Source of the DNA: Haladaptatus paucihalophilus DX253
GTDB lineage: Archaea; Halobacteriota; Halobacteria; Halobacteriales; Haladaptataceae
Assembly: GCF_000376445.1 (NCBI RefSeq)
Contig: NZ_AQXI01000002.1
Span: forward strand, 186,001-250,000
Length of the DNA stretch: 64,000 nt
Direction of reading: 5' to 3'
Below, piece after piece: positions 1-64,000 of this stretch. The first letter of the stretch is position 1, and each line of letters begins with the position of its first letter. Both the position numbers and the translations under genes were made by a program. The notes under the pieces are model-generated. The model did not search any database, was not told where the DNA came from, and worked only from the letters and a program-made list of their open reading frames with translations.

Positions 1-2
1 TC

Positions 3-836
3 GCGGCGGGCGATTACGGCTCCAGCGACGAGAAACGGGTTCGCTACTACGGCCCCGGCTACGACGAGATGAGCGTCCGCGGCAGTCGGTACAACACCGG
101 GGAAGCCCTGATGATGGCCGAGTCGGCAGGCGCGAACCTCGTCGGTCAGTGGGGCGGCGCACACATGGCGCTCATCGACGCGGCGTCGCCGGACGTCGAA
201 GGCGGCGCGAATCGAGTCGACGGCTATCAGTACGGTGCCATCCTCAACGACCATGGCGAGCGATTCGTCGACGAAGGAGAGGACGCCAGAGCGCACACGT
301 ACGCGAAGTTCGGTCGCCTCATCTTCGAACAGCCGAATCACGTCGCGTACATCGTTCTCGATTCGAAGACACAGGAGATGGTGCGGGCAACCGGCCCGTC
401 CGACCCGGTTCGTGCGGACGACCTCGAAACCCTCCTCGCGGAGGTCGGTTGTAGCGACCCCGCGGTCGGTGCGGAGACGGTTCGGGCGTTCAACGACGCG
501 TGCGACCCGGGCGAGTTCGACCCGAAAACGCTGGACGGCAACGCGACGGACGGACTGCCCCTCGAAAAATCGAACTGGGCGATTCCGATAGACGAACCGC
601 CGTACTACGCCTACGTGGTGACCGGCGGCATCACCTTCAGTTTCGGAGGGGTAAAAATCGACACCGACGCGACGGTCATCGACACCCGCGACAGGTCGAT
701 TCCCGGCCTGTTCGCCGCGGGGAACAGCACGGGAGAACTGTTCTACGACAACTACCCCGGTGGAACGGCACAGACCAACGCGGCCGTCTACGGGAAAATC
801 GCCGCGGAATCGGCTGATACGCACGTACAACCATGA
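3..836 (+). CDS. FAD-dependent tricarballylate dehydrogenase-like flavoprotein, C-terminal part
   Basis: The frame is open from the window edge, so the N-terminus with the first FAD-binding motif is missing. The visible 277 residues match the C-terminal half of the fumarate reductase/succinate dehydrogenase flavoprotein family, with RYNTGEALMMAESAGA at the start and the FAD-contacting end GLFAAGNSTGELFYDNYPGG followed by an alanine-rich helix. The wording is closest to TcuA, which oxidises tricarballylate to cis-aconitate. The stop overlaps the next start (ATGA), so it is in one operon with TctB, TctA and PrpF, which supports a tricarboxylate substrate. A generic fumarate reductase-like flavoprotein remains possible. 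Confidence 0.8.
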   Translation, partial: AAGDYGSSDEKRVRYYGPGYDEMSVRGSRYNTGEALMMAESAGANLVGQWGGAHMALIDAASPDVEGGANRVDGYQYGAILNDHGERFVDEGEDARAHTYAKFGRLIFEQPNHVAYIVLDSKTQEMVRATGPSDPVRADDLETLLAEVGCSDPAVGAETVRAFNDACDPGEFDPKTLDGNATDGLPLEKSNWAIPIDEPPYYAYVVTGGITFSFGGVKIDTDATVIDTRDRSIPGLFAAGNSTGELFYDNYPGGTAQTNAAVYGKIAAESADTHVQP

Positions 837-1360
837 GCAACGAAGAGCGATCGAAGACCCTCGAACGAAGTCCGGTGACGCCGCTCGCCGAGTTCCTCCG
901 AGGGGTCGACGGCGGGCCGGTGTTCTTCGGATTCCTCATCGCCGTCGCCGGATACATGTTCGTTACCGCCGCCGGGTTCACCGCTTCGGCGCGGCTGTTC
1001 CCCAGACTCGCAGCCGGAACGGTACTCGTCGCCGGTGCGCTTCGGCTGGCGGTAACGCGGCTGAATATCGGCGTCGAGCGGAGCGAATCGGTCGTACTGA
1101 GCGGTGGGCAGTCGGAGGCGAACGACGACGAAGAAGCGTCGCTGGAATCGATGCTCGTCCTCGGGTTCCTGATCGCCGGGTACGTCCTCGGCGGGTTCCT
1201 CGTCGGGCTGTTCTGGTTGACGCCGCCGTTCGTCTTCCTGTACCTCCTGTACAACCGCCAACCGCTCTGGCGGACGGCGCTTCTCACCGCGGTCATGACG
1301 GGGGTCGCCTACGGATTCATGACGCTCATGAACCTCGACCTGCTGACGGGGGGATTCTGA
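833..1360 (+). CDS. tctB: Tripartite tricarboxylate transporter, small membrane subunit TctB
   Basis: This 175-residue protein has an acidic N-terminus, then about four hydrophobic segments (roughly 28-50, 58-73, 102-127 and 136-165) with a short acidic loop (EANDDEE) between them, as in TctB subunits. It overlaps the upstream flavoprotein gene and the downstream TctA gene by 4 and 1 bases, so the three are almost certainly co-translated. TctB pairs with TctA to form the membrane part of a secondary, binding-protein-dependent tricarboxylate importer. The TctC receptor is not in the window and may lie upstream of it. Confidence 0.82.
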   Translation: MSNEERSKTLERSPVTPLAEFLRGVDGGPVFFGFLIAVAGYMFVTAAGFTASARLFPRLAAGTVLVAGALRLAVTRLNIGVERSESVVLSGGQSEANDDEEASLESMLVLGFLIAGYVLGGFLVGLFWLTPPFVFLYLLYNRQPLWRTALLTAVMTGVAYGFMTLMNLDLLTGGF

Positions 1361-2868
1361 TGGCGGACGTTGGCATCCTCGTCGAGGCGACGAAGACGAT
1401 ATTCGCGTGGCCGAACGTCCTGCTCATCCTGCTCGGCGTCCTCATCGGCATCATCGGCGGCGCGTTGCCCGGCGTCGGCGGTGCGCTCACCGTCGCGATA
1501 GCGATGCCGTTCACGCTGGGGATGGGAAGCACGAGCGCCATCATCTTCCTCATGGCGATTTATAACGGCGTGATGTACGGCGGCAGCATCTCGTCGATTC
1601 TGTTCAACGTTCCCGGAGATTCCTCGGCCGCCGCGACGGCGATAGAGGGCTATCCGATGACGAAACAAGGGCGCGCGATAGACGCGCTGACGATTTCGGC
1701 TCTCTCCTCGGGACTCGGCGACCTCTTCGGCGCCATCGTGATCATCCTCCTGATGCCGGTGATGGTCTCGTTGGTGCTGATGTTCGGGACGCCGGAGTAC
1801 TTCCTGATAGCGGTCTTCGGCCTCTCGCTCATCATCGTCGTCTCCGACGGGTCCTTCCTCAAGGACGTAATGGCGGGCGGGTTCGGTGCGCTCATCGCCA
1901 CCATCGGCGTCGCGCCGATGTCGGTATCGGAGCGGTACACCTTCGGAATGCTCGGACTCTACGACGGCGTTAACTTCGTCGCCGCGCTCATCGGCATCTT
2001 CGCCATCTCCGAGATGCTCCGGCTCAGTCTTCGGGACGGTAGCATCTCCCGCGACGGCGACGTGAGCCTGAGCGGGAGCGTGAAATCGGGTATCTCGGAC
2101 GTGCTCTCGAAACCGCTGACGTTGATAAAATCGTCCAGCATCGGCCTCTTGGTCGGTGCGATTCCCGGGTCCGGCGGGTCGGTCTCGACGTTCATCGCCT
2201 ACGGCGAGGCGAAACGGTCGAGCGCGGACCCCGACTCGTTCGGAACCGGCGTCGAGGACGGGGTGATCGCAACCGAGTCCGCGAACAACGCGACCGTCAG
2301 CGGCGCGCTGATTCCGACGCTGACGTTCGGCATTCCGGGCAGTACGACGACCGCGGTGCTCATCGGCGCGCTCATGCTTCACGGATTGCGGCCCGGCCCC
2401 GCGCTGTTCGACGAACAGATAGGACTGACCTATTCGATTTTCGCCACGCTCGTCGTCTGCAGCGTCGTGATAATCGTCTTCGGGTTGCTCGTCGTTAGAT
2501 GGGCGGGATACATCACGACGGTCAACACCGACCTGATAATTCCGGTCATCGTCTGCCTCTCAGTGTTGGGAGCGTACTCGCTTCACTCGAACTACATCGA
2601 CGTGTTCGTCGTCCTCGTGATGGGTATCGTGGGCTATCTCATGGATGGCTACGGCTACTCGCTCGTCGCGTTCCTGTTGGGACTCATCCTCGGGCCGATA
2701 GCCGAGGAGAACCTGTATCGGTCGCTCCAACTGAGCGGCGGCAGTTTCGACATCTTCCTCGCGACGCCGTTGCGCATCGTGCTCGTGGCGATGATCCTGT
2801 TCGTCGTCGTCGGGCCGTACGTGCGACCGCTCTTCGACCAGCTGCATCGGCGGGCAACCAACCAGTGA
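1360..2868 (+). CDS. tctA: Tripartite tricarboxylate transporter, large membrane subunit TctA
   Basis: This 502-residue polytopic protein starts at the ATG overlapping the TctB stop (TGATG). Longer in-frame upstream sequence lies inside the two preceding genes and is not coding. The N-terminal family signature is clear (GVLIGIIGGALPGVGGALT near residues 23-41), followed by a glycine-rich YNGVMYGGSISSILFN stretch and the repeated PGS(G/T) signatures of the second half (IPGSGGSVSTF; GIPGSTTTAVLIGALMLHG), which reflect the internal duplication of the family. About twelve membrane segments are expected. With TctB it would import citrate-, aconitate- or tricarballylate-like acids using an ion gradient. 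Confidence 0.9.
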   Translation: MADVGILVEATKTIFAWPNVLLILLGVLIGIIGGALPGVGGALTVAIAMPFTLGMGSTSAIIFLMAIYNGVMYGGSISSILFNVPGDSSAAATAIEGYPMTKQGRAIDALTISALSSGLGDLFGAIVIILLMPVMVSLVLMFGTPEYFLIAVFGLSLIIVVSDGSFLKDVMAGGFGALIATIGVAPMSVSERYTFGMLGLYDGVNFVAALIGIFAISEMLRLSLRDGSISRDGDVSLSGSVKSGISDVLSKPLTLIKSSSIGLLVGAIPGSGGSVSTFIAYGEAKRSSADPDSFGTGVEDGVIATESANNATVSGALIPTLTFGIPGSTTTAVLIGALMLHGLRPGPALFDEQIGLTYSIFATLVVCSVVIIVFGLLVVRWAGYITTVNTDLIIPVIVCLSVLGAYSLHSNYIDVFVVLVMGIVGYLMDGYGYSLVAFLLGLILGPIAEENLYRSLQLSGGSFDIFLATPLRIVLVAMILFVVVGPYVRPLFDQLHRRATNQ

Positions 2869-2904
2869 TCCACCGATAAAATCACTTTTCGAGCTTAGAA
2901 ATCA

Positions 2905-4044
2905 ATGAATCAAGAGACGATTCGCTGTGCGTTAGTACGGGGCGGAACCAGCAAGGGAGTCCTCATCGCGAGCGGTGAACTCCCGGCGGAACACCACGAC
3001 GAGGCGATACTCTCGGTGTTCGGAAGCCACGAACCGCGACAGGTCGATGGACTCGGCGGCGCGACCTCTACGACCTCGAAACTCATGGTCGTCTCCCCGA
3101 GTTCGCGGCCGGACGTGGATGTGAACTACACCTTCGGACAGGTCGGCGTCACGGAACCGCTCATCGACTACGGCGGGAACTGCGGGAACATGACGACGGC
3201 CATCGGGCCGTTCGCGTACGACGAAGGACTCATCGACGCCGTTCCCGACGCGGACGGTCGCGTCTCGCTCACCCTCTACAACACGAACACGGAGACGAAA
3301 CTGGAACAGTCCTTCCCGGTGGACGGGACGCGCGCGGTATCGACCGGTTCGTTCTCCATCGAGGGCGTCCCCGGGACCGGCGCGCGGGTCGATACGACGT
3401 TTCTCGATCCGGGCGGGTCGAAAACGGGGTCGCTCTTTCCGCTGGGGGGGCCGACGGTCACGGTCGAAACCGAACACGAGCGTATCGACGCGACGGTGTT
3501 GGACGTGACGACGCCCGTCGCGTTCGTTCGAGCGAGGGACCTCGGTCTCGACGGGACGGAAGGGCCGTCCGTCGTCGATACGGATGGACCGCTCCTCGAA
3601 CGAATCGAACGGATTCGAGCGCACGTCTGCGCGGAACTCGGACTCGTCGATGACCCCGACGGTGCGGCGCGGGAGTCGCCGGGGTATCCGAAGCTCGCGT
3701 TCGTCTCCGAACCGCAGTCGTACGAGACGGAAAACGGTCGGGTCGATACGGAACGTATCGACCTCACGGCGCGCATCATGAGCATGCAGTACCTCCATCC
3801 GATTTACGCCGTGACCGGCGGCGCGTGTACGGCGGCGGCGGCACTGCTCCCCGGAACGATTCCGAACGAGGTCGCAGCCACGAGCGGAACCGAAGTGACG
3901 CTCGGGCATCCGCGGGGGACGATGACCGTTTCGGTCGGCATCGAGTCGGATTCCGTTCGCTCCGTGACGGTCTCTCGAACGCAGCGCCGTCTCATGGAGG
4001 GAACAGCGTTCTACACGGTATCGGACTCGGTTTCCAACGGGTAA
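2905..4044 (+). CDS. prpF: PrpF-family isomerase (aconitate / methylaconitate type)
   Basis: This 379-residue protein belongs to the PrpF family (diaminopimelate-epimerase fold). Near the N-terminus it has RGGTSKG (residues 12-18), then YGGNCGN with Cys93 in the first active-site half and [14 protein letters not shown] in the second. Family members move a double bond in aconitate, methylaconitate or oxalomesaconate. The gene lies 36 bases after tctA on the same strand, with a TATA-poor but AT-rich spacer, so it is probably the last gene of the tricarboxylate operon. If the flavoprotein oxidises tricarballylate to cis-aconitate, PrpF could interconvert cis- and trans-aconitate. The exact substrate cannot be read from the sequence. 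Confidence 0.85.
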
Positions 4045-4089
4045 GAGATACCGAGCGTCGAAACGGACGACCAGCCCCGTCGAGGTATT

Positions 4090-4160
4090 TCTAGACAGTA
4101 ATACCAGTCAGTATATCCGTGATTCCTATTTGGTGTTACTGAATGATAATACCAATGTGG
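4090..4160 (+). other. AT-rich intergenic element resembling one at 8364-8420
   Basis: This AT-rich stretch lies between the convergent prpF and zinc-ribbon genes. It contains CTAGACAGTAATACCAGTCA and then CCTATTTGGTGTTACT. A similar order of words (CTAGCAGTACCATCCAGTAT, then ATATTTGGTACTACT) occurs between the next pair of convergent genes near 8.4 kb. It may be a terminator region or the remnant of a dispersed repeat. Confidence 0.3.
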
Positions 4161-4205
4161 TCGTCGTCGAACGTCGGTTCGCGGTCGGAATGAGAGACAG
4201 CCAAT

Positions 4206-4376
4206 TCAGGCCTTCGCGCCCGCGACCCCGCCGCCGATGGCCGCGCCGCATTCGTTACAGGCGACTAAGTAAAATCGTTTCGAGGCCGCGAAGAAACCTG
4301 TCGTGGCGTCCATCTCCACGAATTCGACGTCGGACTTTTCGGAAAGCTCCGCTTGACATTCGGGGCAGTGTACCAT
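4206..4376 (-). CDS. Small zinc-ribbon protein (56 aa), first of a tandem pair
   Basis: The 56-residue product begins MVHCPECQAE and carries two CxxC knuckles: CPEC at 4-7 and CNEC at 40-43. Between them is a hydrophobic and aromatic stretch with the words FVEMDATTGFFAASKRFYLV. It ends in a Gly/Ala-rich tail, GGGVAGAKA. The next gene encodes a close paralogue, 221 bases away start to start. Conservation between the copies, including both knuckles, shows the gene is real although it is under 60 codons. The function is unknown; such haloarchaeal micro-proteins are usually annotated only as zinc-ribbon proteins. Confidence 0.75.
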   Translation of the reverse strand: MVHCPECQAELSEKSDVEFVEMDATTGFFAASKRFYLVACNECGAAIGGGVAGAKA

Positions 4377-4415
4377 ACCCCCGGATTGTGATAACTAACC
4401 TATAGCTTTTTTCTT

Positions 4416-4598
4416 TCAAGCACCGCCACCGGCCTTCGCACCAGCGACGCCGCTTCCGATAGTCGCACCACAGTCGGCGCAGTTCACGACGTAGAACCGT
4501 TTGGAGGCCGCGAAAAAGCCGGTCGTGGCGTCCATCTCCACGAAATCGACGTCCGACTCCGTTTCGAGGGTCGCACCGCAGTCGGGGCAGTGTACCAT
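4416..4598 (-). CDS. Small zinc-ribbon protein (60 aa), second of a tandem pair
   Basis: I chose the start at MVHCPDCGATLETESD because it aligns exactly with the start of the neighbouring copy; a longer in-frame upstream extension has no counterpart there. The 60-residue product has CPDC (4-7) and CADCG (40-44), the shared core EMDATTGFFAASKRFYVV and a Gly/Ala tail. About three quarters of the positions appear identical to the 4206-4376 gene, so this is a recent tandem duplication. The spacer between the genes is only 39 bases. No function can be assigned beyond metal-binding zinc ribbon. Confidence 0.78.
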   Translation of the reverse strand: MVHCPDCGATLETESDVDFVEMDATTGFFAASKRFYVVNCADCGATIGSGVAGAKAGGGA

Positions 4599-4697
4599 GA
4601 TTGCACCGTTTGCGCGGAGTGTTAAATTTCCTATGGAATCGCCCATCGTCGGAAACACGACGGCTCCACCGACGCCACCCAAAAACGGGTCGCGTCG

Positions 4698-5132
4698 TTA
4701 GCTCTCCAACGTCGCGTCGAGCGTGATGTCCGGTCCGGCGAGCGCCTTCGAAACCGGACAGTTCTCCTTGGCGTTCTGTGCGAGGTCGTCGAACGTCTCC
4801 TCGTCGATGTCGGGAATCTCCGCCGTCAGCGTCAGGTCGATGCGCGGAATCTCGAAGCCGCCCCCGTCCGCTGGTTCGAGGTGCACGTCCGCCTCCGTGT
4901 GGAGGCTGTCCGGCGTGTAACCCTCCTCTTCGAGGAACGCCGTCAGTTGCATCGAGAAACAGCCGGAGTGGGCCGCGCCGATGAGTTCCTCGGGGTTCGT
5001 TCCGGGTTCGTCCTCGAAGCGGGTCGGGAACCGGAACGTTCCCTCTATCTGGCCGCTCTCCGTTTCGAAGTCGCCGCTCCCGTCCTTTCCGCCTTGCCAC
5101 GTCGTGTCGGCTTGTCTTGCAGGCATCGTCAC
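4698..5132 (-). CDS. OsmC-family peroxiredoxin-like protein
   Basis: This 144-residue OsmC/Ohr-superfamily protein has the two reactive cysteines in the expected places: AHSGCFSMQLTAFLEEEGY (first Cys near residue 58) and ENCPVSKALAG (second near 125). These proteins reduce organic hydroperoxides with a thiol pair and act in the cytoplasm. The preceding word GTNPEELIGAAHSGCF is typical of the OsmC branch. The start could be the first Met or the Met two codons later (MPARQ). It stands alone and divergent from the IclR gene, sharing the short region with the TATA palindrome at 5208-5219. Confidence 0.85.
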   Translation of the reverse strand: MTMPARQADTTWQGGKDGSGDFETESGQIEGTFRFPTRFEDEPGTNPEELIGAAHSGCFSMQLTAFLEEEGYTPDSLHTEADVHLEPADGGGFEIPRIDLTLTAEIPDIDEETFDDLAQNAKENCPVSKALAGPDITLDATLES

Positions 5133-5207
5133 GCCCGGCTACAGTCGGCAGTCGTATGGAAGTATCGGCCCCCGAAGTCCCGGTTAGCGTCAGTCGAGGA
5201 CGAAGGA

Positions 5208-5219
5208 AGTTATATAACT
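5208..5219 (+). promoter_or_regulatory. Palindromic TATA-like box upstream of the IclR gene
   Basis: AGTTATATAACT is a perfect 12-bp palindrome, 31 bases before the IclR start codon, in otherwise GC-rich DNA. The distance fits an archaeal TATA box of a transcript with a very short leader. Being palindromic, it could also serve the divergent OsmC gene or act as an operator for autoregulation. Confidence 0.55.
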
Positions 5220-5250
5220 CCCCTCCGGGAAAAAACGGACGAAGAGGGCA

Positions 5251-6012
5251 ATGACCCGCGAATCCACCACGCCCGTCAGGACGACAGCGCGGTCGCTCGA
5301 CATCATCGACACGCTGCGCGAACTCGACGGTGCTCGCCTCACGGAAATCGCCGCCCACCTCGACCTCCCCGACAGCACGGTGCACAACCACCTCCGAACG
5401 CTCGTGCAGCGGGGGTACGTCGTCAGGGACGGGAACACGTATCACGTGAGCCTCAGGTTCCTCGATTTCGGGGAATACGCCCGCTCCAGACGCAAGGTGT
5501 ACGAAGTCGCAAGCCCCGAAATCGACGAACTGGCGTCCGAAACCGAGGAATCGGCGAACCTCCTCGTCGAGGAGGACGGCATGGGCGTGTACATCTACAA
5601 CGCACAGGGTGGAAACGCCATCCCGCTTGACACCCACCCCGGAACACGCGTCCCGCTCCACGCCACCGCGCTCGGGAAGGCCATCCTCGCGTTCCTCCCG
5701 GAGAGCAAGACCGAAGCGATTTTCGACCGTCGTGGGTTGCCCGCTCAGACGTCGAAGACGATAACCGACCGCGACGAACTCCGCGGCGAACTGGCGGCAG
5801 TCCGGGAACGAGGCTACGCCGTCGATGACGAGGAGCGCGTCCGCGGCGTGCGCTGTCTCGCGGTCGCCATCAAGAACGAAAACGGACAGGTCATCGGGGC
5901 CATCAGCGTTTCCGGTCCGGCGAGCAGAATCGAGGGCGACGTCCGCGACCGACTCTTGGACGGCCTCCGACGCGCGAAGAATATCATCGAACTGAAGCTC
6001 GCACACGCGTAG
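5251..6012 (+). CDS. IclR-family transcriptional regulator
   Basis: This 253-residue protein has an N-terminal winged helix-turn-helix (about 10-70; LTEIAAHLDLPDSTVHNHLR is the recognition region) and a C-terminal IclR ligand-binding domain (about 80-250, with HATALGKAILAFLP and RGVRCLAVAIKNENGQVIGA). IclR proteins usually sense small carboxylates or sugars and control neighbouring catabolic genes. It sits between the tricarboxylate operon and the chitinase/amino-sugar locus and could control either, or itself through the palindromic TATA region just upstream. The ligand cannot be inferred. Confidence 0.9.
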   Translation: MTRESTTPVRTTARSLDIIDTLRELDGARLTEIAAHLDLPDSTVHNHLRTLVQRGYVVRDGNTYHVSLRFLDFGEYARSRRKVYEVASPEIDELASETEESANLLVEEDGMGVYIYNAQGGNAIPLDTHPGTRVPLHATALGKAILAFLPESKTEAIFDRRGLPAQTSKTITDRDELRGELAAVRERGYAVDDEERVRGVRCLAVAIKNENGQVIGAISVSGPASRIEGDVRDRLLDGLRRAKNIIELKLAHA

Positions 6013-6094
6013 CACGGATGCCGAGCGACGTCGAACATCTTTCCCGTCCACACCTCTTCCGTCCGCATCTCTCCCGCTCGTTCTTCGCACACGC

Positions 6095-7255
6095 TCAGAC
6101 GTGGAGCGTATCGTGCATCTCGGTGATGAGGGTGTTGCTGGAGTCTTGGGAAAGCTCCCAACACATCCCGCCGCCGTATCCGTTGTTCTTCACGAACGAG
6201 GCTTTGTTGGAGATGGACGACACGTCGTCGTAGGAGACGAACGTGTTTTCGGCGGCCGAGTACAGCCACGGTACCTTCGCGTCGGAGTGCCAGTGATACT
6301 CGTAATCCGACTGCGGCTTGAGGTTCTCCACGACTTCTGAGTACGTCACCGACGTAGACGAGTCGAAGGAGTTGAACAACCCGTCGTTAGTGGACGCCAC
6401 GCCCGAGTAGGACCGCCCGTAAAACGGCATTCCCATGACGAGCTTATCCTTTGCTATTGGTTTACCTGCCCAATACTGCATGTGGTGTTTGGTGTCGAAA
6501 TCCGACGATGCGGTCGGCGCTTCGAACGGTGCGTTGAAGTTCGTCTCGCTGCTCCAACTCCCGTGATAATCGTAAGTCATGACGTTCACGTGGTCGAGAT
6601 ACTCGCTGATGGTACCGACTTCGTACGCATCGTCCACGATATTCGGGTTGGGAGACCCGGCCATCGTCAAGTGAGTCCACGACCCGAATCGAGCGTCGAG
6701 TTCGTCACGACACGCCTTCAGGAGTAGTGTGAAGTTGTGGGGATCCTCTGCACGAACGGACCCGTCCGGGAACTCCCAGTCGAGGTCGAGACCGTCGAAG
6801 CCGTACCGTTCCATGACGTCGACGGCCGTCGTGGCGAACCGTTGGCGTCGCGCCGCGGTCGATGCGGCGTCCGAGAACGTCCCCGAGTACCACCCGGCGC
6901 TGATGGAGAGGAGGAACACGGTCCCCGTATCGTCGTAGGTCGCCAACTCGCTGAGGAGGTCTTCGTCGGCGGAATCAGCCACGCTAACCGTGCCATCCGA
7001 CTGGACGTCGAGGAAGGCGAAGTTCAGGTGGGTGAGTTTGTCGAAGGGGATGTCCGCAGGGGTGTATTCGCCCGCGTAGGAGGGGTAATAGCCGACGACC
7101 CGGTTTCCGTAGTCGCCGTGTGCCGAGGCGCTTCCGGCACCGAGCGTCCCGGTCACCGCCAGTGCGCCGGTCCCCTTGAGGAACTTACGTCTCGATGCGT
7201 CAGGAGTTGTTTTTCGGCCGATGCGTTTCGGTACGTGTTTCTCGCCGTTCGACAT
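6095..7255 (-). CDS. Secreted GH18 chitinase, catalytic domain only
   Basis: The start is set at MSNGEKHVPK (386 residues), which places a Tat signal peptide (SRRKFLKG at residues 21-28, then a hydrophobic run ending GSASAHG) at the N-terminus. The GH18 barrel follows from about residue 50: NRVVGYYPSYAGEYTPADIP opens the barrel, and the catalytic motif DGLDLDWE is at 154-161 with Glu161 as the acid/base. MTYDYHGSW and GMPFYGRSY are further family signatures. There is no chitin-binding or PKD domain, unlike many haloarchaeal chitinases. It would release chito-oligosaccharides outside the cell, which fits the deacetylase and importer encoded downstream. Peptidoglycan is an alternative GH18 substrate. 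Confidence 0.9.
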   Translation of the reverse strand: MSNGEKHVPKRIGRKTTPDASRRKFLKGTGALAVTGTLGAGSASAHGDYGNRVVGYYPSYAGEYTPADIPFDKLTHLNFAFLDVQSDGTVSVADSADEDLLSELATYDDTGTVFLLSISAGWYSGTFSDAASTAARRQRFATTAVDVMERYGFDGLDLDWEFPDGSVRAEDPHNFTLLLKACRDELDARFGSWTHLTMAGSPNPNIVDDAYEVGTISEYLDHVNVMTYDYHGSWSSETNFNAPFEAPTASSDFDTKHHMQYWAGKPIAKDKLVMGMPFYGRSYSGVASTNDGLFNSFDSSTSVTYSEVVENLKPQSDYEYHWHSDAKVPWLYSAAENTFVSYDDVSSISNKASFVKNNGYGGGMCWELSQDSSNTLITEMHDTLHV

Positions 7256-7277
7256 ACGTTCATCAACGACGGTTCGA

Positions 7278-7296
7278 GAATGAATAAATTTTATGT
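7278..7296 (-). promoter_or_regulatory. Probable promoter of the chitinase gene
   Basis: On the minus strand the words ATAAAATTTATTCAT lie about 25-40 bases before the chosen chitinase start. They are the only AT-rich stretch in the interval and fit an archaeal TATA box with a short leader. Confidence 0.4.
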
Positions 7297-7389
7297 GGAT
7301 TACGAGGAAACATATACGCGCGGAATTCTCCGTCCGTCTCCCTTGACGGGACCCCAACCATTATACGACCGACACGAGCACTGTTCGCT

Positions 7390-8190
7390 ATGACTGCAGC
7401 GATGCGTCTGTCCGCCGTCGCGTGGGCGGCGAAGACTCGGCGCGAAATCCGAGACGTCGGGGCCGCCGACGGGTCGGTTCTCGTCGTTCCCGTCGGCAGT
7501 ATCGAACAGCACGGCCACCACCTCCCGGTTTCGACCGACACCCTGCTGGCCGACGCGGTGGCCCATCGCGGTGCCGAACGCGCCGCGGATGACGTTCCCA
7601 TCCTCGTCACACCGCCGGTCTGGTCGGGGTTTTCGCCACATCACCTCTCGCTCGGCGGGACCATCTCGCTCGAACTCGACGACCTCCTCGATGCACTGGC
7701 GGACGTGGCCGACACCGCGCTCGAAAACGGGTTCGACGGCCTCTGCTTCGTCAACGGTCACGGCGGCAACGCGGCCGCCATCAACAACGCCGTCAGCATC
7801 GTCGGAAAATCCCATCCCGACGTCGAAGTCGCGGGGCTGACGTACTTCCAACTCGCCGAACCGTTCGTCGACGAGATTCGAGAGAGCGAAACCGGCGGCA
7901 TGTCCCACGGCGGCGAGTTCGAAACCTCGCTGATGCTCCACCTTCACCCCGAACTCGTTCGGATGGAGGACGCGGACGCGGAGTACCTCGACGAACCGTA
8001 CGACCGCGGTACCAAGGACCTGCTCGTCGGCGGCCCGCTAGCGACGTACCGGCCGTTCGAGGAGTACTCGGACACCGGGGCCATCGGCGACCCGAAACTG
8101 GCGAACGCGGAAAAGGGCGAAAAACTCCTCGACCGATTGACCGACGAACTGGCAGACGTGTTCCGGAACGTCTCCGAGCAGGCGCGCTAA
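7390..8190 (+). CDS. Creatininase-family amidohydrolase
   Basis: This 266-residue protein shows the creatininase metal-site motifs: PVGSIEQHGHHLPVSTDTLLA near residues 36-57 (Glu, His and Asp ligands), FVNGHGGNAAAINNA near 118-132 and SHGGEFETSLML near 176-187. The family opens cyclic amides or related formamide bonds (creatinine amidohydrolase, MftE peptidase, ArfB formamide hydrolase), so the substrate is open. The second in-frame Met (MRLSAV, codon 5) is an equally good start. It is divergent from the chitinase gene and convergent with the NagZ gene, and could belong functionally with either. Confidence 0.82.
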   Translation: MTAAMRLSAVAWAAKTRREIRDVGAADGSVLVVPVGSIEQHGHHLPVSTDTLLADAVAHRGAERAADDVPILVTPPVWSGFSPHHLSLGGTISLELDDLLDALADVADTALENGFDGLCFVNGHGGNAAAINNAVSIVGKSHPDVEVAGLTYFQLAEPFVDEIRESETGGMSHGGEFETSLMLHLHPELVRMEDADAEYLDEPYDRGTKDLLVGGPLATYRPFEEYSDTGAIGDPKLANAEKGEKLLDRLTDELADVFRNVSEQAR

Positions 8191-8363
8191 CGACGATACC
8201 GTTCTCCGCTTTCGCGTCTCGCCCCTCTCATCGTCCCGGTATGACTCTAAAGTAATACTCGATGGGCGCTGGTCACAGAAACGTAGAACGACCGAATACA
8301 TCGATTAGGACATCTAAAACGAGGTCATTGATTTTTCCGAGAGGGAAATACTTCCCGATAGTT

Positions 8364-8420
8364 CTGTCTAGCAGTACCATCCAGTATTAATATTTGGTAC
8401 TACTATTTCGTATTACTATT
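8364..8420 (+). other. AT-rich element between convergent genes, similar to 4090-4160
   Basis: The 225-base space between the creatininase and NagZ stops ends in an AT-rich run with CTAGCAGTACCATCCAGTAT, then ATATTTGGTACTACTATTTC. It resembles the element at 4090-4160. Both lie between 3' ends, so a termination role is possible. The rest of the space shows nothing recognisable. Confidence 0.3.
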
Positions 8421-10041
8421 TTCCGTCCGGTATCGTCACCGGCAATCGCCCGGACAGGGTTCGCCCCCCGGCCAGCAGTTCTGCCGCCGCGGCGAGCGAC
8501 GCGGGCGTGTCGTCGTACGTCGTCAGGTACGTCCCGACGTCGGGCATCGCAGCGAGGTCGTACGGGTTCCGCGTTGCGACGACGATAGGGTTCGCGCCCG
8601 CCTCTTGCAAGGCTCGGACGACCGCTGCTTGGTCCGGATTCGATGCGGCATCGGACGTACAGACGACCGTTTCACGGGGCGAATCGGCGCGTTCCTCCGG
8701 TAGTTCCCCCGGCGCGAGGACGGTGCCATCGACGGCGACACCCGCCGCCGACAGTGCCGACGCGAACGCGCCGCCGCGGCCGGACGCCTCCTCTGCGGGC
8801 GACCCGCGGCCGCCGTCGAACTCGTAGACGGCAACGCGCTGGGAGAGCGGGAGCGCGTCGGCCTCGTCGCGGACGAGCGTGACGCCGCGTTCGGCGACTT
8901 CCCGCGCGGTGGAGCGGCACTCCGCCGCGCCGTCGTCCCATTCGTTCTCGCCGCCGACGTAGCCCGCTCCGTAGACCCGTTTGGCGCGGAGGACGCGCCG
9001 AACCGCGGCGTCGATGTGGGACTCGGCGATGCGCCCCGATTCGACCGCTTCGATAACGGCGTCGATGGCGGCGCGCTGTTTCGCCGGAGTGTGCGAGACA
9101 CAGAGTTGGTCGCACCCGGCCTCGACCGCTTGCACACACCCTTCGACGGTTCCAACTCCGTCGGCGATGGCTTTCATTTCCATGCAATCCGTGACGACCA
9201 GTCCGTCGAAGCTCAACTCCTCGCGGAGGAGTCCCGTCACGACGCGTGGGGAAAGGGTCGCCGGTCGCTCCGCGTCCTCCGCGATGGTCGGAAACGCGAC
9301 GTGCGTCGTCATTATCGCACCGATACCGGCGTCGATGGCGCGCCGGAACGGTTTCAGTTCCACCGCGTCGAGGCGCTCCCGGTCGTGGTCGATGACCGGT
9401 AGGTCGAGGTGGGAATCGACCGCGGTGTCGCCGTGTCCCGGAAAGTGCTTCCCGCAGGCGACGACGCCCGCGTCCTGTAGCCCATCGGCGAACGCCGCGC
9501 CCAGTTCCGCGACGCGTTCCGGGCGTTCGCCGAACGACCGAACACCGATGACGGGGTTGTCGGGGTTGTTGTTCACGTCGAGGACCGGCGCGAGGTCGAT
9601 ATCGACGCCGAGCGCGCGCAGTTCACTCCCGACTGCTCGTCCGGCGCGGGACGCGAGTTCGGGGTCGTCCGTCGCACCCAGCGCCATCGCGCTCGGCAGT
9701 TCGGTGCCCCACGGGAGGCGCGCGACCCGACCGCCCTCCTGGTCGATGGACAGGAGCAAGGGGGGCTTTCCGTGGGGGACGAACCCCTGTAACGTGCGCG
9801 AGAGGGTCCGAAGCTGTCCCGGCGATTCGACGTTCCGGCTGAAGTAGATGACGCCGCCGAGGTGGCGCTCGGAGACGAGTTCTTCTATCGCCGCGGTTGG
9901 CGTCGTCCCGTCGAAACCCGCGACGAACAACTGTCCGACCTTCTCGGGGAGCGACAGGGACGACACGTCCACCTCGAAATCCGTGTGAGTGGCGGGTGGG
10001 TTCGTCGATTCCGCCGACTCGGGTTCGGTTGTCGAACTCAT
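8416..10041 (-). CDS. nagZ: GH3 beta-N-acetylglucosaminidase (NagZ-like)
   Basis: The start is set at MSSTTEPESA (541 residues), five bases after the stop of the NamZ gene, which makes them one operon. The catalytic barrel spans about 30-340, with SIDQEGGRVARL (99-110), the NagZ loop KHFPGHGDT (198-206) carrying the His/Asp general acid pair, and the nucleophile Asp285 in VVTDCMEMKA. A second GH3 domain fills about 380-541. There is no signal peptide, so it should act in the cytoplasm on imported GlcNAc-MurNAc(-peptide) or chitobiose. In Bacillus subtilis the homologous gene sits with amiE and namZ, exactly the neighbours found here. Confidence 0.9.
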   Translation of the reverse strand: MSSTTEPESAESTNPPATHTDFEVDVSSLSLPEKVGQLFVAGFDGTTPTAAIEELVSERHLGGVIYFSRNVESPGQLRTLSRTLQGFVPHGKPPLLLSIDQEGGRVARLPWGTELPSAMALGATDDPELASRAGRAVGSELRALGVDIDLAPVLDVNNNPDNPVIGVRSFGERPERVAELGAAFADGLQDAGVVACGKHFPGHGDTAVDSHLDLPVIDHDRERLDAVELKPFRRAIDAGIGAIMTTHVAFPTIAEDAERPATLSPRVVTGLLREELSFDGLVVTDCMEMKAIADGVGTVEGCVQAVEAGCDQLCVSHTPAKQRAAIDAVIEAVESGRIAESHIDAAVRRVLRAKRVYGAGYVGGENEWDDGAAECRSTAREVAERGVTLVRDEADALPLSQRVAVYEFDGGRGSPAEEASGRGGAFASALSAAGVAVDGTVLAPGELPEERADSPRETVVCTSDAASNPDQAAVVRALQEAGANPIVVATRNPYDLAAMPDVGTYLTTYDDTPASLAAAAELLAGGRTLSGRLPVTIPDGK

Positions 10042-10046
10042 CGGTA

Positions 10047-11213
10047 TCAGTACCGCCTGTAATCGTCTCGCACGTCGAGGAATTCCGTCCTGTCGTCTTC
10101 CCACCTGTCCGCGATGGTTTCGGCGATTTCACGCGGTTCGGCCGACGCGTCGGCGGCGTCTATCGTCTCGCGGAGATAGCTCCCGCCCGCCAGTTTATCG
10201 ACGAAGAACTCGTCGTCGTAGGCTATCCACTCGCAATCGTCGTACGTCGTGAACGCCGAAGCGAGGACCGTCAGCCCGACCGTCACGGGGTCGATGGCGT
10301 CCCGGTCGAGGACGTGTATCTGGACGCCCGTCACGTTCTCGCGCTCGTGTTTGGAGAACGTCGGCGAGAAGTACGCCGGGCGGAAGGCGACGCCCTCCAA
10401 CCCTTGGTTCGAAAGCTCCGTCGCCCAGTCGTCCGCATCTATCCACGGCGCGCCGACGAGTTCGAACGGCTTTGTCGTCCCACGCCCCTCCGAGAGGTTC
10501 GTGCCCTCGAAAAAGCACATGCCGGGGTATAACGTGGCCGTTCCCGGCGTCGGCATGTTCGGCGACGGATACACCCACGGGAGGCCGGTATCGGAAAACC
10601 AGTCGGAACGCGACCAGCCGCGCATCTCCACGACCTCCACGTCCGCGCCCACGTCGAACTCGCCGTTGAAGTAGGTCGCCAATTCGCCGACGGTCATCCC
10701 GTGGACGATGGGAAGTTCGTACGCGCCCACGAACGAGGCCACCTCGTCGTCGATTCGGTTGCCCGCGACGGATAGCGGCGAGATGGGATTCGGCCGGTCG
10801 AGGACGACCATCCGTTTTCCGGCCTCCGCGACCCCTTTCAGCGCGTAGCCCAGCGTGTAGATGAGCGTGTAAAACCGACATCCGACGTCCTGCATGTCGT
10901 AGACGATGGTGTCGATACCGTCCATCATCTCGGGGGTTAGCTGTTTCTGGTCCCCGTAGAGGCTCTTCACCGGAAGACCGGTGCGCTCGTCGATGCTGTC
11001 CTCGACCTTCACGCCCGCTTGTGCGTCACCCCGAATCCCGTGTTCGGGTCCGAACAGCTTCCGGAGGTCGAACTCCTCGCGGGCATCGAGGAGGTCTATC
11101 GTGGTGGTGAGGTTGCTGTCGGTTCCCGACGGGTTCGTGATGAGTCCCAATCGTTCGCCATCGACCGTCTCGAAGCGGTCGTTCAGCAACCGTTCTACGC
11201 CGAGTGTTACCAT
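10047..11213 (-). CDS. namZ: DUF1343 / GH171 exo-beta-N-acetylmuramidase (NamZ-like)
   Basis: This 388-residue protein matches the DUF1343 family throughout, with GLITNPSGTD (23-32), FGPEHGIRG (54-62), an RTGLPVKSLYG segment and YDMQDVGCRFYTLIYTL. The characterised member, B. subtilis NamZ, removes MurNAc from the non-reducing end of peptidoglycan chains. No signal peptide is visible, unlike secreted bacterial versions, so hydrolysis would take place after uptake. The gene is followed by nagZ with a 5-base gap. Archaea lack murein, so the natural substrate is expected to come from bacteria; DUF1343 acting on another sugar cannot be excluded. Confidence 0.88.
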   Translation of the reverse strand: MVTLGVERLLNDRFETVDGERLGLITNPSGTDSNLTTTIDLLDAREEFDLRKLFGPEHGIRGDAQAGVKVEDSIDERTGLPVKSLYGDQKQLTPEMMDGIDTIVYDMQDVGCRFYTLIYTLGYALKGVAEAGKRMVVLDRPNPISPLSVAGNRIDDEVASFVGAYELPIVHGMTVGELATYFNGEFDVGADVEVVEMRGWSRSDWFSDTGLPWVYPSPNMPTPGTATLYPGMCFFEGTNLSEGRGTTKPFELVGAPWIDADDWATELSNQGLEGVAFRPAYFSPTFSKHERENVTGVQIHVLDRDAIDPVTVGLTVLASAFTTYDDCEWIAYDDEFFVDKLAGGSYLRETIDAADASAEPREIAETIADRWEDDRTEFLDVRDDYRRY

Positions 11214-11347
11214 ATCTTCGGCAATGCAGTAACTCCTTAAAAAACCCCGTGTGCGAGAGGGTAGGTGTCAGTATAATTATATTGAGAAGGCGCGATTGTA
11301 GTGTCACTTCTCCCCCTGTTCGCTCCCTCGTTCATCCATTCGATGAC

Positions 11348-12532
11348 TCACTCACCGAGTGGCGCAGCGGCGAGGTCGAACCAGTCGAGGTGGTCCTCGG
11401 TCAACAGCGCGTGGTTGTAGACGCGAAGTTCGTCGCCGAGATCGCCGACGTCGGTCACGAATCGCCGCCACTCCGCTTCCGAACCGATGACGGCGGGGTC
11501 GAGGGTGAGGCCGACGTCGACCGGTAGCTCGACCGCCTCCCGATACCCCCGCACGCGACGGCGAGCGAGGTCGCGGTCGCCGGTGTAACAGAGCGCGACG
11601 ATGCGGTCCAGATGAGCGCGAACGCGGTCGAGGACGACGCCCGCGGGCCATCCGTCGTTCGGGTCACGCCCGAGGCCGTCCGACGCCGAGTAGGTTAGCT
11701 CCACGTCACCGCTGGCCGCCGCGATGCGTTCGAGGAACGAGTCGATGACCGACGCGCGGAAGTCGAAGAGGTCGGCGAGGACGGGATACTCCTCCGCGAG
11801 TCGGGAGAGCGATTCGATTTGGGGAGTCGGCGTTCGAAGCACGTCGCGGGCGAGCGACTGGACGATCTCACGGGCGCGTTCGAAATCCACCTCGTGGCTC
11901 GCCGCCCGCGTTCGGCAGGCCGAACAGAAACACTGCGAGAGGAGGAGTTCTTCTGGCTTGCCGCGGACGACGTGGTTTTTCGAGTGGCCGAACGCGGCAC
12001 CGTGGCCGTGGAAGGCGTTCGGAAAGCCGAGCGATTCGAGGTTGATAGCGGCGATGTCGTAATCGGCGAGCGAGCGCACGACGCCCTCGAAGTAGTCGTG
12101 AACCTCGGGATGGGACGGACAGAACGCGTGGTCGTGGGGGTCCCCGAAGGCGCTTTCGACGCGATACTCCGGGTTCGACGCGCCGAGGTTCGTGTTGTGG
12201 AAACAGACCAACCACGCCGTCACGTCGATATCCACCTCGGTCAACCGCTCGACGACCTCTCCGAACGGGTCGGGATGGCCGTCGATTTCGTTCACGGGGG
12301 GGTCGATGGGCGTATCGACGAACGACTCCGGGGCGGGGCGAAAGTAGCACCCGCCTTCGTACGATTCGAACAGACCGTCGGAAGAACGCGGTTCGAGGGT
12401 TCTGATGGAGTGATAGTGTGCGGCGACGGTGACGCTCGTCACGCCCAGTTCGGCGAGTTCCCGTCTCGTCGCCTCGGGCGGCTGCGAGAGTAAACGCCAC
12501 GGATAGCTCCAGACTGCGACCATACCAGCCAA
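11348..12532 (-). CDS. Uncharacterised cysteine-motif protein, possible TIM-barrel hydrolase
   Basis: This 394-residue soluble protein is not assigned to a named family. Its order of motifs suggests a barrel-type glycosidase-like fold: an early beta-strand ELGVTSVTVAAHYHS, a long first half with AWLVCFHNTNLG, then FCPSHPEVHDYFEGVVRSL, an acidic INLESLGF and, soon after, the metal-type motif CFCSAC (CxCxxC). The protein at 27458-28462 shows the same order (FNDPAF, DEPHW, CRCEHC), so the two are probably distant relatives. It lies between the namZ and amiE-like genes in the same direction, so a step in muropeptide or MurNAc breakdown is likely. The start may be Met1 or Met4. Confidence 0.72.
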   Translation of the reverse strand: MAGMVAVWSYPWRLLSQPPEATRRELAELGVTSVTVAAHYHSIRTLEPRSSDGLFESYEGGCYFRPAPESFVDTPIDPPVNEIDGHPDPFGEVVERLTEVDIDVTAWLVCFHNTNLGASNPEYRVESAFGDPHDHAFCPSHPEVHDYFEGVVRSLADYDIAAINLESLGFPNAFHGHGAAFGHSKNHVVRGKPEELLLSQCFCSACRTRAASHEVDFERAREIVQSLARDVLRTPTPQIESLSRLAEEYPVLADLFDFRASVIDSFLERIAAASGDVELTYSASDGLGRDPNDGWPAGVVLDRVRAHLDRIVALCYTGDRDLARRRVRGYREAVELPVDVGLTLDPAVIGSEAEWRRFVTDVGDLGDELRVYNHALLTEDHLDWFDLAAAPLGE

Positions 12533-12586
12533 CGTTGGCGCCGTGTAATAAATATTCCCCGGTCGCGGTGCGAACGGGACATCGAA

Positions 12587-13633
12587 TCAGTCGAAACGCC
12601 CGGCGGCGACCATCGCGTGAAACCGCTCGCGGAAGCGGATGAGACCGGTGTCCTTCCCGTCGTACACCTGATTCGTGAGCAGGACGGCGAACCGGTCGCG
12701 GGCGTGGTCGAGCCACAGCGAAGTGCCGGTGTAACCCGTGTGTCCGAGTCCGACGCGCGACCAGTTCGGCGCGGGGTACGTCCCGTCGGCGAGTCGCCAC
12801 CCGAGGCTGTGGCGGGTATCGAGGTCCGGCACCCAGTCGTCCTGCAACCGCTCGACGGTGGCCGGAGAGAGCAGCGTTCCGTCCGCGGCGAGGTACGCCC
12901 GGGCGAACGCCGCGAGGTCGTCGACCGTCGTGAACAGACCCGCATTCCCGCTCTGGCCGTTCATGGCCCAGCCGAGCGGGTCGTGGACTTCTCCGCGGAG
13001 GATTCGGTCGCGGTACTCGTGGTCGTAGGTCGCGGCGACGTTCGAGACGTCTTCCAACGGCCCGAGTCGGGAGGTTTCCATCCCCGCGGGACCGAACACG
13101 TGCCGCTCCGCGAGTTCGCCGAGCGAGCGGTCGGTCGCGCCCCTGAGCGCCTCGGCCAGATGGACGAAGTTGAGACAACTGTACTCGTTTCGACTGCCGG
13201 GTTCGGCTTCGAGTATCGACCGGTCCCGAAGTCCCGCCAGCACGTCGCTCGGCGACTCCCACGATTCCGCGAACGAGTACGGCTGAAAGCCGGAACTGTG
13301 GGTCAACAGTTCGAGCAGGCGAACGTCGCCGCGCCGATAACCGTCGAGGGACGGGACGTGCCGTCGGAGTTCGTCCGACAGGGTGATGACGCCCGATTCG
13401 ACGAGCGAGAGCGCCGTCGTCGCCGTCACGACCGGTTTCGTCAGCGACGCGCCGTCGAAAATCGTCTCGCGGGTCATCGCCGCGCCGCGCTCGGGGTCGC
13501 GTTCGCCGACGACGCCGACCGCATCGATACCGTCCGTCGTCCCGACCGCCGCCACGGAACCGGGATAGACGCCTTCCTCCAACCCGCGTGCGAGAACCGT
13601 TTCGAGCGAGTCGTCTCCTGTCGAGCCTCTCAT
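12587..13633 (-). CDS. AmiE-like serine hydrolase of the beta-lactamase (class C / PBP) family
   Basis: This 348-residue protein has the SxxK motif SLTK at 63-66 (Ser63 nucleophile), the family word LLTHSSGFQPYS (109-120), a YSC motif at 151-153 instead of the usual YxN, and an HTGYTGTS segment near the C-terminus in place of the KTG triad. No signal peptide or anchor is present. In B. subtilis the equivalent neighbour of nagZ and namZ, YbbE/AmiE, belongs to this fold and removes peptide from MurNAc. The same locus composition makes the amidase role the best guess, while an esterase or D-aminopeptidase activity is possible. Confidence 0.8.
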   Translation of the reverse strand: MRGSTGDDSLETVLARGLEEGVYPGSVAAVGTTDGIDAVGVVGERDPERGAAMTRETIFDGASLTKPVVTATTALSLVESGVITLSDELRRHVPSLDGYRRGDVRLLELLTHSSGFQPYSFAESWESPSDVLAGLRDRSILEAEPGSRNEYSCLNFVHLAEALRGATDRSLGELAERHVFGPAGMETSRLGPLEDVSNVAATYDHEYRDRILRGEVHDPLGWAMNGQSGNAGLFTTVDDLAAFARAYLAADGTLLSPATVERLQDDWVPDLDTRHSLGWRLADGTYPAPNWSRVGLGHTGYTGTSLWLDHARDRFAVLLTNQVYDGKDTGLIRFRERFHAMVAAGRFD

Positions 13634-13729
13634 TCCCGTAGACGAGGGAAGCGAACCGTCTTAATCCCTCTGTCCGGGCCATCCGCGGTGAACAACCTAT
13701 TTGTGGCCAGCGACGCAAGAAACGACTCG

Positions 13730-14410
13730 ATGACCTACGATTCGCTGTTGTTCGACGTGGATGGCGTCCTCCTCGCGTTCCACCCCGACCACCCGACGGT
13801 TTACCGGCAGGCCGTCGTGGAGACGTTCGACGCGTTCGACGTGTCGCCCGAGGACGCCCACGTGGACGCCTTCATCGCCGGGAGAACCATCGACGAGATG
13901 CGGCGAGCGTGCGCCGACCTCGGCATCGATTTCGGGCGGTTCTGGCCGGAGCGCGAGGCGAACACGTCGCGCCTCCAATCCAATATGATGGACCGCGGCG
14001 AGCGGGTCCCCTACGACGACTGTTCGGTTCTCCCGGACCTCGCCGCGCATCACGACATGGGGGTCGTCAGCAGCAACCAACACGCCACCATCGAGTACAT
14101 GCTCGACCGGTTCGACTTCGCCCACCTGTTCGAGACGGCCTACGGCCGTGAACCGACGGTCGAGGGATTCGAGCAGACCAAACCCGAGACGTACTACATC
14201 GAGCAGGCGATGGCCGACCTCGACGTGACCGACGGCCTCTACGTCGGCGACAGCGCCTGTGACGTTCGCGCCGCCCACCGCGCGGGCCTCGACTCGGCGT
14301 TCATCCGACGACCACACCGCGATGGCTACGACCTCCCGGAGGACCCGACCTACGAGGTGGAGTCGCTCGCGGACCTCTTCGACCTTCCGGGTATCGCGGA
14401 GTCCGCGTAA
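13730..14410 (+). CDS. HAD-superfamily hydrolase (phosphatase)
   Basis: The start is set at MTYDSLLFDVDGVLL (226 residues), although the frame is open far upstream over the opposite-strand hydrolase gene. HAD motif I is DVDGV (Asp9, Asp11), motif II is around VVSSNQHA, motif III is Lys151 and motif IV is GDSACD (173-178). The cap is small and helical, as in phosphoglycolate phosphatase-like enzymes. Lying inside the MurNAc gene group but on the other strand, it could remove phosphate from an amino-sugar phosphate, as MupP does for MurNAc-6-phosphate in Pseudomonas. That role is inference only; the divergent start next to the AmiE-like gene suggests co-regulation. Confidence 0.82.
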   Translation: MTYDSLLFDVDGVLLAFHPDHPTVYRQAVVETFDAFDVSPEDAHVDAFIAGRTIDEMRRACADLGIDFGRFWPEREANTSRLQSNMMDRGERVPYDDCSVLPDLAAHHDMGVVSSNQHATIEYMLDRFDFAHLFETAYGREPTVEGFEQTKPETYYIEQAMADLDVTDGLYVGDSACDVRAAHRAGLDSAFIRRPHRDGYDLPEDPTYEVESLADLFDLPGIAESA

Positions 14411-15005
14411 GGACCGCCGTTTCAACCCGCGTCACCGGTTTTCGTCCGTTCTCCGTCCGTTCCCCACCCGGTCTCCGCCCGGTTTCGTCCGATCAGATTT
14501 TCGTCGTTCTCGAAACGCGACCACCTCGCATCGAACACTGGATATCGTTTCGACACAGCCGAAACGAAATGGAGAAGTCTCAAATAGCCGGTTTAGAACG
14601 GTTTCAGAGGATTTCGAGTCGTATTCGCGGGGGAAGTACATTCGATAGAGACGAAACGACGGCACATCACGCGTGTGAATACCTCTCGTGGCGAGATACG
14701 GCGTTCTCCGGTCGAAGACGCCCATTACGAAACTATGCATGTAATGTACCCACGAATCGTGTGTTCGGCTCGCTTCTCGGGGGGTTATAACGTACATATT
14801 TTCGTGATAAATCAGGGTCGATTTCGAGTCCACGGAAGCTCCCCCTCTCGTCCGCCGGAAACGAAGGTAGCAGTCCGCATGACCGCGGAGAGGAGGAATA
14901 TCAGGGGTTCGCGGTTCGACGGAATCGAAAGCCGAGGGTTCGTGGAGCGAGAATACCGCGACGAATCGGACGTTCGGAAAAAGTACGAGACGAGTGACGG
15001 AGCGC
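14411..15005. other. Intergenic region without a convincing gene
   Basis: The 595 bases between the convergent HAD and anmK genes are less GC-rich than the surroundings and hold no reading frame with haloarchaeal composition. The open frames here are rich in Arg and Ser and lack acidic bias. No repeat or RNA gene was recognised. It could be the scar of a lost gene. Confidence 0.5.
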
Positions 15006-16178
15006 TCACGTCGGCGGGCAGCGCTTGCCCATGACGACCGGTCGGGCCGCACCGGTCGCGCCGGGAACGTTGTTCGGCACGCCGTCCAGCGCCGCCGCGG
15101 CGAGCAGGGCGAACGCGGCGGCCTCCTTCGCGTCGCTTCCGACGCCGTACTCGTCGATGGTTCGGACCGGGGCGCTCACCTCGGCGTCGAGCATGTCGAG
15201 GAGCGCGGGGTTGTACGCCCCGCCGCCGGAGACGACGATTTCGTCCGGCGCGTTCGAGAGAAATCGCCGGTACGCGTCGGCGATGGAGCGGGCCGTCAAC
15301 GCCGTCGCCGTCGCCACGACGTCCTCGTCCGTGCAGTTTCGCTCCCGGCAGGCGGCGACGAACTCCCGTGCGTACGAGCGGCCGAACTGCTCCCGTCCGG
15401 TGGATTTCGGCGGTTCCGCACGGAAGTATGGCTCGTCCAACGCATCGTCGAGTATCGCGTCGTGGACCGTCCCCTCGCAGGCCATCCGACCGTCGCGGTC
15501 GTACGTCCGCTCGCCGTCCGTCAGGAGTTCCACGATGCCGTCGATGACCATGTTTCCGGGTCCCGTGTCGAAGGCGGTCACGTCCTCGCGCGCCGCTCCG
15601 GGCGGCAACGCGGTGCAGTTCCCGATGCCGCCGACGTTCTGTGCGACGCGGAACGACTCGTCGTCGGCGAGCAGGGCGAGGTCTGCGAACGGAACCAGCG
15701 GCGCACCGTGTCCGCCGACCGCCACGTCCGCGGTTCGAAAGTCCGCGACCGTCGTGACGCCGGTTCGCTCGGCGATGTAGCTCCCGTCGCCTATCTGGAG
15801 CGTCGAACGGCGTCGGTCGTCGCCCACCGGCAGTCGTCGCGGTTCCGGTTCGTGACGAATCGTCTGGCCGTGCGACCCGATGGCGTCCACGGCCGAGATA
15901 TCGAGGTTCGCGGCGTCCGCCGCCGCTTCCGCTGCGTCCGCGAAGACCGCCGCGAGCGCGACGTTCAGCCGACAGGCCTCGGCGACGGACCCCTCGTCGG
16001 AGCAGACGCGTTCGAGTCGCTCTCGGAAGGCCGAATCGTACTCCCGCGTGACGAACGATTCGACGGTCACGTCGTAGTCACGTATCGCCTCCCCGTCTCT
16101 CCGAATCCGACAGCAGGCCGCATCAACGCCGTCGAGCGACGTGCCCGACATGAGGCCGACGACGACGCGCTCGCTCAC
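15006..16178 (-). CDS. anmK: Anhydro-N-acetylmuramic acid kinase
   Basis: The GTG start gives 390 residues, close to the family length of about 370-390, and puts the signature GLMSGTSLDGVD at 8-19. Further family motifs are IGSHGQTIRHEP, VAQNVGGIGNCTALP and FDTGPGNMVIDG, and a conserved GGGAYN near the C-terminus. AnmK opens the 1,6-anhydro ring of anhydro-MurNAc and phosphorylates it to MurNAc-6-phosphate, a step of peptidoglycan recycling. The start overlaps the stop of a short upstream frame (GTGA overlap). In an archaeon without murein its presence implies use of foreign wall fragments. The next enzyme, the etherase MurQ, is not in this window. Confidence 0.93.
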   Translation of the reverse strand: MSERVVVGLMSGTSLDGVDAACCRIRRDGEAIRDYDVTVESFVTREYDSAFRERLERVCSDEGSVAEACRLNVALAAVFADAAEAAADAANLDISAVDAIGSHGQTIRHEPEPRRLPVGDDRRRSTLQIGDGSYIAERTGVTTVADFRTADVAVGGHGAPLVPFADLALLADDESFRVAQNVGGIGNCTALPPGAAREDVTAFDTGPGNMVIDGIVELLTDGERTYDRDGRMACEGTVHDAILDDALDEPYFRAEPPKSTGREQFGRSYAREFVAACRERNCTDEDVVATATALTARSIADAYRRFLSNAPDEIVVSGGGAYNPALLDMLDAEVSAPVRTIDEYGVGSDAKEAAAFALLAAAALDGVPNNVPGATGAARPVVMGKRCPPT

Positions 16179-16357
16179 GCCGTCACCCCCTCGATTTGCT
16201 TCGTGACCGTCCCGTCGGCGAACCGCTGTCGAACGCGAGATGGTGAAGCGCGGCGTACTTCGTCTCCGGTCGAACATCGGGGAGGAGATACGTTTCGAAC
16301 GTCGATGCCGTCGAAAATGCGCCCGTACTCGGTAAGACGGCGACACTGTGTGATCAT
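16175..16357 (-). CDS. Possible 60-aa leader ORF overlapping anmK
   Basis: This short ORF starts with ATG and ends with a TGA that overlaps the GTG of anmK, the arrangement expected of translational coupling. The product is basic (many Arg), contains no known motif and lacks the acidic bias of neighbouring proteins. It may instead be untranslated leader or the eroded end of an older gene. Confidence 0.2.
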   Translation of the reverse strand: MITQCRRLTEYGRIFDGIDVRNVSPPRCSTGDEVRRASPSRVRQRFADGTVTKQIEGVTA

Positions 16358-16411
16358 CTCCCCGCTGTTTCTCGTCCCGCTACTTATACTTCCGTTCGAA
16401 GGGGAGCGACG

Positions 16412-17248
16412 TCAGTTATCGTCGCAATTCCACGTCGGCGGTTCGTCGATGTCGTACATCATCGTCTCCAACCGCTGGTCGAGACCGGCGGAGAGACCGC
16501 CGTCAACGACGAGTTCCGTGCCGGTGACGAACGACGCCTTCTCCGACGTGAGGTAGAACGCGGCCTCGGCCACGTCCTCGGGCCGTCCGAATCGCCCGAC
16601 GGGATACTGGTTCAGCCACTCCTCGCGGACCGGCCCCTCGGTGGTCAATTTCTCGCTCGACGCGTCGGTGATGATGCTCCCCGGACAGACGGCGTTCGAG
16701 CGGACGCCGTGGCGGCCGTACTGCGTGGCGATGAGTCGGGAGAGCGCGACGATGCCGTTCTTCGCGGCGGAGTAAGAGGCGAGGCCGATGCCGAGTTTCG
16801 CGTTGATGGACGAGACGTGGACCATCGACCCGCCGCCCGATTCGACCATCGCCGGGAGGACCTCCCGAGCGCAGAGGAACTGGCCCTTCAGGTTCACGTC
16901 GATGATCCGCTCCCACGTGTCGTCGGTCACGTCGGCGACGTTGCCGTCGTCGAACGACCCGCCCGCGTTGTTCACGAGGACGTCAACGCTCCCGTGGCGC
17001 TCCATCGTCGCTTCGACCATGGCGGACACGTCCGCCGAATCGCTGACGTCGGTCCCGACGAATTCGGCCGTCCCGCCGTTCTCCTCGATGCGGGCGACCG
17101 TTTCCTCGCCGCCGTCCGAGTCCACGTCCGCGACGATGACGGTGGTGCCAGCGTCCGCGAGTCGCTCCGCGATGGCTCGGCCGATACCCTTCGCCGCGCC
17201 CGTGACGACGGCGACGTCGTTACTCCGCTCTGTCGTGCTCGTGTCCAT
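16412..17248 (-). CDS. Short-chain dehydrogenase/reductase
   Basis: The start is set at MDTSTTERSN (278 residues); eight further upstream codons are possible. It is a classical SDR with the cofactor motif TGAAKGIG (16-23), NNAGG (93-97) and the catalytic set Ser146/147, Tyr159 and Lys163 (SYSAAK). The residues after the second strand (VADVDSDG) suggest NAD preference. Substrates in the family include sugars, polyols and 3-oxoacyl thioesters. As the first gene of the minus-strand MurNAc group, divergent from the importer, it could oxidise a sugar or lactate-ether product. That assignment is by position only. Confidence 0.87.
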   Translation of the reverse strand: MDTSTTERSNDVAVVTGAAKGIGRAIAERLADAGTTVIVADVDSDGGEETVARIEENGGTAEFVGTDVSDSADVSAMVEATMERHGSVDVLVNNAGGSFDDGNVADVTDDTWERIIDVNLKGQFLCAREVLPAMVESGGGSMVHVSSINAKLGIGLASYSAAKNGIVALSRLIATQYGRHGVRSNAVCPGSIITDASSEKLTTEGPVREEWLNQYPVGRFGRPEDVAEAAFYLTSEKASFVTGTELVVDGGLSAGLDQRLETMMYDIDEPPTWNCDDN

Positions 17249-17366
17249 ATGCTCCACCCGTACCCGGTCCACAAAACGGTTTGTATCGCGACGACGAGTC
17301 GTTCTCCGAAGCAGAGCGTCACTAACCCAAACATTTTTCTATGTTCATTTTAAAATCGAACCGAGC
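17249..17366. promoter_or_regulatory. Divergent promoter region between the SDR and importer genes
   Basis: These 118 bases separate the starts of the minus-strand MurNAc genes and the plus-strand importer operon. The right half is AT-rich (ACATTTTTCTATG, then CATTTTAAAATC, which contains an 8-bp palindrome), the left half GC-rich. A shared regulator binding here would control uptake and degradation together. Confidence 0.45.
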
Positions 17367-19337
17367 ATGGTTAACAGCAACCACGGTGCTAGCGATGAGC
17401 CTGAGAGAGCTTCGCTGACGCGACGACAGTGGCTCGCGCTCGGCGGCAGCGCGACGATGGCCGGACTGGCCGGGTGCGGCGGCAGCAACCCTGACGACCC
17501 GGACGTAACGATGTCGGGGACTCCCGACGATGCGAGCGGTTCCAACGGGAAAAACGGGACGCCCGTCACGACCGAACTGCACATGCGCGCGCCGGTCAGT
17601 TGGCAACCCAGCAAGGCCAACATCAACCCCTTCACCGATACGAAGAACACCGAGTTCTGGATGGACAACATGTGGTGGGAGTCGTTGGTTTGGCCCAACG
17701 CCAAGGGGGAACCGATGTACTTCCTCGCGGACGAAATCAATATCAAGGGGAGCGGCTGTGAGGTCGAGATAAAACTCAACGACGAGTACACGTGGTGGGA
17801 CGGAACGCCCGTCACCGCACAAGACTTCCGCACCGCCGCGGTCATCAGCGATTACAAGGCGAGCTACGGCCCGGAGAACACGGACGACAGTTGGGAGGTG
17901 GCCGATAAACACACGATCAAACATCATCTCGCCGGACCGGCCAATCCGTCGTTGCAGAAGACGGCATCCCCATACTACACCGTCCCCGCCAAGCACGATT
18001 ATTTCAAATCGTGGCTCGATAAGTACGAAGACGCGGGCGGTCAGAGCGCCGTGGAAAAGGTGACGAAGGAGCTGACTTCGACGACCATCACGCTGAACGA
18101 CCTCACCGAGAAGGGTCTCGGCTGTGGGTTGTGGAAGCCGAAACAGCTCTCCCCCACCAACGCCGTCCACGAGAAGTACGAGGACCACCCGCGCGCCGAC
18201 TGGACGAACCTGAAGACGTTCAACTGGCATCTCATCTCGGAGAAACAGAAGGCGATTCAGGCGCTCAACGCGGGCCAACTCGACATGGGGGACAAGACGA
18301 TAAATCAGGCCAAGTCCAACGGCAACGTCGACGTGTTCAACCAGTTCGGCACGTCCAGCATCGTGAAGTTGGCCATGAACTGGAACAACGAACACCTCGC
18401 TCGCCGTCCCGTTCGTCGGGCCATCGCGTACCTCATGGACCACGACGAACTCGTGAAAGTCATCAAGAGCACGCAGGGACTGAACTACAAACCCCGAGAC
18501 ACCGTAACCGGGATGTCCGCGAGCACCGGGAATCAGTGGACGAGCAAGAGTTTCCAGAACAAGCTCATCGACTACGGTCGCACGTCGAAGCCCGAGAAGG
18601 CGAAACAGGTCCTCAAGGACGCGGGCTACACGAAGGACGGCGACGTCTGGGCAGGACCGGACGGCAGTCGCGTCGAGGGACTCACCTATCTGACGCCGCC
18701 GTGGACCATCTACGAGACCATCGGGAAGTACCTGAGTCCCAAACTCAAGGAGTTCGGCTTTGGCAACGAACTCATCATCCCGTCGAGCAGCGGGTTCTGG
18801 AAGCGGTGGACCGACACCCACGACTTCGACATGGTCAACTGGTTCTCGAAGACGTCACACCCGGCGAGCGCGTATTCCACCGTCAGCGTGGCCGGACTCG
18901 GTAAGTTCGACGAAGTTGTGAACGTAACGGAACCGAGCGGCGATTGTAGCGTCGATCGCCGAACGCCCGATCTCTCCCGGTCACGGAGCAAGAAGCTGAA
19001 CCAACCGATCCGGCCGAAGTTCCCGAAGAACGTCGGACAGACGGGCAACGGCGGCGCAAAACAGACGTTGTATCCCGTCAAGTGGGGCAACATCATGTCC
19101 CAAACCCAGTCCACGAAGGAGGTCAAAGACCTCACGAAGAAACTCATGTGGTACACCAACTGGCAGGTCCCGCACATCGGCTTCTACGACGAGACGAGGG
19201 TGTACTGGGGCAACCAGAACAAGTTCGACTTCCCGACCGGGGACGACACCGGCCACTCCGAGAAGGCGAAGAACGAACACTTCACGAACGCTATCGAATT
19301 CCTGCTGAAAGGGCACGTCAGCGCGAAAACGAAGTAA
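17367..19337 (+). CDS. ABC importer substrate-binding lipoprotein, family 5 (peptide/oligosaccharide type)
   Basis: This 656-residue protein has a Tat-type lipoprotein signal: TRRQW with Arg19-Arg20 and a lipobox ending LAGC at Cys37, followed by a Thr/Ser/Asp-rich linker. The mature part matches family 5 binding proteins, with WWESLVWPNAKGEPMYFLA, TWWDGTPVTAQDF and RPVRRAIAYLMDHDEL. Members bind di- and oligopeptides, nickel, cello-, chito- or other oligosaccharides. Two permeases and two ATPases follow, so the importer is complete. Placed next to NagZ, NamZ, AmiE-like and AnmK genes, muropeptide or chitobiose is the most attractive ligand, but the sequence alone does not decide it. Confidence 0.9.
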   Translation: MVNSNHGASDEPERASLTRRQWLALGGSATMAGLAGCGGSNPDDPDVTMSGTPDDASGSNGKNGTPVTTELHMRAPVSWQPSKANINPFTDTKNTEFWMDNMWWESLVWPNAKGEPMYFLADEINIKGSGCEVEIKLNDEYTWWDGTPVTAQDFRTAAVISDYKASYGPENTDDSWEVADKHTIKHHLAGPANPSLQKTASPYYTVPAKHDYFKSWLDKYEDAGGQSAVEKVTKELTSTTITLNDLTEKGLGCGLWKPKQLSPTNAVHEKYEDHPRADWTNLKTFNWHLISEKQKAIQALNAGQLDMGDKTINQAKSNGNVDVFNQFGTSSIVKLAMNWNNEHLARRPVRRAIAYLMDHDELVKVIKSTQGLNYKPRDTVTGMSASTGNQWTSKSFQNKLIDYGRTSKPEKAKQVLKDAGYTKDGDVWAGPDGSRVEGLTYLTPPWTIYETIGKYLSPKLKEFGFGNELIIPSSSGFWKRWTDTHDFDMVNWFSKTSHPASAYSTVSVAGLGKFDEVVNVTEPSGDCSVDRRTPDLSRSRSKKLNQPIRPKFPKNVGQTGNGGAKQTLYPVKWGNIMSQTQSTKEVKDLTKKLMWYTNWQVPHIGFYDETRVYWGNQNKFDFPTGDDTGHSEKAKNEHFTNAIEFLLKGHVSAKTK

Positions 19338-19377
19338 CCGCCCCGCCGCTGTCATCCCACGCGCGGTTTTTCGGTCC

Positions 19378-19599
19378 TCAGGTCCGATGGCATTTCACGA
19401 GGAGCGCCGCCGTTCCGGCACCGAGTGTGCCCGCACCGAGGACGTTGAGGACGGACACGACGTGTGCTGCCGTTCCCGGTTCCGACCAGAAAAAGAGCAG
19501 TATCGAGAGGAAACAGGCCAGACACTCGAACGCCAGCAGCATGGCGAACTTATCGGCGTTCGAGCAGACGTAATCGAACACGGTGGGTGCGTGAGACAT
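19378..19599 (-). CDS. Small membrane protein, two transmembrane segments
   Basis: This 73-residue protein has hydrophobic segments at about 17-37 and 44-67, with the words FAMLLAFECLACFLSILLFF and LNVLGAGTLGAGTAALLV. There is no known domain. It is encoded on the strand opposite to the importer operon, together with a zinc-ribbon micro-protein, so it looks like an insertion between the binding-protein and permease genes rather than part of the transporter. Confidence 0.6.
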   Translation of the reverse strand: MSHAPTVFDYVCSNADKFAMLLAFECLACFLSILLFFWSEPGTAAHVVSVLNVLGAGTLGAGTAALLVKCHRT

Positions 19600-19626
19600 T
19601 CGTTCGGGTCACTCGCACGTCAGGAA

Positions 19627-19806
19627 TTAAGCGTTTCGCCCAGTCTCCTCATCGTCGTCGATTCGGGCGACGGCGTGAGCGACCCCACAGTCGGGACACT
19701 CGTAGAACTCCCGGTCGAACGTCGCGCCGCATCTGATACACTGGTACGTCTCGGTGTCGTCCGAGTCGTCTCCGAATAGGCTGCGGAGTCGCGTGAGGAG
19801 CGCCAT
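19627..19806 (-). CDS. Small zinc-ribbon protein
   Basis: The start at MALLTRLRSLFGDD gives 59 residues. After an amphipathic N-terminus come two knuckles, CIRCGA and CPDCGV, and an acidic tail (RIDDDEETGRNA). This pattern is frequent in haloarchaeal micro-proteins of unknown function. It is not related in detail to the tandem pair near 4.3 kb. A longer upstream in-frame extension would run into the permease promoter and is unlikely. Confidence 0.75.
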   Translation of the reverse strand: MALLTRLRSLFGDDSDDTETYQCIRCGATFDREFYECPDCGVAHAVARIDDDEETGRNA

Positions 19807-19861
19807 ACCTCGAACTGGGCCGCAGACGTAATGAAACCGCCCGTTACAGAGAATCCCTCCC

Positions 19862-19875
19862 ATACCTTTATTGCG
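19862..19875 (+). promoter_or_regulatory. TATA-like box before the permease genes
   Basis: ATACCTTTATTGC lies about 30-40 bases before the first permease start, after the interrupting minus-strand genes. It would give the permease/ATPase part of the importer its own transcript. Confidence 0.35.
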
Positions 19876-19903
19876 GTGGGAGAAACACAAGCACAGTAGC
19901 ACG

Positions 19904-20929
19904 ATGTATTATTCGAAGCGGATCGGGCAGTCAGTGCTAGTGTTCCTGCTGGCGCTGACGGTGACGTTCGCCCTGTACCGAATGTTACCGTTCGGCCCCG
20001 TCGAGATGGTGAAAAACCATCTGATGCAACAGATGATAGAACAGGGAAGCAGTCCGTCGCCACAGCAGATGGAACGCATCAACATGATGGTACAGACGTA
20101 CACCGGTATCGACCCGTCCAAACCGTGGTACGTTGCGTACTACGATTACCTCCGAAACATCATCGTCTATCAGGACTTCGGACGGTCGATTTTTAAGAAT
20201 CGACCGGTCTTCGACATCCTGTTCGAGGCGATGCCGTGGTCGCTGTTCATCAGCATTTACGGCCTCGCGCTCGGGACGACGGTCAGCCTGCTGCTCGGCG
20301 CGGTCATGGCGTACAACGAAGGCGGTACGTTCGACACCGGGATGACGATATTCTCCATCGCCAATACGACCGTTCCGTACTACATCGTCGCCATCCTCTC
20401 GCTCATCGTCTTCTCGTTCTCCCTCGGCTGGTTGCCGAGCGGCGGACGGATGGACCCGAACACGACGGCCGGACTGAACCTCCCGTTCATCGTCGGCGTC
20501 GTCAAACACGCCATCCTCCCCGTGTTCTCCTCGTTCATCGCCGGATTCGGCGGTGCACTGGCGTTTCGGGGGAACTGCATCCGCGAGATGGGCGAAGGCT
20601 ACATCCGCGTCGCGCGACTCCGCGGCATCAGTCAGGGCCGCATCGCCATCCGCTACGTCGGCCGCAACGCGCTGTTGCCCGTCTACACGAGCATTATGAT
20701 GGGCATCGCGGGCATCTTCGGGAGCAGCATCATCCTCGAAACCATCTTCAACTACCCCGCGATGGGGCTCGTGACGTACAACGCGCTGTTGAACCGCGAT
20801 TACCCGCTCATCATGGGGTCGTTCATCTTCTTCACCAGCATCACGCTGTTGGGAATCCTCATCGCCGACCTGACGTACGGCGTCATCGACCCCCGCGTCA
20901 AAGGAGGGAGCGAACGTGAAGCCTACTGA
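19904..20929 (+). CDS. ABC importer permease 1 (DppB/OppB type)
   Basis: The start at MYYSKRIGQSVLVFL gives 341 residues; eleven codons further upstream are less likely. An N-terminal transmembrane helix (about 8-28) is followed by an extracytoplasmic loop and five more helices. The cytoplasmic EAA-type loop that contacts the ATPases is around GYIRVARLRGISQGRIAIRY. It pairs with the following permease, whose GTG start overlaps its end by 14 bases. Confidence 0.9.
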   Translation: MYYSKRIGQSVLVFLLALTVTFALYRMLPFGPVEMVKNHLMQQMIEQGSSPSPQQMERINMMVQTYTGIDPSKPWYVAYYDYLRNIIVYQDFGRSIFKNRPVFDILFEAMPWSLFISIYGLALGTTVSLLLGAVMAYNEGGTFDTGMTIFSIANTTVPYYIVAILSLIVFSFSLGWLPSGGRMDPNTTAGLNLPFIVGVVKHAILPVFSSFIAGFGGALAFRGNCIREMGEGYIRVARLRGISQGRIAIRYVGRNALLPVYTSIMMGIAGIFGSSIILETIFNYPAMGLVTYNALLNRDYPLIMGSFIFFTSITLLGILIADLTYGVIDPRVKGGSEREAY

Positions 20930-22001
20930 GAATGGCGATGCCGAAACGTCGCACGCCGACACCCCTCGTCGAACCGACGACGAATCCGCACGAACCGACG
21001 GCGGAACGAACAGTCGGTCCGGTTCCGCCCCGATGGACGAGAGCATCTTCACGCAAACGTCGAACGTCCCAGAACTGACGGGACGCGAGAAGGCCCGGCG
21101 GTCGTTCGAGCGGCACGTCTACGCGCCCATCGCGGTGCTGTTGAACGATTGGCGGGCGCTCGTCGGGTCGCTCATCCTCCTCGGCTTCGTCGTCATGGGC
21201 GTCATCGCCGCGGCACCGTTCGGCATCGTCCTCGTCGAGAAAGCCACCGTGATGGAGGGACCGATATACCTCTCGCCGTTCCAAGACTGGGCGTATCCGC
21301 TCGGAACCAACGTGATGGGGAAGTCGATTCTGAAACAGGTCGTCCACGCGACGCCCGCGATGCTGGAGATGATCCTCGCCGGTGCGTTGCTGTCGGTCTG
21401 TCTCGGAACGCTCATCGGCACCGTCGCCGGTTACCGCGGCGGCCGCACCGACTCCGCGTTGATGACGCTCACGGACGTCGTTCTCACCATTCCCGGCATC
21501 GCGCTGGTCATCGTGCTGGCGAGCATCTACCAACCGGAAAGCCCCCTCGTCGTCGGCCTCATCCTCGGCATCGACAACTGGCCGAAGTTGGCGCGGACGG
21601 TTCGCTCGCAAGTGTTGAGCATCCGCGAGGAGGCGTTCACCGAAGCCTCGCGCATCATGGGCCTGTCGGAGCTTCACATCCTCCGCAAGGACGTGGTTTC
21701 GAACCTGATGCCGTACATCTCGGTCAACTTCGCGACCAGCGCCCGGAAGATAATCTTCGAGTCCGTCGGGTTGTACTTCCTCGGTATCCTCCCCCGCTCG
21801 AACCTGAATTGGGGATTGATGATGAACGACGCGTACAACCAAGCGAACCTGACGAACCCCGACCAGATACACTGGTTGCTGGTGCCGATGGCGCTCATCA
21901 TCCTCATCTCGCTCGGATTCATCCTGCTCGCGCAGGGGCTCGACCGGGTGTTCAACGTCCGCCTTCGCGCGCGCCACGAAACCGCCGGAGGTGACGAATG
22001 A
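20916..22001 (+). CDS. ABC importer permease 2 (DppC/OppC type)
   Basis: This 361-residue protein uses a GTG start preceded by GGAGG. The first 65 residues are a hydrophilic, probably disordered extension; the membrane part follows with six helices (first about 82-106). The EAA-type loop is near EEAFTEASRIMGLSELHILR. Its end overlaps the next small gene by ATGA. A GGAGGTGA Shine-Dalgarno sequence for that next gene lies inside its last codons. Confidence 0.9.
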   Translation: MKPTENGDAETSHADTPRRTDDESARTDGGTNSRSGSAPMDESIFTQTSNVPELTGREKARRSFERHVYAPIAVLLNDWRALVGSLILLGFVVMGVIAAAPFGIVLVEKATVMEGPIYLSPFQDWAYPLGTNVMGKSILKQVVHATPAMLEMILAGALLSVCLGTLIGTVAGYRGGRTDSALMTLTDVVLTIPGIALVIVLASIYQPESPLVVGLILGIDNWPKLARTVRSQVLSIREEAFTEASRIMGLSELHILRKDVVSNLMPYISVNFATSARKIIFESVGLYFLGILPRSNLNWGLMMNDAYNQANLTNPDQIHWLLVPMALIILISLGFILLAQGLDRVFNVRLRARHETAGGDE

Positions 22002-22246
22002 GCACCTCGGTCACGGACGAGAACGGGCAGGCGGTATCCCTCCTGCTCGCCATCAGGCGGTCGTTCCTCGCGTTCATCGTCGCGCTAGGGGTCGTCTGTT
22101 GGCTGTTGGCCGTCCTCCTCTCGGGCTATCTCCTCCCCTCGCTGACGCACGCCGTTCTCGCCGGAATGTTCGCCATCTGGGGGACTAGCGCGTTCATCTA
22201 CGCCATCCTCGGTCACCTCGGACTTCGCTTGATAGGGTACAACTGA
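21998..22246 (+). CDS. Small membrane protein within the importer operon
   Basis: This 82-residue protein has two clear hydrophobic segments (about 20-45 and 49-73) and ends RLIGYN. It overlaps the preceding permease by four bases and has its own GGAGGTGA at 21987-21994. Position and spacing make it part of the importer operon, perhaps an accessory subunit. No family was recognised. Similar small proteins are seen in other haloarchaeal peptide-importer operons as far as I recall. Confidence 0.75.
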   Translation: MSTSVTDENGQAVSLLLAIRRSFLAFIVALGVVCWLLAVLLSGYLLPSLTHAVLAGMFAIWGTSAFIYAILGHLGLRLIGYN

Positions 22247-22386
22247 TGACTCGACACGCACCACACGAATCCATGACCACCACCGATATCAAACACACCG
22301 ACGGAGCAACACACGCCAACCGAGAGCAACGCATCGACCGACCGCGACACACCGACCGGTTCCGCGAAACCGGCGGCCGGAGGTGA
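22246..22386 (+). CDS. Possible 46-aa basic, His/Arg/Thr-rich mini-protein
   Basis: This frame starts at an ATG overlapping the stop of the preceding small membrane gene (TGATG) and ends at a TGA that is itself part of the GGAGGTGA before the ATPase gene. The product begins MTRHAPHESMTTTDIKHTDG and is rich in His, Arg and Thr, quite unlike the acidic proteins around it. Perfect junctions on both sides favour translation; the composition argues against it. It may only carry ribosomes across the spacer. Confidence 0.35.
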   Translation: MTRHAPHESMTTTDIKHTDGATHANREQRIDRPRHTDRFRETGGRR

Positions 22387-22391
22387 CGCCG

Positions 22392-23504
22392 ATGGCAACC
22401 GAATTCCGGCCCGCGTCGGACACCGACACGCCGTCCGAGGAAGACGTCATCCTGGAAGTCCGGGACGCCAGCGTCTCGTTCAGCATGGACCGCGGGGATT
22501 CCCGCGTCCTTCGGGACGTCAGTATCGACGTCCATGCAGGCGAGGTCCTCGGCGTCGTCGGCGAGAGCGGGTCCGGCAAGTCGATGCTCGCCTCCGCGAT
22601 GCTGGACGCCATCGTCTCGCCGGGACAGGTGGATGGGGAAGTCATCTACCATCCGCCGGACGGCGGCGAACCGGTGGACGTGCTATCCCTCTCCCGCGAG
22701 GAACTGACGAAGCTCCGCTGGAACGAGATTTCGTTCGTCATCCAAGGTGCCCAGAGCGCGTTCAACCCGACGATGACCATCGGTAGTCACTTCGAGGAGA
22801 CGCTTCGCGCACACGGCGCGGACGTCTCGGAGGGAATGGAGTTCGCGCGCGAACTCCTCGCGGACCTCTACCTGCCGACCGAGCAGGTGTTACGCTCACA
22901 CCCGCACGAGCTGTCCGGCGGGATGAAACAGCGGGCGCTCATCGCCCTCGGCCTCGTCCTCGACCCGAACGTCGTCGTGATGGACGAACCGACCGCGGCG
23001 CTCGACCTGCTGATGCAGCGGTCCATCGTCAGCATGCTGGAGGACCTCCAGGAGAAGTACGACCTGACGATGGTGTTCGTCACCCACGACCTGCCGCTCG
23101 TCGCCGACCTCGCCGACCGCCTCGCCGTGATGTACGCCTTCGACCTCGTGGAACTCGGCCCGACCGACGAACTCCTCGACGACGCGGCCCACCCCTACAC
23201 CCGCGCGCTGCTCAACGCCGTCCCGAACATCTCCGACCGGGCGATGGACATCGAGGGAATCGAGGGGTCGAGTCCCGACCCCGTCTCGCTCCCGAACGGC
23301 TGTTCGTTCAACCCGCGCTGTCCGCTGGCCGACGGGACGTGCGAGTCCGAAAGTCCCCACCTCCGCGACGTGGACAAGGGTCACGAGGTGGCCTGCTTCT
23401 ACCCCGAAGAGGCCCGTGAGACGGTCCCGCTGTTGCTCGACGAGCCGCCGAAGTCGGCAGACGCGGCGGATGCCGCCGACGCCAGCGGAGGTGAGCGACG
23501 ATGA
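22392..23504 (+). CDS. ABC importer ATPase 1 (DppD/OppD type)
   Basis: The ATG start is chosen because GGAGGTGA (22379-22386) stands five bases in front; a GTG three codons earlier overlaps that signal. The 370-residue product has Walker A GESGSGKS, Q-loop VIQGAQ, signature LSGGMKQR, Walker B VVVMDEPTAALD and the switch His in VTHDL. The C-terminal oligopeptide-transporter extension with clustered cysteines (CSFNPRCPLADGTC ... CF) is present; in this family it often carries an iron-sulfur cluster. An acidic tail ends the protein. Confidence 0.92.
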   Translation: MATEFRPASDTDTPSEEDVILEVRDASVSFSMDRGDSRVLRDVSIDVHAGEVLGVVGESGSGKSMLASAMLDAIVSPGQVDGEVIYHPPDGGEPVDVLSLSREELTKLRWNEISFVIQGAQSAFNPTMTIGSHFEETLRAHGADVSEGMEFARELLADLYLPTEQVLRSHPHELSGGMKQRALIALGLVLDPNVVVMDEPTAALDLLMQRSIVSMLEDLQEKYDLTMVFVTHDLPLVADLADRLAVMYAFDLVELGPTDELLDDAAHPYTRALLNAVPNISDRAMDIEGIEGSSPDPVSLPNGCSFNPRCPLADGTCESESPHLRDVDKGHEVACFYPEEARETVPLLLDEPPKSADAADAADASGGERR

Positions 23505-24640
23505 CCGACCGCCGCGGTGACCCGCTCCTCTCGCTGCAGAACGTGAGCGTCCACTTCGAGAAAGAACGGTTGTTCGGCCTCGCCGGGTCCGAGACGGTCC
23601 ACGCCGTGGACGACGTGAGCCTCGACATTTACGAGAACGACATCGTTGCACTCGTCGGCGAATCCGGGTGTGGAAAGACGACGCTCGGAAAGACGGCCAT
23701 CGGCGTCCAGCGTCCGACGGAGGGGAACGTGCTGTACCGGGGGCAAGACGTGTGGGAAACCAAGGAATCCGGCGGCCTGTTCGACAGAAAAGAGTCCGCC
23801 GGCGAGTACTCGGCGGAGGAGATACGCCGTTCGCTCCAGATGATTCACCAGGACCCCGGCAGTTCGCTGAACTCGAACTACACGGTCGAGTCGAGCCTCG
23901 CCGACCCGTTGAAACACTGGCAACCGGAGATGAGCGAAGCGGACCGACGCGCCCGCATCTACGGCCTGCTCGAATACGTGGGTATGGCCCCGGCGGAGGA
24001 TTACGCCAAACGGTATCCTCATCAACTCTCCGGCGGGGAACAACAGCGCGTGGCGCTCATCCGGGCCTTGCTGATGAACCCGGACCTCATCCTCGCCGAC
24101 GAGGCCATCAGCGCGCTCGACGTGTCGCTTCGCGCCGAGATGATGGACCTCATGCTCGAACTGCAGGACCAGTTCAACACCTCGTACCTGTACATCTCGC
24201 ACGACCTCGCCAACGCCAAGCACCTCACCCAGCGGGCGAACGGCCGCATCGGAATCATGTATCTCGGCGAACTCGTCGAGATAGGGACGCCCGAACAGAT
24301 AATCCACGACCCACAACACCCGTACACGAAGGTGCTTCTCTGGGCGACCTCCGACCTCAGGAATCGGTCCGAGAGCGTGCCGGAGCCGCCGATTCGCACA
24401 CTCGACATCCCCGACCCCGTGGACCCGCCGTCCGGGTGTCGGTTCCACACGCGCTGTCCCGAGGCGCGGACGGCGTGTACGGAATCGTGTCCATCGCTCG
24501 CCGACCGCGAGGGCGACGGTCGGCGGACGGCCTGCTTCCGAAACGAAGCAGACCACGCCTACTGGGAGAGCGAACCGCTCTCGGACGACGGACGGTCCGA
24601 AAAACCCCAAGCCCCCCGCGAGACCGCGGACGGCGACTGA
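23501..24640 (+). CDS. ABC importer ATPase 2 (DppF/OppF type)
   Basis: This 379-residue partner ATPase overlaps ATPase 1 by four bases and has GGAGGTGA at 23487-23494. Walker A is GESGCGKTT, Q-loop MIHQDPGSS, signature LSGGEQQRV, Walker B LILADEAISALD. Walker B carries EAISALD where EPTSALD is common, a usual variant in archaeal OppF proteins. The C-terminal extension has the cysteine set CRFHTRCPEARTAC ... C. It is the last gene of the importer operon and ends three bases before the convergent enolase stop. Confidence 0.92.
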   Translation: MTDRRGDPLLSLQNVSVHFEKERLFGLAGSETVHAVDDVSLDIYENDIVALVGESGCGKTTLGKTAIGVQRPTEGNVLYRGQDVWETKESGGLFDRKESAGEYSAEEIRRSLQMIHQDPGSSLNSNYTVESSLADPLKHWQPEMSEADRRARIYGLLEYVGMAPAEDYAKRYPHQLSGGEQQRVALIRALLMNPDLILADEAISALDVSLRAEMMDLMLELQDQFNTSYLYISHDLANAKHLTQRANGRIGIMYLGELVEIGTPEQIIHDPQHPYTKVLLWATSDLRNRSESVPEPPIRTLDIPDPVDPPSGCRFHTRCPEARTACTESCPSLADREGDGRRTACFRNEADHAYWESEPLSDDGRSEKPQAPRETADGD

Positions 24641-24643
24641 ACC

Positions 24644-25759
24644 TCAGTCGCACCGATACCGTTCGACCTTTTCCTCGTCCACCGTCACCCCGAGCCCCGG
24701 CCCGTCCGGGACCCGGAGCGCGCCGTTCTCGACCTCGAACGGGTCCTCGATGATGTAGTCGTCCCACCCGTAGTAGGTGCTGTCCGGCGGGAGGTTGATA
24801 CCGGGCGTGCTCGCCACGGTGTGGAGCATCGCCGCGGTCTTGACGCCGAGGTCGAAGCCGCAGTGGTGGGACACCGAGACGCCCGCGTTGGCCGCCATGG
24901 CGACCTGTTCGCGCACGGCGAGGATGCCGCCAGCGGGCACGAGGTCCACGACGGCCACGTCGATGGCGTCGGCCTGCAACAGAAAGCGGAGGTTGCGCGG
25001 GAAGTACGTGTCCTCGTTGACCGCGACGGGCGTCCGCACGCGGTTGCGGAGCGAGGCGTACGTCCCGTAGGTGTCGATGCGAACCGGCTGTTCGAGGTAC
25101 TGGAGGAGGATGCCCTCCTCTTCGAGTCGGGTGGCGACCCGAACCGCGTCCTCGAACGACCAGCCCTGATTTGGGTCGAGTCGGAATTCGAGTTCGCCGT
25201 CCACCTCGTCGTGCATCGCGCGGATTCGCTCGACGTCCTCGCGCCAGTCCGGCCCGGCTTTCGTCTTCAGCGTCGAAAAGCCGTGTTCGACGGCGCGTCG
25301 GGCGTAGGTCCGCGACTCCTCCGGCGAGAGGATACCGAGGCAGGTGGCGATGTCTACCGACTCGCGGGTCTTCCCGCCGAGCAGTTGATGGACGGGGACG
25401 CCCACCGTCTTGCCGAAGGCGTCCCAGAGCGCGGTTTCGACCGCCCCGAGAAACGGCCGAACTTTCACGTAGGGGAAGTAGAACGACTCGACGAAATCCC
25501 GTATTTCGCCCACCTCGCGGCCGACGAGTTCCGGGGCGATAACGTCGTCCACGACCGCCTTCGTCACCGCGGCGGACTTCATCCCGACGAGCATCTCGCC
25601 CCACCCCGTCACGCCGTCGTCCGTTTCGACCTTCACGAGCATTCGCGTGACCGACGTCACCTGGTCGTGGTTGCTCACGTAGGGAGCCAGTCCGAGTTCG
25701 TCTTCGAGCGGTTTGACACCCATCTCTACAGGGATGGCTGACACGTTCGTCACCGACAT
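24644..25759 (-). CDS. Enolase-superfamily enzyme, mandelate-racemase / sugar-acid dehydratase subgroup
   Basis: The start at MSVTNVSAIPVEMG gives 371 residues (Met13 is an alternative). The capping domain covers about 1-125 and the barrel the rest. Catalytic positions: KTK at 165-167, metal ligands Asp195, Glu223 and Glu249, Asp272 in VDLVPAGG, and His298/299 in SHHCG. The Asp-His pair and the absence of a second-side Lys place it with mandelate racemase and sugar-acid dehydratases rather than with muconate cycloisomerase or Ala-Glu epimerase. A role on an aldonic or amino-sugar acid is therefore likelier than peptide epimerisation. It is divergent from the PIG-L deacetylase gene. Confidence 0.85.
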   Translation of the reverse strand: MSVTNVSAIPVEMGVKPLEDELGLAPYVSNHDQVTSVTRMLVKVETDDGVTGWGEMLVGMKSAAVTKAVVDDVIAPELVGREVGEIRDFVESFYFPYVKVRPFLGAVETALWDAFGKTVGVPVHQLLGGKTRESVDIATCLGILSPEESRTYARRAVEHGFSTLKTKAGPDWREDVERIRAMHDEVDGELEFRLDPNQGWSFEDAVRVATRLEEEGILLQYLEQPVRIDTYGTYASLRNRVRTPVAVNEDTYFPRNLRFLLQADAIDVAVVDLVPAGGILAVREQVAMAANAGVSVSHHCGFDLGVKTAAMLHTVASTPGINLPPDSTYYGWDDYIIEDPFEVENGALRVPDGPGLGVTVDEEKVERYRCD

Positions 25760-25859
25760 ACTACATCCTCGAAGGCCACCTACAAATAACTCCGCACGGC
25801 GGCGAAATCGGTTTCCGCGTCCGGAGAACTTATGCGCCCGAGTGTTATCTGTCATATCG

Positions 25860-26684
25860 ATGATTTCGGAGACGGTACGAGTTCTCGTCGTCGGCGCGCA
25901 TCCCGACGATTGCGACCTCAAAGCGGGCGGCGTCGCGTGCAAATATGCGGACGACGGCCACGACGTGCTGTTCGTCTCGGTGACGAACGGCGAGGCCGGA
26001 CACCACGAACTCGGCGGCGCGGAACTGGTTCGACGCCGCCGCGCCGAAGCGAACGCCGCGGCATCCGTTGCCGGGGTCGGGTTCGAGCAGTTCGACATCC
26101 CGGACGGTCGGGTCGAACCGTCGCTGGACAATCGGGACCGACTCATCCGCCGCATCCGCGAGTTTCGACCCGACCTCGTGCTCACTCATCGACCCAACGA
26201 TTACCACCCCGACCACCGCTACACGGCGCAACTAGTGCGCGACGCCGCCTACCTCGTCGCGGTGCCGAACGTCTGCCCGGCGACGCCCGCGCTCGACTCG
26301 AATCCCGTGTTCGCCTACCTGAGCGACACCTTCGAGCGCCCGTATCCCTTCTCGCCTGACGTGGTGGTCGATATCGACGACGCCGCGGACCGGAAGTTCG
26401 AGATGCTCGACTGTCACGGCTCCCAGATGTACGAGTGGCTACCGTACGTCGAGGGCGTGCTGGATGACGTCCCCGACGACCCGGACGAGCGGTTCGACTG
26501 GTTGCGAAGCGGCGGCCTGCCGCACGTGGAAGCGCTTTCGACCGTCGCGGACCGCTACCGCGACGACCTCGTCGAGCGATACGGTTCGGCGGGCGAGGAG
26601 GTCCGCTACGCCGAGGCGTTCGAAGTGAGCGAGCACGGCGCGCCGCTGACGGACGAGACGAAGGCGCGACTGTTCCCGTTCTGA
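25860..26684 (+). CDS. PIG-L / LmbE-family zinc-dependent N-deacetylase
   Basis: The start at MISETVRVLVVGAHPDD gives 274 residues. Zinc-site motifs are AHPDD (13-17, His14 and Asp17 as ligands, Asp16 as base) and HRPNDYHPDH (110-119, with His116/His119). The family removes acetyl from GlcNAc in several contexts, including archaeal diacetylchitobiose deacetylase and BshB/MshB. The protein has no signal peptide, so it would act on sugars inside the cell. Next to NagZ, an importer, glucose dehydrogenase and a glucosaminate-lyase-like enzyme, GlcNAc or a GlcNAc-containing product is the natural candidate. It is followed after 44 bases by a GATase-like gene on the same strand. Confidence 0.88.
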   Translation: MISETVRVLVVGAHPDDCDLKAGGVACKYADDGHDVLFVSVTNGEAGHHELGGAELVRRRRAEANAAASVAGVGFEQFDIPDGRVEPSLDNRDRLIRRIREFRPDLVLTHRPNDYHPDHRYTAQLVRDAAYLVAVPNVCPATPALDSNPVFAYLSDTFERPYPFSPDVVVDIDDAADRKFEMLDCHGSQMYEWLPYVEGVLDDVPDDPDERFDWLRSGGLPHVEALSTVADRYRDDLVERYGSAGEEVRYAEAFEVSEHGAPLTDETKARLFPF

Positions 26685-26728
26685 CGCGAACGACAGGGTT
26701 ATAGGGAGACGGTCTGACACGTCAATCG

Positions 26729-27457
26729 ATGACGAACGTCTTGCTCGCCGGTGAGTCGTGGGTAACGGTACAGTTCGAGATAAAGGGGAGAAACGTCATG
26801 CGCGACAGCCAGTACGGGGAGGCGGCGGACCGGTTCATCGAAACGCTCGAATCGGTCGGCGCGGAGGTGACGTATCAGCCGTGTCACGTCGCCGCCGAAT
26901 CGTTCCCGCGGACGACCGACGCGCTGGACGAGTACGACCTCGTTATTCTGAGCGACGTCGGCGCGGACACGCTCCAGATAACGGATCGAGTGGCGGGCGG
27001 CGACACGGACGTCGACCGCTGTGCGCTCCTCGCCGACTGGGTTCGGGACGGCGGCGCGCTCGGCATGGTCGGCGGCTACATGAGTTTCGCGGGAAAAGGC
27101 GGGCAGGCGCGATACGGACACACGCCGGTCGCCGACGTGCTTCCGGTCGAAATAGCGGCGGGCGACGACCGCGTGGAAACGCCCGACGGTTCGGTACCGC
27201 GAAACGAGGGCGTGTCGAACGCCGACCTGCCCGACGAGTGGCCGCACGTCCTCGGCTACAATCGGACGACGGCGAAACCGGATGCCGAGGTATGGGCGAC
27301 GGTTCGGGACGACCCGTTCCTCGCCGTCGGCGACTTCGGGGACGGGAGTTCGTTCGCCTACGCGACGGACTGTGCACCTCACTGGGCACCCGACGGGCTT
27401 CTGTCGTGGAACGGCCTGCCGACGCTCTGGGAGCGGGTTCTCGACCGCGTTTGTTAG
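26729..27457 (+). CDS. Putative glutamine-amidotransferase-like protein
   Basis: This 242-residue soluble protein resembles the GATase1-like family (class I glutamine-amidotransferase fold, often annotated cytoplasmic protein). Characteristic words are VLLAGESWVTVQFEIKG at the start, YDLVILSDVGADTL and LADWVRDGGALGMVGGYMSF near the middle. The nucleophile Cys of true amidotransferases is not present at the expected strand end, where GGYMSF is found. It is in tandem with the PIG-L gene and ends exactly where the convergent gene ends. ThuA-type sugar enzymes have a related fold, so a sugar role is possible, but none is shown. Confidence 0.72.
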   Translation: MTNVLLAGESWVTVQFEIKGRNVMRDSQYGEAADRFIETLESVGAEVTYQPCHVAAESFPRTTDALDEYDLVILSDVGADTLQITDRVAGGDTDVDRCALLADWVRDGGALGMVGGYMSFAGKGGQARYGHTPVADVLPVEIAAGDDRVETPDGSVPRNEGVSNADLPDEWPHVLGYNRTTAKPDAEVWATVRDDPFLAVGDFGDGSSFAYATDCAPHWAPDGLLSWNGLPTLWERVLDRVC

Positions 27458-28462
27458 TCAGTTCACTTCGTCCAGATACGCGTTCCAGACGCCCATCGGG
27501 TCTTCACACGCGAGTTCCGAGATGGTCCGACAGCCGTCGTAGCCCCACATGAACACGCTGTCGGTACCGAGATCGAGCGCGGTTCGCGTGGCCGTCCGGA
27601 CCTCCTCGGTCGCCGAATCGCCGGACAGACCGAAGCCCTGAATCCACAACTGACTCCGGAGGTCGTTTTCGTCCGCGAGTTCGACCAGCTCCTCGCCGAA
27701 CCGCGAGACGAACTCACCCGGGTCGGCGTCCTCGGTGAACGCGTCCCAGTACGGGTCGGTGGCGAGCACGTCGATGTGTTCGTTCTCCGCGAGTCGCGCC
27801 CAATTGCGCGGCCCGTGGTCGGCCGACCCGGTGGGCATGAGACAGACCGCGTTTTCCGCGCCCGCCTCGTGTGCCAGCGCCATCATCTCGTCGAGGAAGT
27901 CGAGCATCGACTCCTCCCGGAACGACGAGACGGCCTCCGTTTCGGTCGCTGGCATCGGTTCGCCGTACTCCTCGCGGAATCCGTCGCGGCAGTGTTCACA
28001 GCGACAACACCACACGTCGCGGGGATGGTCGTCGCCGTACCAGTGGACGTCGTGCCAGTGGGGTTCGTCCCAGAAGAGCACGTCCGCGCCGAGTCCGGCG
28101 GCGTCGCGCGTCCACTCGCGCATGAACTCGCGGAACGCCGGGTCGTTGAAGCAGGCGGCGGGCACGCGCTCCCCGGTGTTGAGGACCTGCCGACTGTCGG
28201 GGTTGTGCGCGACGAACCGGGAGAACTCCTCGCCGCCGAAGACGCCGCCGACGGCCCACGGGTTGACGTAAACCGACAGCGACTGGTCGCTGCTCGCGGC
28301 GACGATATCCCGCATCGTCTCGCGGTAGAACGCTTGGTCGCGCTCGCTGAAGGTGTGGAGGACGGCGGTCAGTCCCTCTTCGCGAAGTCGTTCGAGGTCG
28401 GCCGCCGCGTGTTCGGGGTCCTGTACGCCGAAATAGCTCGCTCCGCGTTCGATGTCGGGCAT
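27458..28462 (-). CDS. Uncharacterised cysteine-motif protein, probable barrel-type hydrolase
   Basis: This 334-residue soluble protein has an alternation of strands and helices suggesting a TIM barrel: ERLREEGLTAVLHTFSE, LSVYVNPWAVGG, GADVLFWDEPHWHD, then the CRCEHC motif, DVLATDPYWDA, SQLWIQGFGL and SVFMWGYDG. The acidic DEP at a strand end resembles a glycosidase catalytic position. The motif order is shared with the protein at 11348-12532. The gene is convergent with the GATase-like gene with no spacer between the two stops. The function is unknown; a sugar-processing role fits the neighbourhood. Confidence 0.72.
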   Translation of the reverse strand: MPDIERGASYFGVQDPEHAAADLERLREEGLTAVLHTFSERDQAFYRETMRDIVAASSDQSLSVYVNPWAVGGVFGGEEFSRFVAHNPDSRQVLNTGERVPAACFNDPAFREFMREWTRDAAGLGADVLFWDEPHWHDVHWYGDDHPRDVWCCRCEHCRDGFREEYGEPMPATETEAVSSFREESMLDFLDEMMALAHEAGAENAVCLMPTGSADHGPRNWARLAENEHIDVLATDPYWDAFTEDADPGEFVSRFGEELVELADENDLRSQLWIQGFGLSGDSATEEVRTATRTALDLGTDSVFMWGYDGCRTISELACEDPMGVWNAYLDEVN

Positions 28463-28680
28463 GGTCGTGGCGTGATATCACTGCACAGCCGACAACCATG
28501 AACGTATCGACGAGGGGGGTGGAACGAAAGCGGCGGGAAAGCAATCGGAAAGGTATTATTCCACCACAGCGACCCGGATTTAACGGTCGGCGCGCGGGAG
28601 CGAACAACGTGAGCGACCCGCGCGAGGGACGAGTGACGTTCCGTGGGAACGGGGACGAGCGAGGAGGTTGGGGAGGGACG

Positions 28681-28713
28681 AGGGCGGTGCGGTCGCGGTA
28701 TGAACGCCGCCAG
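28681..28713 (+). repeat. 33-bp direct repeat, copy 1 (upstream of the PLP-enzyme gene)
   Basis: The 33 bases from AGGGCGGTGCGGTCGCGGTA to GCCGCCAG are identical at 30303-30335. The similarity extends further upstream in weaker form (GGTCGGCGCG, then GCGCGAGGGACGA, then GGGGAGGG). The two copies bracket the PLP-enzyme gene in the same orientation. Confidence 0.85.
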
Positions 28714-28730
28714 GTTCCCGCGCCGCGTAT

Positions 28731-28778
28731 ACTCTCCTGTGCCGAGGTTGTCGGACTCTCCTGTGCCGAGGTTGTCGG
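28731..28778 (+). repeat. 24-bp perfect tandem duplication
   Basis: Two adjoining identical 24-bp units begin ACTCTCCTGTGCCGAGGTTG and end TCGG, located in the 490-base space before the PLP-enzyme gene. The unit holds no obvious binding-site symmetry. Confidence 0.9.
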
Positions 28779-28959
28779 CCGTTTCGTCCGCGTTCGAGTA
28801 CAGGTGCGACCAGATACAGTGCGACCGGGTGAAGGTGCAACCGGGTACACGTACGATACCCAACGCGCGCAGTTCCCGGGATGGCAATCTGCGACCGACT
28901 CGAATCATTCGAGACGCGAACGACGAAGCTATTTGTTCCGTGCCATGGGAAGGTATCGT

Positions 28960-30171
28960 ATGTCGAACGAAACCATCTACGAGGAGTTGGGCGTCCCGCA
29001 CGTCGTCAACGCGGCGGGGACGAAGACGCGAATCGGCGGCAGTCGAATCCGGCCCGAAGCGATGGACGCCATGGCCCGCGCGTCCGAGGCGTTCGTCCGC
29101 CTCTCCGACCTGCAGGCCGAGGCCAGCGAGTTGATAGCCGAGGTGACGGGCGCGGACGCCGGGTACGTCACCTCCGGAGCGTCGAGCGCGCTGGCGCTCG
29201 GCGCGGCCGCCTGCATCGCGGGCGACGACATCGGCGCGATGGCGCGACTGCCCGAGACGGAGGGCGTGCCGGACGAAATCGTCATGCCGCGAACGCATCG
29301 GACGGGCTACGACCACGCGCTCCGGGCCGTCGGCGCGCGAATCGTGGACGTGGGAACCAACGACCGTCACCTCGGCACCGGGTCGCGCAACGTCGAACCG
29401 TGGGAAATCGCCGACGCCATCGGAGAGAACACGGCGGCGGTGGCCTACGTCGAGAAATCGTACACCGAACCGCCGCTCGACGTCGTGTGCGACATCGCAC
29501 ACGACGAGGGCGTCCCGGTCATCGTGGACGCCGCCGCCGAACTCCCGCCGATGAGCAACCTCTCAGCCTTTATCGACGCGGGTGCGGACCTCGTGGCCTT
29601 CAGCGGCGGGAAGGCCATTCGCGGCCCCCAAACCACCGGCATCCTCGCTGGTGGCGCGGACCTCATCGAGTCCGTCGCCGCCCAGCACCTCGACATGCAC
29701 GCGGCCGAGGCGGTGTGGGAACCGGCCCCGAAACTCGTCCATCCGGGGCGACTCGGCGGCGTCCCGCGGCAAGGAATCGGGCGCTCGATGAAGGTCGGAA
29801 AGGAGGAAATCGTCGGCCTCATCCGCGCCCTCCAGCTTTTCGTGGAAGAGGACCACGACGCCGTAATCGAGGAGTGGCTCGAACGCGCTCGGCGAATCGC
29901 CGCCGAACTCGACGACGTGGACGGCCTCGAACCGTCGCTCACGGCCGACGACAAGACCGCCGTCGCGCCGGAGGTCGTGGTCTCCGTCGACCCGGAAGTG
30001 GCGGGCGTCACCGCGACGGACATCGTTGGCGGTCTCCGACGCGAGGAACCACGCGTCTTCGTCGGCGGGGACGCGCTTCCGGCGGGCGAGTTCACCGTGA
30101 ATCCGATGTGTCTCACGGACGATGAGGCGGACTACGCCGTCGAGCGAATCGTCGCGCACGTCGAGGAGTGA
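28960..30171 (+). CDS. PLP-dependent enzyme of the SelA / D-glucosaminate ammonia-lyase-like family
   Basis: The start at MSNETIYEELGVPHVVNAAG gives 403 residues; the frame is open further upstream through repeat DNA. PLP-fold features are TSGASSALALGAAACIAGDD (71-90), the cofactor Asp190 in VIVDAAAELPP and the Schiff-base Lys218 in FSGGKAIRGPQ. The family includes archaeal SelA-like proteins and DgaE, which eliminates ammonia from glucosaminate-6-phosphate to give a 2-keto-3-deoxy product. Next to glucose dehydrogenase and RidA, lyase action on free D-glucosaminate is an attractive reading. A selenocysteine-synthase role is unlikely, as no partner gene is seen. Confidence 0.82.
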   Translation: MSNETIYEELGVPHVVNAAGTKTRIGGSRIRPEAMDAMARASEAFVRLSDLQAEASELIAEVTGADAGYVTSGASSALALGAAACIAGDDIGAMARLPETEGVPDEIVMPRTHRTGYDHALRAVGARIVDVGTNDRHLGTGSRNVEPWEIADAIGENTAAVAYVEKSYTEPPLDVVCDIAHDEGVPVIVDAAAELPPMSNLSAFIDAGADLVAFSGGKAIRGPQTTGILAGGADLIESVAAQHLDMHAAEAVWEPAPKLVHPGRLGGVPRQGIGRSMKVGKEEIVGLIRALQLFVEEDHDAVIEEWLERARRIAAELDDVDGLEPSLTADDKTAVAPEVVVSVDPEVAGVTATDIVGGLRREEPRVFVGGDALPAGEFTVNPMCLTDDEADYAVERIVAHVEE

Positions 30172-30478
30172 TACGGCGGCGAACGGTTGGCGTGAGTGGG
30201 AGGCTCGTTTGCGGTCGGCGCGTTCGTTTGCGATCGGCGCGTGCGAGAAACGCGCGCGAGGGACGACTGAGCGAACGCGAAGGAGTCGGATGGGGAGGGT
30301 TGAGGGCGGTGCGGTCGCGGTATGAACGCCGCCAGCAACAGTGGTCACGATGATAAAACGCGGGAAAGAGATGGAAGATGAAGCGACGCGACGATAAAAC
30401 GTGGGAGAAAAACGAACGAGGGACGACGCGACGAAGGTGGTGTCGAACGTCCTACCTCGGGGTCGTCCGTGCGAGATT
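30172..30478. other. Intergenic region with repeat copy 2
   Basis: This space between the convergent PLP-enzyme and glucose dehydrogenase genes holds repeat copy 2 and several short words such as GAGGGACGA that recur in the copy 1 region. No gene is apparent. Confidence 0.5.
30303..30335 (+). repeat. 33-bp direct repeat, copy 2 (downstream of the PLP-enzyme gene)
   Basis: Identical to 28681-28713 and in the same orientation, 1.6 kb away. Recombination between the copies would remove the PLP-enzyme gene. Confidence 0.85.
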
Positions 30479-31546
30479 CTACAGCGTATCGAACTCGACG
30501 ACGGTCTTGATAACGCCGTCGCCGGTTTCGAAGGCTTTTTCGGCGTTTTCCGGGGGGTACACGCCCGTGACCAACTTCTCGGTGAACCAGTCGGGAAACG
30601 CCGCGAGCGACTCCTTCGCCGCCTCGAAGTGGCGGACGTTCGAGTTGACGCTGCCGAGGAGCGCCTTGTTCTGGAGAACCAACTCGCGGTGGAGGTCACC
30701 GCCGTCGATTTCGAACATGTGGTCTCCGGGGATACCGAGGAGGGCGGCGACGCCGTTCGGCGCGAGCGCCCGTATCGTCTCGAAGGAGTGAGGCGCGTAG
30801 CCCGTCGCCTCGTAGACGAAATCCATCGGTTCGTGGACGTTCGCAACCTCCGAAACGGACGTTTCGCGCGAATCGACGTACGTCGCGCCCAGCTCCTCGA
30901 TGATGTCGATGGTCGGGTCCGGCCTGTCGCGGCGGCCGAGGCAGTAAGTCCGCTCGAAGTCGTCGCGGTTAACGAGCATCGCCAGCGTGAGCAGGCCGAG
31001 CGGGCCGTTCCCGAGGACGAGCGCGCTCTTCGGTTGCCACTCGAACGGCGACCGACTGGCGTCGGCGTACTCGATGGCCTTCTCGGAGTTGCTGACGGGT
31101 TCGACCAGAAATCCGGTCTCCGAGAACTCGTCGGGGACGGGGACGAGGAACTCCGCGGGACTGGTGAAGAACTCGGCCATGTAGCCGTGCGCGCCGACGA
31201 TGCCGCGTTCGAGATAGGTGCCGTCGGGTGCCACGTCCGGTTCGCCGCGGGCGAAGTAGTCGTTCGGTTCGCCCGCCGGTCGGCGGACGGTCGGGACCAC
31301 GAGGTCACCCGCCTCGAATCGAGTTCCGTTCGGGTCCGCCACGACGCCGACCGCCTCGTGGCCGAGGATTTGGTAGTCCGACCCGTCGGGGAAGCCGCCG
31401 TGGGTTCCCTCAATGACTTCGTGGTCCGTGCCGTCGATGCCGACCCGGAGGGTCCGCACCAGTGCTTCGCCGGACTCGGGGTCCGGTTTCGGAACGTCCA
31501 CCAGTTGTGGACCCGACTCGCCGCGACGGACTGCAACCGCTCTCAC
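30479..31546 (-). CDS. gdh: Zinc-dependent glucose dehydrogenase, haloarchaeal type
   Basis: GTG start, 355 residues, medium-chain dehydrogenase fold. The catalytic-zinc positions carry Asp38 (GIDGTDHE), His63-Glu64 (LGHEAVG) and a Glu near 149, the haloarchaeal glucose dehydrogenase pattern in which Asp replaces the usual Cys. The NAD(P) domain has VLGNGPLGLLTLAML. These enzymes oxidise glucose, and some accept galactose or glucosamine, to the lactone that feeds the semi-phosphorylative Entner-Doudoroff pathway. It lies four bases after ridA in the same operon and beside a glucosaminate-lyase-like gene, so glucosamine is a plausible substrate here. Confidence 0.88.
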   Translation of the reverse strand: MRAVAVRRGESGPQLVDVPKPDPESGEALVRTLRVGIDGTDHEVIEGTHGGFPDGSDYQILGHEAVGVVADPNGTRFEAGDLVVPTVRRPAGEPNDYFARGEPDVAPDGTYLERGIVGAHGYMAEFFTSPAEFLVPVPDEFSETGFLVEPVSNSEKAIEYADASRSPFEWQPKSALVLGNGPLGLLTLAMLVNRDDFERTYCLGRRDRPDPTIDIIEELGATYVDSRETSVSEVANVHEPMDFVYEATGYAPHSFETIRALAPNGVAALLGIPGDHMFEIDGGDLHRELVLQNKALLGSVNSNVRHFEAAKESLAAFPDWFTEKLVTGVYPPENAEKAFETGDGVIKTVVEFDTL

Positions 31547-31550
31547 GTCG

Positions 31551-31937
31551 TCACTCCTCCCCGCGGGCGCTCGCCACGACCTCGATTTCGACGCCGATGT
31601 CGATGGGCAAGTCCTCGACCTGCACGGCGCTCCGGGCGGGATACGGCGCGGAAAAGTGTTCCGCGTACACCTCGTTTATCTCGTCGTAGTCGTCCATGTC
31701 TTGAACGAACACGGTCGCCTTCACCACGTCGTCCAGCGAGCGACCCGCCGCCGCGAGAACGGCGTCGATGTTTTCGAGCGTCCGGGTCGTCTGCTCGCCG
31801 ATGGTATCGCCGACGATATCGCCGGACGTCGGGTCAACGGGTCCCTGCCCGGAGACGTAAATCCGGTCGCCGTCACGGACCGCTTGCGAGAACGGGCCGA
31901 TGCTCGGCGGTGCGGCGTCCGTGCTTATCTCCTCCAT
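31551..31937 (-). CDS. ridA: RidA-family enamine/imine deaminase
   Basis: This 128-residue protein has the canonical RidA active-site region: PYPARSAVQVEDLP with Arg102 and VEIEVVA with Glu117/119, plus the N-terminal PFSQAVRDGDRIYVSG. RidA hydrolyses reactive enamines and imines released by PLP-dependent eliminations. It is the first gene of a two-gene operon with glucose dehydrogenase, and a PLP ammonia-lyase-like gene converges on them, so clean-up of that enzyme's intermediate is a sensible role. Confidence 0.88.
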   Translation of the reverse strand: MEEISTDAAPPSIGPFSQAVRDGDRIYVSGQGPVDPTSGDIVGDTIGEQTTRTLENIDAVLAAAGRSLDDVVKATVFVQDMDDYDEINEVYAEHFSAPYPARSAVQVEDLPIDIGVEIEVVASARGEE

Positions 31938-32512
31938 TCAGTTCACCACCGAAAGGACCGACGCCGGTTTCGCGCTGACTCCGGTACTGGGTGTGACGTT
32001 AGTGTTGACTATTCGTACGACTCCGCGAATCGTGTTGGCCGTCATCGACCCGTATGGTCTCGGTGGGGAATCATAAAACCCGTTGGAGGGAAATTCGACC
32101 GCTAAACCAGCAGGTGGTCGTCGATACTGTTGTAAGGTCATCCTAAAAAGCGTACCGACCGTCGGGTGTAAACGCAAAACGGATCGTTGCGGTCGCTTCG
32201 AATCGAGTATCGAGAGATACAACGTGTCGGCCAACCATCGAGGTGGGACAGGATTGGGACGGGGAAATCCGTGAACAAGAGCGACCTAACGGGAATAGCG
32301 TCGGTCAACGGTGACCGGATGAACGCGGTGTCCCTCGCTCGACGGAGGGGGTTCGATTCGGATGGGCTAGCAGACGTCTCTCGGCTTGAATTCGGTTCCG
32401 ACGACGATTATCTTCCGACGTCGTTTTAAGAACTTTGCGGGAGAACGACAGAACCAACCGGTCAGATTGTCAATGAAAAGAGATATACTGTCCGGTCGGT
32501 GTGTTATTGACG
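31938..32512. other. Intergenic region between ridA and glmU
   Basis: These 575 bases separate divergent genes. Only short frames with unlikely composition are present. A TATA-like GAGATATACTG at 32480-32490 stands about 25-30 bases before the glmU start. I see no RNA gene or repeat. Confidence 0.45.
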
Positions 32513-33688
32513 ATGAAAGCGGTCGTTCTCGCTGCTGGCGAAGGGTCCCGGCTTCGACCCCTTACAAATCGTCGCCCGAAACCGATGCTCCCGGTCGGCA
32601 ACAAGCCGCTCCTGGAGTCGGTCATCGAATCCATCGCCGCGGCGGGTGTGGACGAAATCGTCCTCGTCGTCGGCTATCACCGTGAACGGATTCAGACGTA
32701 CTTCGGCGACGGTCGCCGGTGGAACGTCGATATCACGTACGCGGTACAGGAAAAACAGTTGGGTACCGGACACGCGCTCTTGCAGGCCGAACCGTACATC
32801 GGGTCGGACTTCATCGCGATGAACGGCGACCGATATATCGAACCGTCCGCCGTCGAAACGCTCATCGACGACCACCGACAGACGGGGGCGGCGGGGCTGG
32901 CGACGACGCGGGTCGAAACGCCGAGTCGGTTCGGCGTGATTGAACGCGACAAGCAAACCGTCACCGACATCATCGAAAAGCCGATACCGGGGACGACGAC
33001 CTCGGAACAGATCAACGCCGGTGTGTACGTGTTCGGCCCGGACATCTTCGCCGCGATTCGCCAAACGGAGAGTCGCGGGGAGCTGGCGCTGACGCGAACG
33101 TTGCGAAACTACGTCGAAGACCATCCGCTGCGTGCGATTCCGTACGACGGCCTCTGGGGCGACGTCTCACACCCGTGGGACTTGCTCTGGCTCAACGGCT
33201 ACGTGTTGGACAAACAGGATTCCATCACCGAAGCAGACACGGCACGGACGGCACACGTCGCTTCCAGCGCGGTCGTCCACGACGACGTGATGATGGGAGA
33301 GGACGTGACGGTGCGCGCTGGCGCGGTCGTCTGCAGGGGAACGTCGCTCGGCGAGAACGCGACGGTCTGTGCGAACGCCGTCGTCGAGGATGCCGTCGTC
33401 TTCCCGGACGCGACCATCGAACCGGGAGCGGTCGTCCGGGATTGCATCGTCGGCGCGAACGCGACAATCGGACCGAACACCACCGTCGAAGGCGGCGTTA
33501 CGGACGTGACGCTGGACGAAACCGTCCATCACGACGTGACGTTCGGGGGTCTCATCGGAGACAACGCTCGAATCGGTGGCAACGTCACGGTCCTGCCGGG
33601 CGCTATCGTGGGTGACGGGGTAACGGTGGAGAGCGGAACGACCGTTCGTGAACGAATCGAAGACGGTGCGGTTGTACGGAGAGGATAG
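32513..33688 (+). CDS. glmU: GlmU-like bifunctional sugar-1-phosphate nucleotidyltransferase / acetyltransferase
   Basis: The start at MKAVVLAAGEGSRLRPLT gives 391 residues. The nucleotidyltransferase domain (about 1-230) has LAAGEGSRLRP (6-16), a PKPMLPVGNKPLLE segment and MNGDRYIE at the metal site. The C-terminal part (about 240-390) is a left-handed beta-helix built of hexapeptide repeats, as in acetyltransferases. Archaeal versions make UDP-GlcNAc from GlcN-1-phosphate. The following GlmS gene starts three bases after its stop, so both form one operon supplying UDP-GlcNAc to the glycan genes downstream. A dTDP-glucose-type transferase is the main alternative. Confidence 0.85.
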   Translation: MKAVVLAAGEGSRLRPLTNRRPKPMLPVGNKPLLESVIESIAAAGVDEIVLVVGYHRERIQTYFGDGRRWNVDITYAVQEKQLGTGHALLQAEPYIGSDFIAMNGDRYIEPSAVETLIDDHRQTGAAGLATTRVETPSRFGVIERDKQTVTDIIEKPIPGTTTSEQINAGVYVFGPDIFAAIRQTESRGELALTRTLRNYVEDHPLRAIPYDGLWGDVSHPWDLLWLNGYVLDKQDSITEADTARTAHVASSAVVHDDVMMGEDVTVRAGAVVCRGTSLGENATVCANAVVEDAVVFPDATIEPGAVVRDCIVGANATIGPNTTVEGGVTDVTLDETVHHDVTFGGLIGDNARIGGNVTVLPGAIVGDGVTVESGTTVRERIEDGAVVRRG

Positions 33689-33691
33689 TTC

Positions 33692-35497
33692 ATGTGTGGA
33701 ATCACCGGTTACATCGGAAACGAAAGCTGCTCGACCATCGTCGCACAGTGTCTGAAGAACCTCGAATATCGCGGCTACGACTCCGCGGGTATCGCCCTCC
33801 TCGACGACTCGTTGGAGGTGAACAAGCGAAGCGGGGAGATAGACAACCTGACCGTTCCATCGACGTCGAACGCCACCTGCGGCATCGGTCACACACGGTG
33901 GAGCACGCACGGGGCACCCACGGAGCGAAACGCGCACCCGCACACCGATTGTACGGAGCGGATAGCGGTCGTGCACAACGGTATCATCGACAACTACGAG
34001 GAGTTCAAGACGGACCTCCTCGACGAACACCAGTTCACCAGCGAGACCGATACCGAGGTCATCGCCCACCTCATCGAGGAGGCCCTGAACGAGGACGGCG
34101 TGGACCTCCGCGAAGCGGTCGAACGGGTCGTCTCGAAGCTCTCCGGGAGTTTCGCCATCGCGGTCACGGCCGTCGGCTACGACGGCATCGTCGCGGCGCG
34201 GCAGGACAGCCCCCTCGTCATCGGCCACGACGACGACGCCACCTTCCTCGGGAGCGACGTGACTGCCTTCGTCGAACACACCCGAACGGTCACGTTCCTC
34301 GAAGACGGCGACATTGCACGCCTCACGGAGGACGGAGTGACCATCCTCAACGACGGCGAGGTGGTCGAGCGGGAGCCCCAAACCGTCGATTGGGACGCCG
34401 ACGCGGCCGAGAAGGGCGGCTACGAACACTACATGCGGAAGGAGATACACGAACAACCGCGGGCGGTACGGCAGGCGCTCTCGGGACGTATCGACGAACT
34501 CGCCGGGACGGTGGACCTCGACCTCTCCCTGTCGGAGGAGTACTGTCGCTCCTTGGACGAGATTCAAATCGTCGCGTGCGGAACGTCGTACTACGCCGGA
34601 CTGTACGCCGCCGGGTTGTTGGAGGAGTACGCCGACGTTCGCGTCTCGGTGCACATCGCGAGCGAATACGAGTTCAAGGGGAACCGCGACCCGTGGCGAA
34701 CGCTCGTCGTCGCCGTCACCCAGAGCGGTGAAACCGCCGACACGCTCCGCGCGCTTCGCAAGGCCGCCGGTTCGGGCGCTCGCACGCTCGCGGTGACGAA
34801 CACGGTCGGCTCGACCGTCACCCGCGAGGTGGACGACACGGTGTACATCCGCGCGGGGCCGGAAATCGGCGTCGCGGCGTCCAAGACGTTCGTATCGCAG
34901 GTGACGACGCTGACGCTCGTGACGGTGTATCTCGGCCAACAGCGGGACGCACTGTCCTCGAACGAGCGGGCGAGCATCCTCGAAGAGTTGTCCGCGGTGC
35001 CCAGTGCGATTCAACAGGTGCTCGACGCCGAGCCGACTGTACAACGGGAGGCAAAGGCGTTCGCCGACAGCGAGTCGTTCTTCTTCATCGGGCGGCGACT
35101 CGGCCATCCGGTCGCGCTCGAAGGCGCGCTGAAACTCAAGGAGATATCCTACGAGCACGCGGAAGGGTTCGCGGGCGGCGAACTCAAACACGGGCCGCTC
35201 GCGCTCGTGACGGAAGACACGCCGGTCATCGCGGTCCTCACCGACGAGACGAACGCGTCCGAGACGCTTCACAACGTCAAGGAGGTCGAATCGCGGGGGG
35301 CACCCGTTATCGGCGTTACCTCGGACGACGACCCCAACGCCGTCTTCGATACGACGTTCGACGTTCCGTCCATCGGCTTGATGGAACCCGTGGTCGGGAA
35401 CGTGTATCTACAGCTGTTCGCCTACCACGTCGCAAAGGAGAAAGGCCGCGACATCGACAAACCGCGAAACCTCGCCAAGAGCGTTACCGTCGAGTAA
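33692..35497 (+). CDS. glmS: Glutamine--fructose-6-phosphate aminotransferase, copy 1
   Basis: This 601-residue protein has an N-terminal glutaminase domain with the nucleophile Cys2 (MCGITGYIG) and the Arg/His words GHTRWSTHG and HPHTDCTERIAVVHNGII, then two SIS domains (VACGTSYYAG; TQSGETADTLRAL; EGFAGGELKHGPLAL) and the conserved end DKPRNLAKSVTVE. It forms glucosamine-6-phosphate from fructose-6-phosphate and glutamine, the entry to UDP-GlcNAc. It is coupled with the GlmU-like gene. A second complete copy is at 58247-60046. Confidence 0.95.
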   Translation: MCGITGYIGNESCSTIVAQCLKNLEYRGYDSAGIALLDDSLEVNKRSGEIDNLTVPSTSNATCGIGHTRWSTHGAPTERNAHPHTDCTERIAVVHNGIIDNYEEFKTDLLDEHQFTSETDTEVIAHLIEEALNEDGVDLREAVERVVSKLSGSFAIAVTAVGYDGIVAARQDSPLVIGHDDDATFLGSDVTAFVEHTRTVTFLEDGDIARLTEDGVTILNDGEVVEREPQTVDWDADAAEKGGYEHYMRKEIHEQPRAVRQALSGRIDELAGTVDLDLSLSEEYCRSLDEIQIVACGTSYYAGLYAAGLLEEYADVRVSVHIASEYEFKGNRDPWRTLVVAVTQSGETADTLRALRKAAGSGARTLAVTNTVGSTVTREVDDTVYIRAGPEIGVAASKTFVSQVTTLTLVTVYLGQQRDALSSNERASILEELSAVPSAIQQVLDAEPTVQREAKAFADSESFFFIGRRLGHPVALEGALKLKEISYEHAEGFAGGELKHGPLALVTEDTPVIAVLTDETNASETLHNVKEVESRGAPVIGVTSDDDPNAVFDTTFDVPSIGLMEPVVGNVYLQLFAYHVAKEKGRDIDKPRNLAKSVTVE

Positions 35498-35770
35498 CCG
35501 TCCGGAGCGGCCACTCCTTCGACGATTTCTACCACGAGCGATACCGGAGTTTTCACTCGACATCGGGGGTGTCGGCGGGACGAAAACGGTCGCCGTTCGT
35601 CATCCGCGTAACCGCGATTACTGCGATTCCGTGTGGAGAATATGTGGCGTTCGTTCGACGGAACGAGGGTTACGGAGCCGAAAACGAAATCGCGTCCTGA
35701 AAACGGTTCTCGGGTTTGAAACCGTAACTCAGTGACACACCGGAGGGGAGTCTCGACTCCCGTGTCACAA

Positions 35771-36076
35771 ATGAGAACTGCACTGAAACACGCGCTCGTC
35801 GTCCTCGTCGCGTCCAGTCTGCTCGTGACCGGACTCGCCGGAACGACCGCTGGACGAGGGCAATCGATGGCCGACTCGCACCGTCTCTCGCAAACGCAGT
35901 CACAACAGCCGTCGGCGTCGCAACTCGAATCGATGTCGTGCGGGGAACTCCGTGCGACGTACGAACGGGGCGTCGAACGGGTCCGAAACAGCGACCTGCC
36001 GGAACAACGGAAACAACGACTCATCCAACGCGGTACAGCGCTCTACAACCTGTACAAGTTCCGCAAGGGTTGTTGA
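35771..36076 (+). CDS. Small secreted protein
   Basis: The start at MRTALKHALVVLVASSLL gives 101 residues with a Sec-type signal peptide: a basic start, hydrophobic core at about 8-24 and a likely cleavage near GTTAG or ATAG. The mature part is hydrophilic and Gln/Ser-rich, with one Cys in MSCGELRATYERGVERVRN and a Cys as last residue after NLYKFRKG. Two cysteines could pair outside the cell. The last 21 bases with the stop are duplicated 46 bases downstream. The function is unknown. Confidence 0.65.
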   Translation: MRTALKHALVVLVASSLLVTGLAGTTAGRGQSMADSHRLSQTQSQQPSASQLESMSCGELRATYERGVERVRNSDLPEQRKQRLIQRGTALYNLYKFRKGC

Positions 36077-36122
36077 GTACGTTCCACGAAAGATGTCGAA
36101 TAAGTTCCGCAAGGGTTGTTGA
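36056..36122 (+). repeat. 21-bp direct repeat covering the gene end
   Basis: AAGTTCCGCAAGGGTTGTTG plus A occurs at 36056-36076, where it is the last coding bases and stop of the secreted-protein gene, and again at 36102-36122 beyond it. The copies start 46 bases apart. Confidence 0.9.
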
Positions 36123-36203
36123 ATCGGAGGTTACCTCGACGCGCTCGATGGTCGCGGCGTCACCCCCAGAGCGGTTAAGCGACGTCCCGTCGAGGCGGTC
36201 GGT

Positions 36204-36737
36204 ATGTGGCCGTGGGGACATCTGGCGGTGGGGTACCTCGCCTACTCGGGGCTTCGACGGACGAGAACGACCCGTCCGCCGACCGGCACCGACGTAATCG
36301 CGTTGGTCGTCGGGACGCAGTTCCCCGATTTGGTGGACAAACCGCTCGCGTGGTGGGTCGGCGTCCTCCCGACGGGGCGGTCGCTCGCACACTCGCTGCT
36401 GACCGCGAGCGTGCTGCTCGCCGTTACCTACGGCATCTGCCGACGAAACGGACACCGGTCCCGCTGGGCCGCCTTCGCCGTGGGGTACGTGTCACACCCG
36501 TTCGCGGACGTGCTCCTCACTGTACTGGCCGGTGGGTACGGACGGGCGACGTTTCTGCTGTGGCCGATTCTCCCGCTTTCGTCGCCGGCTTCTGGTCCGT
36601 CAGTCGTCGGCGTGCCCGGCGACTTCCCGATAGAACTGTCGTTGGTGGTCGCGGCGGTCTACGTCTGGCTGGCCGACGGCGCGCCGGGCGTCGCATCCGT
36701 CCTCCCGCTCGGGTCCGACCCGCACCGCGAACGGTAG
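36204..36737 (+). CDS. Membrane-bound metal-dependent hydrolase-like protein (DUF457 / YdjM type)
   Basis: This 177-residue membrane protein starts MWPWGHLAVGYLAYS, with His6 in the first segment, and has FPDLVDKPLAWW, RSLAHSLL and YVSHPFADVLL, the His/Asp pattern of the DUF457 family. About four hydrophobic segments are visible. The biochemical role of the family is not established; it is common in haloarchaea near glycan genes. Confidence 0.8.
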   Translation: MWPWGHLAVGYLAYSGLRRTRTTRPPTGTDVIALVVGTQFPDLVDKPLAWWVGVLPTGRSLAHSLLTASVLLAVTYGICRRNGHRSRWAAFAVGYVSHPFADVLLTVLAGGYGRATFLLWPILPLSSPASGPSVVGVPGDFPIELSLVVAAVYVWLADGAPGVASVLPLGSDPHRER

Positions 36738-36904
36738 TAAGGCGAACGCCCCCAATCTTTAGTTCGGTCGTCGTCGTAGGTGAGTGCTCCCGAGTCGGGC
36801 CGTCGGTACGCCCGCGGCGATGGGCGAGGCGATAGCGAACGATTCGACCGCTGTTCACGGACGGTTCGACCACCGTTCGACGAGTTCGGCATCGACACAC
36901 GACG

Positions 36905-37930
36905 ATGACAATGATAGATACGTCCGATATGTGGCAGTTGCTTCCACGACGCGTTCGCCGATTTCCCGCCGACCTCGGCGTCGTCATCGCACTCGTCCTG
37001 GTGACGGTCGGCGTCGTCCGCGCCGGAGGAGTCTGGACGCCGGTTCGACTGTCGTTCGGGTTCCTGTTCCTGTTCTTCCTGCCGGGATACAGCCTCGTCG
37101 CGGTGCTGTTCCCCGAAGCGAGCGGGAATCGAGAGTCCGACGGGGGTGACGAAGGAGACGGCACATCGACCGGATTTCCGCGGCGTATCGACGGTATCGA
37201 GCGCATCACGCTGTCTATCGCGGTCAGCTTGGCCGTCGTTCCGCTCATCGGCTACCTCGTCAGCTACTCGCCGTGGGGGTTGAATCTCGACCCGAGCCTC
37301 CTCGCTATCGGCGGCTTCACCATCGTCTGTGCCCTCGCAGGTGCGGTTCGTCAGTGGACGCTCCCGGAATCGGACCGGTTTTCGGTTCCTATCGAGGACG
37401 CGTATGCGCGCTTCACGCCCGACGTTTCGACGGTGACGAGCCACGTGCGGCCGCTGAACGTCCTCCTCGTCGTCAGCCTCGTCGTCGCCACTGCCGGAAT
37501 CGTCTACACGACGACGACCCCGCGGAGCGACGAGCGGTTCACCGAGTTCTATCTCGGGACGAAAAACGCGTCGGGGAGCACGGTCACGGACGCGTACCCG
37601 AAAAACTTCACCGCCGGAGACGCGAAACATCTCCGCGTCGGTATCGGAAACCACGAGTACGAACGCTCGAACTACACCGTCGTCGTCCTCTTACAACGCG
37701 TGAAACGGAACAACGGATCGACCCGGGTCACGGCCGAGCGGCGGCTCGACCGGTTCCACGTTTCCGCCGGGCAGGGACAAACGGTCGTCGAAAACCGCAG
37801 TCTCGAACCGACGATGACCGGTGAACGGCTCCGGCTCCAGTTCCTTCTGTATCGCGGGGCGGCTCCGGCGTCGCCCTCGGCGAAAAACGCGTATCGACGG
37901 ACGCACCTCTGGATTCGCGTTCATCAATAA
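36905..37930 (+). CDS. DUF1616-family membrane protein
   Basis: This 341-residue protein has four N-terminal hydrophobic segments (about 20-35, 48-70, 102-118 and 130-150), a cytoplasm-facing link and a C-terminal extracytoplasmic beta-rich domain beyond about 205, after a further hydrophobic segment at about 180-200. The words FLPGYSLVAVLFPE and the TEFYLGTKNASG segment of the second half are typical of DUF1616 proteins. The family often lies with archaeal glycosylation genes. The role is unknown. It ends seven bases into the convergent epimerase gene. Confidence 0.8.
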   Translation: MTMIDTSDMWQLLPRRVRRFPADLGVVIALVLVTVGVVRAGGVWTPVRLSFGFLFLFFLPGYSLVAVLFPEASGNRESDGGDEGDGTSTGFPRRIDGIERITLSIAVSLAVVPLIGYLVSYSPWGLNLDPSLLAIGGFTIVCALAGAVRQWTLPESDRFSVPIEDAYARFTPDVSTVTSHVRPLNVLLVVSLVVATAGIVYTTTTPRSDERFTEFYLGTKNASGSTVTDAYPKNFTAGDAKHLRVGIGNHEYERSNYTVVVLLQRVKRNNGSTRVTAERRLDRFHVSAGQGQTVVENRSLEPTMTGERLRLQFLLYRGAAPASPSAKNAYRRTHLWIRVHQ

Positions 37931-38907
37931 CCCTCCTCGACCTTTCGACGGACGAGTCGTCGGACGGTTTCTCGAATCGAACGGTCCGGCTGCCATCCCA
38001 ACTCCCGTTCGGCCCTCGTGGTATCCACGTCGAAGTCGGTGACGAGGGTTTCGTTGCTCCGGGGATTCTCGATCAGTTCGATGTCCGGGGAGCGACCCGT
38101 TTCGTCCGCAACCGTCCGCTGGACGAGTTCGGCCAGTGACAACACGTCCGTCTGTTCCTCGCTCGCGATTTCGTATCCCTTCGTCCCGGTGGTTCCGTCG
38201 TCGAGTTCGTCCACCAACCGTTCCACGCTTCGACGGTATGCGTCCCCGACGTCCCGCACGTGGACGTAATCTCGCGCCTGCGTCCCCGGTTCGTAGACCG
38301 GCAGAGACTCGCCCGACATCGCGCGCTCGATGAAGAAGTTGATGACGGTGGACTTGCTGATCCGTTCCCCGTTCGCCGTGTGCTCGCCGTAGATGTTCGA
38401 CTTGAGAAACAGGTGTGCCGGGAACGACCCGCGGGCGAAGATCTGGACCGCGCGCTCCCCGAGAACCTTGGTGCGTCCGTACCAGTTCATCGGCGTCCGT
38501 GGCGAATCGACCGTCACCGGCATCGACTCCGGGGTGCCGAGGACGGCCACGCTGAACGGAAACACGAGGGCGGCCGTCTCCCGCCAGCAGAACCACGCGA
38601 CGTTGTTCGTCCCCTGTACGTTGACCTCGTAGGCGAGTTCCGGGTTCTCATCGCAGTTCTTCACGCCGCTGACTGCGGCGAGGTGAACGACGACATCCGA
38701 ACCGGCGAGCGCGTCGGTTAAGCGGTCCCTCTCGCGGATATCGACGTGTTCGATGCCGCCGTCGATGGCGGGTCCGCTCTCGTGGTGTGAGAGCGGCCGA
38801 ACGGTCCACTCGGGATGCGCGGTTCGGAGCACTTCGACGACGCGGCTCCCGACGTAGCCCGTCGCCCCCGTTACCGCGACCGTCGGCGGTTCTGCTGATC
38901 CGTTCAT
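37924..38907 (-). CDS. NAD-dependent sugar-nucleotide epimerase/dehydratase, tandem copy 1
   Basis: The start at MNGSAEPPTVAVTGATGYVG gives 327 residues. It is an extended SDR with the cofactor motif GATGYVG (14-20), active-site MNWYGRTKVLG (Tyr and Lys of YxxxK) and the C-terminal substrate word GWQPDRSIRETVRRLV. The nearest named relatives are UDP-glucose/GalNAc 4-epimerases and dTDP-glucose dehydratases. It is clearly a duplicate of the next gene, which lies four bases upstream. A part in making surface-glycan sugars is likely. Confidence 0.85.
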   Translation of the reverse strand: MNGSAEPPTVAVTGATGYVGSRVVEVLRTAHPEWTVRPLSHHESGPAIDGGIEHVDIRERDRLTDALAGSDVVVHLAAVSGVKNCDENPELAYEVNVQGTNNVAWFCWRETAALVFPFSVAVLGTPESMPVTVDSPRTPMNWYGRTKVLGERAVQIFARGSFPAHLFLKSNIYGEHTANGERISKSTVINFFIERAMSGESLPVYEPGTQARDYVHVRDVGDAYRRSVERLVDELDDGTTGTKGYEIASEEQTDVLSLAELVQRTVADETGRSPDIELIENPRSNETLVTDFDVDTTRAERELGWQPDRSIRETVRRLVRRKVEEGY

Positions 38908-38911
38908 GCGT

Positions 38912-39907
38912 TCAGCCCTCCGCACGCCGTCGGACGAGGCGTTCGACGGACGCTCGAATCGAGCGGTCCGGCTGCCATCCCAACTCCCGCCGTGCGGCGG
39001 AGATGTCCACGTCGAAGTCGGTGACGAGCGTCTCGTCGCCGCGGGGGTTTTCGACGACTTCGATGTCCGGCTCCCGGCCCACTTCGTCGGCGACCGTCCG
39101 TTGGACCAGTTCGGCCAGTTCCATGACCGTCCACTCCTCGTCGCTCGCAATCTCGTACTTCGAGACGCCCGTCCGACCCGCATCGCATCGGTCCACTAAC
39201 CGCTCCGCGCTCCGTCGGTAGGCGTCGGCGACGTCCCGCACGTGAACGAAGTTTCGCGCCTGTGTTCCCGGCTCGTACACCGAAATCGGTTCGTCCGCGA
39301 ACGCGCGCCGAACGAAGAATTCGAGGACCATTCCGCGCGAAATACCGCGGTCGTTCACCGTGTGTTCGCCGTACACGTTGGCCTTGAGGAACAGGTGCGC
39401 CGGAAACGCATCCGCCGCGAGCGATTCGATGGTCCGCTCCCCGACGAGTTTCGTCTCCCCGTACCAGTTCATCGGTCGCCGCGACGCGTCCACGGTTATC
39501 GGGAACTCCTCGGGGTCGCCGAGGACGGCCATGCTGAACGGAAACGCCAACCCGGCACCCGTTCGTTTGCAGAACCACGCGACGTTGGTCGTCCCGTGAA
39601 CGTTCGTTTCGAGCGCGAACTCCTCGTCGTCGCGGCACGAATCCACGTCGCTTGCGGCGGCGAGGTGGAGCACGACGTCCGAACCGTCCAACGCGCTTTC
39701 GAGCCGGTCGCGCCGTCGAACGTCGAGGAACTCCACGTCGATATCGCCGATGCGGTGGATTTCGCCGCGGTAGAAGTTGTCGAAGGCCCGAATCTCCCAC
39801 TCGGGATGGTGCTCTCGAATAACGTTCACGACGCAACTACCGACGTACCCGCCCGCGCCGGTGACACTGACCGTCGGCGTCCCCGCGGATGCGTCCGTGT
39901 CGCTCAT
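38912..39907 (-). CDS. NAD-dependent sugar-nucleotide epimerase/dehydratase, tandem copy 2
   Basis: This 331-residue extended SDR has GAGGYVG (17-23), MNWYGETKLVG as catalytic Tyr/Lys site and NFVHVRDVADAYRRS as the C-terminal domain word. It and copy 1 share long blocks such as PAHLFLKANVYGEHT and VYEPGTQARNFVHV, so they arose by duplication and may form a heterodimer or act on different epimers. It is the first gene of a two-gene operon, possibly preceded by a coupled short frame. Confidence 0.85.
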   Translation of the reverse strand: MSDTDASAGTPTVSVTGAGGYVGSCVVNVIREHHPEWEIRAFDNFYRGEIHRIGDIDVEFLDVRRRDRLESALDGSDVVLHLAAASDVDSCRDDEEFALETNVHGTTNVAWFCKRTGAGLAFPFSMAVLGDPEEFPITVDASRRPMNWYGETKLVGERTIESLAADAFPAHLFLKANVYGEHTVNDRGISRGMVLEFFVRRAFADEPISVYEPGTQARNFVHVRDVADAYRRSAERLVDRCDAGRTGVSKYEIASDEEWTVMELAELVQRTVADEVGREPDIEVVENPRGDETLVTDFDVDISAARRELGWQPDRSIRASVERLVRRRAEG

Positions 39908-40068
39908 CGGTACCTCCTCTCCGTGGTCCCCGCGTCGTCGCCCCGTCCCCGTTCGAACGACGCGTCGAATGGTCCTCGCGGAAATCGAACGGATTCGACC
40001 GCCGACGTGACGTTCTCACGCACCTGTTCACCCAGCGATGGCTCCGCTACGAGAATCGTCCCCCCCAT
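39904..40068 (-). CDS. Possible 54-aa ORF overlapping the epimerase start
   Basis: This frame begins MGGTILVAEPSLGEQVRENV and ends in a TGA overlapping the epimerase ATG (ATGA). The first half has plausible acidic, hydrophobic composition, the second half is Arg- and Gly-rich. There is no known domain. An upstream Met (ten codons earlier) is possible. Confidence 0.25.
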   Translation of the reverse strand: MGGTILVAEPSLGEQVRENVTSAVESVRFPRGPFDASFERGRGDDAGTTERRYR

Positions 40069-40330
40069 TTTACGTCGAGTCTCAACGACGAACGACATTA
40101 CGTTTGCGGCGAACCACCGCGTGCGACGTGAATTTCGGGGAGTCCACCGCGAGGTCGAGACCGGACGCGACGACGGCGTTGTCCGCGACCGACCGTCCGC
40201 CGTCGCCGAACTCGCCGACCATCCGGCGAGTACCCCATCGTTCTGGTCCGCCACCGATTTGGAATTAGCGGCGCAATGTTGTTAGATATCTATCAAGAGT
40301 TATCCGTCGGAGCGTGGTTGATGAGACACG

Positions 40331-41335
40331 ATGATTCCTCGCGTAGCCTATCTCGTCCTCGTCGTCGGGGTGCTCGGCGTCGGATTCGAACGCTATCGCA
40401 CCCGCTTCGAGAAGCACGAACTAGGGGCCGCGCTCCTCGGCGCGCTCCTCGTCGCCGTCGTCGCGTTCGCACCACGTGTCGCGGGACTGCTGAACGACGT
40501 GGGACTCGTGGAAATCGTGGTCGGCATCGCCATCGTACTCGCGCTCGTCGCGGCCGTGATCGCCCGCCGTAAGGCGGTCCGGAACAGGCGGCGATTCAAC
40601 GCGCTCGTCCGCGAACTGGCGATACGGGACGTGCCGATGGAGCGGTCGGACGAGGACGCGGTGTACGTCGTCATCCCGGCGTACAACGAAGCCGAGACCA
40701 TCGGCGCGGTGATCGAATCGCTCCCCGAGACGCTCAGAGGTCGCGCGGTCGTTCCCCTCGTCGTCTCCGACGGGTCGTCGGACGGAACCGTCCGCGCGGC
40801 CCGTGCCACGGACGCCATCGTGGTCGAACACGTCGTCAATACGGGACAGTGTAGCTCCCTGAAAACCGGGTTCGAAATCGCAAGACGACAACACGCCGAA
40901 GTGGTGGTCGGGATGGACGCCGACGGCCAACACCGCGGTGACGAACTGCAACGCCTCGTCGGCCCCGTTCTCGACGGCGAGGCCGACTACGTTATCGGGT
41001 CCCGATACCGCGGCACCGACGCGTCCGAAAACGGGCCGATCCGTCGCGGGGGAATCTGGGCGTTCACGACGCTCATCAACGTCCTCACGAAGTCGTCCAT
41101 CACGGACGCGACGAACGGCTTCCGCGCGCTCACCATCGACGCGTTCGAACGGATTTCGTGGGTCGAAGAGCGGTTTTGCGCGGTGGAATTGCTGGTGGAA
41201 GTACGAAAGAGCGGACTCAGGATGAAGGAAGTGCCCGTGACCGTGGAACGTCGGCAGGGCAGCACGACGAAGAAACCGAAACTCGGCTACGGGCTGGGTA
41301 TCGCCCGGACGCTCGTGGGGTCGTATCTCCGATGA
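40331..41335 (+). CDS. GT2 glycosyltransferase with N-terminal membrane segments
   Basis: This 334-residue protein has two or three hydrophobic segments in the first 85 residues, then a GT-A domain from about 110: VYVVIPAYNEAETIGAVIES, SDGSSDGT and GMDADGQHRGDEL with the nucleotide/metal-binding DAD. It resembles dolichyl-phosphate mannose/glucose synthases and archaeal Agl enzymes. It would load a sugar on a lipid carrier or add one to a growing lipid-linked glycan at the membrane. The next gene, a flippase-like protein, fits such a pathway. Confidence 0.87.
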   Translation: MIPRVAYLVLVVGVLGVGFERYRTRFEKHELGAALLGALLVAVVAFAPRVAGLLNDVGLVEIVVGIAIVLALVAAVIARRKAVRNRRRFNALVRELAIRDVPMERSDEDAVYVVIPAYNEAETIGAVIESLPETLRGRAVVPLVVSDGSSDGTVRAARATDAIVVEHVVNTGQCSSLKTGFEIARRQHAEVVVGMDADGQHRGDELQRLVGPVLDGEADYVIGSRYRGTDASENGPIRRGGIWAFTTLINVLTKSSITDATNGFRALTIDAFERISWVEERFCAVELLVEVRKSGLRMKEVPVTVERRQGSTTKKPKLGYGLGIARTLVGSYLR

Positions 41336-41353
41336 ACGCGCACGACGGACGCC

Positions 41354-41473
41354 CGACACGACCGAGAAAAACTCGAACGTGACTGAGGAAACACGACATG
41401 ACTGAAGAAAACTCGAACGTGGCCGAGGGTACCCGACACGACCGAGGAAACTCCGACACGACAGGGGAAACTC
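41354..41473 (+). repeat. Six tandem 20-bp units spanning a start codon
   Basis: Six consecutive 20-base units follow one another without gaps at 41354, 41374, 41394, 41414, 41434 and 41454. The fifth is CGACACGACCGAGGAAACTC; the others differ at a few positions. The ATG of the following membrane-protein gene is inside unit 3. Since 20 is not a multiple of three, a change of copy number after the ATG would shift the reading frame. Confidence 0.92.
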
Positions 41474-42423
41474 AAGAGGAGACCGGCTCGCGGTGGGAGT
41501 CCATCGGAACGGTGCTGAAGGTGCTGGTATCCGTCGCGTCGTTCGGCTACCTGCTGTGGAAGTTTCCGGTCGAACGGGCGTTTCGCTCCATGTTCGAAAT
41601 CAGCGCTCCCTACCTCGTCGTGCTCGTGCCGGTCGTGCTGTTGCCCATCTTCCTCACGTCCCGGTCGTTGCAGTTGCTGTACGAGGAACACGAGTCGGTA
41701 CGCTTTCTGCCGATATTCAAGGTGGATACGGTAGATTTCGTCGTCAATTCGTTTCTGCCGACCAGACTCGGCTCGCTCGCAACGACGCCGCTCATCCTGA
41801 ACAAGTACACGGGTATCGAACTCCGGCGCGCGTTCGTCATCAAGGGCGTGCAACTGCAGATGATAGCGGCCATCAACGGTCTCGTCGCGCTGACGGGGCT
41901 GTTCGTGCTCCTTCGATACCTCGGACGGAACATCGCCCTCGTGCTGCTCGCCAGCGCGAGCGTCTATCTCGCGCTCCCGGTCTTCGCGTTCCTGCTCGGG
42001 TGGATAGACCTTCCACGGGTCATCACGGACAGGGCACCGAAGTTGCTCGCGTCGGTCGGCGAGATGCAACACGACCTGTTCTCGTCGAACAAGCTCAAAT
42101 CCGTCGCGCTCCTGTTCGTCTCCTTCGTCGTCCTCTCCGGCGTTCGTTTCGGTATCGTCGGTGCGAGTCAGGGATTGGAGTTGTCGCCGCTTCGCTACCT
42201 TCTCATCCCGACGCTCATCTACTCCGTCACCGTGCTCCCCGTCTCCATCGGCGGCATCGGAGTCACCGAGGTGACGGGAACGACGGTGCTGGTCGCGTTG
42301 GGCGTCTCGCCGAGCGTCGCCACGAGCGTCATCATCCTCGACCGGGTGTTCGCCGCGTATCTTCCGCTCGCGCTCCTCTACGTCTACGCCAACTACGTCG
42401 TTCACTCGGACGTGAGCGTATGA
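41398..42423 (+). CDS. Flippase-like membrane protein (lysylphosphatidylglycerol synthase TM / UPF0104 family)
   Basis: This 341-residue protein starts with a 30-residue hydrophilic Thr/Glu/Asn-rich tail encoded by the 20-bp repeats, followed by eight or so membrane segments. Family words are NSFLPTRLGSLATTPLILNK and LPVSIGGIGVTEVTG. Members of this family, such as the C-terminal part of AglD, work in lipid-linked sugar handling. An in-frame GTG at 41419 is an alternative start. The repeats make this gene a candidate for phase variation. It lies 62 bases after the GT2 gene. Confidence 0.82.
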   Translation: MTEENSNVAEGTRHDRGNSDTTGETQEETGSRWESIGTVLKVLVSVASFGYLLWKFPVERAFRSMFEISAPYLVVLVPVVLLPIFLTSRSLQLLYEEHESVRFLPIFKVDTVDFVVNSFLPTRLGSLATTPLILNKYTGIELRRAFVIKGVQLQMIAAINGLVALTGLFVLLRYLGRNIALVLLASASVYLALPVFAFLLGWIDLPRVITDRAPKLLASVGEMQHDLFSSNKLKSVALLFVSFVVLSGVRFGIVGASQGLELSPLRYLLIPTLIYSVTVLPVSIGGIGVTEVTGTTVLVALGVSPSVATSVIILDRVFAAYLPLALLYVYANYVVHSDVSV

Positions 42424-42585
42424 AACGCTGGATGACCGGACCGGTGAAGCACCTAAATTTTCGAAGAAAAGAGATGGTTTCCGACTGATGAGGAAACAAT
42501 TATCCAAAATGATGGTCATACGTAGTGAAAATAGCGGGCACAACCGATAAGTAATGGTGAGTGGTCTGACAATCGGGGGACAAAG

Positions 42586-43620
42586 ATGACAGATTTGAGT
42601 AGCAAACGGGTACTCATCACGGGGGGATGCGGTTCGATAGGATCGTCGCTCGTTCGGCGAGTGTTACAGGACGGCCCGGAGTTGGTTCGCGTAATCGACA
42701 ACGACGAGGGACGGCTACACGAGATGAAAACGAAACTGGGTGCACAGTACCCGCGTCGGTTGGAGACGTCGTACAAGGACGTCCGCGAGTTTCACGAGAT
42801 GAGACAGGCGATGGAGGGAATCGACGTCGTATTCCACGCGGCGGCGTTGAAACACGTCGGTATCGTCGAACGCGACCCGTTTCAGGCCGTCAGAACGAAC
42901 GTCAGGGGGACCGAAAACGTGCTTCGCGCCGCGACGGAGACGGACGTCGAAGCCGTCATCGCCGTCAGCACGGACAAGGCGTCCAACCCCGTTTCGGCGA
43001 TGGGCGCGACGAAGTTGCTCTCCGAGCGACTGACCGTCGCCGCGAACGAGAGCGCGGACGGACGGAACGTTCGATTCGGTTGCGTCCGGTTCGGTAACGT
43101 GCTCGGGACGCGCGGGTCCGTGGTTCCGGTGTTCGTAGAGCAGATTCGACGAGGGGGACCCATCACCGTGACCGACCCGGAGATGACGCGGTTCGTCATG
43201 CGGCCACGGGACGCCGCGGAGTTCGTCGTGGAGGCGTTCGGGACGACCACCGGCGGCGAAGTCGTCGTCCGCAAGATGCCCGCGTTCAAGCTCGGAACGC
43301 TGGCCGACGCGCTTCGAGAGCAGTACGCGTCGGAGTTCGGCTATCAGCCCACTGAAATCCCGACGAGGGTCGTCGGGTCCGGACCGACCGAGCGCTACCA
43401 CGAAAAACTCGTGTCCGCGGACGAAGTGAAACACGCTGTCGAGGAACGCGACCGATTCGTGCTCTTTCCGAACGACGAGTCGATGCCGTCCGAGGCCGAC
43501 GGAAACGCGCTCTCCGGGGAGTACACGTCGGCCGACGCGCGACGGCTTTCGAAAGCCGAGTTGCTGCGGATGCTCGACGACGTAAAGGGAAAACTATCGA
43601 CCGCGGAGACGGTCCCGTAG
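42586..43620 (+). CDS. UDP-GlcNAc 4,6-dehydratase-like protein (CapD/PseB type)
   Basis: This 344-residue extended SDR has the cofactor motif GGCGSIGSSL, the family word FHAAALKHVGIVERDPF and the active-site region STDKASNPVSAMGATKLLSER, where Lys replaces the usual Tyr-containing start of the motif as in PseB/CapE proteins. RFGNVLGTRGSVVPVF and DPEMTRFVM complete the signature. The family makes 4-keto-6-deoxy sugars from UDP-GlcNAc, sometimes with 5-epimerisation. It fits the UDP-GlcNAc supply genes upstream. The start ATG follows AT-rich DNA at 42490-42560. Confidence 0.87.
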   Translation: MTDLSSKRVLITGGCGSIGSSLVRRVLQDGPELVRVIDNDEGRLHEMKTKLGAQYPRRLETSYKDVREFHEMRQAMEGIDVVFHAAALKHVGIVERDPFQAVRTNVRGTENVLRAATETDVEAVIAVSTDKASNPVSAMGATKLLSERLTVAANESADGRNVRFGCVRFGNVLGTRGSVVPVFVEQIRRGGPITVTDPEMTRFVMRPRDAAEFVVEAFGTTTGGEVVVRKMPAFKLGTLADALREQYASEFGYQPTEIPTRVVGSGPTERYHEKLVSADEVKHAVEERDRFVLFPNDESMPSEADGNALSGEYTSADARRLSKAELLRMLDDVKGKLSTAETVP

Positions 43621-43622
43621 CG

Positions 43623-45320
43623 TCACCGCTCATAGACGACGACGCCACCGTTCGAATACACGCGTTCGTGACGTCGGTCGAAACCCGGCACGGGGTCGTA
43701 AGTCAACTCCCATCGACCTTGCATCGCTCCGTACATGCGATACACGCGAACTTGCGTCCGGTAAGCGATGTATCTACTATTTCCGTTCAACGTCGTTCGG
43801 TTTAACAGCTCCTCGTCCATGTACACGTAGGTATCCGCACTTGGATCGTCGAGTCGAGCTGGTCTCGGATTGTGAAGTCGAACCGTCGATTTCGCGTAGA
43901 AGAAGTCCGTGGCGATGTCCCCCGGAACGTGGGTGCTGAACCGTTTCGCAGCGGTTTCCTCGGCGGTGAGATATTGGCGTTCACCCTGCGGGTGGTCGGG
44001 AACGACGAGCGGGGTTACCAACTGCGACGTCACCAGCAGGAAGAAGACTGCGAGGACGGCGGTGCTCCGTCGCCGCCCCGGAACGTGTCGGCGAAGGACC
44101 GCAACGGCCACGACGACGAACAACAGCAGTTCCATGTAAAAGTACATCCGGGACGGGTTTACCGCGGAAACGCTCACGGCACCGACGCCGGTGAGTGCGA
44201 TACAGACGGCGATACCGGCTAAAATGGCCCGAGTTTCGTGGGAGTCCGTCCGCCGCGCGAGAACAAGCCACGCGATTCCGGCGAGCGGGACGAGTGTCAA
44301 CCCGTATCCGCGTCGGAGGACGAAGTTCACCGGTTCGCTGGCGACGGGCGTGGCCGCCTGAGGGACGACGTGAACGGTTTCGACCGACGTGACGTGAAGT
44401 GCCAGCAGGAATCGGCCGATAACGCCGACGATGTAATCCGTGATGATGGTCAACTGGACGACGACGAGCACGCCCGACAGAACGGTGAGCATCAGCAGGG
44501 TCGATGGCGTCGTCGCCCGTTTGAGCGGGTCGTCCATCCACTCCCTCGACTGGAGCAGGATGAAGGCGGAACTCCCGACGACCGTACCGAACACGAGGAG
44601 CGCCGTTAGCTTGTGCGTGTACACCATCGCAACCGTAAAGAGGAACGTCAGAACGAGGTCAACAGTTCGCTTGTATCGGAGGTATCGCCCGAAGACGACG
44701 AGGAACGGAATCCAGAGGCCGACCGCGAGCGTCTGTGCGATGGGATTGGTGGCGTAGATGACGGACGCGGCACCGACGGTGACCAAGAGCGTAGCGTAGA
44801 TTCCGACGCGCTCGGACGACAACCGACGCGTGACGACGTACGCGAGGAGGGGAAAGAGGGCGCCGAAGACGAAGGCGTACACGTCCAACATCCGCAACGC
44901 GTCCACACCCATCACGTCTCCCGTGAGGGCACCCGAGACGAGAAAAAAGGGAGCTTTGCCGTAAAACGGGAAGTCGAGGTTGACCACGCGACCCGTCTCC
45001 ATCAACGAAACGATACCGCCAGCATACTTGTCGGGGTCCATTCCGACGTAGCTACTCGGAAACAGCACGACGAGTGCCCGGTAGTAGACGCTGAGGCAGA
45101 CGAGTGCCGCGAGCAGATACCGCGTCGGAAACGACCTGACGGAAACGACGTACGCGACGAAAAGCACGGCGACGGCCCCGACACCGACGGTAAGGAACGG
45201 GTACAGTCGGCCGTTCATGTGGACGGAAATCGCCGTCGCCAGCAAAATCCAACTGGCTGCGATAACGACCACCTTGAGCGCGTCCGCAGAACGAAACGTC
45301 ACGACGGAGCGGGAATTCAT
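43623..45320 (-). CDS. Large polytopic membrane protein, probable GT-C-type glycosyltransferase
   Basis: This 565-residue protein has about twelve hydrophobic segments and a C-terminal hydrophilic extracellular domain (about 440-565, with ATDFFYAKSTVRLHNP). The first outside loop carries VGMDPDKYAGGI, an acidic motif at the place where GT-C enzymes bind metal or lipid-linked donor. No named family was recognised with confidence. It is convergent with the dehydratase gene (two bases between stops) and divergent from a GT4 gene, so a role in surface glycans is likely. Confidence 0.75.
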   Translation of the reverse strand: MNSRSVVTFRSADALKVVVIAASWILLATAISVHMNGRLYPFLTVGVGAVAVLFVAYVVSVRSFPTRYLLAALVCLSVYYRALVVLFPSSYVGMDPDKYAGGIVSLMETGRVVNLDFPFYGKAPFFLVSGALTGDVMGVDALRMLDVYAFVFGALFPLLAYVVTRRLSSERVGIYATLLVTVGAASVIYATNPIAQTLAVGLWIPFLVVFGRYLRYKRTVDLVLTFLFTVAMVYTHKLTALLVFGTVVGSSAFILLQSREWMDDPLKRATTPSTLLMLTVLSGVLVVVQLTIITDYIVGVIGRFLLALHVTSVETVHVVPQAATPVASEPVNFVLRRGYGLTLVPLAGIAWLVLARRTDSHETRAILAGIAVCIALTGVGAVSVSAVNPSRMYFYMELLLFVVVAVAVLRRHVPGRRRSTAVLAVFFLLVTSQLVTPLVVPDHPQGERQYLTAEETAAKRFSTHVPGDIATDFFYAKSTVRLHNPRPARLDDPSADTYVYMDEELLNRTTLNGNSRYIAYRTQVRVYRMYGAMQGRWELTYDPVPGFDRRHERVYSNGGVVVYER

Positions 45321-45505
45321 TTCGGTCCGTTCAGGACACGACCGAGACGGTTACGAATCTATCGGCCTGTCTACCTATCTGTCCTATATGTTCTTGCATT
45401 GATTAGAGAGCGGACCCGACATAGTTGGTTCGTCTTCGAGATGTAACTTTCGACGAATCTTTTTGCCGCTCCGTACCGCCGATTCACGGGCGCTACCGAA
45501 TATCC

Positions 45506-46606
45506 ATGAAGATTGGAATACTGAATCCGACGGTCTTGGTCAGACACCCGCAAATACTCGCGCCACGGTTAGCGGAGGCAGGACACGAAGTCGTGTTCTA
45601 CCAGCCGGAAGAGGGGCGGGGGAATCCGCCGACCGGGGAGAACATCACGGTGAAACACTATCCGGCACGCTTCATCCCGAAAATCCGCTATACGCTTCCG
45701 ACGCCGGGATTCTATCGGCTGTTGACGGACGACGTGCCGACGCTCGATAGACTCGTCATCGGCGGCTACCTCTATCCGGTGTGTTCGATAGCGGCGATAC
45801 TGGGGCGGCGGTTCGACGTCGAGACGACCGTCATCGTGAACAACCTCGTGGGCGTCGAGTGGTTTTACGGGGACCAGTTCATCGATGCGGTATCGAAAGT
45901 CTACACGCACTCCGTCGGTCGTCTCACGTTCTTGGCCGCCCACAACGTGGTCGGACAGGGAGAGTACGTCCGCGACGGACTGAACCGATTCGCGCCCGAG
46001 GGGCGAACGTCGGTCATCTCGACCGGAATCGACCTCGACCACTACGCGCCGGGCGCGACGTCGCCCGCCGAATTCGAGCGAACGGATTCCATCGAACTGG
46101 TGTACGTCGGTCGCCTCGACCCGGTGAAGGGGGTACGGAACTTGCTGGAAGCGTTCGTCGAACTGCAGGAGCGAGGGACGCGGGACTACCACCTGACGCT
46201 CGTCGGCGACGGGACGAAGCGGGCCGACTACGAACGGTTCGTCGAACGACGGAGGGTACAGGATGCCGTCACGTTCGCCGGATATCAGGACGACGTTCGG
46301 CCGTTCCTGTTGGCGGCGGACGTGTTCGTGCTGGCGTCGGTGGCTGAGGGACCACCGGCGGCGATACGCGAGGCCCAAGCCTGTGAGACGCCCGTCGTCG
46401 CCACCGACGTCGGCGGCGTTTCGGATTTGGTTCACGGTGGCGTCGTCGTCCCGCCGAACGACCCGGAGGCGCTGGCGGACGGAATCGAAACGCTCGCCGA
46501 GGAGGATCTCGCCGCCCGCGGTCGGATGGCGCGGGAGTACATGGTCGAACACTTCGACGTCGATTCGATGATGGACGAGTACGCCGCGATTCTCGCTGGC
46601 GGGTGA
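45506..46606 (+). CDS. GT4-family glycosyltransferase
   Basis: The start at MKIGILNPTVLVRHPQILAP gives 366 residues. It has a GT-B fold with the C-terminal donor domain words LVYVGRLDPVKGVRNLLEAF, AGYQDDVRPFLLAADVFVL and the EX7E-type site near EGPPAAIREAQACETPVVATD. It is a soluble, retaining transferase that acts at the cytoplasmic face on nucleotide sugars. The acceptor is unknown. Confidence 0.88.
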   Translation: MKIGILNPTVLVRHPQILAPRLAEAGHEVVFYQPEEGRGNPPTGENITVKHYPARFIPKIRYTLPTPGFYRLLTDDVPTLDRLVIGGYLYPVCSIAAILGRRFDVETTVIVNNLVGVEWFYGDQFIDAVSKVYTHSVGRLTFLAAHNVVGQGEYVRDGLNRFAPEGRTSVISTGIDLDHYAPGATSPAEFERTDSIELVYVGRLDPVKGVRNLLEAFVELQERGTRDYHLTLVGDGTKRADYERFVERRRVQDAVTFAGYQDDVRPFLLAADVFVLASVAEGPPAAIREAQACETPVVATDVGGVSDLVHGGVVVPPNDPEALADGIETLAEEDLAARGRMAREYMVEHFDVDSMMDEYAAILAGG

Positions 46607-46675
46607 GCGAACACCGATTCGGCTCCGTGCCGCGGAGGTCGTGCCTGTCCACCGAGCGACGGCGGTCATAAGAGT

Positions 46676-46692
46676 TAATAATTTAAATAAAG
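46676..46692 (+). promoter_or_regulatory. AT-rich promoter element of the ASST-like gene
   Basis: TTAATAATTTAAATAAAG precedes the start codon by 17-33 bases in an otherwise GC-rich spacer. Its composition and distance fit an archaeal TATA region with a very short leader. Confidence 0.5.
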
Positions 46693-46708
46693 TATCTGGT
46701 CATTCAGC

Positions 46709-48148
46709 ATGGACGGGAGGAAATCAGACACGAACGAGGAGAGTGCGGGGTATCGTAGCTACGTCCCATCGAAGCGCGTCATTCGAATCGCGTTCGTTCT
46801 CGTCTTACTGGTGTTGAGCGCGCCGATTGCAAGCGCGTATCTCCAGAGCGGGACCGAATGGTCGAGCGCGAGGATGGAAAACAGGACCGTCCCGCCCGCC
46901 AACGGGGTGACGGTCGTGACGTCGGACGCGTACGGTGGCGGTCGCATCGGTGCATACGGACCGAGCGGAAAGACGCTGTACTACAACGATTCACACGACT
47001 TCTACCACGACGTGGACCCGAGTGCGAAGGGGGAGAATACCGTCCTCTACGTGGCGTCCGACGACGTGAGCAAGAGCGAGTGTGATTCATCCGTGAAATG
47101 CCGACGGAGCGTCGTCGAACGGCTCAACCTGACGACGGGGAAGATAACCCGTATCTGGTCGGACGTGCGCCCGTCCCGCGGTTCGAGCGCGATTCACGAC
47201 GTCGATTACCTCGGAAACGGGAAGCTCCTCGTGGCGGAGATCAATCCGCCGGACGGCGTGTACATCGTGGACACGAACACCGACAACATCGAGTGGTACT
47301 GGCGGGCGGAGCAGAACTTTTCCCACGCGAGCGGCGGGAACTTCCCGCGGGATTGGACGCACATCAACAACGTCCAGCAACTACACGACGGACGAATCGC
47401 GGTCAGCGTCCGCAATCAGGATCAGGTCATCTTCCTCAATCGGTCGACGGGGATGAAGTCCAACTGGACGCTCGGTGCCGACGACCGGCACGAGACGCTC
47501 TTCGAGCAGCACAACCCGGACTACATCAACGAGTCGAACGGCGGACCGGCGCTCCTGGTCGCCGACTCGGAGAACAACCGTGCCGTCGAGTACCAGCGGT
47601 CGAACGGTAGCTGGAACCGGACGTGGGCGTGGAGCGATTCGAAGATGCAGTGGCCCCGCGACGCGGACCGACTGCCGAACGGTCACACGCTCATCACCGA
47701 CTCCAACGGGGACCGAGTGCTGGAGGTCAACAAGCAAAACGAAATCGTCTGGTCGATGTCGTTCCCCGGACCGTACGAGGCGGAGCGGCTCGGAACCGGC
47801 GACGAGAGCACGAACGGAACGAGCGCGAAGGCGCTCGGTCTCGAACCGCACACCGCCGGTTCGACCACGGACGGGACGTCGTACGTCGTCGCGGCGATGG
47901 CCGAGCAAGCGGTGCACACCGGGATAAATCTCCTGCCGCCGCGAATACTCCACGCGCTCCTCTTCGTGTTTCCCGTGTGGATAACGCCGGTGAGCGCGAT
48001 TGCAGCCCTCGCGTTGGCGGGAGTGGTCGTGCTCTGGTTGTTGTTCGAACTGCACTGGGCCAGTTACACGCTCTCCTTTTCGCTCCCGGTTCGGCTCTCG
48101 CGCGAGTCGTCCGACACCGACTCGAGCGACGGGAACGCGGAACGATAA
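46709..48148 (+). CDS. Arylsulfotransferase (ASST)-like membrane-anchored beta-propeller protein
   Basis: This 479-residue protein has an N-terminal transmembrane anchor (about 28-45), a long extracytoplasmic propeller domain (about 60-400) with repeated strands around SAIHDVDYLGNGKLLVAEI, DWTHINNVQQLHDGRIAVSV and PRDADRLPNGHTLITDSNGD, and two C-terminal hydrophobic segments. The words HD.DYL.NG and WTHIN are typical of haloarchaeal ASST-like proteins. True ASSTs move sulfate between phenolic esters through a His residue. It is two genes away from a sulfoquinovose-synthase homologue, so sulfated glycans are a possible link. Enzyme activity is not assured. Confidence 0.8.
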   Translation: MDGRKSDTNEESAGYRSYVPSKRVIRIAFVLVLLVLSAPIASAYLQSGTEWSSARMENRTVPPANGVTVVTSDAYGGGRIGAYGPSGKTLYYNDSHDFYHDVDPSAKGENTVLYVASDDVSKSECDSSVKCRRSVVERLNLTTGKITRIWSDVRPSRGSSAIHDVDYLGNGKLLVAEINPPDGVYIVDTNTDNIEWYWRAEQNFSHASGGNFPRDWTHINNVQQLHDGRIAVSVRNQDQVIFLNRSTGMKSNWTLGADDRHETLFEQHNPDYINESNGGPALLVADSENNRAVEYQRSNGSWNRTWAWSDSKMQWPRDADRLPNGHTLITDSNGDRVLEVNKQNEIVWSMSFPGPYEAERLGTGDESTNGTSAKALGLEPHTAGSTTDGTSYVVAAMAEQAVHTGINLLPPRILHALLFVFPVWITPVSAIAALALAGVVVLWLLFELHWASYTLSFSLPVRLSRESSDTDSSDGNAER

Positions 48149-48209
48149 GCGGACGTTCCCGCTTTCGGTCGGGTCGTAAAATTCGCTACGACAGGCGAAC
48201 GCGAACCCG

Positions 48210-48485
48210 CTACGACAGGCCGCCCGAAAACGCGCGCTGAACGTGCGTAAAGACGACGTAACCGAATCCCAACAGTCCGGCGAGCAGTATCCAGCGGAGT
48301 CGCAGCTGCCATCGCGGTCGGACGTGCGCCGGTGACGTGAGTTCGAGCAGCATCAGCAGGCCGACGAACGAGACGAGGAAGAACGTCTCGACCGAGAGCA
48401 CGCCCAGAATCGAGAGCGTGGCGGCCGCGACGAGCATCAGCCCGAGTTGGCCGTAGACGAACCGGCGTCGGTGGTCGAGAGTCAT
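48210..48485 (-). CDS. Small membrane protein
   Basis: This 91-residue protein has three hydrophobic segments (about 11-28, 31-48 and 64-80) separated by short basic stretches such as HVRPRWQLRLRW. There is no recognised family. It is in the same direction as the sulfoquinovose-synthase-like gene, which ends 79 bases upstream of its start. Confidence 0.65.
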   Translation of the reverse strand: MTLDHRRRFVYGQLGLMLVAAATLSILGVLSVETFFLVSFVGLLMLLELTSPAHVRPRWQLRLRWILLAGLLGFGYVVFTHVQRAFSGGLS

Positions 48486-48563
48486 CGGTATCGGTACTCG
48501 ACGGGGACACGTAGAAACCTATCGGCGGTCGTGATCGGCGCGAAAAATCGAAACAGCGGTGAT

Positions 48564-49763
48564 CTAATCCGACTGTGCCGGGACCGACTCGGTTTCGTCC
48601 CGAATCACGTCGGGGACGAACCTGTCTTCGTGCGATTCTATCCGGTCCGTGTGGCGGGAAAGCGCCTGCAACACGTCCCGAATCCCGTCCTCGAACGACT
48701 GTCGCTGCTCGCCGATGAGCGACATGTAGCGGTCGTTCTCTATCTCCATCTTGTGGGTTTCGTTCTCCTCGCGCGGGTTCTCGAAGTGCTCGACCGACGT
48801 GTCGAAGTCGAACTCCGACGCCACCTCGTCGATGGTCTCGGCGATTTCGACGATACTGATGGCGCGGGTCACTTGGTTGTACACCACGAAGTCCTCGGGG
48901 CGGTCGTCCGCGTCGCCGAGCGCGAGGCGTGCGAGTCCTTCGACCGTATCTTCGAGGCTGGCGAAGGGTTTTCTCTGTTCGCCCTTGCCGTACACCGTCA
49001 GCGGGTAGTCCGCGGCCGCTTGCGCACAGAAGCGGTGGACGACGGTACCGAAGTAGTAGTCGAAGTCGAAGCGCGTCTTCAGTCGATCGGAGTCCCGCGT
49101 CTCTTCGGTTTCGGTGCCGTAGACGATGGCGGTCCGAACGTCGCTGATGGGAATCCCGAACTGCTTGTGCGCGAGGCGCATGTTCGCGGCGTCGTGGGAT
49201 TTCGTGAGGTGGTACCAACTGCCCGCCATCGCGGGGAACGGCACCTCGTCGCGCTCGCCGCCGTTCTCCATCGTCGCACCCCCTTCCGGAATCGGGAACT
49301 CGGGCGCGCCGTAGACGCCCGTCGTCGTCGTCTCGATGAAATGGGTGTCCGTGAGGCCGTTCTCTTCGAGTCCCCACAGGAGGTTGCGCGTCGATTGTAG
49401 GTTGTTGTGCTGGGTGTAGTTCGCGCGCTCGCCGTTGATCTGCGAGTACGGTGCCGACGGCTGTGCGGCGGTGTGAACGATAGTTTTCGGTTCGTGAACC
49501 CGAAGGAGTTCGTCCACGAACGACTTCTCCGTCAGGTCGCCCTCGACGAACGAGAGGTTCGAGACGCCGAGTCGGTCGCGCGCGGCGGCGACGCGTTCGT
49601 TCGGGTCGGCGACCGGAACGGCGCTCTGACCGCCGACCTCCTCGACCCATCGACGTCGCCCGCAGTCGTCGACGCTGACGACGCGCTGGTCGGTTCGGTC
49701 GGCGATTCGAAGCGCGGTCGGCCAGCCGATGTAGCCGTCGCCGCCGGTCACGAGAATCGTCAT
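48564..49763 (-). CDS. UDP-sulfoquinovose synthase-like epimerase (SQD1/Agl3 family)
   Basis: This 399-residue extended SDR has GGDGYIG (7-13) and the active-site residues expected for SQD1: Thr146-148 in ETTTTGVYG, Tyr184 and Lys188 in SWYHLTK. Other family words are AAQPSAPYSQIN and CGRRRWVEEVGG. SQD1 converts UDP-glucose and sulfite to UDP-sulfoquinovose; the archaeal homologue Agl3 serves S-layer glycans in Sulfolobus. The start overlaps by ATGA the stop of a 43-codon gene, so both are translated together. Confidence 0.88.
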   Translation of the reverse strand: MTILVTGGDGYIGWPTALRIADRTDQRVVSVDDCGRRRWVEEVGGQSAVPVADPNERVAAARDRLGVSNLSFVEGDLTEKSFVDELLRVHEPKTIVHTAAQPSAPYSQINGERANYTQHNNLQSTRNLLWGLEENGLTDTHFIETTTTGVYGAPEFPIPEGGATMENGGERDEVPFPAMAGSWYHLTKSHDAANMRLAHKQFGIPISDVRTAIVYGTETEETRDSDRLKTRFDFDYYFGTVVHRFCAQAAADYPLTVYGKGEQRKPFASLEDTVEGLARLALGDADDRPEDFVVYNQVTRAISIVEIAETIDEVASEFDFDTSVEHFENPREENETHKMEIENDRYMSLIGEQRQSFEDGIRDVLQALSRHTDRIESHEDRFVPDVIRDETESVPAQSD

Positions 49764-49891
49764 GGGTTTCCCTCCTCGCTCGATTCGTCCGCCTCGGTTC
49801 GGCGGTCGCTCAGGTGCTCCCAGATTTCGGTACAGCCCACGCCATCCTCGACGTCGTGAAGATGGTGAGTGTGTTCGCGTTCGCGTCTCAT
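49760..49891 (-). CDS. 43-aa protein translationally coupled to the SQD1-like gene
   Basis: The product starts MRREREHTHHLHDVEDGVGC and continues TEIWEHLSDRR with an acidic tail. The composition is typical of a real haloarchaeal protein, with a compact core around GCTEIWEHLS, and the TGA overlaps the ATG of the epimerase gene (ATGA). I recall similar tiny proteins with a GC.E.WEHLS core in haloarchaea, but cannot verify this here. The single Cys and the His cluster at 7-12 could bind a metal. A helper role for the SQD1-like enzyme is a guess. Confidence 0.7.
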   Translation of the reverse strand: MRREREHTHHLHDVEDGVGCTEIWEHLSDRRTEADESSEEGNP

Positions 49892-50109
49892 TTGAGTGTC
49901 AGGGAACCATCCGTTCCGCCTTCAAGATTGTGGGCGTAACGGCGGTGAAACGGTCGAAATAAGGCAGTACGACGGGGTTCTCCGCCGTTTCTCATCGAAT
50001 CGTTCGGGAAACGAAAACATAATCCGACGGCCGTCGGAACGACCGTCAGCGTCGGGCCGGGCCCATCGAGCGAACCCCGATAGCGACTACCTAACCGCGG
50101 TAGCGTCGG

Positions 50110-52263
50110 TCACGGTTCCGTGTCCTCGCCCGGCCGTTCGTCCGTCCCCTGGTCCATTCGTTCGTCGGTTACGATGCCGTCGGCGGCGTCGAGCAGGACG
50201 GACACGGTGTCCGTCGAAATTCCGTCCGACGCGAACACGACCCGCTCGTAACACGTGGTTAGGTCGGCGAGCGTCTGGTATTCGCGGTCGGTAACCACCG
50301 ACTCGGCCGCGTCCCGGAGTTCGCGCGGCGTTGCCCACGGAGTGAGGTCGTAGTTACGGAGGAGATACCGACGGAACGCCGCGTAACCGATTTTGACCGC
50401 TCGCTCGTGGTCGCCCGACGAGAGTCGCGTCCGGGCGGTGTCGAGCGCGTCCAGTTCGTTCGCCGCGTCGTCTTCCGTCTCTGACAGGTCCTGCTCGACA
50501 TCGCCGTCCGTCGAGTCGTCTCGCGCGTCCTCGCCGCCGGACAGTCCCTCGTCCGCCCCGTCCATATCGTCGCTCCGGCGCGACCGCACGAAGACCGTTC
50601 CGAGGAGGAAGACGAGGGTCAACAGCGCCGCACCGGCCCACGGCAACGAAATCCAACCGAGCAGGCTGGCGGGTTTCGAGACGGGTTCCACGACGTCGCT
50701 CGCCTGTGCGTTTTCCAGATTCGACGGTGGCGGTTCGTACGCCGCGACCACGGTCGCCGACTGGTCCGGGCCGACCGACGACGGAAGCTCGAACGTCGCG
50801 TTGTAGCTCCCGTTCGGCCCCGTTTCCACCGACGTGACGCGATTGCCGTTCACCCGAATCACGACCGTGCCATCAGTCACCGCTGTATCGTTCACCGCGG
50901 TATCGTTCCGCACTCGGAGTCGGCCGTGCGCTTCGACGCGGCTACCGTTGCGAGCGGCGTCCATCGACAGCGAGGTGTTCGTCCGTTCCACGCGGAGCTT
51001 ACGGGTCGCGTTCGCCCCCGACAGGGCCTTCTCCGAGAGCGGAACCGTCGCCCGGAGCGTTCGGTTCCCGGACCGAATCGACGACGGAAGTCGGGTTCGA
51101 ACAGTGAACGTGCCGTTCGGACCCGTCGTCGTCGTCCCGATGCGCTGGTCGCCGATACTGACGACGACCGGGACGTCCCCCGCCGAGACGCCTTTCGCGC
51201 CGACGGTTCCCGAGACGACGACCGGCTTCCCGAATCGGGTTTCGTTCGGCGTCCGCGTCAGTCCGAGCGTCGAATCGACCTGCGTTACGTTCGCCGCCAC
51301 GGTGTCGGTCGATTCGAGGTAGGCGGATTCGTTCAGCGGGTGATACCTGACGGTCAGTCGTTTCTTGTTCAGGGGAAGCGTCGTCGGTCGATACGAGGCG
51401 GTGAACCGGCCGTCACCATCCGTCCGCGTCTCGATGGTTCGGTTCCCCACGTCGAGCGTGACGTTGCGATTCGAGATACGACTCCCGTTCGCCGTCGTCA
51501 ACACGCCGGTCAAGTTCATCGGGTCGAGGAAGGAGACGTGATTCGACTGCGCGGTGACGTTCAACGCCGTCCGCTTGAACACGGCCGACTCGACGCTCGA
51601 TTGCGTGGTCGAGATGTTCCGTGAAATGGTCGTCACCTGCCGCGACGAGCGGTTCAGGTCGACCCCCGTCGTCCCGGAGACGTTCCGGTACGTCGATTTC
51701 AAGGACGCACCCGACTGATTCGTCCGTTCGGCCAGTTGGTCGAGCCGCCGCGCCTGCTGTCGTGCGCGTTTCGTGTTTCCGTTCCGACGCGCCTTCCGAT
51801 ACTGCTTGTACGTCCGGCGATACTCCTGCACCGAATCGATAAATTTCCGTTGATTCTCCTTCCCCTGCCGGAACTGCTCCGTGTGGTTCGGGTTCCCCGG
51901 TGTCGATTGTTGAACCTCGACGTACTGACCGAGCTGGTTCGAGAACCGGTCGCCGACGATGCCGCGCGCCTTCTCGTACTGCCCCCGTTTGACCCGCACC
52001 ATGCTGTTGCCGAGCCGATGGGCGAGTCGTTCCCGGAGCCACCGTTCGACCGCCGCCGAATCGCCCCGCTGTTGCACTCGGTCGGGGTCCCGGTGGCGCG
52101 GAACGGTCGCCGTCGTCCGACCGCCGATGGACCCGTTCGTCCCGTTTTCGGCGACGCGTCGCTCGGGCGACGTCGTGACCGTCGATTGTCCACCGCCGAC
52201 GGCCGACGCGACGACGAGGGTGGCGACTACCGCCACTGCCAGCACGTATCTCGAACGGTTCAT
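50110..52263 (-). CDS. Membrane-anchored surface protein with C-terminal DUF4129 domain
   Basis: The start at MNRSRYVLAVAVVATLVVAS gives 717 residues with a signal peptide. An outside part follows: a helical, Arg/Gln-rich section (about 70-220, RRNGNTKRARQQARRLDQL) and several Ig-like repeats (about 250-520, with repeated VSGTVGAKGVSAGDVPVVVS and TTGPNGTFTVRT patterns). A transmembrane helix is at about 545-565, then an acidic linker and a cytoplasmic DUF4129 domain (about 615-700, YAAFRRYLLRNYDLTPWATP). DUF4129 proteins go with MoxR and DUF58 genes, which are present nearby. The function of the module is unknown. Confidence 0.82.
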   Translation of the reverse strand: MNRSRYVLAVAVVATLVVASAVGGGQSTVTTSPERRVAENGTNGSIGGRTTATVPRHRDPDRVQQRGDSAAVERWLRERLAHRLGNSMVRVKRGQYEKARGIVGDRFSNQLGQYVEVQQSTPGNPNHTEQFRQGKENQRKFIDSVQEYRRTYKQYRKARRNGNTKRARQQARRLDQLAERTNQSGASLKSTYRNVSGTTGVDLNRSSRQVTTISRNISTTQSSVESAVFKRTALNVTAQSNHVSFLDPMNLTGVLTTANGSRISNRNVTLDVGNRTIETRTDGDGRFTASYRPTTLPLNKKRLTVRYHPLNESAYLESTDTVAANVTQVDSTLGLTRTPNETRFGKPVVVSGTVGAKGVSAGDVPVVVSIGDQRIGTTTTGPNGTFTVRTRLPSSIRSGNRTLRATVPLSEKALSGANATRKLRVERTNTSLSMDAARNGSRVEAHGRLRVRNDTAVNDTAVTDGTVVIRVNGNRVTSVETGPNGSYNATFELPSSVGPDQSATVVAAYEPPPSNLENAQASDVVEPVSKPASLLGWISLPWAGAALLTLVFLLGTVFVRSRRSDDMDGADEGLSGGEDARDDSTDGDVEQDLSETEDDAANELDALDTARTRLSSGDHERAVKIGYAAFRRYLLRNYDLTPWATPRELRDAAESVVTDREYQTLADLTTCYERVVFASDGISTDTVSVLLDAADGIVTDERMDQGTDERPGEDTEP

Positions 52264-52557
52264 GGAACTCGGGTCCCGGCGGACCGCCACCCGGGTCGTC
52301 GGGCGACGACCCGACGGCTGTCCGGCGTTACGGCCGCCGCGCTGACGCCGACGTAAGCCGGAGCGGGGCTTAAAACCGGGCGACCGTTAGCGACGGTATG
52401 AGGGGGCTATCCGCGCGGGAACGTGAGCGCTGACTCGACGGCGGGCGGCGATTTTCGGTGCACCGATGGCGACGTCACCTCGGACGACGGAAACGACCGC
52501 TTACCGCCAGAACGATGTGGACGTGTTAACTGCCAACGTCGGCTCACCCTCAGGACG

Positions 52558-54006
52558 ATGCACGCGACTCGTCGCCACTGGATGGTCGTCTCGTTCGGGC
52601 TCTCTTTTTCGGTGTTGGCGGTGCTGCTCGACCGTCCGGCGCTCGTCTTCGGCACGGTGGGCGTCGCGTGTTGGTCGCTCGTTCGCTCCGTCTCCTTCGC
52701 GTCGGAACTCCGACGGCAGGTCGAGGAAACGACCGTCATCCAGACGCCCGCCCGCGACAGCGTTCGGACGAACACGTCGCTATCGGTGAGCGTGGACGTC
52801 GAGGGACCGCGTGACACGCGACTCGACCTCAGCGTCGAATCTCGTCCGCCGCTCTCGAGTCGCGGGGCGAGCGCGGCGGCCCGGACCGCGACACTCGGTG
52901 CGGACGAGGCGACCGCTGCGACGACCTATTCGGTGACGATTCCGACCGCCGGAACCGCCTCGTTTCGACACCCGGTGCTCGAAAGCACCGACGAGTTGGG
53001 ACTGTTCACCGGCCGGTGGGTCGGGGACGACGAACCGACGGTGACCGTCACGCAACGGACGCCGCGGAACGTTCACGTGGGACGCGGCGGCCAAATGGCA
53101 CAGACGAGGTACGGGAATCAGCAGGCGGAACGAAACACGAGCGGACAGGCGACCGCCGAAATACGCGAGTACACGACCGGCGATAGCCTCCGCCACGTCG
53201 ATTGGAACGCGACGGCTCGGTTCAACTACCCGCACGTCCGCGAGTACGAGAACGAAGCCGACCGCAAGGTGGTGATATTCATCGACCGGCGGCCGTCGGT
53301 CGGGAACGGTCGTCCGGGCGAAACTCAGTTCGCGTACCTTCGGGAGGTCGCGCTCGCGCTCGTCGAAGAGGCCAACGAACGGTCGGATTCGATCGCCCTG
53401 TACGCGGTCGGCCGCGACGGGATAACCGCGCGCTATCCGTTCCGTTCGACGCCGACGCACTACGCGGCCATCCGCGAGACGCTCTACTCGCTCGACCCTG
53501 AAGGTTCCGAGGGCGGTGTCGGCGGAGAGAGGAGTGAGGAGCGAGCGGCCACCGAACGAATGTCCGGGTCGGTCGCGTCCAGACGGCGGAGAACCCTCCG
53601 CGGGGACGACTCGGCGTTCGCGACGCGACTCCGACCCTTCCTTACGAACGCGACCGGGGCGGGGGCGAACGCCACGCCCCTGCGTTCGACGGTCGAACGG
53701 GGACTCACGCGACACACCGAGAACGTCTCTGCCGTCGTTCTCACGTCCGACGCCCACCGGCACGAGGTGCGGGACTGCGTTCGGCACGCGAGTCAGCAAG
53801 CGACCTGGGCGAACGCGTTTCTCGCGCCGCGCGTGTTGTTCGACCCGACCGACCTGACGGACCTCGACGAGACGTACGGACGGTACGTTTCGTTCGAGCG
53901 GTTCCGACGGAAACTCGGCGCGTATCCGCGGGTGTCAGCCTTCGAGGTCGGACCGGGAGACATGCTCGAAACCGTCCTCTCCTCCGCACGGGAGGCGCGC
54001 GTCTAA
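52558..54006 (+). CDS. DUF58 domain protein
   Basis: The start at MHATRRHWMVVSFGLSFSVL (482 residues) is preferred because family proteins begin just before two membrane segments (here about 8-45). An in-frame GTG at 52423 would add 45 hydrophilic residues. After an outside beta-rich section (about 65-210) comes the DUF58 signature EIREYTTGDSLRHVDWNATARF, followed by a VWA-like region with VVIFIDRRPSVG. DUF58 proteins work with MoxR ATPases, whose gene is 1.3 kb away on the other strand. The next two small genes follow at 2 bases and with an overlap. Confidence 0.8.
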   Translation: MHATRRHWMVVSFGLSFSVLAVLLDRPALVFGTVGVACWSLVRSVSFASELRRQVEETTVIQTPARDSVRTNTSLSVSVDVEGPRDTRLDLSVESRPPLSSRGASAAARTATLGADEATAATTYSVTIPTAGTASFRHPVLESTDELGLFTGRWVGDDEPTVTVTQRTPRNVHVGRGGQMAQTRYGNQQAERNTSGQATAEIREYTTGDSLRHVDWNATARFNYPHVREYENEADRKVVIFIDRRPSVGNGRPGETQFAYLREVALALVEEANERSDSIALYAVGRDGITARYPFRSTPTHYAAIRETLYSLDPEGSEGGVGGERSEERAATERMSGSVASRRRRTLRGDDSAFATRLRPFLTNATGAGANATPLRSTVERGLTRHTENVSAVVLTSDAHRHEVRDCVRHASQQATWANAFLAPRVLFDPTDLTDLDETYGRYVSFERFRRKLGAYPRVSAFEVGPGDMLETVLSSAREARV

Positions 54007-54008
54007 CC

Positions 54009-54455
54009 ATGCTCGAACCGAACGTTCGAACGCGATTCGGCGGAGTCGCCGTCGTCGCGGCGGCGAGCGCGCTGGCGTTCGCCCACCGGGGGGAGGGGGT
54101 GGTCGCGGGGGTCGCACTGGTCGCGCTCTGGGCGTTCACCCCGGCGGTGTACGCGTTCGTCGGCGGACAACTCGCCGTCGTCGCGCTGTATCAACCCCAC
54201 GCTCTCGACTGGACGGTCCCGGTCGTCGAACTTGGGGTGACGCTCGCGCTGTTGTCGCCGTCGGTTCGGACGTCGAGCGCGCGGAGGAAGTCGGGAATCG
54301 CCGCCATCGTCGCTTGCTGTGTCGGCCTGGCGTGGGTCGGCCTCCTCGAACTCGGCACGCTAACCGTCGCGGCGGTCGTCGTCGTCGCGGCCGGTACCGC
54401 GTCGATGCTGATCACCCGGTACGGCCGTGCGGTCACGCGGGGTGACGTTCGATGA
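54009..54455 (+). CDS. Small polytopic membrane protein
   Basis: This 148-residue protein has four or five hydrophobic segments and almost no loops; cationic stretches (TSSARRKSG) mark the inside. No family was recognised. It starts two bases after the DUF58 stop and overlaps the next gene by ATGA, so it belongs to the DUF58 operon. Confidence 0.72.
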   Translation: MLEPNVRTRFGGVAVVAAASALAFAHRGEGVVAGVALVALWAFTPAVYAFVGGQLAVVALYQPHALDWTVPVVELGVTLALLSPSVRTSSARRKSGIAAIVACCVGLAWVGLLELGTLTVAAVVVVAAGTASMLITRYGRAVTRGDVR

Positions 54456-55312
54456 GCAACGAGCCACCCAGACCGGACGCGGAGCGCGATTCGCCCGGCG
54501 AGGACGAGCGGTTTCGACTGAAGGCGGAAGTCGAGATACTCCGCGAGGAGAACGCGGCGCTCCGGGAGGAGTACGCCCGCGTTCGACGGATCAGGAACCG
54601 AAACGCGGCGGTCGGCCTCGCGGTCGTGGGACTGGTCGCGGTCGGCGGAGCGGTGCTCCTGCCGTCCGTGCGGACGATTCTGCTCGTGCTCGGTGCGACC
54701 GGGTTGTTCACCGCGACGCTGGTCTACTCCCTCGAACCGACGCGGGTGCTCCCCGCGAGCGTCAGCGAAGCGGTCTACGGGACGCTGGCGGCCAACGAAT
54801 CGTCGCTCGTCGCCGAACTGGGGTTGGACGGCTCGCCGACGTACGTTCCCACCGACGCCTCGGGAACGCCGTCGGTCGTGTTGTTCGTCACGCGGGCGAC
54901 GGACGACGACCGGCCGTCGCTCCCGGATTCGGACGCCCTGTTCGTGATTTCGGACGGAGCGAACGAACACGGTGTCGCGCTCCACCCGAGCGGCGCATCC
55001 CTCCTCGACTCCGTTCGACGGTCGATACCCGACGAGGTGGGACGGACGCCGGAAGACCTCGGTAACGGTCTGGCGGAAGCCGTGGAAACCCTCGGCATCG
55101 TCGATGCGGCCTCCGCCGCGGTCGAAGACGAAAATCGTCTCACAGTGTCCGTGTCCGGGCAGTCGTACGGCTCGCTCGACCGATTCGACCACCCGGTCGT
55201 CTCGGTGTTCGCGGTAGGGCTGGCCGCCACGCTCGACGAACCGGTCCGCGTCGAACACGTCGAATCCACCGACGAAACCGACTCACTCGTCGAACTTCGC
55301 TGGGGCGAGTGA
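54452..55312 (+). CDS. Coiled-coil membrane protein of the DUF58 operon
   Basis: This 286-residue protein has a highly charged coiled-coil start (about 15-48, FRLKAEVEILREENAALREE), two close transmembrane helices (about 52-85) and a cytoplasmic domain of about 180 residues with a mixed alpha/beta pattern (LVAELGLDGSPTYVPTDASG; VSVFAVGLAATLDEP). The family is unknown to me beyond frequent association with haloarchaeal MoxR/DUF58 genes. Its stop adjoins the convergent MoxR stop with no base between. Confidence 0.75.
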   Translation: MSNEPPRPDAERDSPGEDERFRLKAEVEILREENAALREEYARVRRIRNRNAAVGLAVVGLVAVGGAVLLPSVRTILLVLGATGLFTATLVYSLEPTRVLPASVSEAVYGTLAANESSLVAELGLDGSPTYVPTDASGTPSVVLFVTRATDDDRPSLPDSDALFVISDGANEHGVALHPSGASLLDSVRRSIPDEVGRTPEDLGNGLAEAVETLGIVDAASAAVEDENRLTVSVSGQSYGSLDRFDHPVVSVFAVGLAATLDEPVRVEHVESTDETDSLVELRWGE

Positions 55313-56347
55313 TCAGGCGTCGTCCTGGTGGTCGTCGTCCGTCTGCTGGTGGTCGTCACCCTGCTGGTGCCCACCGTCAGGGGTCGGGACGAGTTCGTCC
55401 ATCGTGCTTCCCGGCGGGTCGATAGACTCCTCGACGGAATCGAGTACGTCCGCCACCGTCGTCTCGCGTAACTCCGCGTCCGCGTCGAGCACCAATCGGT
55501 GGATGAGCACGGAACGAAGGTGAAACTTCACGTCGTCGGGTACCACGTAGGAACGGCCGTGAATCGCCGCTCGCGCCTTCGCGGTCTGGAGGAACGCTAT
55601 CGATGCGCGCGGGGAGCCGCCGTACTCGACCGCCTCGTGCGTTCGAACCGCCTCGACGAGCCGCCGGATGTACGTTTTTATTTCCGGGGCGACGTGGACC
55701 TCGGTGACCTCACGTCGCGCGTCGTCGATGGCGTCGGCCGTCACGACCTGCGCTACGTCGTCCGGCCCGAGGTTCGGGTTCACATCGATGCGGTCGAGCA
55801 GTTCCTGCTCTTCGTCGGCGGACGGGAGGTCGACCACGACTTTCTGCTGGAACCGGTCGCGCTGGGCCTCCGGGAGTTGGTATGTTCCCTCCATGTCGAT
55901 GGGGTTCTGCGTGGCGATGACCATGAACGGGTCGGGAAGCGAGAGCGTCTCGCCGTTGATGGTCACGTGTTCTTCTTCCATCGCTTCGAGGAACGCGCTC
56001 TGGGTTTTCGGCGTGGCGCGGTTGATCTCGTCGGCGACGACGAGGTTAGCGAAGATGGACCCCTTTTGGAGCGTGAACTCGCCGGTCCCCTCCCGGTAGA
56101 CGTGGGTGCCGGTGATGTCGGCGGGCAGCAGGTCGGGCGTCATCTGAATCCGGCTGTGCGAGAGGCCGGTCGCCCCCGCGAAGAGATTTGCGACCATGGT
56201 CTTTGCGATGCCGGGGACGCCTTCGAGCAGGACGTGGCCGCCGGTCAGCAGGGAAACCGTGAGGTGTTCGACGAGGTTTTCCTTCCCGATGAGCACGTGG
56301 CTGACCTCCGTCAGAATCGAGTCGTACAGCGCCTCGGCGTCAGTCAT
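55313..56347 (-). CDS. MoxR-family AAA+ ATPase
   Basis: The start at MTDAEALYDSILTEVSHVLI gives 344 residues. Walker A is GVPGIAKT (43-50), Walker B VVADEINR with Asp106/Glu107, and sensor words are ATQNPIDMEGTYQLPEAQRD. MoxR ATPases act as chaperones that activate or assemble VWA/DUF58 partner complexes. The last 25 residues are a Gln/His/Asp-rich tail (GGHQQGDDHQQTDDDHQDD), probably disordered and able to bind metal. It overlaps the upstream DUF4350 gene by eight bases. Confidence 0.92.
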   Translation of the reverse strand: MTDAEALYDSILTEVSHVLIGKENLVEHLTVSLLTGGHVLLEGVPGIAKTMVANLFAGATGLSHSRIQMTPDLLPADITGTHVYREGTGEFTLQKGSIFANLVVADEINRATPKTQSAFLEAMEEEHVTINGETLSLPDPFMVIATQNPIDMEGTYQLPEAQRDRFQQKVVVDLPSADEEQELLDRIDVNPNLGPDDVAQVVTADAIDDARREVTEVHVAPEIKTYIRRLVEAVRTHEAVEYGGSPRASIAFLQTAKARAAIHGRSYVVPDDVKFHLRSVLIHRLVLDADAELRETTVADVLDSVEESIDPPGSTMDELVPTPDGGHQQGDDHQQTDDDHQDDA

Positions 56348-57476
56348 CGTCCTCACCTCCCGTTCGCGCGGCGCGACTGGCGGCGACGACCCGCTCGATG
56401 CGGTCCCGCGACCACGACGGATACCGGCGTTCGATGGCGGCGGCCAACTCGTCGTCCTCGACGGACGGGACGGCGGACGCGTCGGCGTTCGCCCCGAACC
56501 GGCGGCTCCAGCCGACTCGCGCCGACAGCCGGGAAACAGCGTTCGAAATCGACTTCGGGTGGCGCACAGCGAGGGCGACGAGGGCGAGCGCGCTGACGAG
56601 GGTGAGCTGTGCCGCGAGCGACCGCCGAAGGACGACGAGCACGAGGGCGAACGGTGGCGGCGCTTCGCCGTGCGCGTAATCGAAGACGGCGCGGTCGTGT
56701 GCGGCGAGCAGGTCCCGAACGAAGCGTTCGTTGCCCGGACGGGAGAGCATCGAGTTGATGGCGATGCTCGGGTCGCCGACGACGACGACTCGCCCGTCGC
56801 CGACGGTCTCGACCGTCGCAACGGGATAGCTGTCGAGGTGTTCGGTCCCGTCGAGCGTCCCGTTGCCGTTCACGTCGCGGTAGCCGAAGTCGGACGTGGC
56901 GGCGAGCGTAGTCGCCCCGTTCGGTCGGATAGCGGTTCCGTAGTTGAGCGTCAGTCGGTCCGCCGTTGCGACGAGCGAATCGTTCGCGGCGGTCGTGTTT
57001 GCGGTGGTCGTGTTTGCGGCGGTCGTGTTTGCGGTGGTTGCGATTGGCATGGCTGGTGAGTGGTAGTTGTGTCGTTCGTCGCGGAGGGCGGCCCCGTCGA
57101 TTCGGGCGTCCGCGCCGAGCGACGCGAGGAGGTCGTTGCTTCGGTTCGCGCGGTCGTCCATCACGACGACGGTGCCGCCGCGACGGACGAACCGGCGCAA
57201 GGCCATCCCCCGCGAATCCGACTGCGGGGCGACGACGAAGGCGACTGTCCCGTTCGCGCGAAGCGTACGATACCGCGACGGTTCGAGCACGACGTTCGGT
57301 CCGCCCCCGGAGTCGTCTATCCACCCGCGAAGGGTCGAAGTCCCGTCCCACGTGGGATTGTACGCGCCGAAATCGCGGGTCGAACTGACGCTTCCGACGG
57401 CTATCGTGACGAGAACGAGTATCGACAGGACGAGCAACGCAGCGGTCGGAGCACGGGGCGAGCCGCGTCCGTTCAC
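56340..57476 (-). CDS. DUF4350 domain protein
   Basis: GTG start, 378 residues. An N-terminal transmembrane helix (about 12-30) is followed by an outside domain of the DUF4350 type (about 35-240, WIDDSGGGPNVVLEPSRYR; FVRRGGTVVVMDDRANRSN), a second membrane segment near 285-305 and a cytoplasmic tail rich in Arg and acidic residues. A Thr/Asn/Ala-repeat stretch of about 20 residues (TTANTTAANTTTANTTAAN) lies in the outside domain and holds several N-glycosylation sequons (NTT, NDS). It is first in an operon with MoxR. Confidence 0.82.
   Translation of the reverse strand: MNGRGSPRAPTAALLVLSILVLVTIAVGSVSSTRDFGAYNPTWDGTSTLRGWIDDSGGGPNVVLEPSRYRTLRANGTVAFVVAPQSDSRGMALRRFVRRGGTVVVMDDRANRSNDLLASLGADARIDGAALRDERHNYHSPAMPIATTANTTAANTTTANTTAANDSLVATADRLTLNYGTAIRPNGATTLAATSDFGYRDVNGNGTLDGTEHLDSYPVATVETVGDGRVVVVGDPSIAINSMLSRPGNERFVRDLLAAHDRAVFDYAHGEAPPPFALVLVVLRRSLAAQLTLVSALALVALAVRHPKSISNAVSRLSARVGWSRRFGANADASAVPSVEDDELAAAIERRYPSWSRDRIERVVAASRAARTGGEDDD
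56990..57050 (+). repeat. 15-bp tandem repeats encoding an Asn/Thr/Ala stretch
   Basis: About four 15-base units of the form GTCGTGTTTGCGGTG / GTCGTGTTTGCGGCG follow each other; the minus strand encodes NTTAA/NTTTA repeats in the DUF4350 protein. As 15 is a multiple of three, copy-number change would only lengthen or shorten the sequon-rich stretch. Confidence 0.85.
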
Positions 57477-57661
57477 TGTCGCTCCTCACACCCCGAGGAC
57501 GCTATCCACGTCCCGGTCGCTCGCCATCGTCTGTCGGTCCCACCCGGTCCGAGAACGGCCCCCACGCGCGTTTTGCACGGTACCGCCTGTAAACGCGCTC
57601 CGGTCATTATCGGTGATGCGACGATGGTCCTTACAAAGGTATCGGCTATCGTGACGAATCA

Positions 57662-57889
57662 ATGGCGGAGTATATCGTTCGTATCCGAGACGGGACGGTC
57701 CAGCGGGAACAGGATGGTGCGATGAACGAAGAACAGTTCATTCAGTGTGGAGAAATGAAATGGTACTGTAAATTCACCATACACAACCCGTTTTACGCGA
57801 CGATTTCCGCGGAACGGATTCGTTGCGCCGAGCGAACAACGGTTCGAACGGACGAACGCGCGTCACCGCGAACGATATGTGCGAAATAG
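57662..57889 (+). CDS. Possible small hypothetical protein (75 aa)
   Basis: The frame begins MAEYIVRIRDGTVQREQDGA and includes ECGEMKWYCKF-like aromatic and Cys words (QCGEMKWYCKFTIHNPFY). It has mixed charge, no known domain and a basic C-terminus unlike most proteins around it. The composition of the first half is protein-like. It could be real or a remnant. Confidence 0.3.
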   Translation: MAEYIVRIRDGTVQREQDGAMNEEQFIQCGEMKWYCKFTIHNPFYATISAERIRCAERTTVRTDERASPRTICAK

Positions 57890-58230
57890 TCCAGTCGTAA
57901 CGGCGTTATCACTCGCTGGACCGGGAGGTAACGTCGAAGTGGGCGCACACCCTCGGACTCGTGTTCTTACCGTCTCGGATGGGTCACGAACGGTCCCCAG
58001 ATACCGTCGAAATATCGAGGTTAGACCGTCGGAATCATCTAAATAACAAATAAAGGTGCTCGCTTAGGAGGGCCGTGATATATATGATACCGTCATCGCT
58101 CGATGGACGACAGATCGCTGGTGGACGCCGCGTCCGAACGGCACAACCGCCGAAACGCGAAGAAACACCAAAATCGATCGAGAAAAGCGAAGACGAGAGA
58201 GCGTCGATGGAACGAGCAAACGCCACCCAC
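57890..58230. other. Intergenic region before the second glmS
   Basis: No convincing gene is present. An AT-rich run at 58038-58090 (CTAAATAACAAATAAAGGTG, then GTGATATATATGATACC) is a likely promoter about 160-200 bases before the glmS start. That would give an unusually long leader for a haloarchaeal gene, ending in the strong ribosome-binding site. Confidence 0.45.
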
Positions 58231-58239
58231 AGGAGGTGA
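58231..58239 (+). promoter_or_regulatory. Full-length Shine-Dalgarno sequence before glmS copy 2
   Basis: AGGAGGTGA is complementary to the archaeal 16S rRNA 3' end over its whole length and stands seven bases before the ATG. It fixes the glmS start and rules out the longer in-frame upstream ATG at 58103. Confidence 0.75.
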
Positions 58240-58246
58240 CCGTTCT

Positions 58247-60046
58247 ATGTGTGGCATCATCGGGTGTGCGGGGGACGACGGCGACATGGTTCCGACGTTG
58301 TTGAACGGACTGGCAAAGTTGGAGTATCGCGGATACGACTCGACGGGGTTGGCGGTCAGCGGGTCCGATATCCGAGTCGTCAAGCGCGAAGGGGACCTCG
58401 ACGAACTCGTCGGGACGGTCGATTCGGAGTTCGACCGCGGCGGCGCGGCAGGTATCGGCCACACACGGTGGAGCACGCACGGAAAGCCGTCCGACGAGAA
58501 CGCACACCCGCACACGGACTGTGCGGGCCGGGTCGCGGTCGTGCACAACGGTATCATCGAGAACTATCAACTCCTCCGCGACGAGTTACAATCGTTGGGT
58601 CACGAGTTCGAGAGCGAAACAGACACGGAAGTCGTCCCGCACCTCATCGGTCACTACTTGGACACCGGGTTGGCGCGGAAGGACGCGTTCCGTCGAGCGG
58701 TCGAAAAGTTGGACGGAAGCTACGCGCTCGCGGCGGTATTCGACGACCACGACGAAGTGATGGCGACGAAAAAGGATTCGTCGCTCGTCCTCGGCGTCGG
58801 CGACGGGACGTACGTGGCGAGCGACGTGACCGCGCTCGTCGGGCACACCGATACCGTCGTCCACCTGCACGACGGGGAGTTCGCCTTCCTTACCGAAGAC
58901 GGTTACACCATCGTCGATGAGAGCGGGACGCCGCAGTCGAAGACGGGGACGGAAATCGAGTGGGACGCGGAGTCGGTCACCAAGGGCAGCCACGACCACT
59001 ACATGCGAAAAGAGATTCACGAACAGTCGAACGCGCTGCGCGAGTGCCTTCGTGACCGGTTTTCGACGGGGGATTCCGTCTCACTCGACGCCATCGAGGA
59101 CGGCTACCGTCCGGAGTCCGTCCACCTCGTCGCGTGCGGAACGAGCTATCACGCGGCGCTCTACGGAGCGAAGCTGTTGCGAAAGCGAGGGATCCAGGCG
59201 CAGGCGCATCTGGCGAGCGAGTACGCGCTGTCCCCGCCACCGGTACGGGACGGGGCGCTGGTCGTCGGCGTCACCCAGAGCGGCGAGACGGCGGACACGC
59301 TCAGTGCGCTCCGAACGGCCACAGCGGAGGGTGCGCGTACGCTCGCGCTGACGAACGTCGTGGACAGCACCGCGGCGCGCGAGTGCGACGACGCGCTCTA
59401 CATCCGGTCGGGACCGGAAATCAGCGTCGCCGCCACGAAGACGTTCGCCAGCCAACTCGTCACGCTCGTGCTGTTCGCGCTCCAGTCGTCCGGTCAGACG
59501 AGTGACGAGACGGAGCGGCTCCTCTCGGCGCTCACCGAACTGCCGGAACACGTCCAACGCCTCCTCGAAACGACGGCGGCACCGACGACGGCCCGCCGAT
59601 TCGCGGACAGTTCCGGCTACTTCTTCATCGGCCGGGGGGTGCAGTATCCCGTCGCGTTGGAGGGCGCGCTCAAGATGAAGGAGATAACCTACGAGCACGC
59701 GGAGGGGTTCGCCGCGGGCGAACTCAAACACGGGCCGCTCGCGCTCGTGACGGAGGACACGCCCGTCTTCGTCTCAGTCGTCGGCGACGACGAAACCGCC
59801 CGGAAGACGGTCGCCAACGCGAAGGAAGTGAAAGCGCGCGGCGCGCCGCTCGTGGCCGTCACCGACGGCGTGTCGTCCATCGACCGCTTCGCGGACGAGG
59901 TTCTGACGATTCCGCGAACGAATCGCACGCTCGCGCCGATACTCGTCAACGTGCAGTATCAACTGCTCGCGTACCACACGGCCGACCACCTCGGCCGCGA
60001 CATCGACAAACCGCGAAACCTCGCCAAGAGCGTCACCGTCGAGTGA
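58247..60046 (+). CDS. glmS: Glutamine--fructose-6-phosphate aminotransferase, copy 2
   Basis: The start at MCGIIGCAGDDGDM gives 599 residues and places the glutaminase nucleophile at Cys2, as required. GHTRWSTHG and HPHTDCAGRVAVVHNGII belong to the glutaminase half; VACGTSYHAA, TQSGETADTLSAL and EGFAAGELKHGPLAL to the SIS half; DKPRNLAKSVTVE is the end. It is complete and differs from copy 1 over the whole length, so it is an old paralogue and not a recent duplicate. It stands alone with a long leader, unlike copy 1 in the glmU operon. Its last 14 bases overlap the convergent membrane-protein gene. Confidence 0.94.
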   Translation: MCGIIGCAGDDGDMVPTLLNGLAKLEYRGYDSTGLAVSGSDIRVVKREGDLDELVGTVDSEFDRGGAAGIGHTRWSTHGKPSDENAHPHTDCAGRVAVVHNGIIENYQLLRDELQSLGHEFESETDTEVVPHLIGHYLDTGLARKDAFRRAVEKLDGSYALAAVFDDHDEVMATKKDSSLVLGVGDGTYVASDVTALVGHTDTVVHLHDGEFAFLTEDGYTIVDESGTPQSKTGTEIEWDAESVTKGSHDHYMRKEIHEQSNALRECLRDRFSTGDSVSLDAIEDGYRPESVHLVACGTSYHAALYGAKLLRKRGIQAQAHLASEYALSPPPVRDGALVVGVTQSGETADTLSALRTATAEGARTLALTNVVDSTAARECDDALYIRSGPEISVAATKTFASQLVTLVLFALQSSGQTSDETERLLSALTELPEHVQRLLETTAAPTTARRFADSSGYFFIGRGVQYPVALEGALKMKEITYEHAEGFAAGELKHGPLALVTEDTPVFVSVVGDDETARKTVANAKEVKARGAPLVAVTDGVSSIDRFADEVLTIPRTNRTLAPILVNVQYQLLAYHTADHLGRDIDKPRNLAKSVTVE

Positions 60047-61748
60047 CGTTTCCGCGACCGCTTCCGGTGGCGGACAGCCCCGCCGCTGGACCGCGACCGG
60101 TATCGACAGAACAGGTGCCGCTCCCGCGCGGCGTGGTAATGACGAGGGGGTCGCGGCCGTGCGCCGAGTAGACGACGTTTCGCCGGGCGACCCAGCGGTC
60201 GTAGCGGCGCGTCGTGACCGCGGTCGGGGATGACGGAAACAGTTGCGCCCCGACCGTCGTCCACGAGCGCTGTGCGACGACCGGGCAGTTCGGCGGCGGC
60301 CCGTTCCCGTGGAGCCACCCGTACAGCGGCGTGTATCGCGCGTCGGCCCGGCCCGGATAGTAGTTCGTCGAGAGGATGACCACGTGTCCGTCGCCGACCC
60401 ACCCGCCGTCGATTTCGTTCGAGGCGAACGTCGCGGTGGCGAACTCGGACGGCGTTACCGTCGGTTGAGCGGACGTGGCGTGCAGGCCCGCGAAGGCGAC
60501 TGGAACGCTCGCGACCACACAGAGCGCGAGAAGCGGAACCGCGAGTCGGCGGACGGCGGTCCGAACCGCGGTTTTCGACGTTCGACGGACGCCGACATCG
60601 ACGACCGCCAACGACGCGAGCGCGCACATGGAGAAGTGGGTGAATATCTGGCTTCGGACGGCGAGCGACTCGTACTCGTGCGTGAGGGAACCGGTCAGCG
60701 CGAACCCGATGAGGACGAGCGGGGCGGCGAGGAGGGAACCGACGACGACGGCGGGCCCTCCCGCGTCGGACGCCCGCGGCAATCCCCACGCAGCCAGCAG
60801 GCCGATACCCGCGATCGGAAGCAATAACGCGAGTTGGAGCGCGTCCGTTCCGGCCGTGCCGGGGAAGATGGGAAGAAAGTGATTGGCGACCAACAGCGTC
60901 ACCACGCCGACGATGAGGCCCGCCGGAACGAGGCGCTGGACGGTCGTTCCCACGGACGGGAGCAGCGAGACGAACGCCACGAGGAAGACCAACCACGCGA
61001 GAAACAGGCCGGGAAGCGAGGAGACGTAGCTGGCCTCCGCCAGACCCGTGAACTGATAGTAAGCCACCGTGAACGTCCAGAAACCGACGAGGACGACGAT
61101 GCCGAAGGCGACCCGGCGCGTCGTCGGTCGTCGGAGCGAGCGGACGAACACGGCGAGCAACGCGAGCGCGGCGACCATCGCGCCGAGATTGTGCGTGAAC
61201 GGCAGGAACGCGACGGACACGAGCGTCAGCGCCATCCACGCCGGGCGTTCGGTCCGGAGCGCCCGGTAGAACGCGATGACGGTCACGAGGACGAGCGCGT
61301 GGCCGAGCATCTCGCTGCTGACGGCGGCCGAACGACCGAGGTAGACGCCCTCGGCGGCCAACGCCAACCCGGCGAGGGTGGCCGCGATTCGCGTGTGCGA
61401 CGGCTTCCAGTCGCGCCGAGCACAGACGCGGCGGACGACGCTCACGACGACGAGCGCGGGAACCGTCCCGATGACCGCGACGAGGAACTGCGAGACGGCG
61501 AGCGGACCCGCGCCGGTCGCCTGACTCACCCCGGTCAGGTACGCGGCGAAGACGTACTCGTCGGGGTTGAGAAAGCGACCCGCTGCAGCGAGGTGTCCCG
61601 CGGCACCGGCCTTTCGTGCCAGCGCGGCGAAGTGGTAGCCATCGACGTTGTACGGCAGGGACGTCCAGTGGAGCGGGAGCGTCCGCATCGCCACGCCGAC
61701 GAGGAACACCGCGAGGCCGATGAGCAGGTAGCGACGTCGGTCAGTCAT
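60033..61748 (-). CDS. Polytopic membrane protein, GT-C-like
   Basis: The start at MTDRRRYLLIGLAVFLVGVA gives 571 residues with about twelve hydrophobic segments and a C-terminal outside domain after about residue 440 (SEFATATFASNEIDGGWVGD). The first outside loop has YNVDGYHFAALARKAG, an Asp-containing motif like that of GT-C transferases; the layout resembles the protein at 43623-45320. The sugar or acceptor is unknown. Its start overlaps the stop of the FtsX-type permease gene by eight bases. Confidence 0.75.
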   Translation of the reverse strand: MTDRRRYLLIGLAVFLVGVAMRTLPLHWTSLPYNVDGYHFAALARKAGAAGHLAAAGRFLNPDEYVFAAYLTGVSQATGAGPLAVSQFLVAVIGTVPALVVVSVVRRVCARRDWKPSHTRIAATLAGLALAAEGVYLGRSAAVSSEMLGHALVLVTVIAFYRALRTERPAWMALTLVSVAFLPFTHNLGAMVAALALLAVFVRSLRRPTTRRVAFGIVVLVGFWTFTVAYYQFTGLAEASYVSSLPGLFLAWLVFLVAFVSLLPSVGTTVQRLVPAGLIVGVVTLLVANHFLPIFPGTAGTDALQLALLLPIAGIGLLAAWGLPRASDAGGPAVVVGSLLAAPLVLIGFALTGSLTHEYESLAVRSQIFTHFSMCALASLAVVDVGVRRTSKTAVRTAVRRLAVPLLALCVVASVPVAFAGLHATSAQPTVTPSEFATATFASNEIDGGWVGDGHVVILSTNYYPGRADARYTPLYGWLHGNGPPPNCPVVAQRSWTTVGAQLFPSSPTAVTTRRYDRWVARRNVVYSAHGRDPLVITTPRGSGTCSVDTGRGPAAGLSATGSGRGNVTRR

Positions 61749-64000
61749 CCGCGTCACCCCCAGAATCGGGGTCGCGTGCGTGTCGGGGAACCGCCGACAG
61801 GAGCGCTCCCGGTTGCGCGGTCGTGAGCGCCGCGACGGCGAGGACGGCGCTGAGACACATGACGCCGACACCGCCGACCACGGCACCGGCGATGACGCGC
61901 GGATTCAAGACTGGCGGAATGCGGATGCCGTAGAGCACGAGCAGGTCGTGGTTCGCCAACAGCGCGAGCACGCCGAGCGCGAGCGCGAGCGCCACGACGG
62001 TTGCGACCGCGCCGACCACGGCCGCGTCCACGAGGACGGTTCGGAGGAGACTGAGCGGCGACGCCCCCGTCGCTCGATGGACGCCGAACACGCGTCGGCG
62101 CGAGTGGACGGTGTAGGCGACGGTCGCCGTCGTGCTCCCGACGGTCATCAGCCCGGCCAAGCAGACGAAGACGGCGACGAGGAGGTTGAGGTTGCCGAAC
62201 GCCGTCGAAATCGCGCGGCCGATGCCCGTCTCGCCGCTTGCCCCGCTGCTGGCGAGCGCGGTGGCGATTCGGTCGTCGCCCGTGACGCGGTAGGTCGCCG
62301 TTCCCAGTTCCCGTCCGTCGGCGGTCACCCGAACCGCGTGCGACCCGGGGGGTTGGCGACCGAGGCCGACGCTCACCGTCGTTCGCGCGCCCGGTTCGAG
62401 CGTGACCCGGCGGGTGGTCCGCTCGCCGTCGGCGACGAGCGTCACCGTCTTCGAGAGGGTGGCGTTCCACGGATTGGTCAGCGTGAGGAGGCCGGTGGGA
62501 CGGGTGAGGAGGGACGGCTTCGACGGCCGAACCCGAACGCGAGCGGAGAGGGAGCGCGGCGCGTCGCGCGAAACCGTCACCGTCTCGCGCGCCGTCCGTC
62601 CGCCGTGTGCGGCGCGAACGGTCGCGTTCCCCGTCGCGCCGAGTCGGACCCGTGCGGTGCCGTTCGAACCGGTCCGCACCGTCCGTCCGCCGACCGAAAC
62701 GGTAGCGTCGGAAATCGGTGCGCCGCCGACGCCGAGTACGCTGACGAGGGGAGTGCTACCGGGCGGCGCTCGGGCCGGAAGGCCGCGGAGTTCGATGGCG
62801 TCGCGCGGAACGACGCGAATCGAGCGGGTCTGCCCGCCGACCGAAATTCGATGGCGGCCGAGTCGCGTCGCGCGAACCCGGACCGCGACCACCCGATGTT
62901 CGTGCGGCCCGAGCGTGACGGACGTAGCGCGCGTTCTGCCGTCGATTTCGACGGTCAGGGTTCGAGTCACGCGGGACGAGCCGAGGTTTTCGACCTGCAC
63001 CCGAACCGGGACGGTGGCGTTTCGCGGGACCCGTTCGGGCGTCGAGACGCCGACGACGACGGCCGTGTCGCGGTCGGTGGCGACGGTCCCCGTCGTCCGA
63101 ATCACCTGCACCATCCCGCGGTCCACGCGGGCGAGGTGGCGGGCCGTTTCGAGCGAGACGACCAGTTGGTCGTCGAAGGGACCCGGCGCGCGGTACTCGC
63201 CGACGATTTCGACGCGGGTCACGCCCGGAACCGTGCTGCCGCCGAGGGTGAGCGAGTCGTTCGCCGTCACGCCGAGGGTTCGGGCGAGGTCGGCGCCGAT
63301 GACGGCTTCGCCGGGGTCGTCGGGCCGTCGCCCGCGGACGAGGGTCGCGTTCGAGACGCGCTCGAACGCCCCGTAGTTCGCCCCCCGAACCAGCATCGGT
63401 CGGCCGTCGCGGACGGCGAACGCGAGGATTTCGGGGCTGGCCGCGGTTCCGTGGTCGCGGAGCGCCGTCGCGTAGCTCTCGGGAACGCGGCTGTCTATCG
63501 GGTGCGACGCACCCGGTTGGGCGACCGTCGTCCCGCCGGTTCGGACCATCGGCGTGACGACGCCCGCGATGGACGCGACGACGACGACGACCAGACAGAA
63601 CGCCGCGAGGGGCGCGACGCTCGGGACGAGGATTCGCCAGTCGAGCAATGAGAGGGACCGACCGCGGGAGAGCGAATCGGCGAGACGGGCGCTCCACCCC
63701 GCCCCGTCCCGCGGAGACAGCGACCGGACGGGTGGCCCTCGGGTACAGGCGCGTGCGGCGAGATACCCGGCGAACGCGCCGACGACGACGACGACGCCGT
63801 ACAGCGGCAGGAGTATCGCCACGGCGCGAGGGGAGACGCGAATCGAGAGCGACGTCGGCATGTGCAGGTACACGGCGGCGTTGACGGCCGTCCGCGTCAC
63901 GACGACGCCGACGGCGTACCCGAGGGCGGTGCCGACCGCGGTCAGCGCCCCCGACCTGAGCGCGTACAGGCGGCGAATCCGGGTCGGGCGGTCCCCGGTG
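61741..64000 (-). CDS. FtsX/MacB-type ABC permease, C-terminal part with Ig-like domains
   Basis: The frame remains open to the window end, so the N-terminus is missing; about 753 residues are visible. Two hydrophobic segments near the edge are followed by a transmembrane helix (LAAFCLVVVVVASIAGVV), an outside MacB-like region with EAVIGADLARTLGV, CARDB/Ig-like beta domains (VPVRVQVENLGSSRVTRTLTVEIDG; VSVGGRTVRTGSNGTARVRL) and three C-terminal helices, the last ending in a short acidic tail. FtsX-type permeases with an ATPase move lipids or proteins or transmit force across the membrane. The partner ATPase must lie outside the window. Confidence 0.82.
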   Translation of the reverse strand, partial: TGDRPTRIRRLYALRSGALTAVGTALGYAVGVVVTRTAVNAAVYLHMPTSLSIRVSPRAVAILLPLYGVVVVVGAFAGYLAARACTRGPPVRSLSPRDGAGWSARLADSLSRGRSLSLLDWRILVPSVAPLAAFCLVVVVVASIAGVVTPMVRTGGTTVAQPGASHPIDSRVPESYATALRDHGTAASPEILAFAVRDGRPMLVRGANYGAFERVSNATLVRGRRPDDPGEAVIGADLARTLGVTANDSLTLGGSTVPGVTRVEIVGEYRAPGPFDDQLVVSLETARHLARVDRGMVQVIRTTGTVATDRDTAVVVGVSTPERVPRNATVPVRVQVENLGSSRVTRTLTVEIDGRTRATSVTLGPHEHRVVAVRVRATRLGRHRISVGGQTRSIRVVPRDAIELRGLPARAPPGSTPLVSVLGVGGAPISDATVSVGGRTVRTGSNGTARVRLGATGNATVRAAHGGRTARETVTVSRDAPRSLSARVRVRPSKPSLLTRPTGLLTLTNPWNATLSKTVTLVADGERTTRRVTLEPGARTTVSVGLGRQPPGSHAVRVTADGRELGTATYRVTGDDRIATALASSGASGETGIGRAISTAFGNLNLLVAVFVCLAGLMTVGSTTATVAYTVHSRRRVFGVHRATGASPLSLLRTVLVDAAVVGAVATVVALALALGVLALLANHDLLVLYGIRIPPVLNPRVIAGAVVGGVGVMCLSAVLAVAALTTAQPGALLSAVPRHARDPDSGGDADD

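Follow-up and report, generated by a model that had tools for sequence, protein, structure and literature searches.

A haloarchaeal gene cluster with a putative role in scavenging bacterial peptidoglycan

Haladaptatus paucihalophilus DX253, a salt-loving archaeon whose own wall has no peptidoglycan, carries a conserved cluster of about 24.5 kb that looks built to import pieces of the bacterial cell wall and to burn their two sugars by an oxidative route, without the enzymes that bacteria normally need for this. We analysed a window of 64,000 nt (contig NZ_AQXI01000002.1, positions 186,001-250,000) of this 4.3-Mb genome, which has an estimated completeness of 99.95%. The cluster spans positions 7390-31937 of the window. 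The original prediction concerned only four genes at one end (25860-31937), which were read as a non-phosphorylative pathway from GlcNAc to GlcN, to glucosaminate and, by ammonia elimination, to 2-keto-3-deoxygluconate, with RidA acting on the reactive enamine/imine. The four genes are indeed present at this place, and the observation was confirmed. The interpretation was supported only in part, as detailed below. The genes of the cluster are as follows:

7390-8190 (+), creatininase-family amidohydrolase
8416-10041 (-), GH3 beta-N-acetylhexosaminidase, NagZ-like
10047-11213 (-), NamZ exo-beta-N-acetylmuramidase (GH171)
11348-12523 (-), TIM1, predicted glycosidase-like TIM barrel without Pfam/NCBIfam family
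12587-13633 (-), serine hydrolase of beta-lactamase fold, muramyl-amidase (AmiE-like) role inferred
13730-14410 (+), HAD_2-family phosphatase beside anmK, found inside a longer ORF
15006-16190 (-), AnmK, anhydro-N-acetylmuramic acid kinase (start uncertain)
16412-17248 (-), SDR-family dehydrogenase
17370-19337 (+), substrate-binding lipoprotein of the ABC importer
19904-20929 (+), ABC permease 1 (Opp/Dpp type)
20916-22001 (+), ABC permease 2 (start uncertain)
22383-23504 (+), ABC ATPase 1
23501-24640 (+), ABC ATPase 2
24644-25759 (-), enolase-superfamily (mandelate racemase type) enzyme, candidate lactyl-ether lyase
25860-26684 (+), PIG-L/CE14 N-deacetylase
26729-27457 (+), GATase1-like protein, role unknown
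27458-28462 (-), TIM2, predicted glycosidase-like TIM barrel without Pfam/NCBIfam family
28960-30171 (+), DgaE-like PLP enzyme, putative glucosaminate ammonia-lyase
30479-31546 (-), haloarchaeal glucose 1-dehydrogenase (MDR)
31551-31937 (-), RidA enamine/imine deaminase, 4 bases upstream of gdh

The four genes of the original prediction were identified by profile and structure-database searches. The PIG-L protein matched PF02585 (E 2.6e-30), and diacetylchitobiose deacetylases were among its PDB hits. The glucose dehydrogenase (GlcDH) matched PF16912 (Glu_dehyd_C) with 316 bits and, over the full length, the Haloferax mediterranei GlcDH (2b5v) with 518 bits. RidA scored 153.7 bits with TIGR00004 against a cut-off of 106. 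The PLP enzyme matched TIGR01437 (E 1e-60), but with 205 bits it stayed under the cut-off of 385, and it was far under the DgaE equivalog cut-off of NF047797 (199.7 against 600 bits). The lysine of its SGGKA motif aligned to that of 7lc0 and was invariant. The original prediction left out two genes lying between these four, the GATase1-like gene (PF07090, 242 bits) and TIM2, and also the remainder of the cluster to the left.

Several of the further genes passed curated cut-offs. NamZ matched PF07075 and PF20732 (the NamZ_N and NamZ_C domains; 276.4 and 160.5 bits, both over cut-off) and the structure 4k05 (E 5e-85). The NagZ-like protein scored 229.6 bits with NF003740 (cut-off 207) and also matched PF00933. 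AnmK scored 452.6 bits with NF007148 (cut-off 387), and the SDR protein 240.9 bits with NF005559 (cut-off 215). The creatininase-family protein matched PF02633 (E 8e-67), permease 1 matched PF00528, ATPase 1 matched PF00005 and oligo_HPY, and the enolase-superfamily protein matched PF13378/PF02746. The substrate-binding lipoprotein has a Tat-type lipoprotein signal and is conserved with the permeases. Permease 2 and ATPase 2 were assigned by sequence and conserved place. The serine hydrolase matched PF00144 (E 4e-51) with the SxxK and YxN motifs kept; this was its only family match and no solved relative was found at E 1e-15, so that these data speak neither for nor against orthology to AmiE. 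The HAD gene (PF13419, E 2.4e-15; GC3 0.89) was found only after HAD genes had been seen next to anmK in other genomes.

TIM1 and TIM2 were examined by structure modeling. The TIM1 model (pLDDT 82) matched the PgaB glycosidase domain and Cwp19 at Z 23, and the TIM2 model (pLDDT 81) matched the GH42 fold at Z 25.6. A sequence search for solved relatives of TIM2 returned none. TIM2 lies near PIG-L and/or PLP genes in several lineages. The predicted glycosidase folds show no function, and we cannot say what TIM1, TIM2, the creatininase-family protein and the GATase1-like protein do.

We next tested whether the cluster is conserved. The order of the block is kept in 10 further Haladaptatus/Halorussus genomes, some cut by contig ends, and is rearranged in other families; the clustering is thus more than chance. 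What lies beyond RidA is not kept, and for this reason the GlmU/GlmS pair at 32501-35497 was rejected as part of the system. Near relatives, among them Haladaptatus halobius, H. salinisoli and Halorussus aquaticus, carry the block on plasmids. The content is kept across five families. In 10 further AnmK loci from other families, anmK and namZ were always together with TIM1, the creatininase-family gene was found in 8 of the 10, and the enolase-superfamily gene in 9 of the 10 fetched regions, while the tenth genome has it on another contig. The SDR gene was conserved in clusters, but SDR and creatininase were missing from some of them. In one contig (G027:C3), part of the cluster occurs twice, near 8 kb and 218 kb, the copy near the start having broken PLP and ATPase genes, which could be a duplication or an assembly overlap.

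In 391 Halobacteria genomes, AnmK was found in 15, NamZ in 16 and the PLP enzyme in 88. AnmK occurred only with NamZ (15/15 against 1/376; Fisher p 4e-26). The 16 NamZ genomes hold exactly the 16 best matches to the enolase-superfamily protein of the cluster, although the next genomes were close behind (505 against 502 bits) and relatives nearly as similar (58-61%) exist in genomes without NamZ. AnmK genomes were enriched in the PLP enzyme (13/15 against 75/376, p 1e-7), but two of them lack it. The one NamZ genome without AnmK (G397) has namZ-SDR-namZ-enolase-gdh-ridA-PLP-pigL in one run.

The linkage of the genes from the original prediction recurs in many haloarchaea. Of 55 haloarchaeal loci with a relative of the PLP gene and near-full flanks, 29 have RidA, 37 a PIG-L and 23 a close GlcDH within 10 kb. 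The PLP-pigL-gdh-ridA module is only sometimes in the same cluster as anmK and namZ, and the tree of the PLP enzymes shows several separate associations. We therefore read two modules, a widespread amino-sugar oxidation module and a rarer muramic acid module, which are joined here. We also considered the PLP enzyme as a muramic-acid-specific etherase. This was weakened, because the PLP enzymes of peptidoglycan clusters fall in several places of the tree and two AnmK genomes have none. Bacterial relatives of the PLP gene have other neighbours. In four Chloroflexota/Thermomicrobiota relatives (loci L128, L129, L131 and L136) a creatininase-family gene directly follows the PLP gene, a pairing also hinted at in haloarchaea, and an Acidobacteria contig (L132) carries a TIM1 relative (26%) about 4.5 kb from a PLP relative. 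In-frame TAGs were reported for some PLP matches, but three Natrinema relatives simply end in TAG at the C-terminus.

The absence of nagA and nagB had been proposed in advance as a check of the oxidative pathway. In profile searches, on which all genome-wide statements rest, neither NagA nor NagB reached its cut-off in this genome or in 27 relatives of the family (0 of 28 for both); for NagA there were partial matches only, and models of SIS-type deaminases (GlmD, NagB-II) were not applied genome-wide. A functional MurQ-type etherase would likewise count against a MurQ-free route. MurQ was over cut-off in 0 of the 28 family genomes, and was found in 0 of the 15 AnmK genomes even at E 1e-12. 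Weak MurQ hits lay in open frames of GlmS size, and the two within the window are GlmS. These two complete GlmS genes (33692-35497 and 58103-60046) lie about 23 kb apart, the first preceded by an archaeal GlmU-like gene.

AnmK makes MurNAc-6-phosphate, which MurQ normally cleaves. We found a HAD gene beside or near anmK in 13 of 15 AnmK genomes, from two subfamilies with no significant BLASTP similarity to each other. In G010, G024 and G189 (three of these genomes) it is 3-11 kb from anmK, in the others within about 2 kb. That two different HAD types fill this place is our main reason for thinking that the phosphate is removed, as in Pseudomonas, where MupP, a HAD_2 phosphatase, acts with AnmK (PMC5371407). 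The protein of our cluster is a member of the HAD_2 family, but its specificity for MurNAc-6P was not measured. G397, which has no AnmK, fits this view.

We consider peptidoglycan scavenging the best explanation, and hold it with moderate confidence. In this view, the ABC importer takes up bacterial wall fragments, and NamZ, NagZ and probably the serine hydrolase free MurNAc, GlcNAc and peptide in the cytoplasm. Anhydro-MurNAc would be opened and phosphorylated by AnmK and dephosphorylated by the HAD enzyme, so that both forms converge on free MurNAc. GlcNAc would be deacetylated by PIG-L and oxidised at C1 by GlcDH, and glucosaminate would lose ammonia and water through the PLP enzyme and RidA to give 2-keto-3-deoxygluconate for the Entner-Doudoroff pathway. 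MurNAc would likewise be oxidised to the aldonate by the SDR or GlcDH, after which the enolase-superfamily enzyme would eliminate D-lactate, replacing MurQ. Oxidation at C1 makes the C2 hydrogen acidic, and since the lactyl oxygen sits on C3, abstraction of that hydrogen and beta-elimination would release D-lactate. Enolase-superfamily enzymes abstract such hydrogens, and the motifs expected of the mandelate racemase type (KxK, DPN, EQP, NED, H) were invariant in 24 cluster sequences. Gene content, conservation, co-occurrence and the lack of MurQ, NagA and NagB above cut-off were established by computation, while each catalytic step and the order of the steps are inferred; no enzyme activity was tested, and the enolase-superfamily step is the least certain. 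We cannot say which dehydrogenase acts on MurNAc or where the N-acetyl group leaves. The lower pathway is assumed from haloarchaeal physiology: this genome has three DHDPS-family genes as possible KDPG aldolases, and the one scanned was under every cut-off.

A more far-reaching version of the muramic acid branch is possible but remains tentative. After C1 oxidation the enolase-superfamily enzyme, or the PLP lyase, would remove the D-lactyl ether by beta-elimination next to the new carboxylate, a lactyl-ether-cleaving chemistry that we do not know from either superfamily.

With respect to the original prediction, the four gene products do fit the route from GlcNAc to 2-keto-3-deoxygluconate, which is plausible for one of the two sugars. 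Its statement that no such archaeal pathway had been described was not supported. The same scheme, with CE14 deacetylase, GDH, a DgaE-like lyase (DGA), a galactonate-dehydratase-type enzyme and RutC/RidA feeding the Entner-Doudoroff pathway, was published in 2025 as a prediction for chitinolytic Natrarchaeobius (PMC12343721). There it is linked to GH18 chitinases, an unknown kinase is assumed and no muramic acid branch is proposed; our closest loci from that genus carry a different enolase-superfamily protein (30-32% identity).

The context of the cluster is bacterial peptidoglycan (NamZ, NagZ, AnmK) and not simply GlcNAc. A pathway for GlcNAc/chitin only, with the muramic-type genes as incidental neighbours, would agree with the GH18 chitinase with a twin-arginine signal next to the cluster (6095-7357, -) and with the occurrence of the same PLP-pigL-ridA-gdh module beside chitinases in Natrialba and Natrarchaeobius. 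A GH18 relative also lies in the clusters of Halorussus amylolyticus and G024. Since NamZ, AnmK, TIM1 and the enolase-superfamily gene stay together across five families, often without a chitinase, we regard this as unlikely.

The non-phosphorylative nature of the pathway is unproven. The characterised relative of the PLP enzyme, DgaE (7lc0), acts on the 6-phosphate, AnmK makes a 6-phosphate, and the Natrarchaeobius scheme assumes KDPG via an unknown kinase. In a phosphorylated route, AnmK or an unknown kinase would give 6-phosphates, and the PLP enzyme would act on (lactyl-)glucosaminate-6-phosphate and yield KDPG directly. The HAD genes by anmK, the lack of any other recognised kinase among the cluster genes scanned, the unphosphorylated product of NamZ and the low DgaE score of the PLP enzyme, whose substrate was not assayed, speak against this route, and we consider it improbable.

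The closest solved relative of AnmK is levoglucosan kinase (280 bits against 201 for bacterial AnmK), and its activity on anhydro-MurNAc was not examined. The AnmK homologue and the cluster might therefore serve another 1,6-anhydro sugar such as levoglucosan. This appears very unlikely, since NamZ is present with AnmK in all 15 genomes, the AnmK equivalog cut-off was passed and NagZ lies alongside.

We also compared the cluster to bacterial systems. The Bacillus subtilis MurNAc operon murQ-murR-murP-amiE-nagZ-namZ shares NamZ and NagZ, and its AmiE, like our serine hydrolase, is a beta-lactamase-fold hydrolase. Here no MurQ is above cut-off and no PTS was recognised, and an ABC importer, AnmK and oxidising enzymes are present instead. 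Peptidoglycan recycling in Pseudomonas (PMC5371407) shares AnmK with a HAD_2 phosphatase, the lack of MurQ and free MurNAc as product. There MurNAc is rebuilt to UDP-MurNAc by AmgK-MurU, while haloarchaea have no murein, so breakdown is inferred. The chemistry assumed for the PLP enzyme is that of bacterial D-glucosaminate dehydratase and DgaE, both PLP ammonia-lyases.

Archaeal peptidoglycan hydrolases that kill bacteria were reported in 2025 (PMC12352652), and a term search of that paper found no mention of muramic acid catabolism. Our literature searches, which missed most subscription journals, found no report of haloarchaeal muramic acid use. As far as we could search, the peptidoglycan context and the MurQ-free AnmK are new, and they rest on comparative genomics alone. 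If correct, they would show archaea feeding on the bacterial cell wall and not only attacking it, give haloarchaeal AnmK a role without MurQ, and point to a second enzymatic way of breaking the lactyl ether that marks muramic acid. Sixteen of the 391 sampled genomes name the candidate genes, so the proposal is directly testable. Elsewhere in the window, at 37924-39907 (-), we noted two adjacent, similar NAD-dependent epimerase genes, apparently a tandem duplication.
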